Assembly (NCBI RefSeq): GCF_002924445.1
Contig: NZ_PIGG01000011.1
Coordinates: forward strand, 1-33,162
DNA from: Minwuia thermotolerans
GTDB taxonomy: Bacteria > Pseudomonadota > Alphaproteobacteria > Minwuiales > Minwuiaceae
DNA length: 33,162 nucleotides
Direction of reading: 5' to 3'
Positions 1-33,162 of this stretch are shown piece after piece. Position 1 is the first letter of the stretch. Each line of letters opens with the position of its first letter. Made by a program: the position numbers and the translations under genes. The notes beneath the pieces are model-generated. The model saw only the letters and a program-made list of their open reading frames with translations, did not search any database and was not told the DNA's origin.

Positions 1-308
1 CTCACATGGGGAATGGTTGGTCAAGGCACGGTTCAGTTTGCTTCGTGCATAGCACTCCTTCCAGGCTGTTGGGATCCAGGTCCGAGCCCTTTCCAATGAC
101 TCGGCCCGTTTCCGGACCGATCAAACTCACATCCGGTCGCCGGTCGAGCCGGCTGCACCAATATCCCGCTTTCTGCGGTGGAGGCTCAGGAGGACGGAGC
201 CACTCTTCAACACGGCTATTTCAGCCAAATGATTGTTCGGTCCGTCCACCTGGATCCGGCAAGGCTGATCAGGCCCTGCGGAACAGGATCAGAGGGTAAA
301 GCGGCTTG
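1..308. other. Flank of IS110-type element, no gene seen
   Basis: No convincing coding region was found here on either strand. The single long open frame on the plus strand (6-299) has no recognisable domain, no good ribosome binding site and a low-complexity Ser/Arg/Pro composition typical of chance frames in GC-rich DNA. The stretch lies downstream of the minus-strand transposase, so it may hold the transposon's 3' end and then host DNA. I could not find the transposon end. Confidence 0.4.
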
Positions 309-1475
309 CTAGGTTGCGCTCATGATCGCGCCCTCTGGAACAACGCCCGTAGTCACAAACTTCCACAGCGCGACGAGCAGCTTGCGCGCCAGAGCCACGA
401 TCATGACGCGTCTGTTGCGGCCGCCGACGGCCTTGGCTCGCTCGTGAAACCACAACGTCAAGGCGGACTTCGGCTGGTGCCTCAGCCATAGCCAACTGAG
501 CTGGATCATTGTTGTACGAAGTCGCGCGTTTCCGGCCTTCGAGACGCCCTGCTCCCGGGCAATGGTTCCGCTCTGCCAGGGCGTTGGAGCCAGCCCGGCG
601 TAAGAGGCGAGTTGCCTTCGGTTGGCGAAGTGCCGGAAGAGCCCTTCGGACCACAGGACCATGGCGAATTCCGGACCGATGCCCCTCAACGCCTGGAGGA
701 CCGCCGGCGGTGACTGCGATACCTTGGCCTGTGCTGCGAGAAGCGCATCACGCTGCGTCTCCACCATCCTGATCTGTTCCAGAATGAGCTCCAGTCGGTC
801 TAGTTCCCGGCTGAGACGCTGCTTCAGGCAGGCCGGGAGCGGACGTCTATCGCCAGTTCCAAGTGCCTCCAGGCGTTGACGCCGGTCCTGCCGAACCGGC
901 TCGTAGTCCCTGATGCCCTGCGCGAAGAGCAGCCCCTTGATGCGGTTGACGTGCTCGACCCGTTCGGCGATCAGGGACCGGCGCTCACGGCTAATCTGCC
1001 GACGGTCCTCTGCCTCTGGCGTGGGCGCCTTCACTATGGCGCAGACCCGCGGCTCGCCGCGTTTGTAGGCGAGCAAGGCTCTGACGAGAGCCTCGCCGTC
1101 GATCCCATCCGTCTTGGCACGTCGCCGACGGCGCGAAGTGGCTATGGAAGCCGGGTCCACGACATGGCTCTCGATGCCGGCGTTCCGAAGAGTGCGATGG
1201 ATCCAGAACCCGTCCAGGCCAGCCTCATGGATCACGATCAGGCGGTACGATTGTCCGGTACGCGCCATGCTCTTCGCCTGCAGCTGGGAGAATCTCGCGA
1301 GTAGGCCTGCGATATCCCCGCTCCGTACCTGGTGTCTGGACATCTTCTCCCCGCCGCCGGGCGACAACGACGTGATCAGCCAGGTTGATCGGCTGAGTTC
1401 CAGCGACACGAAAACTGCACTCAGATCAGTGCGGACCGCAGCCCGCTCTTCGGAAAGGTGTTCGATCGATGACAT
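309..1475 (-). CDS. IS110-family transposase
   Basis: A DEDD-type transposase of the IS110 family, 388 residues, which in this family moves the element through an RNA-guided circular intermediate. The N-terminal RuvC-like half shows an acidic residue in 'HEAGLDG' and the 'AKTDGIDGEAL' segment that carries the paired Asp residues. A coiled-coil-like middle follows. The C-terminal Transposase_20 part has 'LRGIGPEFAMVL', 'LASYAGLAPTPWQSG' and 'GVSKAGNARLR', including the Ser-bearing region used for strand cleavage in this family. The length is normal and I see no frameshift, so the gene looks intact. The start at 1475 is preceded by a purine-rich GGGGG a few bases upstream. It lies outside the tRNA junction, in host DNA. 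Family assignment is secure; the exact IS name is not known to me. Confidence 0.9.
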   Translation of the reverse strand: MSSIEHLSEERAAVRTDLSAVFVSLELSRSTWLITSLSPGGGEKMSRHQVRSGDIAGLLARFSQLQAKSMARTGQSYRLIVIHEAGLDGFWIHRTLRNAGIESHVVDPASIATSRRRRRAKTDGIDGEALVRALLAYKRGEPRVCAIVKAPTPEAEDRRQISRERRSLIAERVEHVNRIKGLLFAQGIRDYEPVRQDRRQRLEALGTGDRRPLPACLKQRLSRELDRLELILEQIRMVETQRDALLAAQAKVSQSPPAVLQALRGIGPEFAMVLWSEGLFRHFANRRQLASYAGLAPTPWQSGTIAREQGVSKAGNARLRTTMIQLSWLWLRHQPKSALTLWFHERAKAVGGRNRRVMIVALARKLLVALWKFVTTGVVPEGAIMSAT

Positions 1476-1826
1476 GGTTGCCCCCTACAGAGTCATGTTG
1501 CGACACCACTCTGAAGGGGTGGGTCGCGACCTACCCCATGGGATCTTCAACCTCGATCGCCACCCGATCCGTCAGAAAGTCTTCTGAGCGCGCCGCGATG
1601 CGGCGGTTGCAGATTGGCGGCAGCTGGCGGCCTGAGACCCTCAACAACGGTCCCTGGCACGACCAGTCCGCGTCAGTCTGCCAATGCCCTTCTTCGACCT
1701 TGTCAAAGGGGCGCAGCTCAGTCTCCGGTGGACGATCCATCACGAGAGCGACGTGCACAACCGTGTCATTCCGGGCTAGCATCCCGCCTGCATCTGCATA
1801 CCGGGTTGCAAGGGGAGGATACTTGG
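1476..1826. other. Non-coding stretch between transposase and ligase
   Basis: This 351-base stretch separates the divergent transposase and ligase genes. In IS110-group elements the guide (bridge) RNA is made from the non-coding DNA before the transposase, so roughly the first 150-200 bases here are the place to look for it; this is inference, and I could not define the end of the transposon. A minus-strand open frame of 83 codons (1531-1782) overlaps the stretch, but I recognise nothing in it. The ligase ribosome binding site AGGGGAGG lies at 1811-1818. Confidence 0.35.
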
Positions 1827-3365
1827 ATGGACATGCGGACCCTGATGGCGCGTTCGGCGCGCTTCTATTCCGACCGGGAGGCAGTGGTCTGGCGCGACCG
1901 GCGGCTGACCTTCGGCGAGGCCTGGAAACGGGGCCTCAGACTGGCGAACGCGCTGCTGGGAATGGGATTGAAGCCCGGCGACCGCGTCGGCGTTCTGGAG
2001 GACAACTCCGTCGAGGCGTCTGACATGTTTCTCGGCGCGGCGGCGGCGAACCTGGTTCGCGTACCGCTCTATCCGCGGAATGCGCGGGAAACCCATGTGC
2101 ACATGCTCTCCCACACCGACTGCCGCGTCCTGGTGGTCTCAGGCAACCATGCGGCGGAGGCCGCGGGGCTGGAGGACGAGGTGCCGTCACTGGAACGGGT
2201 GCTGATCCGCGACGAAAACTACGAGGACTGGCTGGCGCAGCAGGATGACAGCGATCCGGGCGTCGAGGCCGACGCGGACGACCTTTTCATCATCCGCCAT
2301 ACCGGCGGCACGACCGGCCTGCCCAAGGGCGTGGCCTACACGCACAGGGCCTGGCTCGCCGCAGGCCGCGACTGGCACTACCTCTTTCCGCCGATCGTCC
2401 CCGGCGACAAATGCCTGCACATCGGGCCGATCAGCCACGCTTCGGGCTATTCCTTCGTGCCCGTCTGGCTCGGCGGCGGCTGCAATGTGCTGCTCGATCA
2501 CTTCGACCCCGGCGACACGCTGGACATCATGGAGCAGGAGGAAATCAGCATCATGTTCGCCGTGCCCACCATGGTGAACATGCTGGTCCATCATCCCGGT
2601 GTCGGCAGGCGGAATTTCCCGAAACTGAAATGCATGCAGATCGGGGCGGCGCCGATCACCGAGACGACCGCGCTGAAGGCCCACGAGATCTTCGGGCATC
2701 GCCTCTGGCAGGTCTACGGGCAGACCGAGGCAGTGCCGATCACCGTCATGGGGCCGGACCAGTGGTTCGCCGAGGTCGAAGGGTCGAATCCCCTGCAGGC
2801 CTGCGGCATGCCCCTGCCCTTCGCCGACCTCAAGATCTGCGACGGGGACGGCAACGAGGTGCCCCTCGGCGAGGAAGGCGAACTGGTCGCCCGGTGCGAC
2901 GGGCAGATGACCGGATTCTGGAAAGACCCGGAAGTCACCGCCGAACGGATGATCGACGGCTGGGTCCGCACCGGCGACATCGGCCGGATCGACGAGAACG
3001 GTTATGTCTACATGCTGGACCGCGCCGGCGACATGATCGTTTCCGGCGGCTTCAACATCTACCCTGCGGAGATCGAGAACGCCCTGGCCTCCCATCCCGC
3101 GGTGATCGAGGCGGCCGTCTTCGGCATCCCGAGCGAACGCTGGGGCGAGAGCCCGATGGCGATCTGCGTCACCAACGGCACCACGCCGGTGACCGAGGAA
3201 GAACTGATCCAGCTCTGTGCGGACCGGCTGGGCTCCTACAAACGGCCGGCGAAGATCGAGCTGCAGACCGATCCGCTGCCCCGGTCGCCGGTCGGCAAGG
3301 TGAAGCGAAAGGACCTCCGCGAACCCCACTGGCGCGGCCAGAGCCGGCGGGTCGCCGGCAACTGA
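1827..3365 (+). CDS. Acyl-CoA synthetase/AMP-dependent ligase
   Basis: A 512-residue member of the ANL adenylate-forming family, probably a fatty- or carboxylic-acid:CoA ligase acting in the cytoplasm: the acid is activated with ATP to an acyl-AMP and passed to CoA. Visible motifs in order are the P-loop 'HTGGTTGLPKG', 'YGQTE', the hinge region 'RTGDIGRIDENGYVYMLDR', 'GGFNIYPAEIE' and the C-terminal catalytic Lys region 'SPVGKVKRKDLR'. Length and motif order are normal. I chose the ATG at 1827 because AGGGGAGG stands eight bases upstream and the product then starts like other family members; the frame stays open further upstream but that part looks non-coding. The substrate cannot be told. 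It is a host gene next to the integration site, not element cargo. Confidence 0.9.
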   Translation: MDMRTLMARSARFYSDREAVVWRDRRLTFGEAWKRGLRLANALLGMGLKPGDRVGVLEDNSVEASDMFLGAAAANLVRVPLYPRNARETHVHMLSHTDCRVLVVSGNHAAEAAGLEDEVPSLERVLIRDENYEDWLAQQDDSDPGVEADADDLFIIRHTGGTTGLPKGVAYTHRAWLAAGRDWHYLFPPIVPGDKCLHIGPISHASGYSFVPVWLGGGCNVLLDHFDPGDTLDIMEQEEISIMFAVPTMVNMLVHHPGVGRRNFPKLKCMQIGAAPITETTALKAHEIFGHRLWQVYGQTEAVPITVMGPDQWFAEVEGSNPLQACGMPLPFADLKICDGDGNEVPLGEEGELVARCDGQMTGFWKDPEVTAERMIDGWVRTGDIGRIDENGYVYMLDRAGDMIVSGGFNIYPAEIENALASHPAVIEAAVFGIPSERWGESPMAICVTNGTTPVTEEELIQLCADRLGSYKRPAKIELQTDPLPRSPVGKVKRKDLREPHWRGQSRRVAGN

Positions 3366-3382
3366 CCGAAATCAGAAGCCAA

Positions 3383-3413
3383 ACGGGCCGCCCTCGATGA
3401 GAGGACGGCCCGT
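3383..3413. terminator. Bidirectional terminator-like hairpin
   Basis: A 13-bp stem (3383-3395 with 3401-3413) with one internal mismatch and a GATGA loop lies between the ligase stop and the end of the tRNA remnant. On the minus strand it is followed by a short T run (GTTT), so it may have ended the original tRNA transcript as well as the ligase message. Confidence 0.6.
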
Positions 3414-3423
3414 TCGGTAAAAG

Positions 3424-3470
<47 letters not shown>

Positions 3471-3484
3471 AAGAGAAAGCCCAC

Positions 3485-3643
3485 TTTTGGCACAATCCGC
3501 CAACAACCACCAACATCTTATGGGTTGATATTACGTGATTTTTATCCGTGGCACGCTTGGTCATTGTTGAAGATTTTTGATTTTCAGTGTGCCAAAAATG
3601 TGCCAAAAGACGGTCTGGCACACCCTTCCCCTCGCTTGGCACA
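3485..3643. repeat. Repeated TGTGCCAA/TTGGCACA motifs before integrase
   Basis: A short word recurs around the integrase promoter: TTTTGGCACA at 3485-3494, TGTGCCAAAA at 3588-3597 and 3599-3608 (direct repeats 11 bases apart, one helical turn), TGGCACA at 3616-3622 and TTGGCACA at 3636-3643. Clustered direct and inverted copies beside an attachment site and an integrase gene suggest arm-type binding sites for the integrase or an operator for its control. This is inference from layout. Confidence 0.5.
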
Positions 3644-3652
3644 GGCACGATC

Positions 3653-4807
3653 ATGGCCACTATCCAGAAGCGCAACGGCAGGAACGGCCCGAGCTATCGG
3701 GTCATGGTCCGTATGAAGGGCTTCCCGCCCCAGACTCGCACCTTCAAGCGGCTCACGGACGCCAAGCAGTGGGCACAGGACACCGAGAGCGGCATCCGGA
3801 AGGGCGAGTTCAAAAACGTCGTCCGCACGGCCGGCAGCAAGACCCTGCAGGACGTGATCGACCGCTTCCGCAAGGAGGTATTCATTCACCGCGCCGAAAG
3901 CACTAAGCGGGCGGAAGCCTCGTTCCTGAACTTCTGGGAACGGGAGCTCGGGGAATACGCCCTCGCCTACATCACGCCCGACCTGGTGAGCGAGAAGATG
4001 AACGCGCTTGCCGCAGCGGGCGATAGCCGGCGCAAGCCGAGCGACGAGAACGGCAAGCCGAAGAAGGCGCCCAGGCCCAAGAGCCCGAAGACTTTGAAGC
4101 ACTATCGCGACGAGCTCGCGCTGCTGTTCAAATACGCCATCCAATGGGGCTGGACGGCCTCCAGCCCACTCGACGGGGTGAACAAGATCACCAAGATCCG
4201 GAACGAGCGGACCCGCTATCTGCACGATGACGAGCGGGCGGCGCTGCTCAAGGCCTGTCAGGAAAGCGACAACCCACAGCTCTATCCCGTGGTGCTGCTT
4301 GCGATCAGCACCGGCGCGCGCCGCAGCGAGATACTCGGCCTCACGCTCGACGACGTGAACCTCAAGCGCGAGACGGCGATCCTGCGCAACACCAAAAACG
4401 GTGACACCCGGGCCGCCCACATCGTGCCGCAGATCGCCCCGGCCATCCGCGACCAGATCGCCTATGCAAAGGCGCTCTACAAGGAGCTGCCCGAGCCGCC
4501 GGAGACCAAATGGCTGTTCCCGCGCCGGGACGGCCAGGGCCCGATCGACATCCGCAAGGCCTGGGAGAACGCCCGCGATGCCGCCGGCCTGACCGACTTC
4601 CGCTTCCATGACCTGCGGCACAGCACGGCCAGCTATCTCGCCATGAACGGCGCGAGCCTTGTGGAGATTGCCGAAGTGCTGGGGCACCGGACGCTCCAGA
4701 TGGTGCGCCGTTACGCACACCTGTCCGAGAGCCACGTCAAGGACGTCGTCGGTCGCATGAACACCCGCTACCTTGGGCCGAGCGAAGGCGACCAGCCGGA
4801 CGCCTGA
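3653..4807 (+). CDS. int: Tyrosine integrase of the element
   Basis: A 384-residue phage-type tyrosine recombinase that would join the element's attachment site to the tRNA-fMet gene and, with an excisionase, take it out again. The N-terminal part ('RNGPSYRVMVRMKGF', then 'DAKQWAQDTE') looks like an arm-type DNA-binding domain; a SAM-like core-binding domain follows. The catalytic domain shows Arg in 'STGARRSEILGL', Lys in 'NTKNGDTR', 'HDLRHSTASYLA', 'LGHRTLQM' and the nucleophile Tyr in 'RRYAHLS'. All expected residues are present, so it is probably active. ATG 3653 is preferred because the product starts 'MATIQKRNG', as relatives do; an open frame runs 22 codons further upstream into the repeated motifs. 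Gene position beside the cut tRNA supports the role. Confidence 0.93.
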   Translation: MATIQKRNGRNGPSYRVMVRMKGFPPQTRTFKRLTDAKQWAQDTESGIRKGEFKNVVRTAGSKTLQDVIDRFRKEVFIHRAESTKRAEASFLNFWERELGEYALAYITPDLVSEKMNALAAAGDSRRKPSDENGKPKKAPRPKSPKTLKHYRDELALLFKYAIQWGWTASSPLDGVNKITKIRNERTRYLHDDERAALLKACQESDNPQLYPVVLLAISTGARRSEILGLTLDDVNLKRETAILRNTKNGDTRAAHIVPQIAPAIRDQIAYAKALYKELPEPPETKWLFPRRDGQGPIDIRKAWENARDAAGLTDFRFHDLRHSTASYLAMNGASLVEIAEVLGHRTLQMVRRYAHLSESHVKDVVGRMNTRYLGPSEGDQPDA

Positions 4808-4909
4808 CGCGCCTCAGCCCCGCCGGAAATTGAGATTCCCGCCATTTCCGCGTAGCTTCGACCTGTTCCTGCTCTTTTTGACGTCAATCGACGACGGAGG
4901 GCTCAGCCC

Positions 4910-5131
4910 TTGATCGATTACAAGGAGCTGCGAACGGTCAAGCAGCTTGCGGCGGAGGCGCCGTTCGTGACCGAGAGCAAGCTGCGCTGGTGGATATTCC
5001 ATGCCGAGACAAACGGCATGGCCCCGGCGCTGATCAAAATCGGCGGACGGGTCTACATCGACCGCGCCGAGTTCAATAAATGGCTCGAAGGCCAGCGCAT
5101 GGCGCCGAAGTCCCAGAACCAGGCTGCCTGA
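4910..5131 (+). CDS. Small helix-turn-helix protein, likely excisionase
   Basis: A 73-residue protein with a winged helix-turn-helix pattern like excisionases and AlpA-type regulators: 'TVKQLAAEAPFVTESKLRWWI' is followed by 'LIKIGGRVYIDRAEFNKWLE'. Such proteins bend DNA at attachment sites and steer the integrase to excision, or control its gene. The start is TTG at 4910, set by the strong GGAGGG at 4896-4901. It lies about 100 bases after the integrase on the same strand and ahead of a strong terminator, so both may share a transcript. The fold is clear from the pattern; the excisionase role is inferred from its place. Confidence 0.75.
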   Translation: MIDYKELRTVKQLAAEAPFVTESKLRWWIFHAETNGMAPALIKIGGRVYIDRAEFNKWLEGQRMAPKSQNQAA

Positions 5132-5146
5132 CACCGACCAAACTTG

Positions 5147-5173
5147 AAGCCCCGCCAATCGGCGGGGCTTTTT
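5147..5173. terminator. Rho-independent terminator
   Basis: A perfect GC stem (5148-5156 with 5161-5169, loop AATC) is followed by a T run on the plus strand. It ends the integrase-excisionase transcript. The minus-strand gene group also ends here, its last stop codon being at 5174. The same 22-base stem-loop occurs again at 8798-8819. Confidence 0.9.
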
Positions 5174-5362
5174 CTATCTTTGATCCCAAGTCAGGAGGAT
5201 TGGCGCAACGCACAACCCGGCCAAGATGTAGCGTGCAGCATGGGCTTCAATCCAGGACGAAGGGAAGGGCAGAACCAAAGAGGCCGGCAAATATGGCTGG
5301 AGCCAAGCTATACAAGCCGACAGAATCAAAAAAACGGTCACCGGCGTCGAGAGCCTCATCAT
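5174..5362 (-). CDS. Small two-helix membrane protein
   Basis: A 62-residue hydrophobic protein with two likely membrane helices, about residues 8-25 and 44-58, and no domain I recognise. The start codon overlaps the stop of the upstream TraG-like gene in an ATGA arrangement (5359-5362), a strong sign of translational coupling and therefore that this is a real gene. It is the last gene of the minus-strand group; its stop lies right at the terminator. It may help assembly or stability of the TraG-like protein, but that is inference from coupling only. Confidence 0.65.
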   Translation of the reverse strand: MMRLSTPVTVFLILSACIAWLQPYLPASLVLPFPSSWIEAHAARYILAGLCVAPILLTWDQR

Positions 5363-8280
5363 AAATCAATCCGCCCCTTACGACGGCGCGTTTTGATATC
5401 CGAGAATTCCGACATCGCGCCTGACCTTTTCAATTCCTGCACAAACGCCTTCATATGCATATCGCTACTACGGTCAATGGCATCCAGGTCGAGATCAACC
5501 AGGGGCGGTCCTTTGGTTTGCTTTTGTACCGTAGCGGGCCCACCGTTCCGAAATGCCTTGGCCGCCATCCACTGTGCTGAGCGCGCGTTAAGGCCAATGC
5601 GCTTTTGAAGCGCCTCTGCAAGCTGCGTCACAGCCGGATCATGTTCCACTGGTTTACTGTATTGACCGTCCAACTCCTCGTACTTGGTCGCTTTACGTGC
5701 AGACGACGGAGCACCGACTCCTTTGGCATATTCAAGACCGCGTGCCTCCAGATCATCTGCCGCCTTTGCACGCGCGCGCGAGTGCGATTGTTCTCTTGTC
5801 TCCGGCGGCATATTGCGCGCGTGCTCCGCGCCGAGAGCGGATTCTTCTCCAGATTGTATAATATCGTTACGCGCGTTTACGTAACTATCGCTCAAGGAGA
5901 CGTTCCCTGATTTCAGATTGTGAATTGCTCCGGAGATTTGTCCTGCCGTCGCAGGGTTGGCAACCTTACCTAACCCACCGAGCACTTGCTGGCCCAACAG
6001 TGCCGTACCGGCCGCCTCCTGCCAGGAAATTGTTGAGGACTTGTCGGCTGAGCCGGACGCCTGTTTTACCAGCGCTGACGGGTCGCGGAATACGTAGAGC
6101 AAGCCGGCGGAAATAAGGAATGCCGCCCCGTAGAGGTTTCCGAGGACGACATCGGGAAAATTGGCCTGTAGGCCGTGCAACAGGTTCATTTCATCAGCCT
6201 CAATGAAAATTGAAGCGAGAATATTTATAATAGTGAATATTACCTTCACAGTGCCGAAATAGAACACGCCGATAATGGGAATTAAAATAACATTCAAAGC
6301 GAATTGCGGAACGAGCAGGCCAACCATATAAAGAAATGGCGTAAGCATTATGGTAAGCGCTATTCCAAAAGCTACGATTTGCGGCATGATCTTTGAATAG
6401 GTGCCCGCCTCGAAACCGCCAATAGCTGACTTCCACGCGACCCCCAGAGGTGCGAAGAAACCGCCGGCCCCCGCAATGAGCTCTCGTGAGCCTCCAACAA
6501 ATCGTGTTTCACCACCGGAACGTACGTGCGAATTGGCCATGGCGTTGCTCAAGGAATTATTGATTCGCTGGGTGTGCGCGTAGGCAAGAAGTTCGTTAAT
6601 TTCACGGATCGCTTCCTCGTCACAATCCGTGTCGATTCCCAGAAAGCCGCCGTCACATTTGTTCTGAGCTGCCATTAGCGAGCTCTGTAACGCGACCATG
6701 GCTTGGTCATTCAACGTCATCTGATCGAAATTGTCCGGCAACTGCACGTCTTCGTCAGAAAGCACTTCGTCAAGCGTTTGATTTAACCGGTTCGCCAGCA
6801 CCATGTCTGCTGCAAGCCGAGCATCCGTCAGCATATGATATTCAGCACAGTTCTCGACTGTATAAATGTGCTGATTGTTGCTGCCAGTTGAACGCGCGCT
6901 TCCTTCACCGATGTTCCACTGGAAAACGCGATCAAAGAAGACATTCTCTCCAATGTAGGCGCGTGCCCCGGTTCCGGCGGCTGCTCCGCCTACACACCCG
7001 ACCGTCGCACCAATAGCAGCACCGGGGATTGCCCCTGCCCCTGCACCAAGCGCACCGACCGCGCCGCCCACGCCCGCGCCAGTGGATGCGCCTGCTCCAC
7101 ACGCAGCAAGGGCGGACACGACATAGTCTGCAACGGTATCTATAATCGAACCGGCATCCGTGCCTTCAGCCGCTCCCTCAGCAGCCGTTTGAAAATCTAT
7201 GTCGGCCGCCATCTGCGACATATTCAGCGGTACAGCGAGGCGGACGGGTTGGTTACGCATCCGTTCTGCCATACCTTCCCATGTCGAGAGCCGTACCGTT
7301 TCAGCAGCCAGTTCCTGTTGGACAATAACAATATCGTCACGCGCACGAACGAAGCTTTCCGGTGAATCCGCTCTAATTGCCCGCATGGTTTCGAAAACTT
7401 CGGGGTCATCCACGCGGGCGGGTTCGCCATGTCCTTCACATCCATCGACAGGGCAAACCAACGGCGGTAGCGGCTTGGGAAGCTCTTCCGGCCATTCTTC
7501 CATCTTGGGTGCGTATAGCCCCCGGTAGAGAGTAAACGCATCCCACGCTGTGATTTCGTGGTTGCGAAGAGCTGAAAGCGCTTGAGGATCCGCTTCGGCC
7601 AGTTTTCCATGGGAGATGTATGTGGAACTCAACCCGGCGGCAGCCCCATCACCCGTGCCGGCGCATAGGTGCAGAAACTCAGACAAGTGATAGTTGCTCA
7701 CATCGGATGCCACATTGCCACGGCGAATTCCCTCAATGGCGGGGTAATATCCTGAAAGCAGCCTGCGACCGGGAGCGAGAAATTCATTCGCCAACCCAAC
7801 ATTAACTTTGTTCAGACCGTGCATGAGCGCAAGTTGCGGGGAATACGCATGAATGTTCGGGAACCCCCTATCTGCAATACGCTCCCCATAGGTTTTCCCA
7901 TGTCCGGCCCCGGCATACTCGGCGCATTCTTCTTGGGTTAGATTTCCACCAAGGCATGGAGATTCGTTGAGAACGGGCGCATTCTCGGTGTTTAGATTGG
8001 TAAAAAATAGCGGCTCACCAAGCGGACGAACGATTAGGATCATAAGCAGGAATATCCAGGCGATCGCGTTTCCGGGCGTTAGGTTCCGTATGTTCAAAAA
8101 GAAAAACGTAAACCCGAGTAACCCGGCGACCATCATGATGTCGTGAAGAAATGTATCGCTATCAGCGATCATGCGGAAAAATTCAGTCTGTGTCGCAAAT
8201 GACAGCAGATGAAGATTTATTTCGTTTTGATCAAATCCGAAATTCCAAGACAAGGTACGCGCAACTATAATTACTATCAT
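5359..8280 (-). CDS. TraG_N-type conjugal transfer membrane protein
   Basis: A 973-residue inner-membrane protein resembling the N-terminal part of F-type TraG, which acts in mating-pair stabilisation. N-terminal membrane helices lie around residues 45-85. A long soluble stretch follows, with Cys pairs and a Gly/Ala-rich zipper-like run ('GAGVGGAVGALGAGAGAIPG') near residue 400. A second helix cluster ('QIVAFGIALTIMLTPFLYMVGLLVPQ' region, then to 'LLYVFRDP') is near residues 650-760. The tail is charged and lacks the long C-terminal TraG region. Codon use looks more AT-rich than in neighbours, which suggests a separate origin. The ATG at 8280 has no strong Shine-Dalgarno sequence, so the exact start is uncertain. 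The next gene overlaps its stop. No other mating-pair genes lie in the window. Confidence 0.75.
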   Translation of the reverse strand: MIVIIVARTLSWNFGFDQNEINLHLLSFATQTEFFRMIADSDTFLHDIMMVAGLLGFTFFFLNIRNLTPGNAIAWIFLLMILIVRPLGEPLFFTNLNTENAPVLNESPCLGGNLTQEECAEYAGAGHGKTYGERIADRGFPNIHAYSPQLALMHGLNKVNVGLANEFLAPGRRLLSGYYPAIEGIRRGNVASDVSNYHLSEFLHLCAGTGDGAAAGLSSTYISHGKLAEADPQALSALRNHEITAWDAFTLYRGLYAPKMEEWPEELPKPLPPLVCPVDGCEGHGEPARVDDPEVFETMRAIRADSPESFVRARDDIVIVQQELAAETVRLSTWEGMAERMRNQPVRLAVPLNMSQMAADIDFQTAAEGAAEGTDAGSIIDTVADYVVSALAACGAGASTGAGVGGAVGALGAGAGAIPGAAIGATVGCVGGAAAGTGARAYIGENVFFDRVFQWNIGEGSARSTGSNNQHIYTVENCAEYHMLTDARLAADMVLANRLNQTLDEVLSDEDVQLPDNFDQMTLNDQAMVALQSSLMAAQNKCDGGFLGIDTDCDEEAIREINELLAYAHTQRINNSLSNAMANSHVRSGGETRFVGGSRELIAGAGGFFAPLGVAWKSAIGGFEAGTYSKIMPQIVAFGIALTIMLTPFLYMVGLLVPQFALNVILIPIIGVFYFGTVKVIFTIINILASIFIEADEMNLLHGLQANFPDVVLGNLYGAAFLISAGLLYVFRDPSALVKQASGSADKSSTISWQEAAGTALLGQQVLGGLGKVANPATAGQISGAIHNLKSGNVSLSDSYVNARNDIIQSGEESALGAEHARNMPPETREQSHSRARAKAADDLEARGLEYAKGVGAPSSARKATKYEELDGQYSKPVEHDPAVTQLAEALQKRIGLNARSAQWMAAKAFRNGGPATVQKQTKGPPLVDLDLDAIDRSSDMHMKAFVQELKRSGAMSEFSDIKTRRRKGRIDL

Positions 8281-8349
8281 CGATAACTTTAATTATAGTC
8301 ACCACACGATAAATTTTAAACTAATAACCTGTATTGGAATTTATACGAT

Positions 8350-8763
8350 TTAGGAAGTAAGAAAATTTAACTCGCTCAGAATACGGTTTAGAATCATCTT
8401 TAAATTCTCAACCTCCTTATTGCGACTGGCACCAATTAGCCACACCCAGAAAAATGAAAAGAGTCCACCAATTAGGGCTCCCAGCATTCCCAGGATTAAA
8501 AATCCAAGGAACGGGAAGAATATAAGCTGAGAGGCCGCAATGATTCCCAATACCCATCCCATCCACCCATGCCCGACTCCTATTGAATTCGGTTGTACGG
8601 CGAAATTAGAGCCATCATTTTTGTATAAGATTTCTATTCTGAATGGGCGAAACCTAAAGCGTCCGCTTCCTGTAATTATGTTATCTTCTACCTTCCATTC
8701 TCCCCCCAATTCTTCCTTCAACATGTGCACCAAGGTATCGGTGGGGTTTTCTGGGTGAGCCAT
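8350..8763 (-). CDS. Hypothetical membrane protein
   Basis: A 137-residue protein of unknown function. The first 65 residues are soluble ('MAHPENPTDTLVHMLKEELGG', then a beta-rich part). Two close hydrophobic helices follow ('GWVLGIIAASQLIFFPFLGFL' and 'LGALIGGLFSFFWVWLIG'), with a short charged tail. I chose ATG 8763 because AGGAAAG stands seven bases upstream; a longer frame reaches 8808 but would begin inside the GC hairpin. It lies 69 bases ahead of the TraG-like gene on the same strand and may be transcribed with it. The sequence context is AT-richer than the element average. Confidence 0.6.
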   Translation of the reverse strand: MAHPENPTDTLVHMLKEELGGEWKVEDNIITGSGRFRFRPFRIEILYKNDGSNFAVQPNSIGVGHGWMGWVLGIIAASQLIFFPFLGFLILGMLGALIGGLFSFFWVWLIGASRNKEVENLKMILNRILSELNFLTS

Positions 8764-8797
8764 TAGCGCTTTCCTGTTGGCACGCATTCTGGAGTGC

Positions 8798-8825
8798 AGC
8801 CCCGCCAATCGGCGGGGCTCCTTTT
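8798..8825. terminator. Terminator-like GC hairpin
   Basis: The same 22-base perfect stem-loop as at 5148-5169 occurs here (8798-8806 with 8811-8819), followed on the plus strand by CCTTTT. No T run follows on the minus strand, where the neighbouring genes lie, so its use as a terminator for them is doubtful. Confidence 0.5.
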
Positions 8826-9222
8826 AGAACGAGAAATCGTCGTTGCATATACGGGTGGGCGTTTTGCAATCGTGCCCGGTCTCAACATCCGTTATCTCAG
8901 GGTCAGAGCATTCGCTCCGGTCCAAATCGTAGTACATTGTCCGACGTGCCGACTGCCCGATCTTGAAGTTAAGCAGTCTGATATCAGTGCGCGCCGCCTT
9001 GTTTGCCGTCTGCCCATTGATGGCGGGCACAATTGACAGCAGTTCTATGGGCTCTTGCAGGTTGTTCACCACCTCGAACTCGACATGGCATATCCCGCGG
9101 CTCCCGTCGTAGCGCGCCCCAACGGCTTCTACAGAGATATCCTCGCTCTCAAAGCACGCGGCCACGCTCAGCGGCAACAGACCGCCAACCACCAGACGGC
9201 GGATCGACTTCGCCGCCCTCAT
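8824..9222 (-). CDS. Putative lipoprotein
   Basis: A 132-residue exported protein with a lipoprotein signal: basic start, hydrophobic core and lipobox 'LSVAAC' with Cys23 as the lipidated residue. The mature part is small, probably all-beta, and has several Cys residues ('RGICHVEF', 'RSECSDPE', 'GHDCKTPTRICND') that could form disulfides in the periplasm. The start codon overlaps the stop of the upstream lipoprotein gene by four bases (9219-9222), so the two are coupled. No family is recognised. Being upstream of TraG-like genes it could belong to the transfer apparatus or be an entry-exclusion-type factor; that is only a guess. Confidence 0.65.
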   Translation of the reverse strand: MRAAKSIRRLVVGGLLPLSVAACFESEDISVEAVGARYDGSRGICHVEFEVVNNLQEPIELLSIVPAINGQTANKAARTDIRLLNFKIGQSARRTMYYDLDRSECSDPEITDVETGHDCKTPTRICNDDFSF

Positions 9223-9896
9223 CGCGCTTCAATCCGCGTGAGCTCGAAGTCCGACCCCGGCGAATTGGAATCGGAACGGGTCGGCCGCTGCACGAACTTT
9301 ACGGTAGCACCCACCTCGGGCGACACATAAGAAATCATCTCCCGCCACTTCGTGCGGCAGACCACCTTGTAGGTGTCATAGGTGCCGGCGTGCGTGGTGA
9401 CGCGGGCCTGCCCTTCGACCTCGCAGGTGCGATCGGCCGTCCAGTCGTTGCCGCCGGCCGTATGGCCCGTGCCCTCGTAGGAGACCGTCTTGCCGACTTC
9501 CAGCGGCCAGATATCGCCCGACTTGCTCGTCACGGTCGTGGTGCCGCTGGAATTGCAGTTTTCCCAGCTCACTTCCGGACCGAACCTGAGGCCGATACCT
9601 GCATCCATCGTCCAGGTGCAACCGTCCGTATCGCGCTGCCACGTATAGCGATCACCGTTGACGGCGATCAGCGTGTTCCGAACCTGCTCGCCGTTCCGGA
9701 CGCCGTGGAACACGGTTCCCTCGGCATAGGGCGCCGGCTCCGCCATCGTTGCGAGCGACTCGGCGACGGCCGCTTCCTCGACTTGCGTCGTCTGGCAAGC
9801 CGCCAACGCGAGGCCCGCAAATGCGAGGCCGATCACGTTCCCAGACAGTGCTTGTCGAGGTCGCTTCGTCTCTGATGTCCTCCCGGTCTTCGGCAT
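9219..9896 (-). CDS. Putative lipoprotein
   Basis: A 225-residue lipoprotein: lipobox 'LALAAC' with Cys34 after a rather long charged start ('MPKTGRTSETKRPRQ'). The mature part is rich in Gly, Thr and Trp and looks like repeated beta strands ('GDRYTWQRDTDGCTWTM', 'GTYDTYKVVCRTKWREMISYVSPEVG'). The ending, 'TYDTYKVVC...YVSPEVGATVKF', resembles the pattern of periplasmic proteins of unknown function. I chose ATG 9896 because the signal sequence begins there; a longer frame to 9986 adds a Cys-rich, non-signal extension. It is the first gene of a coupled pair. Confidence 0.65.
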   Translation of the reverse strand: MPKTGRTSETKRPRQALSGNVIGLAFAGLALAACQTTQVEEAAVAESLATMAEPAPYAEGTVFHGVRNGEQVRNTLIAVNGDRYTWQRDTDGCTWTMDAGIGLRFGPEVSWENCNSSGTTTVTSKSGDIWPLEVGKTVSYEGTGHTAGGNDWTADRTCEVEGQARVTTHAGTYDTYKVVCRTKWREMISYVSPEVGATVKFVQRPTRSDSNSPGSDFELTRIEAR

Positions 9897-10021
9897 CCTC
9901 AGTCTCCCAGTGAGTAAGTCGCGATGATCAAAAGCACAGAGACAGCAGGCGGAATCCGACCCGCTTGCGCACGCTGCGCTTCGCATTCAACTCCCAGTTT
10001 TCCGGATAGGAGCCGGCGATG

Positions 10022-10041
10022 CGTCACCCTATGGGGTGACG
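10022..10041. other. Perfect inverted repeat after luxR-type gene
   Basis: An 8-bp perfect stem, CGTCACCC with GGGTGACG, around a TATG loop, lies just after the stop codon of the regulator gene on the minus strand. There is no T run, so it is either a weak transcript-stabilising hairpin or a binding site for a dimeric regulator. Confidence 0.45.
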
Positions 10042-10042
10042 T

Positions 10043-11158
10043 TCAAAGCGTGGAAACCAGCCTCGCCAACTCGGCCTGGGTCGCGATATTCAATTTTTCG
10101 AAAATACGCTTGCGATGGGTTTTGAGCGTGTTCGGGGAAATGCTCAAACTATCGCAGATATCCTGGGGGCGTTCCGCATCCCCGAGTCGTACCGCGATGA
10201 TCGCCTCTGCCTCTGTCAGTTGATACACAGAACAAAGGCTTGCCCGGCGACGCTCTATATCATCCGGCGCCATCTCGAAGTCCGTAACAACGACAAGCAC
10301 GCTTGGCCGTTCCTTGGTTATGAGACGTGACTGCCCGATGAGTGGCACGACCTTTACCATATACGGCCGGCCATAGACCTCACTCTCGACCGGTAGGGTT
10401 GCGCCTGGATAGACGGAATCGCCGAACGAAGCCCGCGCCGCTTCACGAATGGCTACCTTAAGCTTCCTGTCCTCGCGGTCCTTCGCACAGCGGATCGTTC
10501 GGTTTTCCACGAAGATCGCGGCTCGTCGACGCGCGATCACCCGCGCCCTCTTGTTCGCGAACAGAATTTCCTGCTCCCGGTTAAGCAGAAATATCCCATA
10601 GGGCGTCCGTTCAATCGCGTCGAGCGCTGCATCCGCCTTGATACGCGCCTGGTCGACGAGTTCACCAATTTCAACGGCCCGCTGAATGTGAGGGCTTATC
10701 AAGCCCAGGAGCTTCATATCTTCCGGCTGCGCATGGCCGCTCTTACGGTCACGTTGCGCCGTCACAATTCCCGAGTATCTCTCGTCAAATTTGAATGTCG
10801 TTGCCAGATAATATCTGGCGCCGCCCATTTTCTGAAGCCAGTCATAATACTCATTTCTATCAATTTCTTCTTCAGGTGTGTGTGCATAATTATAATAAAA
10901 GCGCTCGTTGGGATTCCGCACATAGTGGGCAATCCCGGGATCCTTCTGGACATAGTAGCTTGAATAGTCTTTCAGAATATCATCCGGAATACCGATGGAG
11001 CGGTTTACCGGTATCAGCTCCGCCGCGTGATCGAGGACAAACACGTTGAAGCCGACGGCGCCCGTGACGTCGCAAACGTCTCGAAGTGCGCCATCCCAAC
11101 CCTCTTCATCAAGCGTGGTCGCATAGATCGAGTTTATGGCGTGTAGGATATGCTCCAT
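10043..11158 (-). CDS. LuxR-family transcriptional regulator
   Basis: A 371-residue regulator. The C-terminal 60 residues form a LuxR-type helix-turn-helix ('LTEAEAIIAVRLGDAERPQDICDSL', 'SISPNTLKTHRKRIFEKLNI'). A PAS-like segment precedes it ('AIERTPYGIFLLNREQEILFANKRA'). The N-terminal half ('LHAINSIYATTLDEEGWDGAL', 'NERFYYNYAHTPEEEIDRNEYY') resembles the sensory parts of many such proteobacterial regulators. It has no receiver domain and no clear autoinducer-binding domain. GAGGTGA stands directly before ATG 11158. It is transcribed toward the lipoprotein genes and away from the short recombinase. Its targets cannot be told; element transfer genes are possible. Confidence 0.85.
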   Translation of the reverse strand: MEHILHAINSIYATTLDEEGWDGALRDVCDVTGAVGFNVFVLDHAAELIPVNRSIGIPDDILKDYSSYYVQKDPGIAHYVRNPNERFYYNYAHTPEEEIDRNEYYDWLQKMGGARYYLATTFKFDERYSGIVTAQRDRKSGHAQPEDMKLLGLISPHIQRAVEIGELVDQARIKADAALDAIERTPYGIFLLNREQEILFANKRARVIARRRAAIFVENRTIRCAKDREDRKLKVAIREAARASFGDSVYPGATLPVESEVYGRPYMVKVVPLIGQSRLITKERPSVLVVVTDFEMAPDDIERRRASLCSVYQLTEAEAIIAVRLGDAERPQDICDSLSISPNTLKTHRKRIFEKLNIATQAELARLVSTL

Positions 11159-11565
11159 TCACCTCGTATTCGGCTCCTTCCGAACCCCCTCAGCTACAAG
11201 CTGCCCAGCAAGCATTGTGTTCCCCTCGATCATTTGAGCGGGAAGACTGCGCGATGTCCACCGTCGAACCAGGCCGGTAGCGCTCAGGCTTTGCAGCACC
11301 CACGTCCACCAATTTTCTTGTCTGCCGTTGGCCACCGCGGGAAGCCTCATGAACCAGCCCCATCGCCCATCGTATGGGTGCTCCGAAGGCGCCCGTCGTG
11401 GCCGATTTCCCGAACAGTTGTGTTGCGCGCCAGCCACAGGGCGACTTGCGAACTGAGTGACAGAATGCAGGAAAGTGTCACCCGGGGGGTCTCCGTGCGT
11501 TACGATTCACACTGTGAAATCAACACGTAAGGAGGAACCCCGCCTTCGAGAGCATCGGAAACCCA
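11159..11565. other. Intergenic region with inverted repeats
   Basis: This stretch lies between the divergent regulator and short-recombinase genes. It holds GTGACA...TGTCAC (11457-11482, 13-base spacer region) and the near-palindrome TTCACACTGTGAA (11506-11518), plus a GGAGG at 11531-11535 that is too far from the recombinase ATG at 11566 to serve it well. The inverted repeats could be recombinase core sites or operators. A minus-strand open frame (11159-11437) ends at the base before the regulator start but is unconvincing. Confidence 0.4.
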
Positions 11566-12138
11566 ATGGCCAACTGGAGCCTCTATGACGACGCCGGCCA
11601 CCGTAAATATCTCAGCATCAAGGAGCGCACCGGCTTCATCCACGCGGCCCGCAAGGAGCCCGCGGAGGTGGCCGCGTTTTGCCTGACCGTGGCTTATACC
11701 GGCTGCCGTCTCTCGGAGGCGCTGAACCTCACGCGCGACCGGGTAGATCTGGTCGAACGGGTGGTGGTGCTGGAAACGCTCAAGAAGCGCCGGCACGGGG
11801 TATACCGGGCTGTACCGATTCCCTCGGCCATGTCACGCCGGCTCGGCAACCTGCTGCGCAAACTGCCGCCGGATCAGGCACTTCTCTGGCCCTGGTGCCG
11901 GATGACCGGCTATCGGCGGATCAAGGCGGTGATGGAGCGCGGCGGCATAGAAGGTCCGTACGCCAGCCCCAAGGGATTGCGGCACGCCTTCGCAATCTCC
12001 GCTCTGGAGAAGGGCGTGCCCCTGAACCTGGTCCAGAAGTGGCTCGGGCACTCGGACATCGCGACGACCGCGATCTACGGGAATGCCGTCGGATTGGAGG
12101 AACGGGAAATAGCCAGCCGCATGTGGGGAAGAGATTAA
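11566..12138 (+). CDS. Short tyrosine recombinase
   Basis: A 190-residue tyrosine recombinase that consists almost only of the catalytic domain; the core-binding N-terminal domain of about 90 residues is missing or reduced. Visible residues are Arg in 'YTGCRLSEALNL', the Lys-rich turn 'LKKRRHGVYR', 'PKGLRHAFAISALEKGVPLNLVQ', 'WLGHSDIATT' and Tyr in 'AIYGNAV'. Where most relatives have His three residues before the second Arg (HxxR), this protein has Lys ('KGLR'). Short recombinases with this PKGLRH pattern are known from plasmids and islands, so this is probably not decay. No in-frame start exists upstream within about 30 codons. It sits at the edge of the defence block and may act on that block; this is inference. 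Confidence 0.82.
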   Translation: MANWSLYDDAGHRKYLSIKERTGFIHAARKEPAEVAAFCLTVAYTGCRLSEALNLTRDRVDLVERVVVLETLKKRRHGVYRAVPIPSAMSRRLGNLLRKLPPDQALLWPWCRMTGYRRIKAVMERGGIEGPYASPKGLRHAFAISALEKGVPLNLVQKWLGHSDIATTAIYGNAVGLEEREIASRMWGRD

Positions 12139-12323
12139 CGCCGAAACCCGCAAGAATTGGGGGTTGACCTTGTTACATTATCCTGCATTTCGTTACTCAG
12201 CGCACATTATCTTCAAATCTTATAGAGTTACAGTGGTTTCTACCTCTCAAGGCTGCGCGTCGTCACAGCCGTATGACAACAAATACACCGAAATATAAGC
12301 GGGGTTAGCTATTCTGTGCTAAT

Positions 12324-13838
12324 CTACACATCAAAAATAGGGCTTGGATTTTCTCTGGAAAGAACGAGCGTGAGAGACCGCTTTGCCCGGCTAATAGCGA
12401 CGTATAGTCTGCATCGCGAGTAGTATGTCGAAGAGAACCGACTGTCGCAGGGCAGGATCATCGCATTGTCGCATTCCAGCCCTTTAGCCTTGTGAATGGT
12501 ACTTATCGCCCGCGCCGGCGGCGTCGGACGGGTAAAGGCGCGCCGCCTGTTGATTTCCGCGAGGCCGTCGTGCGCGTCCACAAACTCCCCCAGCCGAATC
12601 GCGTCTTGGTACTCTCTTCGATAGTCAATACTGACCGTTTCAAAGCCGGAAACGCCTTCCCGCTGAAGCCGGGACAGCTCAGCAAGACATTTTGCGATCC
12701 CGACATGGTTCGGCTCCTCAAGAATGAAGCGGCCGAGCTGCTGGATACGCGCGGGCTTGCCACGGGCTGCACTCGTGCAGCCTTCACCTACCTCCCGGAC
12801 AAGTCGGTCGCCGTGGCTCGACCGGCTGAAGCCGACTGCAACGCGTCCCATGAACGCGACCACGGCGTTTGCCACAGCCACGGCGTCGCCCGCGCTCTCT
12901 TCCGTAGCAGTTATGAGCTCGTCAACGGCCGGGCGGGTGTGGCCTTCCCATATCGGTATGGCGCGATTCCAGAAGGCCGCGAGCGCTTCCGTCATATCGT
13001 TCTGCGGCGTGAGGATGAGCGCCTGCGTCCCGGCGCGTGCCACCCTGTCGATGGGCGCACGCTCTGCGCTATCCAAACGATAGCCACGTCCGACGGCAGT
13101 GTTGTCCGCGTGAAGAATATTCAACCCTTGTGGAAGTGCGCCTGTCAAATCGATAGGCTGACCGTTCTTCAGGGCATCCCGCGCACGCAACACCCAGGCG
13201 CCCAGGGCAGGCGTTCCATCGCTCCATCGATGCGGCGTGCATAGCTCAGCGAAGGCTGCGGCCGCCTTGATCTCTTCCCAGCGCGCCAGCGCCTCGTTTG
13301 CCGCCCGGCCCTTTGCGTAAATCCCCTGCATCGGGTCGCCAAAGATGCGCAGCTTCGTCCCCGCATTCCGCAAAGCCATAACAACGGCATGCTGATCCGC
13401 GCTCGCGTCCTGATGCTCATCGGCGATGACCACCGGAAACCGCTCCGCCACGGCAGCGACTATGAAAGGGTGCCGCCCCACGAGCGTCGCGACACGCGCG
13501 GCCAGCGCAGCGTAGCCGTCGGCACCTTGCCGCCGCGCCCATGCGGACGGATCGGCAGGCAAGTCGAGAGACTTGTGGTAGGCAGCGGCGATTTGCACAA
13601 GGAGGGAGTCGATTGTCCTGATTTCAACGCGGCGGTGGGCGGCAGCCGTCGCCTGTGCGAACGCGGCGCAGGCGGCGTGGGTATGCGTAAGGATCAGAAC
13701 CCGGCCGGTTGCAAGGCGCGGGGCCGTCCGCGCGGCATAGTGCGCGCCCTGATACGTCTTGCCGCACCCGGCAGGCGCCTCGACCGCGACGAACGGCACA
13801 TCGGAATCGAGCAGGGCGGCAACTTCTTCATCCGTCAT
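12324..13838 (-). CDS. UvrD/Rep-like helicase, GajB-like
   Basis: A 504-residue superfamily 1 helicase-like protein. Motifs: Walker A 'APAGCGKT' (residues 21-28), motif II 'DEHQD' (140-144), motif III 'FGDPMQ' near 160, motif V 'HKAKGLE' (449-455) and motif VI 'YVAISRAK' (479-486). The length matches GajB of Gabija (about 500 residues), which works with an OLD-family nuclease encoded just upstream, exactly the arrangement here. The start ATG 13838 overlaps the upstream OLD gene by 11 bases, so the two are coupled; a longer frame upstream overlaps that gene much more and looks like chance. It is the last gene of the minus-strand defence series, followed by an AT-rich gap and no strong terminator. 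Confidence 0.87.
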   Translation of the reverse strand: MTDEEVAALLDSDVPFVAVEAPAGCGKTYQGAHYAARTAPRLATGRVLILTHTHAACAAFAQATAAAHRRVEIRTIDSLLVQIAAAYHKSLDLPADPSAWARRQGADGYAALAARVATLVGRHPFIVAAVAERFPVVIADEHQDASADQHAVVMALRNAGTKLRIFGDPMQGIYAKGRAANEALARWEEIKAAAAFAELCTPHRWSDGTPALGAWVLRARDALKNGQPIDLTGALPQGLNILHADNTAVGRGYRLDSAERAPIDRVARAGTQALILTPQNDMTEALAAFWNRAIPIWEGHTRPAVDELITATEESAGDAVAVANAVVAFMGRVAVGFSRSSHGDRLVREVGEGCTSAARGKPARIQQLGRFILEEPNHVGIAKCLAELSRLQREGVSGFETVSIDYRREYQDAIRLGEFVDAHDGLAEINRRRAFTRPTPPARAISTIHKAKGLECDNAMILPCDSRFSSTYYSRCRLYVAISRAKRSLTLVLSRENPSPIFDV

Positions 13839-15603
13839 GAGGAACGTCAGAGATCGCGGCCTGTCCCAGCGCGGCGCGGACGGCATTGAGAAACGGCAAG
13901 AGGTCTGGCTTGACCGAGGGCCAGACACCAAGCACAAACATCTTCTCGGCGAGTTCGCGTCCGCCTACGACGAATTTGAACCAGCGCCTTCCGTGACGGC
14001 CCCACATCTTCGCGGTTTCGTCGTCGGGCGCGCCTTCCTTGCTGCCGATGGCGGCGGCGATCATGAGGGCGCGAAAATCCTCCGTGGCTGTCCTGATGGC
14101 AGGCAGGCTCTTGTTGTCGATGCCGAGCCGCATGGCGAGTGTCACGCGGCGTTCCGCAGCCACGCCCGCGTCGGGATGGGCGATCAGCTCTTCAAGCCGG
14201 CTTTCATCCACGAGGGACATGATCCGTTCCTCGGTGCAGCCGCCCGCCCATTGAAAGAGACGGTCTCCCATCTTCGCCTTTAGTTCAGTCCATCGGCCAG
14301 AAGACTGGCCTTCGTCATCGGCGAAACCGCCGAAAAGCAGACCGCCGTCGGCCATGGCTTCCAGAAGATCCAGGGTGGCGGGATTGCCTTGCCCGTCGCA
14401 AACGCGCACGCCGTGATCCGCAAAGGCGCCGTCAACGGCACGCTCCAGAACGTACGAGAGGAAGCCCACCTCGGTCGGACCTTCGGCAATAATGGCAAAT
14501 CTGGACAGGAAGGTTTCAGGGTCGCGCTCTTGCTGTCGGGCGATCTTTTCACGCAGAAGCGGGCCGATATGACCGCTGCCGTCAAGATACCAGAGGCTGG
14601 CCTGGTCGGCGGCGTTTATCGCCACGGCGCTGTGCGTCGTTACGAAGCTCTGCGCCGGTTCTGCCTGCAAACTCTTTACGAGCTTCCGCAACCGGTAGGG
14701 TTCAAGGCCGCGCTCTATTTCATCGATGGCAGTGATACTGGTTTCCGCCTCGCCGGCGGCAGCAATTTGCAGCGCGGTCATTCGCCGCGTTCCCGCGCCC
14801 CAGCTCGCAAGCGGAAGAGAAACGCCGTGCGCACTTTCGGCCATAAGCCCAATCAGCGCGCCGATGGAAAGCCCTTGGCTGCTCGTCAGCCCGAGATCGA
14901 GTTTGCTCGGCAGCGCCTCATTCTTGAGCGTTCCATCAAGCTTGCCGAGAGCTTCCTTGGCGCTGTCGCCAAGATTGGCGGCCAGATTGATTTCCGATAC
15001 GCGCCGCCCAATCCTGGCCCGCAGGCCCTTGTCGGCAAGCAACCGGTCGAGTGCGGAGCCGTAGACCAGCCTGAGATCGCGGTCGTTGCGGTCGTCGCCA
15101 CCAAGGCGAACGACGCCGATATTCCGCCGCACGGCTGCGGACAGGTGATCGATGTCGTCGTTGGGCTGCACAATCTCCCAATTTATTTCGAGATCGGGTG
15201 TGCCGCGCACCTGAAGGCGATAGACAGGCGGGCCGGAAGCGGCCCGGCCGCTCTCTTCATCGTCCTCGGTGATCGGACGCACGGCGTCGTTGCCGTCCCA
15301 TTCCCAGGGCCAGGCGAACCTTTGCTGCTGACCTATCTCGGAAGATGGCGGGAGCGCGACGACCGCCTGTATTACGAATTCATCTTCGACCTTGCGCTGC
15401 CAGAAATCAGCCTCCGAAAGAACGAGTGCATTGGAGGGGCTGAGCAAAAGGGCGATTGCTTCGAGGATCGTGCTCTTCCCCACATCGCCGCCGCCGAGCA
15501 CGATGTTCATGCCGGGGGCCGGATTCCAGTCCAGAGCCTCGATACCGCGAAACCGGTCAATCTTCAGTTTGAGGATCGTTGCGGTCGCGCTTATGCCCGT
15601 CAT
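13828..15603 (-). CDS. OLD-family ATPase-nuclease, GajA-like
   Basis: A 591-residue OLD protein: an ABC-type ATPase followed by a TOPRIM nuclease. Walker A 'GGGDVGKST' lies at 37-45, the signature region 'ASWGAGTRRMT' near 266, Walker B 'AIDEIERGLE' at 291-300 and the switch 'TTHS' at 321-324. The TOPRIM part has 'EGPTE' at 373-377 and 'DDE' at 428-430. Length, domain order and the overlapping UvrD-like gene downstream match class 2 OLD proteins, that is GajA, which nicks phage DNA when nucleotide pools fall. It differs from plain Gabija in that a second OLD-type gene ends 13 bases upstream. All key acidic residues are seen, so activity is likely. Confidence 0.87.
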   Translation of the reverse strand: MTGISATATILKLKIDRFRGIEALDWNPAPGMNIVLGGGDVGKSTILEAIALLLSPSNALVLSEADFWQRKVEDEFVIQAVVALPPSSEIGQQQRFAWPWEWDGNDAVRPITEDDEESGRAASGPPVYRLQVRGTPDLEINWEIVQPNDDIDHLSAAVRRNIGVVRLGGDDRNDRDLRLVYGSALDRLLADKGLRARIGRRVSEINLAANLGDSAKEALGKLDGTLKNEALPSKLDLGLTSSQGLSIGALIGLMAESAHGVSLPLASWGAGTRRMTALQIAAAGEAETSITAIDEIERGLEPYRLRKLVKSLQAEPAQSFVTTHSAVAINAADQASLWYLDGSGHIGPLLREKIARQQERDPETFLSRFAIIAEGPTEVGFLSYVLERAVDGAFADHGVRVCDGQGNPATLDLLEAMADGGLLFGGFADDEGQSSGRWTELKAKMGDRLFQWAGGCTEERIMSLVDESRLEELIAHPDAGVAAERRVTLAMRLGIDNKSLPAIRTATEDFRALMIAAAIGSKEGAPDDETAKMWGRHGRRWFKFVVGGRELAEKMFVLGVWPSVKPDLLPFLNAVRAALGQAAISDVPHDG

Positions 15604-15616
15604 GTCGCCCTAGCCG

Positions 15617-17710
15617 TCATCCTGCGCATTTCGGGAAGCGCTCATTGATCGCCGCAAACAGAGCGGCAGCGCGGTCCAGAACCTCGTCGGGCAGCTTCGT
15701 TGCGTTCTCCCCCCAATCCGAAACAAGGTGAATGGCGGCCGACGCCTTCCACCCGTCCGGAAGCTCAACGTTTCGGCGCACCGCCCACGCCTTGATCTGG
15801 CTTGGCAGGCTGCCCGCGGCACGGTCGGCGGTCGTCAGTTTTACGGTCTGCCCGAGAACGGCGCTAACGCCTGGAAGCACGATATCTTCGCCGAGTATAT
15901 CTTCGACCTCGGTCTCGGTCCCGGCGCGGTCTAACGTGTCGTCGAGCATGAGGATCGCCGCTCCGTGGGCGGCATAGAGTTCCTTGATCAGAGCATCGCG
16001 GCGCGCGCGCCCGGCGTCGTCACCATCGAGCAGAACGAGCGGTCGAACCTCCTGTCCAAGAAACAGCGAGGCGATATGGCCGACGTTTTTGGTGCCGCCG
16101 CAGGGAGTAATGTAGATATCATCGGACAGCGCCTCCCGACCGGACGCGCGGCACTGCGCCCGGAGGGCGTGCAGGTAGTAGTAATCGCTCATACCCTCGA
16201 CCAGCACATTGTCCCTGTGCTGGAAAAGGCCGCGCACCATGGCGTAACCCGCCGCTGCCTGAAGCGGGAAGATGGTTTCGCGGTCCTTCGGCCAGGTCTC
16301 GACACTGATCCGGGAGTGCCCGCTTTCATCTTCGGTAACGGGCCGAACGCGATGAAGATGTTCGCCGTCAATCAGGAACGGCGAATGCGTCGTATAGACG
16401 AGTTGGTTGTTCTCTGACAGCCGCTCAAAAAACGCGATCAGCTCCTGCTGAGCGGTGGGATGCAAATGGAGCCCCGGCTCGTCCAGCAAAAGAATGGCGT
16501 CCTTATACCCCTCCTCGGACTCGACGAGAAAAACGAGGTAGAATGAGAAAAACCACTGGAACCCCCTGCTGCGCCCTTCCAGTTCGATCTTGACGCCAGG
16601 CCGCCGATCGTCCGCGATCCAGATGCGGAAATAGTCGCCATCGGCCTGATAATCGACCGTATGCCGTCGTTGGCCGTACCATTTGTTGAAGCGTTCAGTG
16701 ATATCGAGGGAAGCGGAGCTGAGTTTAATCGCCCGCGCTTCCTTGCGTTCCTGATCCTGGCGGATCACGGCATCTTCGGGTTTCTTGTTTTGAGAGCGCG
16801 CCTCTTGCGCTTGCTCGCGGCCGAGGTCGGCAATCTCCTTCGCCGTCAGCCGGACGTGCTTGAACATGGCGTTGATAGTGCGAACGTGAGCGTCGTCCGG
16901 CGCGCGTTCAAGGTCTTCAAGAAAGCGCGGCAGATAGATCGCGCTGTCGAGAACACCGTAATCCTCGAAATAAATCAAGACGGGCAGGCGCTCTTTCAGC
17001 CACGCCTCGGCCTGTTCGGCTGGTGCGGGCCTCTGTGCCGCCTCAAGAACGGGGTCCACCGCCGCTTGCAGCGTCTCGACAGGGTCGGCCGTTTGCGGCT
17101 TCGCATGTCCTTCCGACTCTTTGCGCAAGGCCGAGAGCAGCTTCACGCCATCATCGCCGCGAAGGTCGGCATGCGAACTAATCTTCTGTTCCCATTTCGA
17201 GGCCCACGTCGCCAGCGCGGTACGCAGCTCCTGGGTCGCCTCTTCCTGATCCGCCGCAGGCGATTCAAGGCGCCGGGCGGCTGACGCGAATTTCTTGAGC
17301 GCGGCTACGACAGGATCGGGCACGACCACGTGGTCAGAAATCTCCGGATCAAATTCGACCGTCAGTGAGCCGTCGTAATAGCGTGTGCAGACTGCCTCAC
17401 TCGGCGCCTGGCGGTCGTCGAGCAGTGTCTGCAGTTCATCGCGTAACGCCCCGGCGATCTCAAATGCCACGGAGCAAACCGGCCAATCGCTGCCGTCCTT
17501 GAAATCGCGGGTATATCGATCGCGCGGAAATTCACGCTGAGGATTGTACGGCGCCGGTGTCGCGGGGTTGAACTTGTGGAAGGCCTTAAGCATCGCCGTC
17601 TTGCCGGACTCATTCCGCCCGACGAGGGCGGTAACGCGCTCAAGAGGAACCCAGCCGCTGTCATCAATGTTGCGGAAGTTCTGAACACGGATGCGTCTGG
17701 CTTTGAGCAT
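15617..17710 (-). CDS. OLD-like ATPase with TOPRIM domain
   Basis: A 697-residue protein of the same general plan as the next gene but only distantly related to it. Walker A 'GRNESGKT' (31-38), a long helical middle (residues about 140-340), signature-like 'GRSRGFQWFF' (379-388), Walker B 'LLLDEPGLHLHP' (407-418), switch 'THSPF' (441-445), then a TOPRIM module with 'VEGMSD' (504-509) and 'LLDGDDAGR' (560-568). The TOPRIM motif reads EG-x-S-D rather than EG-x-T-E. The start ATG 17710 follows a strong GGAGGGG; longer frames upstream overlap the nuclease gene. Such proteins are overcoming-lysogenization-defect-type nucleases in phage defence. Its partner could be the upstream nuclease, or the GajA-like protein. 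Confidence 0.85.
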   Translation of the reverse strand: MLKARRIRVQNFRNIDDSGWVPLERVTALVGRNESGKTAMLKAFHKFNPATPAPYNPQREFPRDRYTRDFKDGSDWPVCSVAFEIAGALRDELQTLLDDRQAPSEAVCTRYYDGSLTVEFDPEISDHVVVPDPVVAALKKFASAARRLESPAADQEEATQELRTALATWASKWEQKISSHADLRGDDGVKLLSALRKESEGHAKPQTADPVETLQAAVDPVLEAAQRPAPAEQAEAWLKERLPVLIYFEDYGVLDSAIYLPRFLEDLERAPDDAHVRTINAMFKHVRLTAKEIADLGREQAQEARSQNKKPEDAVIRQDQERKEARAIKLSSASLDITERFNKWYGQRRHTVDYQADGDYFRIWIADDRRPGVKIELEGRSRGFQWFFSFYLVFLVESEEGYKDAILLLDEPGLHLHPTAQQELIAFFERLSENNQLVYTTHSPFLIDGEHLHRVRPVTEDESGHSRISVETWPKDRETIFPLQAAAGYAMVRGLFQHRDNVLVEGMSDYYYLHALRAQCRASGREALSDDIYITPCGGTKNVGHIASLFLGQEVRPLVLLDGDDAGRARRDALIKELYAAHGAAILMLDDTLDRAGTETEVEDILGEDIVLPGVSAVLGQTVKLTTADRAAGSLPSQIKAWAVRRNVELPDGWKASAAIHLVSDWGENATKLPDEVLDRAAALFAAINERFPKCAG

Positions 17711-17729
17711 TATCCCCTCCGATCTCGTG

Positions 17730-18545
17730 CTACTCGCTGACTTCTCCGCTTTCGTCATCCTCGCCGTCATCCGGTAACACCAGTTCGTTCTGCGCCTTGT
17801 TTTGTCCATGAAGCGAAACCGGGTCCGTGGGATCACCCTCAGCTCGGTAGACCTTGAAGACATGCTCGCAGCCCGCATTCGGGTTTGGCACCTGCGTCGT
17901 CGCGAGTTGGTTTGTGCGCAGATCGAAGCTGTAGGCGACAATCATCTGATCGACCTCGCGCCGTGTGATTTCCCCGATTTCGATGAGCCCTGCATCGACG
18001 GGATGATCGGCCGGAAGAATCAGCGTGCGGTGATGCGCCGTGCCATCCACGAGAGCGAACGGCGTGGGCAAGACATACATCTTGCGGTCCCGGACAAGAA
18101 TATCGCCATACGTGCCAAACCCGCGGAAGCTCTTGTTCTTGTGTACGTAGTCGTTGTCGGCATTGAGAAAGCTACCATGGCAAAGAACGAGATCGAGCAC
18201 AGGATACTTGTTGCCATCCGGGTCTTTCGGATAGCGGCCGAAGACATAGTAGACCTGCCGCCCGTTGTGCTCCCCGCAGGGAACCTGACTATTAGAATCG
18301 TAGCTGGCCTCGCGGCCCGGATAGGCGAGCCCTTTGAGCTCATAGCCCTCCGGGGAATGGACCATCCGGAAATCAGGATAGGTGTTACGGCCCGGCAGAT
18401 CGTAATGTAGCTGCATGCCGTCGAGGCGCCGCTTGAACCAATTCTGAAAGTGAAACTCCTTGTCGGTACGCCCTTCCCGCTCAATTAACTGACCGTCACG
18501 TATAGCCTCAACACACAGTTTGAAGATGGCAGTTACATTCGTCAC
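17730..18545 (-). CDS. PD-(D/E)XK restriction endonuclease-like protein
   Basis: A 271-residue protein with a clear PD-(D/E)XK nuclease pattern: Glu30 in an N-terminal helix ('RTDKEFHFQNWFKRR'), Pro57-Asp58 in 'NTYPDFRMV' and Glu69-Leu70-Lys71 in 'EGYELKGL'. The following 'YDSNSQVPCGEHNGRQVYYVFG' is also typical of type II restriction enzymes. Start GTG at 18545. It begins 2 bases after the methyltransferase stop and ends 19 bases before the OLD-like gene start, so the four are surely one operon. With the methyltransferase it would make a restriction-modification pair. The recognition sequence is unknown. The tail is acidic ('PDDGEDDESGEVSE'). Confidence 0.8.
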   Translation of the reverse strand: MTNVTAIFKLCVEAIRDGQLIEREGRTDKEFHFQNWFKRRLDGMQLHYDLPGRNTYPDFRMVHSPEGYELKGLAYPGREASYDSNSQVPCGEHNGRQVYYVFGRYPKDPDGNKYPVLDLVLCHGSFLNADNDYVHKNKSFRGFGTYGDILVRDRKMYVLPTPFALVDGTAHHRTLILPADHPVDAGLIEIGEITRREVDQMIVAYSFDLRTNQLATTQVPNPNAGCEHVFKVYRAEGDPTDPVSLHGQNKAQNELVLPDDGEDDESGEVSE

Positions 18546-18547
18546 GA

Positions 18548-20800
18548 TTAGTCTCGCTCCGCATTTGTGCTGATCTCTTTGCTGCCGGCAGCATGCAACT
18601 CCGCAATAAGCGCCTCAATCTCACCGTTTGCGTTATCCAGCGAGGAGAGGGCCGCGTCCATCTCATGCGAAATAGAAAGCTGTCGAAGCAATTGTGCCAT
18701 GACGATGACGCGCACGTCGTTGCGGCTCAGACGGCGCCCGGAGCCGCGAAGGCGCTGAACCTGCTCGGCAGCGACCGGCGAAATAGTGCCCCACAAATCG
18801 CCGTTCCAGCGATGCGGTGTCAGCTGCGTGCGCTTCCGGCAGACGATGATTATGTCCAGGTCGATCGGTTCCCGCGCCTGATGCTTGGGCATGGCGACCG
18901 ACATTTCAGACTTTATTGGGTGCGCCGCCGTTATTCCAAAACCGGCCTCCATCAGTGCCTTGAGGACGGCGTGCCATCCTTCCGGGCGTGAGTGGTGGTA
19001 GGTGAACGCGAGAATCCCATCGTCATTGAGGACGCGGTACGCCTCCGTCCACACGGCGCGCAGGCGATCTGTGAAAGCACCTACATCGGCGTTCTGAACT
19101 TCGTCCTCACTGCGAGTCGTGTCGGCTTGCCAGTGCCCGTTGGCGCCAAGTATGTGCCGCTGCCACACGTGGAAAAAATCGGCGAGCTGGGAGTAGTGAA
19201 CGTTATCGAAGAACGGCGGGTCAGTAATGATCGCATCCACCACGCCATCCGGCAGATCGGTAGCGCTCGAATCGCCACAGGACAGATAGACGCGCTTACC
19301 TTCGGCGAAGGCAGAATAGCTCTCAGCCACAGGAAACCCGATCTTCTCGGAGAGGCCGAAAACTTTTTCATTGCCCTTGCGGCCGGGAGCCGGCAATCGA
19401 ATCTCGAAAGGGTCGTCGGCGTAATCGAGGGCGCGCCTGATCCTGCCTTCAAACATGGTCGAGAATGCACCTGAACTCTTCGGAGTGCCCCACAGGTTGG
19501 CTTCCAGCGGCACGCGTTCGGGCTTGAGAATGTGATGGGCAAACATGTGCCGGACGGCGCCAGTCCCCTCGCCCTTGTAGGAGGCGAACATATTGTTGAA
19601 CTCAAGCGTGCCAGAGAGCAGGCAGGTGAACAGCTCGCGCAGAATCGGGTCTTCGATCTGCCTGATCCTGTCCGCCAGGACAGAAAGGCAAAGGAGTTGA
19701 CGCTCGTTGAACATCTCGTGCCAGTGCCGGTAATTGTAACCGAGCGCCTGGTTCGTGTTGTAGCCGGGCTCTATCGCAGCGACCGGATATGGGTTTTTGC
19801 GATTCCTCAGCGCCTTCTGCGCTTCGCCGTAGAGCGCCCGGTCCTCATCAGTTGCTGGCATGTACGCTTTGCTGCCCTCCGGCATAAGGACGAGCTTTGC
19901 ATAGAGCCGGTGTTCTGGCGGACGGCCGGTTTCGCGGATCGTCTTGGCAATTGGGAAAATGTGGGAACATTCCGGACAACTCGCCTTTTGCCCATTGGCC
20001 GGACCGGCCTGCGGGTCGAAAGTGGCGTAGCATGTACCGCAATGCGCTTCCCGGGCGTCATTGCGCACTTCGTTGATTGCACCGCAAGTGGGGCAGACCG
20101 CCTTGGCCTCGGGATATCGCTTCGGGTAAGCGTGCCGCGCGAAGATGTATGACGAAAACAAATCCACTGCCGTGTCGCACGCCGGACAATCGACCGTTTT
20201 CACCCAAAAATAATAGAGAACGTCAACTTCTCTGCCATCGGGCAGAGTCGCGCTGTAATACCGGCGAACCTGGTCAGCCACGTCACGTTCAATAGCCCGG
20301 TAAGTTTCGAGGATAGCTGGGCGGTCGTGAACCGCAAGCGCGTTCCTGACGAGGAAGTGGGCGACCGGATTAATGTCGCGTCCGATGGCGCGCGCTCCAA
20401 GCTTAGCGGTTTCGCCAATAGTCGTACCGCTGCCCATAAACGGATCAAAAACTACAGCATCCTTGATGCGAACAGGCTTGTAGAACAGGTCGAGCATGTC
20501 GGTGCCGGATGGCGCAAAGGCACCGAGAACTATGGCACGAAAGACTGTGCCAAGGCGCTGCGCCCACCACTTATGGATGTGATAAAGAGGTCGATTAATT
20601 TCTTTGCGCCAACTCTCGATCTGGGCAATGTCGCTCAACGCCTCAAAAGGGAAGGCCATGTCTTCAAGAGCACGCGGGCCGGGCGCTACGACGAGCGGGA
20701 TCGTCACCGATTCGGGGCTCTGCAAAGGTAATGGCAGTGCGTCTAAGCCTTTCGGATCATCCCATTGCGATCGGGCTCCCGAACCCGCAGTTACACGCAT
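18548..20800 (-). CDS. DNA methyltransferase, DUF1156-like type
   Basis: A 750-residue SAM-dependent DNA methyltransferase, probably of adenine N6. The SAM-binding motif 'DPFMGSGTT' (119-127) precedes the catalytic 'DPPF' (527-530), an alpha-type order with a very long insert between. The insert carries four CxxC pairs (Cys205/208, 236/239, 254/257, 275/278), likely two zinc sites. The 'INRPLYHIHKWWAQRLGTVFRAI' segment (69-91) matches the conserved start of DUF1156-related methylases. ATG 20800 has GGAAAGG nine bases upstream; an alternative start at 20659 ('MAFPFEALSD') would give 703 residues and begins where relatives usually do. In the cluster it should protect host DNA from the nuclease encoded next. 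Confidence 0.85.
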   Translation of the reverse strand: MRVTAGSGARSQWDDPKGLDALPLPLQSPESVTIPLVVAPGPRALEDMAFPFEALSDIAQIESWRKEINRPLYHIHKWWAQRLGTVFRAIVLGAFAPSGTDMLDLFYKPVRIKDAVVFDPFMGSGTTIGETAKLGARAIGRDINPVAHFLVRNALAVHDRPAILETYRAIERDVADQVRRYYSATLPDGREVDVLYYFWVKTVDCPACDTAVDLFSSYIFARHAYPKRYPEAKAVCPTCGAINEVRNDAREAHCGTCYATFDPQAGPANGQKASCPECSHIFPIAKTIRETGRPPEHRLYAKLVLMPEGSKAYMPATDEDRALYGEAQKALRNRKNPYPVAAIEPGYNTNQALGYNYRHWHEMFNERQLLCLSVLADRIRQIEDPILRELFTCLLSGTLEFNNMFASYKGEGTGAVRHMFAHHILKPERVPLEANLWGTPKSSGAFSTMFEGRIRRALDYADDPFEIRLPAPGRKGNEKVFGLSEKIGFPVAESYSAFAEGKRVYLSCGDSSATDLPDGVVDAIITDPPFFDNVHYSQLADFFHVWQRHILGANGHWQADTTRSEDEVQNADVGAFTDRLRAVWTEAYRVLNDDGILAFTYHHSRPEGWHAVLKALMEAGFGITAAHPIKSEMSVAMPKHQAREPIDLDIIIVCRKRTQLTPHRWNGDLWGTISPVAAEQVQRLRGSGRRLSRNDVRVIVMAQLLRQLSISHEMDAALSSLDNANGEIEALIAELHAAGSKEISTNAERD

Positions 20801-20891
20801 GTCCGACTACCTTTCCGGGCATGCCGAAGGTACGACCACAGTCGATACTGATGGTCTTGATCTAGAAGCAGCATTTCCCTCGGAGCCATGT

Positions 20892-21080
20892 TCACTTTCG
20901 GTCGCTTCCCTTAAACTTGAGCATGAGTTGCTGCCCTTCGTGTTTGTCTAAAAACTCCTGCAACGCATACCGCACCACATATTGGAGCGACAGTGGCGGC
21001 CGGTGAGACTGAGCAATATGGCGTAGAGCCTCATACTCCTCTCGCTCAACGGATACCGAGAAGCGCTTCATCTCCGTCAT
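20892..21080 (-). CDS. Ribbon-helix-helix DNA-binding protein
   Basis: A 62-residue protein with the Arc/CopG ribbon-helix-helix pattern: beta strand 'KRFSVSVER', helix 'EEYEALRHIAQSH' and helix 'SLQYVVRYALQEFLDKHEGQ'. It lies 91 bases ahead of the methyltransferase on the same strand. Such proteins act as dimers, usually as repressors of their own operon, so it is a candidate controller of the defence genes. TAGGG stands upstream of ATG 21080. Three copies of GGC(N)ACACAA lie just upstream and are candidate binding sites. The fold is well supported; the role is inferred. Confidence 0.72.
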   Translation of the reverse strand: MTEMKRFSVSVEREEYEALRHIAQSHRPPLSLQYVVRYALQEFLDKHEGQQLMLKFKGSDRK

Positions 21081-21120
21081 TCTAGCCCTACCAAGGTTGC
21101 TACCTCGTCCACCATACACA

Positions 21121-21203
21121 GGCTACACAATTTCGCACCAGAATGCACCAAAAAGGGCGCGGCGCACACAACTTTTTGCATGAATGATGATTGGCGTACA
21201 CAA
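21121..21203. promoter_or_regulatory. Direct repeats upstream of the RHH gene
   Basis: GGCTACACAA (21121-21130), GGCGCACACAA (21161-21171) and GGCGTACACAA (21193-21203) are direct repeats in the promoter region of the ribbon-helix-helix gene, 40 and 32 bases apart. Read on the minus strand, the motif is TTGTGT(A/G)CGCC or close to it. It is a plausible operator array for the neighbouring regulator; this is inference. It also lies just past the stop of the resolvase gene. Confidence 0.5.
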
Positions 21204-21230
21204 CATCAGCCCGCACCTTGATCAACGGCA

Positions 21231-21803
21231 CTAGGTACTCTCGAACGCAGCCGACGCCTTCACCACCCGGCTGATTGTCGCCGGATGCACGTCGAAGACC
21301 CGAGCCATCTGACTGGCGGTGCGTCGGCCCGAGCGAACGGCCTCGATTGCCTCGCGCTGCTGTTCGGCGGTCAACTTCGGCCGGCGGCCGCCTACTCTGC
21401 CTTCCTTGCGGGCGCGTTCGAGGCCGGCCCGTGTCCGCTCGCGAATCATCTCACGCTCGAATTCGGCGAAGGAGCCGAGCATCTGCATGAGCATACGGCC
21501 GCCGGGCGACGTCGTATCGATCGACTCTGTCAGGGACCGGAAGCCGGCGCCGGCCGCATCGAGCTTTTCCATGATGAACAGGAGATCGCGCAATGAGCGG
21601 GAGAGCCGGTCCAACTTCCAGACGACAACCACGTCGCCCGCCCGCAGATAGTCCAGGAGCTTTTGGAGCTCCGGCCGATCCCATCGGCCGCCGGAGGCGG
21701 CTTCCTGATAGATCGTCTCACATCCCGCCTCCCGAAGGGCGGTCACCTGAGCCGTAGTATTCTGATCGTCGGATTTGGAAACGCGAGCATACCCAATGAG
21801 CAC
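21231..21803 (-). CDS. Serine resolvase/invertase
   Basis: A 190-residue serine recombinase of the Tn3 resolvase/invertase type. It shows the catalytic Ser in 'GYARVSKSD', 'WKLDRLSRSLRDL', 'GGRMLMQMLGSFAEFEREMI', and a C-terminal helix-turn-helix ('SGRRTASQMARVFDVHPATIS'). Length and motifs are complete, so it should be active. The start is GTG at 21803; no strong Shine-Dalgarno sequence is seen. No Tn3-type transposase is next to it, so it is a stand-alone recombinase, either for multimer resolution or DNA inversion. Its target sites probably lie in the 21804-21935 gap, which contains TTGCA...TGCAA repeats and the palindrome CGGGGCCCCG at 21868-21877. Confidence 0.9.
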   Translation of the reverse strand: MLIGYARVSKSDDQNTTAQVTALREAGCETIYQEAASGGRWDRPELQKLLDYLRAGDVVVVWKLDRLSRSLRDLLFIMEKLDAAGAGFRSLTESIDTTSPGGRMLMQMLGSFAEFEREMIRERTRAGLERARKEGRVGGRRPKLTAEQQREAIEAVRSGRRTASQMARVFDVHPATISRVVKASAAFEST

Positions 21804-21935
21804 TCGAAAATACTTTCATAAACCAATTGCATATCAAAAACCTTCTGCAATCAGTTTACGCAAATATCGGGGCCCCGGAAACGCTGACATCGTGCAGTGC
21901 AGCATTTCTACCTATTGAAACGGTCGTTATTTCAA

Positions 21936-23930
21936 TCAATCCAGCCGAGGCGGTTTGGGCAGCCCGTCCTCCGTCAATTCGTATTCCGGGGCGGCCTCGC
22001 TCTTGGGTTCGGGCTTGGCCGTTTTTTCATTCTGCCCCTGACCCCCTTCTTCGCTGAGCGCCGGTTCCGTTTCGGCCGGTTCTTCCGGCTCCTCCGGCAC
22101 CTGCTTGCGCATGGCCTCGTTCTGGGTTTTGAGCTCTTCGAGCGTCAAACCGTCGATCGGCCACGGTTCCCGTTCCCGCACAGGCACGTCGCCCAAGCGT
22201 GCTTTCGCATTGGCCACCATCTTCTTGGCGCTTTCGCTCTCGTCCCAGAACATCGGCATACGCGCACGGATCGGTTTGTGCCCCTGAAACCGCAGAATCA
22301 CGTCATCGCGGAAGGCGCCACCGATCAGCTCGTTCGGCGCGGCCAGCGGCGTTCGATTGCCCCACAGGTCCGGATGCTCGCCCAGCAGATCGGAGATGTA
22401 CTGCGCCGTGCCGAGATCGTTGGGCCGGAAAAACATCTGCGCCCTGGAGTTGGCGATCAACGTCTCCCAGCGGGGATAGACATTACGGAGTTGGGAGAGG
22501 TCCTGCGCCAGGAGCCACAGGCGGATATTCGCACCACGGGCAATTGAGATCGCATCCTCAACGATCCGCATGTAGCCGAGCTGGGGCAGCTCATCGAACA
22601 GAAACAGAAACGGCCACTGCCCCTCCGGCGTCGCTGGAGACTGGTTGCCCCGCGCCTCCCGTTCGACGTAGCGACGATGCGCCATCACCCCTTGCAGCAT
22701 CATGCCGAGCACCACCCGCAAAACCGAGCTGTACATGTCGATTTGCTCGGCCGGCACCACAACGAACACCGTATGAGCGTCTCCGGTGATCGCCGTATTG
22801 TCGTCTTCGAGCCAGAAGCCCGGCTTGTCCTCGACGCCCTGCGAATACATCCACCAGCGCATGTGGTCGTCGCCGGCGATCGTATGCGGATGGAGGCCGT
22901 GGCTGGTGCCGCGGGTCGCCCGCATCACCTTGGGGGAGCGCCAGATTTCAAGCTGCGTGCGCAGCGTATGCGTGATCGACGTGCGCATGCTCTCATGCAC
23001 ATCGAGCAGCGTGGCGCCAAGCTCGCGCAGCCGCTCTTCATCGCTGTCCTTGAGTTTTTGGATCAGCGCATCCCGCCGATCCTCGTCGAGATGGAGAAGG
23101 CGCGTCACCTCCCGGATATTCCGCTGGCGCGGCGGATAGGTGTGATAGACGTAGAAGATCAGCGCGGTGACCAGATCTTTCGCCGTGTTGTCCCAGAACG
23201 GCTCCTTCCCCATGGGCACGATCAGCAGCTCGGCAAGCTGGCGCGCGTTGTCCCAGATCACGTCCGCATCCTCGTCGGGCAGCGGCGTCAGCATGTCCAT
23301 CGGATTGAAGCAATCCGTATCCGGGTCCTCGGGCGCGAACTTGAAGACCTTGCCGTACCAGTCGCGCCGCCATGCCGTCTTCCGGTACAGTTCGCCCTTC
23401 GGATCGAAGACGACCGTCGGCCCTTCGTAGTTATAGAGGTTGCGCAGAATGAAGGCTTGGCCCTTACCCGCGCCGGTCGGGGCCACGGTCAGCAAATGCC
23501 CATCGCCCGAAAAGACCACCGGTGCGAATGATTGCTCTCCCTTGCGGCTGAGTTCCGCCGGAATTGGGAAATTGCCGATATGAAGCATGTCCATGCGCTC
23601 GTCCGTCCGGCCACGGCACATGGGCGTCTCCCGAAACTCCAGGAACGTCATCCAGGCTTCGGACTTGCCCAGGTCCTTGATGCGCGCCTGCCATGCGGGA
23701 TCGAGCTTCGGCAGGATCACGTTCTGCAGCACCCGCTCCAGTTCGCCCTTGTCGCGCTGAATGATCTTCTGCCGCAGGAGCATCTTCGACGTGCGATCCA
23801 CCGGCATGTCGTGGATCAGGTCCAGCAAGGCCCGCATCGGGGCCTCTAGACCTTGGCGGAAGTTCTCGGCTTCCTCTGCCTCTTGCCGTCTTTTGTTGCC
23901 GCCGCCCCCAAACAACTTGCCGAACACCAT
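21936..23930 (-). CDS. VirD4/TraG-type coupling protein
   Basis: A 664-residue type IV secretion coupling ATPase that would feed relaxase-bound DNA to a transfer channel. Walker A 'APTGAGKGQ' (150-158) has the GKG form common in VirD4 proteins; 'TVVFDPKGELYRKTA' and Walker B 'FLFLFDELPQLGYM' follow, and 'LLAQDLSQLRNVYP' matches the family motif after Walker B. The N-terminal 150 residues are charged and helical, without any obvious membrane segment, unlike classical VirD4. The C-terminal 80 residues are acidic and Pro-rich. ATG 23930 follows GGGAGAGAG. Longer frames upstream run into the divergent leader of the ArdC gene and look like chance. No relaxase or VirB-type genes are visible nearby, so they lie outside the window or are supplied elsewhere. 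Confidence 0.88.
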   Translation of the reverse strand: MVFGKLFGGGGNKRRQEAEEAENFRQGLEAPMRALLDLIHDMPVDRTSKMLLRQKIIQRDKGELERVLQNVILPKLDPAWQARIKDLGKSEAWMTFLEFRETPMCRGRTDERMDMLHIGNFPIPAELSRKGEQSFAPVVFSGDGHLLTVAPTGAGKGQAFILRNLYNYEGPTVVFDPKGELYRKTAWRRDWYGKVFKFAPEDPDTDCFNPMDMLTPLPDEDADVIWDNARQLAELLIVPMGKEPFWDNTAKDLVTALIFYVYHTYPPRQRNIREVTRLLHLDEDRRDALIQKLKDSDEERLRELGATLLDVHESMRTSITHTLRTQLEIWRSPKVMRATRGTSHGLHPHTIAGDDHMRWWMYSQGVEDKPGFWLEDDNTAITGDAHTVFVVVPAEQIDMYSSVLRVVLGMMLQGVMAHRRYVEREARGNQSPATPEGQWPFLFLFDELPQLGYMRIVEDAISIARGANIRLWLLAQDLSQLRNVYPRWETLIANSRAQMFFRPNDLGTAQYISDLLGEHPDLWGNRTPLAAPNELIGGAFRDDVILRFQGHKPIRARMPMFWDESESAKKMVANAKARLGDVPVREREPWPIDGLTLEELKTQNEAMRKQVPEEPEEPAETEPALSEEGGQGQNEKTAKPEPKSEAAPEYELTEDGLPKPPRLD

Positions 23931-24463
23931 ATGCTCTCTCCCCCGCGTCGCCTCCAATTGCCAATACTGACGAAACCATAGCTGCCCCGATCCGGGATCG
24001 CCAGTTTCCGGCGGCTTGAGACAAGTCGAAAATCGCCCCGCACGGCGTTTCGGCGGGCGTCGATGTTGGTGGGCAAAACACCCACCGCGTAACGGCGGGC
24101 AAACACGTCCCGTCACGGCATCGCGCGGCTCCGGTTGGTCACGTCTGGCTGACGGCGGTGCCTTCGGCATCTTGGTCGGGTGTCGCATTTCCTTTCCAGC
24201 TTGAGCAGCACGACCGCAGGCCTTCCTCATGGGTGGCGTGCCTGGCAGGGACGCCGTACCCGGCAACGGGGCTGCGGGACTTTCTTCCCCGCGAGGCTTC
24301 GCCTGCTTCCTCGCGCCCGCTGCGCTCCAAGAAAGACCCGCTTCCCCGTCTCCCGCTTCGCTCCCGCCCGTCGGGTGCCGCGCCCGGCTTCACCCCTGCC
24401 TTTCCGGCAGCCATCGGAAGGCCGCGGCGGTCGCGGCCTCGCAAACCGGAAAGGAGCGAAGCC
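23931..24463. other. Divergent intergenic region
   Basis: This 533-base gap separates the coupling-protein and ArdC genes, which point away from each other. Several open frames cross it, but none shows a domain. It must hold both promoters; I see no clear sigma-70 boxes in this GC-rich DNA. The last 65 bases contain the nested stem-loops described separately. Confidence 0.4.
24399..24456 (+). promoter_or_regulatory. Nested hairpin leader of ardC-like gene
   Basis: An outer perfect 9-bp stem pairs CCTTTCCGG (24399-24407) with CCGGAAAGG (24446-24454). An inner perfect 8-bp stem pairs AGGCCGCG (24419-24426) with CGCGGCCT (24432-24439). The 3' arm of the outer stem contains most of the Shine-Dalgarno sequence AAGGAG (24451-24456) of the gene starting at 24464, so the fold would hide the ribosome binding site. 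Confidence 0.6.
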
Positions 24464-25390
24464 ATGACGACCAAGAGCAAAAAGCCCGACGTCTACACCC
24501 AGGTGACCAACAACATCATCGCCGCCATCGAGGCCGGCGCCGGCGACTGGCAGATGCCCTGGCACCGCAGTGGCGAGGGCCTCAACCGCCCCACCAACAT
24601 CGACACCGCCAACGCCTATCGCGGCGTGAACGTGGTCTCCCTCTGGGCCGCCGGCTACGCGAGGGGCTTCAGCACCGGGATCTGGGGCACGTACCGCCAG
24701 TGGCAGAAGAACGGTTGCCAGGTGCGCAAGGGCGAGAAGGCGAGCCTTGTGGTCTTCTATAAGGAGATCGAGATCGCCGACGACGAGCTGGAGAACGACG
24801 ACGGCAACTGGCAGACCGACAACAAGCGCCTCATCGCCAAGGCGTCCTGGGTCTTCAATGCGGACCAGGTGGACGGCTACGAGCCCGCGCCCCTGCCGGC
24901 GCCCGAGAATCCCGTCGAGCCCATCGACGCGGCGGAAGCCTTCGTCCGGGCGACCGGAGCGACCGTGAAGTACGGCGGCGAGCGCGCCTTCTACCGTCCC
25001 TCGGACGACATCATCCAAATGCCGGAGCGCGAGCGCTTCCTCGGCACCGAGACCAGCACGCCGACGGAAGGATTTTACAGCACCCTGCTCCATGAACTGA
25101 CCCACTGGAGTGGCGCCAAGCACCGCTGCAACCGGGAGTTCGGCAAGCGCTTCGGCGATCAGGCCTACGCCATGGAAGAGCTCGTGGCCGAACTTGGAGC
25201 GGCTTTCCTCTGCGCCGATCTGGGCATCAGCGTGACGCCGCGGCCGGACCACGCCGCCTACATCGAGAACTGGCTTCAGGTCCTCAAGGCCGACAAGAAG
25301 GCCATCTTCACCGCCGCCTCGAAGGCGGCTCAGGCCAGCGACTTCCTCGCTGGCCTTCAGGACCGGGCGCACACCGAGGCCGCCGCTTAG
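24464..25390 (+). CDS. ArdC-like antirestriction protein
   Basis: A 308-residue protein with an N-terminal DUF1738/ArdC single-strand DNA-binding part ('VYTQVTNNIIAAIEAGAGDWQ', 'RGVNVVSLWAAGYARGFS', 'WGTYRQWQKNGCQVRKGEKAS') and a C-terminal zincin-like metallopeptidase part with HELTH (210-214) and the downstream Glu region 'MEELVAELGAAFLCADLG'. In conjugative plasmids such proteins protect incoming single-stranded DNA from host restriction. ATG 24464 follows GGAAAGGAG. A 9-bp stem with no T run spans the stop codon (25376-25398). Its presence near the coupling protein fits a leading-region role in the new host. Longer in-frame extension upstream is GC-rich leader, not protein. Confidence 0.9.
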   Translation: MTTKSKKPDVYTQVTNNIIAAIEAGAGDWQMPWHRSGEGLNRPTNIDTANAYRGVNVVSLWAAGYARGFSTGIWGTYRQWQKNGCQVRKGEKASLVVFYKEIEIADDELENDDGNWQTDNKRLIAKASWVFNADQVDGYEPAPLPAPENPVEPIDAAEAFVRATGATVKYGGERAFYRPSDDIIQMPERERFLGTETSTPTEGFYSTLLHELTHWSGAKHRCNREFGKRFGDQAYAMEELVAELGAAFLCADLGISVTPRPDHAAYIENWLQVLKADKKAIFTAASKAAQASDFLAGLQDRAHTEAAA

Positions 25391-25479
25391 GCGGCCTCAC
25401 CAACAAAAACAATCGAAACACTTGAATAATTGGCGGCCGATTCTCACAACAAAATTACAATACACCTTCCTTTTCCACT

Positions 25480-25512
25480 ACGCCCTTCGGGAGCTGATGC
25501 CCGAAAGGGCGT
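25480..25512 (+). promoter_or_regulatory. Leader hairpin, copy 1
   Basis: ACGCCCTTCGGG (25480-25491) pairs with CCCGAAAGGGCGT (25500-25512), leaving one bulged A and an AGCTGATG loop. It stands 12 bases before the start codon of the first tandem membrane-protein gene. A second copy with the same loop lies before the paralogue; only the bulged base differs. Confidence 0.6.
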
Positions 25513-25524
25513 CAGATATCTATC

Positions 25525-25941
25525 ATGATCACCACCCGACACCTTTTCTCCATCTTGATCGTTGGCGGACTTTCAGCGCTGTTCGTTGCATCCCGCGCAG
25601 ACGCCACCTCGACCTCTCTCGAATACGCCCTTGCCTTCCCGGTCACCATTGCCGGGGGCGCCGCCGGGTTCATCCTCTTCACCAAGATTCGTCCTTTCCT
25701 GGAGAAGCTGGTTGGCCACGCCGGAGTAATGCCGTGCGTGTGTCTTGGCCACATCGTTGGCGCCGTGACGCTGGCACTGGCCTTCCCGTCTGCCGACCTC
25801 ATTTCTTCACCGATGATATCGGACGCTCTGATCTTTACGGCGATCGCATTGTGCGGAGCCGCATGCACGCCGGTCGTCGCTTGGGTCTTCGCTGGCCTGC
25901 GGGCCATCAAGCACCCGACCAACAAGCGATTCCTCAACTGA
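25525..25941 (+). CDS. Small membrane protein, tandem copy 1
   Basis: A 138-residue hydrophobic protein with about four membrane helices (roughly residues 6-22, 34-53, 68-88 and 97-122) and a basic tail. It is a paralogue of the next gene: both start 'MIT-RHL', share 'LEKLVGHAGVMPC' in the middle and end in '-KRF-N' after 'FAGLRAIK'. I know no family for it. The gene is flanked by its own leader hairpin and a strong terminator, so it forms a stand-alone unit repeated in tandem. The start is supported by alignment to the copy, since no classical Shine-Dalgarno sequence is well placed. Confidence 0.6.
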   Translation: MITTRHLFSILIVGGLSALFVASRADATSTSLEYALAFPVTIAGGAAGFILFTKIRPFLEKLVGHAGVMPCVCLGHIVGAVTLALAFPSADLISSPMISDALIFTAIALCGAACTPVVAWVFAGLRAIKHPTNKRFLN

Positions 25942-25946
25942 CATAC

Positions 25947-25986
25947 GCGGCACGCCGTCCTTCCGGCGGCGTGCCGCTCCCTTTTT
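25947..25986 (+). terminator. Rho-independent terminator, copy 1
   Basis: GCGGCACGCC (25947-25956) pairs with GGCGTGCCGC (25968-25977), followed by a T run at 25982-25986. It ends the first membrane-protein unit. Confidence 0.85.
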
Positions 25987-26002
25987 ACCTTCGCTTTCCA
26001 CT

Positions 26003-26035
26003 ACGCCCTTCGGGAGCTGATGCCCGCAAGGGCGT
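26003..26035 (+). promoter_or_regulatory. Leader hairpin, copy 2
   Basis: ACGCCCTTCGGG (26003-26014) pairs with CCCGCAAGGGCGT (26023-26035), with the same AGCTGATG loop as copy 1. The one changed base is the bulged one, so pairing is kept. AAGGG in the 3' arm lies six bases before ATG 26039. Confidence 0.6.
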
Positions 26036-26038
26036 CAG

Positions 26039-26512
26039 ATGTCTATCATGATCACTGCTCGACACCTTCTCTACGTCCTGATCTTCGGCGGGCTGGCGGC
26101 GCTATTCGTCGCATTCTGCACCGCGATGGTTACACTCATCGGTGACGCAGACACCGCCTGGACCTTCCTGGAACACACTCTTGCCTTCGTCCTCACGATT
26201 GTCGGCTGGGTCGTCATTTTTCTCTTCATCACGATTCCCGGCTGCGTCGTCGGGCTTCTCCTCTTCCAAAAGACCTATCCTGTCCTGGAGAAGTTGGTCG
26301 GCCACGCCGGGGTGATGCCGTGCACAGTTCTTGGTATGTGCATCAGCGCCGTTTCGCTGCTGACGGTATTCCCTTTCACCTCACCGATATCGGTCGCCCT
26401 GATCTTTGCAGCCATCGCATTGTGCGGAGTCGCATGCACGTGCGCTGTCGCCTTGGCCTTCGCCGGTTTGCGGGCCATTAAGCGCGCGATCGACAAGCGC
26501 TTCCCCAACTGA
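26039..26512 (+). CDS. Small membrane protein, tandem copy 2
   Basis: A 157-residue hydrophobic protein, paralogous to the preceding gene, with about four membrane helices. A longer second helix region ('FVLTIVGWVVIFLFITIPGCVVGLLLF') replaces the shorter one of copy 1. The shared 'LEKLVGHAGVMPC' and 'FAGLRAIKRAIDKRFPN' show common descent. ATG 26039 has AAGGG six bases upstream; ATG 26048 is the position homologous to the start of copy 1, so the true start may be three codons later. No function is known to me. Confidence 0.6.
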   Translation: MSIMITARHLLYVLIFGGLAALFVAFCTAMVTLIGDADTAWTFLEHTLAFVLTIVGWVVIFLFITIPGCVVGLLLFQKTYPVLEKLVGHAGVMPCTVLGMCISAVSLLTVFPFTSPISVALIFAAIALCGVACTCAVALAFAGLRAIKRAIDKRFPN

Positions 26513-26517
26513 CCGAA

Positions 26518-26557
26518 GCGGCACGCCGCCCTTTCGGCGGCGTGTCGCCCCCTTTTT
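26518..26557 (+). terminator. Rho-independent terminator, copy 2
   Basis: GCGGCACGCCGCC (26518-26530) pairs with GGCGGCGTGTCGC (26536-26548) with one mismatch and is followed by TTTTT at 26553-26557. It closely resembles the terminator after copy 1, so the duplicated unit includes it. Confidence 0.85.
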
Positions 26558-26602
26558 CCTTCGCGTTTTATCTCACAGCCAGGGACCGCCCTCAGGGGCG
26601 GC

Positions 26603-27136
26603 ATGCCCATGAGAATCCCTACGTCCAAGCCCCCCGTCAGCTACTATGACTTCGGAGACGGTAACGGCCGTGTCCGGGCGCGTCGGCACCTCAACATCGA
26701 CGGCTCGGAAGGTGGATGGGTCGCAGAGACGGCCTCCGCCTCGCCAACCGCCTATATCGCCCGCAACGCCCTGATCTACGGGAGGGCGCGCGTCGCCGAT
26801 CATGCCAAGATCAAGGACTTCGCGCGCATCTGCGACGATGCCGAGATCATCGGCGAGGCCATCGTCTCCCAGAACGCCTTCGTCGGCGGGTACGCTTTCG
26901 TCGCCGGCAATGCGATGGTCTCGATCAACGCCACCGTCTACGGCCAGGCCCGCGTCCTCGGCAACGCGACCGTCGTCGGCACGGCGCGTGTCGGCGGGAC
27001 CGCGCTGGTCTACCAGTGGGCCTACATCGCGGGCTACGCACATATTGCCGCCGGCACCTTCGGCGGCGATGGCAAGAACACCACGGTCATCGACGGCAGC
27101 AGGCCGCCGATCGATCCGCCACCGACCTTGGACTAA
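26603..27136 (+). CDS. Left-handed beta-helix repeat protein
   Basis: A 177-residue protein made mostly of hexapeptide-like repeats ('AYIARNALIYGRARVADHAKI', 'AIVSQNAFVGGYAFVAGNAMV', 'ATVYGQARVLGNATVVGTARV'), which fold as a left-handed beta helix. Such short repeat proteins (YdcK-like) are common on plasmids and phages, and their role is mostly unknown; it lacks the extra parts of an acyltransferase, so enzymatic activity is doubtful. A GC hairpin (ACCGCCCTCAGGGGCGGC region, 26585-26602) ends right at the first start codon. ATG 26609 is an alternative start with AGGGG ten bases upstream. A strong terminator follows. Confidence 0.75.
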   Translation: MPMRIPTSKPPVSYYDFGDGNGRVRARRHLNIDGSEGGWVAETASASPTAYIARNALIYGRARVADHAKIKDFARICDDAEIIGEAIVSQNAFVGGYAFVAGNAMVSINATVYGQARVLGNATVVGTARVGGTALVYQWAYIAGYAHIAAGTFGGDGKNTTVIDGSRPPIDPPPTLD

Positions 27137-27162
27137 CCCCACACGGTCACGTCCCGATTACG

Positions 27163-27196
27163 AGAAAGAGCCGCCCCGTCCGGGCGGCTCTTTTTT
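27163..27196. terminator. Bidirectional terminator
   Basis: GAGCCGCCC (27168-27176) pairs with GGGCGGCTC (27182-27190). An A-rich run precedes the stem and TTTTTT follows it, so it can end both the beta-helix gene (plus) and the secreted-protein operon (minus), whose stop is at 27208. Confidence 0.9.
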
Positions 27197-27207
27197 CTTG
27201 TCGGAGA

Positions 27208-27831
27208 TCAATCGGAGTATCGGTTGCGGCAATCCCGAGAGGTGCAGCGCTCGTCCACATCGACACCTAGTCGATCCGCGGCTTGCTCGACTTTCTTATG
27301 GTCCGCCTTGCCGCAGGTGCCGCGGGCTTCACAGGAATTGGCTACCGCCGCCTCGATCTCCGCCTTGCTCATATGGCCAGCCTCGTAGGCCTTGCGATAC
27401 TGAATGGCGCCGACCCGGTCGACCTCACGGCCGAGATGTTCGCCATAGATCTTGCCGAGCCACCCCTCGAAACCGCCACCACCGGCCGCCGTTCCGTCAT
27501 CATCATCCGAGCTACCACCGCCGCTCGCGCTTGCGGCAGGCGACGGCAAGTTCATCGACTTGCATGAAACCGATCCATTCGAACCGATACCGCCGACGAA
27601 GTTATTCGTTCCGCCGCATCGACTGCCGCTCAAGGCGTCTATGACCCGGCGCTGCGCATCGATCTCGCCCTGAAGCGCCGCGAGTTGCGCCTTCAGGTTC
27701 CGCAACTCGTTCATCAAGGCTGAATATTCAGGCGAGGACTTCTGCCCGGTCGCCGAGAAACTCGTAATCTGCGCCGCGGCCGGCAACCCGGATAACAGAA
27801 CCATCAATAATACGAAGAAGAATACTCTCAT
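27208..27831 (-). CDS. Secreted coiled-coil protein
   Basis: A 207-residue exported protein: signal peptide 'MRVFFFVLLMVLLSGLPAAA' with likely cleavage before Gln, a coiled coil ('SALMNELRNLKAQLAALQGE', then 'IDAQRRVIDAL'), a Gly/Ser/Asp-rich linker ('GGGSSDDDDGTAAGGGG') and a C-terminal Cys-containing helical part ('NSCEARGTCGKADHKKVEQ', 'CTSRDCRNRY'). The N-terminal layout (signal, 'FSATGQ', helix) resembles that of the upstream gene product ('FAVSGQ', helix), so both may belong to one surface structure. ATG 27831 is preferred to the TTG at 27843 because the signal starts there. It lies 69 bases after the upstream gene. Function unknown. Confidence 0.65.
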   Translation of the reverse strand: MRVFFFVLLMVLLSGLPAAAQITSFSATGQKSSPEYSALMNELRNLKAQLAALQGEIDAQRRVIDALSGSRCGGTNNFVGGIGSNGSVSCKSMNLPSPAASASGGGSSDDDDGTAAGGGGFEGWLGKIYGEHLGREVDRVGAIQYRKAYEAGHMSKAEIEAAVANSCEARGTCGKADHKKVEQAADRLGVDVDERCTSRDCRNRYSD

Positions 27832-27900
27832 TTGAATCAGCAATCATTTGTTCCCTCATATATTTATGGCGGCAAGCAATAATTGATCCTGACATTGTCA

Positions 27901-29304
27901 CTACGGCTGACAGTGATACGTGTGCGGGCAGCTACCGTCGCACTGGATTGTGGCGTAACCACCTCCCCTGACCACGCAGTCGCCGTTGTACATCTCCCAC
28001 GTATTGGCCCAGCATTGATCGCCCGCGTCTGGATGACAGCATGAGTGCGTATTGCAGCTTGTGCTGTCGGTGCAATTGCCGCCGCATTCGCTACAATCGA
28101 CCGTGCCGCCACCTGTGAACTCACACGCCCGTGTGCGCGTCTTCGATCCGCCACCGCAAGACGCGGAACAACTACTCCATCCGGACCAAGAGCCGTACTC
28201 ATAGGTTCCGGTGGTTACCGACCAAACATCAGAACCGGCCCCGAGATTCACTGTCGCTGAATGCGCGACGCCTGTATCCGAACTGGTCGTCAATCGAAGC
28301 CGTACAGAATCACCGGGATCAATCGTCGCTGACGCACCCCACGCACCCCCGTTTACGGAAAGAGCCGGGGACCCCTGACCTGAAACGGAGACCGCCAGCG
28401 GCCCATCGTACCCGCTCGGCGTTACCGGATCCGAGCTGACGGTCGCATCCAATGCCTGATCGGTGAGGTCGTTGAAGCTGAACGGATCGGGCGTTACGTC
28501 TTGGTCACGAGTCGTGACGGTCCATGACGTCACCAAGGACGACATTGTCATCGTCGTCGTCTTGGACGTCCCGAAATTGTTGGATGCAGTCATCCGAAGC
28601 TGAACGTAATCGCCGGATTCGATAGTCGCCGTTGAACCCTGCGCGCTTCCGTTTACAAGAATGATCGCGCCATTGGTTACGGAGACCGTTCGCTCTCCAA
28701 AGAAGCCTGAAAGCTGCGCTTGACCGGTCGTATACACATCGCCGGGCTCCGCATCCGAAACATCATTGAATGTTGTCGACGCTTCAGGAGCCGCGCCGAT
28801 TTCTTGCCAGTTCTGACCGTCACAGAACAACACGGTTTTATAGGGGGCCGCATATCTCAGCACGCCCTCATGGTCGGGATCACAAACGCCACCATCACCA
28901 AGCTTGATGCCGCTTTCGTGCGCAGTGACACCGGAGAACGTCACCCGCCCATCATCCTCTATATCAAGCCCAAGAACGCATCCGTTCCCATCTGCATTCG
29001 GATGCTCAGGGCCATAGATCATGCCGAGCTTCCCACATGGATCATCACCAACGACGCAACCATCGGCATCGGCATCAGGATGGTTCGGTCCATAGACCAT
29101 TCCCTTGTCACCGCACGCCTCGACCGCGGCCTTTAGCTCCGCGTGGTACTGTGTCAGTTGGGAGATATAGGCACCTTGTTTCGCGGCTCCAGCGCCACCC
29201 CGCCCCTGCCCTGAGACCGCAAACAGCCGATCCTGTGCGACCACCGAACCGAGAGATAAGATACCCACCAAGAAAACGAAAAATATTATAATTGTACGAC
29301 GCAA
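27901..29304 (-). CDS. Secreted protein with thrombospondin type 1 repeat
   Basis: A 467-residue exported protein. After a signal peptide ('IIIFFVFLVGILSLGSVVA') come a helical stretch and two tandem Asp-rich Cys repeats ('GMVYGPNHPDADADGCVVG' and 'GMIYGPEHPNADGNGCVLG'), likely calcium-binding. Two beta-sandwich-like repeats follow, each with 'VNG...ATI..GD.V.LR.T' and ending 'W.VTT'. A thrombospondin type 1 repeat comes near residue 370 ('SWSGWSSCSASCGGGSKTRT' with later Cys residues), and then a Cys-rich tail. These are extracellular adhesion modules; a role in contact with recipient cells or hosts is possible. The start is TTG at 29304, needed to give the signal peptide; GGATAG stands upstream. 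AT-richer than its neighbours at the 5' end. Confidence 0.7.
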   Translation of the reverse strand: MRRTIIIFFVFLVGILSLGSVVAQDRLFAVSGQGRGGAGAAKQGAYISQLTQYHAELKAAVEACGDKGMVYGPNHPDADADGCVVGDDPCGKLGMIYGPEHPNADGNGCVLGLDIEDDGRVTFSGVTAHESGIKLGDGGVCDPDHEGVLRYAAPYKTVLFCDGQNWQEIGAAPEASTTFNDVSDAEPGDVYTTGQAQLSGFFGERTVSVTNGAIILVNGSAQGSTATIESGDYVQLRMTASNNFGTSKTTTMTMSSLVTSWTVTTRDQDVTPDPFSFNDLTDQALDATVSSDPVTPSGYDGPLAVSVSGQGSPALSVNGGAWGASATIDPGDSVRLRLTTSSDTGVAHSATVNLGAGSDVWSVTTGTYEYGSWSGWSSCSASCGGGSKTRTRACEFTGGGTVDCSECGGNCTDSTSCNTHSCCHPDAGDQCWANTWEMYNGDCVVRGGGYATIQCDGSCPHTYHCQP

Positions 29305-29394
29305 ATATCTATCCGAATATTTAAATATAGTTTCAATTTTATGTTACACCAAATTTTCACATGTTACTTATGAATGTGTCTGCAAATTTTTAAA

Positions 29395-29400
29395 TATTAT
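29395..29400 (+). promoter_or_regulatory. Possible -10 box of leaderless gene
   Basis: TATTAT lies 11-16 bases before ATG 29411 in an AT-rich gap. No ribosome binding site precedes that ATG, so transcription could start within a few bases of it. A matching -35 box is not obvious. Confidence 0.3.
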
Positions 29401-29410
29401 ACCATACATA

Positions 29411-29665
29411 ATGCACAGGGATTACTCAAAAATACGTATCAAATACTTCGAGGGACGCATCTATAACGCACGCGTGCGCGAGCTCGTGGATAGCGGGCAG
29501 TATAACGACACCGGCTTCGCGGACGCCTGGGCCGAGGGCCGTTTTGTCGAGGTACGCGCAACCTCCCTCGTTGAAGCAATGCGGCTCCTTCAGCGCGACT
29601 ATCCCGAGGACGCCGGCTTCAAGGTCACCGACCTCATCGAAATCCCCGACCCCTATGCCCCGTAG
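29411..29665 (+). CDS. Small hypothetical protein
   Basis: An 84-residue acidic soluble protein ('DYSKIRIKYFEGRIYNARVRE', 'FADAWAEGRFVEVRATSLVEA', 'LLQRDYPEDAGFKVTDLIEI'), with no domain I can name. The balanced composition and high-GC codon use support a real gene. No Shine-Dalgarno sequence precedes ATG 29411; a possible -10 box lies directly upstream, so the message may be leaderless. It diverges from the secreted-protein operon and precedes the DUF2958 gene by about 215 bases of GC-rich leader. Such small proteins often accompany antirestriction and DUF genes on plasmids; its task is unknown. Confidence 0.6.
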   Translation: MHRDYSKIRIKYFEGRIYNARVRELVDSGQYNDTGFADAWAEGRFVEVRATSLVEAMRLLQRDYPEDAGFKVTDLIEIPDPYAP

Positions 29666-29841
29666 CGGCCTTCATCGCGGCTGCGCGGCGGATGTCGCCA
29701 TGCCGTTTCGTCGTCCCCTTTGGTGCCCCGATCGGGTGCGGGTTACCTCTGGCAGGCGCAGCCTTGCCGTCCATGCCCGGCCCGCGCCAGCCCGTGTTGG
29801 GCAGGACGGCCGCGGCTCTTCGCGCCTGCCCTTCGTCTCCC

Positions 29842-29879
29842 CGCCCTACGGGGCGAACACCAACAAGGGAGACGACATC
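29842..29879 (+). promoter_or_regulatory. UNCG-loop hairpin leader of DUF2958 gene
   Basis: CGCCC (29842-29846) pairs with GGGCG (29851-29855) around a TACG loop, which as RNA is an unusually stable UNCG-type tetraloop. AAGGGAGA follows before the start codon at 29880. The preceding 150 bases show no gene. Confidence 0.5.
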
Positions 29880-30254
29880 ATGAAACTGCTGACCGATGAC
29901 ATCCGCGCCAAGCTCATCGCCAATGGCCGCAAGAACGCCGAACGGCTCGCCGATCCCGACAACGAGGACGGGAACACGCACGACTTCCGGCCGGTCGTGA
30001 AGCTCTTCAACCCCTGCGGCGCCGGCACCTGGCTCCTGACCGAGATTGACCCGGAGGATACGGATATCGCTTACGGCCTGTGCGACCTTGGCATGGGATG
30101 CCCGGAACTGGGCACCGTGCGTATCTCGGAGCTTGAGCGCGTCCGGCTTATGGGCGGCGCCCTCGGCATCGAGCGCGATTGCCACTGGACAGCCGACAAG
30201 ACGCTGTCCGCCTATGCCGACGAGGCCCGCAGGCTGGGCTACATCAAGGCATAA
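29880..30254 (+). CDS. DUF2958 family protein
   Basis: A 124-residue protein of the DUF2958 family: 'MKLLTDDIRAKLIANGRKN', 'DFRPVVKLFNPCGAGTWLLTE', then 'AYGLCDLGMGCPELGTVRISEL' and 'IERDCHWTADKTLSAYADEAR' are the family pattern. These proteins are frequent on conjugative plasmids and islands, near antirestriction genes, and their biochemical role is not known to me. ATG 29880 is supported by AAGGGAGA just upstream. It is followed by a convergent terminator. The gene is intact at normal family length. Confidence 0.85.
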   Translation: MKLLTDDIRAKLIANGRKNAERLADPDNEDGNTHDFRPVVKLFNPCGAGTWLLTEIDPEDTDIAYGLCDLGMGCPELGTVRISELERVRLMGGALGIERDCHWTADKTLSAYADEARRLGYIKA

Positions 30255-30267
30255 GCCCACGTGGCAC

Positions 30268-30294
30268 AAAGCCCCGCTTCGGCGGGGCTTCTTC
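30268..30294. terminator. Terminator between convergent genes
   Basis: AAGCCCCGC (30269-30277) and GCGGGGCTT (30282-30290) form a 9-bp stem with a TTCG tetraloop, followed by CTTC. It separates the DUF2958 gene from the convergent DUF3644-like gene. Confidence 0.75.
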
Positions 30295-30311
30295 GTGCGT
30301 TCACAGCGCTT

Positions 30312-31508
30312 CTATTTGTACCTGTCGCCCTGCTCCTGACAGTGAGCACGAACGCGCTCAATCCACTTGTCATACCAGACCCAGGTATTTTTGTAGTCGC
30401 CGGGCCGCCCGAAGCCGTTCGCCGGGTTCTTGCCGTCCAACGACTTCCACAACGCGGTATGGGCCTGCTGATTGAACTTCGGGTACCCTTCCGCCTGCAT
30501 CATTTCCCATACTTGCTTTGCGGTGTAGCGGCTCTTATCAACCTCCTTCAACAGAACGCGGTTGATCTCGCGGCCTTCCTCAGAATCTCCCTTGACGAAC
30601 TCAACTGCCTCATCGGCGCTGGAAGCGCGATTGCCGACGACAGGCACATACGCCACGCGATACCGGTACGCCGGATCGCCATAGTCCGCCTCGCTCAACC
30701 CCTCTTCGAACGCGTCGATGAATGTCTCAACATGGGACGGCAACGTGCTTCCCTTCTTCAAAGCCGCGCGTTGATCGGTTCCGAAGGTCACGAATTGCAG
30801 CGCGATCGGAAGTCGACGCTCAAGCCCGTACTGCTGGCCGAAAAGCGACTTGATCGCGTTATTGAAATTCAGACAGCACGCCTGGAGCTTAGCGCTGATG
30901 GCATCATCGATCCGGTTTGTCGAGCGATGCTCAATCTCGTGACGCAGATCCAGCAGAAATTCGAGGTTCTTCACCGCCCCATTGGGAATAGGGCATCGCT
31001 CATGACGCAGACACTTGCCGAGTTCCCAATAGCAATCTGCCCCATGTTTGGTCTTCTGCACGGTCCCATCGCCTTTCTTATACCTGTAGTCGATGCCTTC
31101 CCTGCGGAACCAGGCATGCAGCAGGTACGTCCACGCAATGATGCAGGTCACGATGAACAGTTCCGCGCGAAACGTCAGGCCTGCGCCATTGAAGATGTGG
31201 ACCGCCGCGATCATCGCTTCCCGCGCCTTGATCAGCAGCTCATCGCCACGCAGATTGAGTCCGGTTTCCGGATCGACCTCGGGCCAGTTTGCGAGGAAGG
31301 TATCCAGCTCGACTTCTGACGCCGGTTTGGCACTTTTGTACCGTGCGCCCGTTCGAATCTCGGCGATGCGCGCATGGTTGATGGAGCGCGTCGGTCGCGT
31401 GAAGTAGGCCAGTATATCCTGATCATTATACCCACCACGCGACAGCATCGCCTTGATCAGGGCGATTTCCCATCGTTCGAGCGTATTCCCGCGCTTCCTT
31501 GACACCAT
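30312..31508 (-). CDS. DUF3644-like protein with HEPN-type motif
   Basis: A 398-residue protein. The N-terminal 55 residues look like a helix-turn-helix ('WEIALIKAMLSRGGYNDQDI', 'HARIAEIRTG'). The central part (residues about 90-215) fits DUF3644, which I read as a HEPN-like helical bundle: 'LLIKAREAMIAAVHIFNGAG', 'AELFIVTCIIAWTYLLHAWF' and the R-x4-H motif Arg189-His194 in 'LRHEIEHR'. HEPN proteins are often RNases in toxin-antitoxin, abortive infection or other defence systems. The C-terminal 180 residues are of unknown type. I chose ATG 31508 over GTG 31520, both being possible. Its place alone at the edge of the cargo fits a single-gene defence factor, but this is inference. Confidence 0.7.
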   Translation of the reverse strand: MVSRKRGNTLERWEIALIKAMLSRGGYNDQDILAYFTRPTRSINHARIAEIRTGARYKSAKPASEVELDTFLANWPEVDPETGLNLRGDELLIKAREAMIAAVHIFNGAGLTFRAELFIVTCIIAWTYLLHAWFRREGIDYRYKKGDGTVQKTKHGADCYWELGKCLRHERCPIPNGAVKNLEFLLDLRHEIEHRSTNRIDDAISAKLQACCLNFNNAIKSLFGQQYGLERRLPIALQFVTFGTDQRAALKKGSTLPSHVETFIDAFEEGLSEADYGDPAYRYRVAYVPVVGNRASSADEAVEFVKGDSEEGREINRVLLKEVDKSRYTAKQVWEMMQAEGYPKFNQQAHTALWKSLDGKNPANGFGRPGDYKNTWVWYDKWIERVRAHCQEQGDRYK

Positions 31509-31639
31509 ATCTCTTGCCACTCCACAGCAAGACCGAGTTCAGAAATACTCAAGGAAACCTAACGACTTTCCGGTTTGAGGGGAAAGACTTCCCCTGCCTG
31601 CAACCGCCTTCGGCGTTTTCCGGTCACCCCTTCCACTCA

Positions 31640-31662
31640 TGTCCTTTTTGCAAGAAGAAAAA
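31640..31662 (+). repeat. Inverted repeat of IS1111-type element, tail side
   Basis: TGTCCTTTTTGCAAG followed by AAGAAAAA is the reverse complement of the repeat at 33125-33146 except for one extra T. It lies 288 bases after the transposase stop. Confidence 0.85.
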
Positions 31663-31663
31663 A

Positions 31664-31949
31664 TGGGCTACATCAACGACGGCGAGTATGTCGTTTTGCT
31701 TCTCTTATATGGTCTGTGCAAAGCAGGGGGCAGAGCTCAAGACGACGGTTGATCAGACACTCATGCGCGGGTTGGCTACCGCAAGACCGTGTATTCGTCT
31801 TGGAGCTGCCTCTGTCAGCGGGCGTGCGTGGAATCGTGATCCGCACTTCGAAGGGGCGAGGGTTCTCCTACCGGGCTCAGCCCCCAGCCTTACACAGACG
31901 GCATTACTTTGTCGTCGCGCGCGCCTTCAAACTTTAAGCGCGCGACGTA
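31664..31949 (-). ncRNA. Candidate guide RNA region of IS1111-type element
   Basis: This 286-base stretch lies between the transposase stop and the inverted repeat and holds no convincing gene. In the IS1111 group this position carries the seek/bridge RNA that guides target choice. I did not model its fold, so the RNA is inferred from position only. Confidence 0.4.
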
Positions 31950-33077
31950 TCATCTATCGGCTGACTCTGGTGGCGGACTCACCTCTCTTGCGATAGCCCA
32001 CATGAATCCAACCATTTCCCGCGCGATTGCGGTGGCAGCAATATTCTTTGGCTTGCCTGTCGCCAGAAGCCGCCGGAACTTGTGACTTAATCTCAATTGA
32101 GCCTTCCACGCGATATCCGTCACGCTGTTAGGTAGGCCTTCGATTTGTGGAAGCTGTTCTCGACCGATGCGAGGTCCGAAACGATAGCTCCAAGCCCCTT
32201 CAGCCAAAACGCGTCGTGCTCGCGCGCTACCAGCCTTGGTAATTCCACCCCTACGTGTTGTCGTGCCGCTGGATCTTTCCGACGGGATTAGGCCCAGAAA
32301 GGCCATCACCTGACGAGGATTGTCGAAACGGTTGAAGTCGCCTACTTCTGCCACAACAGTCGCTGCGGTAATTAGGCCGACGCCTCGCATTGATTGAAGT
32401 GCCATCACCACTGGTCCCATAGACCAAGATGGAATCAGCATCTCAATTTCTTTTGTGAGCCGGTCCCGACGGTTCTCGGCCTCTTCGACGGCATTCACGT
32501 ATTCTTGGAAAACGGCCTGTTCCACAGGGGTATCGAGCTTAACCCTCGAAAGCCAACGCCTATGGATTTTCGTCCAACTCGCTTTTCCGGTGTAAATAAT
32601 TCCGCGACGTAATAGAAAACTCTGAAGTGATTGTCTCGCCCGTGACAGCGCCTGAAGGGATGTTTCCCTGGCGCGAATTAGGTCCCGTACGGCTTCATGT
32701 TCCTCTCCCGGAACCCAAACAGAAATGAGTTCGCCTGCGCGGTGCATACGAGCCAGCTTAATCGAATCGCGCCGGTCTGTTTTTATCTGGTCGCCCGGCC
32801 GGGTCGGAATCAGCGATGGGGCGACGACGACACATTCGTAACCGGCTCCGGTGAGTTCACGATAAAGACCGTAACCGCAAGGGCCGGCTTCATAACAAAA
32901 TGAAAGTGGCTCACCGTGGCGTTTTGCTACTTTTTTCGCAACCTCCAGAATAGCCCCCGGTCTGTTGGCGATGGTGCCAATGTGTATGGTTTCGGCCATA
33001 CGTTCGGCCGGAGAGACACTGACAGATATTGTGGCTTTGTGGACGTCAAGTCCAATATAGGCGGCTGAAGAGTACAC
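31950..33077 (-). CDS. IS110/IS1111-family transposase
   Basis: A 375-residue DEDD transposase. RuvC-like motifs are 'YIGLDVHKATISVSV' (Asp), 'SFCYEAGPCGYGLYREL' (Glu) and 'DQIKTDRRDSIKLARMHRAGE' (Asp pair). The C-terminal Transposase_20 part has 'LQSMRGVGLITAATVVAEVG', 'FLGLIPSERSSGTT' and 'GGITKAGSARARRVLAEGAW'. The start is GTG at 33077, set by GGAGG seven bases upstream; a longer frame reaches 33119 but would begin inside the end repeat. The gene is complete. It differs clearly from the other IS110-type transposase at 309-1475, so the two elements arrived separately. Confidence 0.9.
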   Translation of the reverse strand: MYSSAAYIGLDVHKATISVSVSPAERMAETIHIGTIANRPGAILEVAKKVAKRHGEPLSFCYEAGPCGYGLYRELTGAGYECVVVAPSLIPTRPGDQIKTDRRDSIKLARMHRAGELISVWVPGEEHEAVRDLIRARETSLQALSRARQSLQSFLLRRGIIYTGKASWTKIHRRWLSRVKLDTPVEQAVFQEYVNAVEEAENRRDRLTKEIEMLIPSWSMGPVVMALQSMRGVGLITAATVVAEVGDFNRFDNPRQVMAFLGLIPSERSSGTTTRRGGITKAGSARARRVLAEGAWSYRFGPRIGREQLPQIEGLPNSVTDIAWKAQLRLSHKFRRLLATGKPKNIAATAIAREMVGFMWAIAREVSPPPESADR

Positions 33078-33124
33078 ATTACTTCCTCCTTTTGTTGAAA
33101 TAGTAAACTGCTTTAGCAATATAC

Positions 33125-33146
33125 TTTTTCTTCTTGCAAAAGGACA
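33125..33146 (-). repeat. Inverted repeat of IS1111-type element, head side
   Basis: TTTTTCTTCTTGCAAAAGGA, then CA, 48 bases upstream of the transposase start codon; partner of 31640-31662. Confidence 0.85.
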
Positions 33147-33162
33147 TTAGGTCAGCGGGGGA

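Follow-up and report, generated by a model that had tools for sequence, protein, structure and literature searches.

The five large genes described here most likely (we put the probability at roughly 85%) represent three anti-phage systems, each of a known type and separable from the others, that are stacked on a mobile element and probably transcribed together. They lie in the window that we analyzed, a stretch of 33,162 nucleotides from Minwuia thermotolerans, and are predicted to encode a restriction-modification (R-M) pair (g1-g2), a single-gene OLD nuclease (g3) and a Gabija pair (g4-g5) (Table 1). Because the relatives that we examined carry each of these systems separately, the three look like neighbors rather than one new machine, and the block looks like a layered defence island built from known kinds of systems. 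This reading draws on the gene content, the motifs, the occurrence of the modules apart from one another and the recurrence of backup-type effectors in the slot behind the R-M pair, and it makes the block a clear example of known defences stacked as modules.

Table 1. Features of the block in reading direction (window coordinates)
Feature	Length and start	Position	Strand	Predicted identity
Small ORF	62 aa	20892..21080	-	ribbon-helix-helix-like by eye; putative regulator of the R-M pair
g1	750 aa	18548..20800	-	DUF1156-like amino-methyltransferase with zinc ribbon; predicted R-M modification enzyme
g2	271 aa, GTG start	17730..18545	-	predicted PD-(D/E)XK restriction endonuclease, EcoRV/HincII/SwaI-like fold
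g3	697 aa, ATG behind GGAGGGG	15617..17710	-	predicted class 1 (single-gene) OLD ATPase-TOPRIM nuclease
g4	591 aa	13828..15603	-	predicted GajA (class 2 OLD ATPase-TOPRIM)
g5	504 aa, ATG overlapping g4	12324..13838	-	predicted GajB (UvrD-like helicase)

The block occupies positions 12324-20800 on the minus strand, with g1 the 5'-most gene in the reading direction and g5 the last; position 21080, at which the first-pass annotation had ended the block, is the start of the small ORF. With the starts chosen here we reproduce the five same-strand genes and the spacing given in that annotation: gaps of 2 (g1-g2), 19 (g2-g3) and 13 bases (g3-g4) and an overlap of 11 bases between g4 and g5, all with intact catalytic motifs. 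This spacing suggests that the five genes are probably co-transcribed, and it is tight for unrelated modules, which counts against a stack. In a scan of the block sequence, promoter-like and terminator-like elements did not exceed the shuffled expectation, and the sole sigma-70-like site detected lies inside g1. Mobile-element genes flank the block, with a resolvase upstream and a short tyrosine recombinase downstream; a search of plasmids for near-identical DNA returned no match. The exact five-gene set is not described in the titles and abstract openings of the literature matches listed and, like the first-pass annotation, we found no named system that contains it.

Sequence and predicted structure indicate that g1 and g2 are a two-gene type II-like R-M system. 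The g1 product matches Pfam N6_N4_Mtase (2.8e-14), with DUF1156 and a zinc ribbon present below their cut-offs, and its DPF.GSG and DPP motifs are invariant in all 35 aligned sequences. Its model (pLDDT 87.5; input alignment of 34 homologues hand-picked from 75) has a methyltransferase core with a best VIA Z of 18.2, to Trm14. Function as a tRNA methyltransferase was considered, but we attribute the top model matches, Trm14 and Trm11, to a common core and the DPP motif and do not take them as evidence of that activity. For g2, the PD-(D/E)XK motif (D58, E69 and K71) is invariant in 67/67 aligned sequences, and the AF2 model (pLDDT 83.2; input alignment of 66 homologues hand-picked from the 81 listed) yielded SwaI as its top VIA match (Z 9.5), followed by HincII (8.4) and EcoRV (8.2). 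The best 50 of the 161 chains with Z >= 2 are all restriction enzymes (Z 9.5 to 6.2), a result to be read knowing that a best Z of 7-8 is common even without a clear match. Foldseek found nothing for this model at E <= 0.001 (best EcoRV, 0.02), and a PDB profile search gave a single chance-level match (E 0.21). The pair resembles type II R-M systems of the PD-(D/E)XK, EcoRV/HincII/SwaI fold group in its adjacent methyltransferase and endonuclease, its catalytic D..E-x-K, the restriction enzymes that make up the listed g2 fold matches, and the small upstream ORF present in part of its relatives. It differs from known members in that g2 has no significant match in Pfam, NCBIfam or PADLOC, and in that g1 distantly resembles the DUF1156 enzymes of Hma/BREX-related systems.

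Across other genomes the pair stays together. Both genes were matched in 79 of 82 g2 loci (L011-L092; 80 genome contigs and 2 viral contigs), the exceptions being L072, L083 (contig ends behind g2) and L092, and also in 4/4 plasmids. This conserved adjacency, the intact catalytic motifs and the restriction-enzyme-like fold of g2 bear out the R-M assignment first proposed from the window. Gene order varies among the 79 loci (36 methyltransferase-first, one of them divergent, and 43 nuclease-first), and some copies contain an in-frame stop within the matched stretch (L036, L042, L049 and L052). Genes in these loci were called with a simple ORF caller, start sites unchecked; because it missed g2 as such in several of them, g1 and g2 positions were taken from tblastn. 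Homologues of g2 occur in records from many phyla, and nine genomes of the order hold only the window's own copy; g1 had no match in phage records at E 1e-20. The family is under-annotated: its nuclease, from records of many phyla, has no significant match in three family libraries.

On the strength of its domains, the third gene belongs with the single-gene (class 1) OLD nucleases, like P2 Old. It combines Pfam AAA_15 (1.7e-22) and OLD-like_TOPRIM (2.7e-6), and its nearest solved relative is the Thermus scotoductus OLD protein 6p74 (E 4.8e-9). The Walker A, Walker B and TOPRIM motifs are retained in six aligned relatives. As in P2 Old and 6p74, ATPase and TOPRIM reside in one protein, and close relatives are single genes. 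Six relatives at 54-65% identity (L100 at 65%, L101 at 56%, L103-L106 at 54-63%), four of them on viral contigs, have no homologue of g1, g2, g4 or g5 in their loci, of which L101 and L103 are cut by contig ends close to g3, and L103/L104 and L105/L106 look like near-duplicates. Weaker matches at 31-38% comprise L097-L099, L108 and L109, of which L097-L099 were viewed, in short loci only. On plasmids, 76 records matched g3 at E 1e-20, and one of these was examined. Genes like g3 occur in 6/385 genomes of the class and 3/398 of the phylum, and those like g4 in 2/385 and 2/398; these counts include the window's own copies, come from draws too sparse for frequencies and were made at differing E limits. 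Class 1 OLD genes have been reported to lie apart from other candidate defence genes (excerpt of PMC10568477), unlike g3, which sits between an R-M pair and Gabija.

Genes g4 and g5 are identified by their profile matches as Gabija, GajA-GajB, with a putative anti-phage function. The former matches AAA_21 (5.2e-14), with an OLD TOPRIM below its cut-off, and the PADLOC GajA profile PDLC04168 (E 1.6e-69; residues 9-556 of 591); its ATPase and TOPRIM motifs are retained in 6/6 aligned sequences. The latter matches UvrD (4.5e-12) and the PADLOC GajB profile PDLC04173 (E 3.6e-59) and keeps its P-loop and DEHQD in all four aligned sequences. Five g4 relatives at 51-56% identity (L007, L008, L009, L102 and L110) each have an adjacent g5 homologue, which in L007 is shortened ahead of a transposon gene and in L009 is split, and none (0/5) has a g1-g3 homologue beside it. 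The order of an OLD ATPase-TOPRIM gene followed by a UvrD-like helicase gene is that of Gabija, and together with the profile matches and the maintained pairing it upholds the earlier call for the last two genes; the claim of two different OLD-type proteins also holds, g3 being of class 1 and g4 of GajA type by domains. The pair is diverged from solved Gabija, with GajA absent among 16 PDB sequence matches at E <= 1 and GajB (8sm3) matching g5 weakly (E 5.6e-5), and its placement behind an R-M pair and a second OLD is unlike that of usual Gabija. Among plasmids, three of the nine with a g4 relative at >= 44% were examined; six pattern matches to g4 in viral contigs were set aside, none being a relative.

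In the g1-g2 family, the position behind the R-M pair is repeatedly filled by backup-type effectors. Such a gene comes next downstream of g1-g2 in 12 of 72 loci and next upstream in 1 of 73, an enrichment that is post hoc, the classes having been defined from the downstream set after looking. The downstream genes comprise five DUF262 proteins, four AAA_13/PDC-S06 ATPases and three OLD/GajA types; the sole upstream DUF262 match belongs to L037, whose inverted g1 means that the gene actually follows g1. Both g1 and g2 were present in 83 loci, and a neighboring gene of at least 180 aa within 1.5 kb was obtained downstream in 72 of these and upstream in 73; loci without one were left out of the count. 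Local HMMs were built from members of the downstream set, and that for the OLD class also drew on g3 and g4. PADLOC searches, which took in the nearest gene of at least 180 aa on either side of the pair and a few selected others, gave tallies independent of these HMMs; the tallies show the best 25 of 158 families and the best 25 of 101. The upstream genes include single defence matches of their own (HmaA/DrmD-like, DndC, a type II methyltransferase and NsnA). In L013 a matching R-M pair is followed by a different Gabija, so the juxtaposition of R-M and Gabija seems to have arisen on more than one occasion, and this Gabija and the non-random look of the downstream slot make a selected link between this R-M family and OLD-type nucleases possible.

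R-M systems with recruited backup effectors are already a published idea (PMC3710099 and PMC12839542, in excerpt). In one case the HEPN protein MAE_28990 lies in an operon with a ParB-type nuclease and a DNA methylase, and PrrC-like control was proposed (PMC3710099); in the other, OLD-TOPRIM proteins are backup effectors of BREX (PMC12839542). Our block shares with R-M and BREX systems backed by PrrC, HEPN proteins or OLD-TOPRIM an abortive-type nuclease gene behind a modification system and the recurrence of similar effector classes behind the core, the likeness being one of gene arrangement; its core is a compact two-gene R-M, not a type I R-M or BREX. These precedents and the recurrent classes favor a PrrC-like arrangement in which the R-M proteins would keep OLD, and perhaps Gabija, silent until a phage that inhibits or overwhelms R-M releases the nuclease, causing cell death or arrest. 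We consider such guarding improbable. The effector classes, picked post hoc, differ among themselves and thus do not point to a common contact surface, and g3 and g4-g5 seem not to need R-M because their examined relatives live without an adjacent g1-g2.

That last observation also bears on the proposal, made in the first-pass annotation, that all five proteins form one integrated machine, with OLD/UvrD attack licensed by modification status. Tight spacing on a single strand would suit it. A second locus with all five families was not found, though, and tblastn (E 1e-5) detected homologues of g3, g4 or g5 in 0/82 R-M loci, an absence that leaves room for diverged OLD or Gabija genes, as the Gabija of L013 escaped this search; plasmid L003 alone had a g3-like gene. 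The modules thus occur apart in both directions, the pattern that the first-pass annotation had named as refuting its proposal, in the 82 R-M, 5 Gabija and 6 close OLD loci examined, and we regard a single machine as highly implausible. The alternative offered at the same time, a merger of R-M and Gabija, fits better, as L013 illustrates. Under the stacked-systems reading, the R-M pair would be the constant module, g1 methylating host sites and g2 cutting unmodified incoming DNA, and the slot behind it would repeatedly receive backup effectors, here two of them, acquired in succession, with R-M, OLD and Gabija acting in layers. It is conceivable, if rather unlikely, that the three modules were selected together to guard one pathway. 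R-M cuts would create DNA ends for degradation by the host's end-processing nuclease (AddAB in this bacterium, which has an AddA of alphaproteobacterial type), and a phage that blocks AddAB to save its own DNA would trigger both OLD and Gabija. P2 Old kills recBC-deficient cells (in an excerpt from among PMC10568477, PMC12839542, PMC3710099 and PMC12137116), and phage proteins that hold RecBCD away from DNA ends license Gabija (PMC12407980). Such a cascade of cutting, degrading and guarding, if true, would help explain why OLD-type nucleases settle beside restriction systems.

The small ORF ahead of g1 is probably a regulator of the R-M pair. In 8 of the 86 loci searched by tblastn (L013, L015, L016, L017, L019, L020, L021 and L025), a homologue at about 41-54% identity lies upstream of the g1 match.

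The five minus-strand genes g1 to g5 and the small ORF upstream of them are three known systems stacked on a mobile element: a restriction-modification (R-M) pair of a methyltransferase (g1) and a PD-(D/E)XK nuclease (g2), a class 1, single-gene OLD ATPase-TOPRIM protein (g3), and Gabija (GajA, g4; GajB, a UvrD-like helicase, g5). The first-pass annotation had proposed a merger of R-M with Gabija or one machine in which modification status licenses OLD/UvrD attack. Its gene layout, with gaps of 2, 19 and 13 bases and an overlap of 11 bases, holds, provided that translation begins from the ATG at 17710 for g3 and from that at 13838 for g5, and family searches back its methyltransferase, OLD-type ATPase-TOPRIM, GajA and GajB assignments. 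g2 had no significant match in Pfam, PADLOC or NCBIfam.

Scanning a five-sequence g2 alignment against a genome collection of 84,980 species yielded 197 relatives, and the best 80 of these were kept together with two from viral contigs. Both g1 and g2 were matched in 79 of the 82 loci, methyltransferase-first in 36 and nuclease-first in 43, and tblastn (E 1e-5) found homologues of g3, g4 and g5 in none of the 82. The exceptions to pairing include L083, which ends just behind g2, and L072, where g2 is shortened and the g1 match absent; in a few paired loci (L036, L042, L049, L052) one of the two genes is interrupted by an in-frame stop. In L037, alone among the 79, g1 and g2 are divergent, and a DUF262 gene lies behind the inverted g1. 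The pair also occurs on four plasmids. Among 86 loci searched, 8 have a homologue of the 62-aa ORF, likely a regulator of the R-M pair, ahead of g1.

Residues D58, E69 and K71 of g2 are kept in 67 of 67 aligned relatives. For the AF2 model of g2 (pLDDT 83), all of the 50 VIA entries listed are restriction enzymes, with Z scores modestly over the background of which the tool warns (SwaI, 9.5 over 159 residues at 3.8 Å; HincII, 8.4; EcoRV, 8.2); Foldseek alone returned nothing at E <= 0.001. Because SwaI, HincII and EcoRV cut bluntly, we would guess that g2 does too. On a 166-kb viral contig (L092) a 42% identical g2 homologue at 9827-10723 had no g1 match within the 20.7 kb searched and is perhaps an orphan restriction-type nuclease of a large phage; by eye, the adjoining genes resemble those for ThyX and ribonucleotide reductase.

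The closest solved relative of g3 is the class 1 OLD protein of Thermus scotoductus. Six relatives at 54-65% identity, two in genomes and four on viral contigs that look like two near-duplicate pairs, lack g1, g2, g4 and g5 around them in the DNA examined, which in L101 and L103 is cut near the gene. We regard P2 Old, a prophage-carried single OLD, as their obvious comparison. In L103 the relative adjoins a gene that we read as endolysin-like. At E 1e-20, 76 plasmid records match g3, with 25-38% identity among the matches listed; the one examined is without g1, g2, g4 and g5.

PADLOC GajA and GajB models cover most of g4 and g5. Relatives of g4 at 51-56% identity, in three plasmids and two genomes, have a g5 homologue directly behind in five of five cases (shortened ahead of a transposon gene in L007, split in L009), and g1-g3 are absent from all five examined loci. 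On nine plasmids there is a g4 of >=44% identity along almost the full length; three were examined, and the four plasmid records with g2 include none of these nine. In the alignments, g4 conserves its Walker A, Walker B and acidic TOPRIM motifs in 6/6 sequences and g5 its P-loop and DEHQD in 4/4.

Directly behind g1-g2 we repeatedly found backup-type effectors: OLD or Gabija types (L003, L088, L013), AAA_13/PDC-S06 genes (L005, L019, L064, L085) and DUF262 genes (L006, L026, L028, L082, L091), the last followed by a HEPN gene in the three loci covered, L082 and L091 (Pfam-confirmed) and L006 (annotated). In L003, a Tomitella plasmid, the OLD-type gene is 41% identical to g3 across 220 residues. 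Backup-type effector classes, picked post hoc, make up 12 of 72 downstream genes versus 1 of 73 upstream (Fisher p 0.001, uncorrected for kinship of loci), and their position may not be chance. L013 is the most telling case: with 74% (g1) and 77% (g2) identity to the pair in the window, it places GajB and a GajA of another PADLOC type (PDLC00086) than g4 behind its own pair (10934-14097), and tblastn with g4 and g5 did not find them; the R-M pair therefore seems to have come together with Gabija on two or more occasions.

The general idea that R-M and BREX-type systems come with backup effectors, OLD-TOPRIM and HEPN proteins among them, is already in print (PMC3710099, PMC12839542); the addition here is that the two-gene g1-g2 family seems to have them as well. 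According to two further papers, P2 Old kills cells without RecBC (PMC10568477) and phage proteins keeping RecBCD off DNA ends are proposed to license Gabija (PMC12407980). In the host genome an AddA passes its family cut-off, and no RecB passes the one for RecB. We speculate that, if AddAB stands in for RecBCD, the R-M pair, OLD and Gabija would protect consecutive stages of a single pathway.

Features around the five genes
Feature	Position	Strand	Remark
Small ORF, 62 aa	20892-21080	-	ribbon-helix-helix-like by eye; precedes g1
Serine resolvase	21231-21803	-	directly upstream of block
Short tyrosine recombinase, 190 aa	11566-12138	+	just downstream of block
Longer tyrosine recombinase	3587-4807	+	
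TraG/VirD4-type coupling protein and ArdC-like antirestriction protein	21936-25390		near block
IS110-type transposases	309-1475 and 31950-33119	-	near both contig ends
Partly low-GC stretch	5359-9986	-	973-aa ORF (DUF6861 match below cut-off), then smaller ORFs
DUF3644 protein	30312-31520	-	E 1.7e-58

The coupling protein and ArdC-like gene near the block, the resolvase upstream of it and the short tyrosine recombinase downstream mark the mobile element, which bears both restriction and antirestriction. Relatives of its resolvase (44-52% identity) occur in 8 of 86 R-M loci (L003, L005, L006, L037, L078, L082, L085, L088), in L005 overlapping the start of the nuclease gene, and hint at how such cassettes move. 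Other contigs of this genome carry equal-scoring copies of the IS110-type transposases, and the contig may therefore break at repeats. The layout of the low-GC stretch looks toxin-immunity-like by eye.
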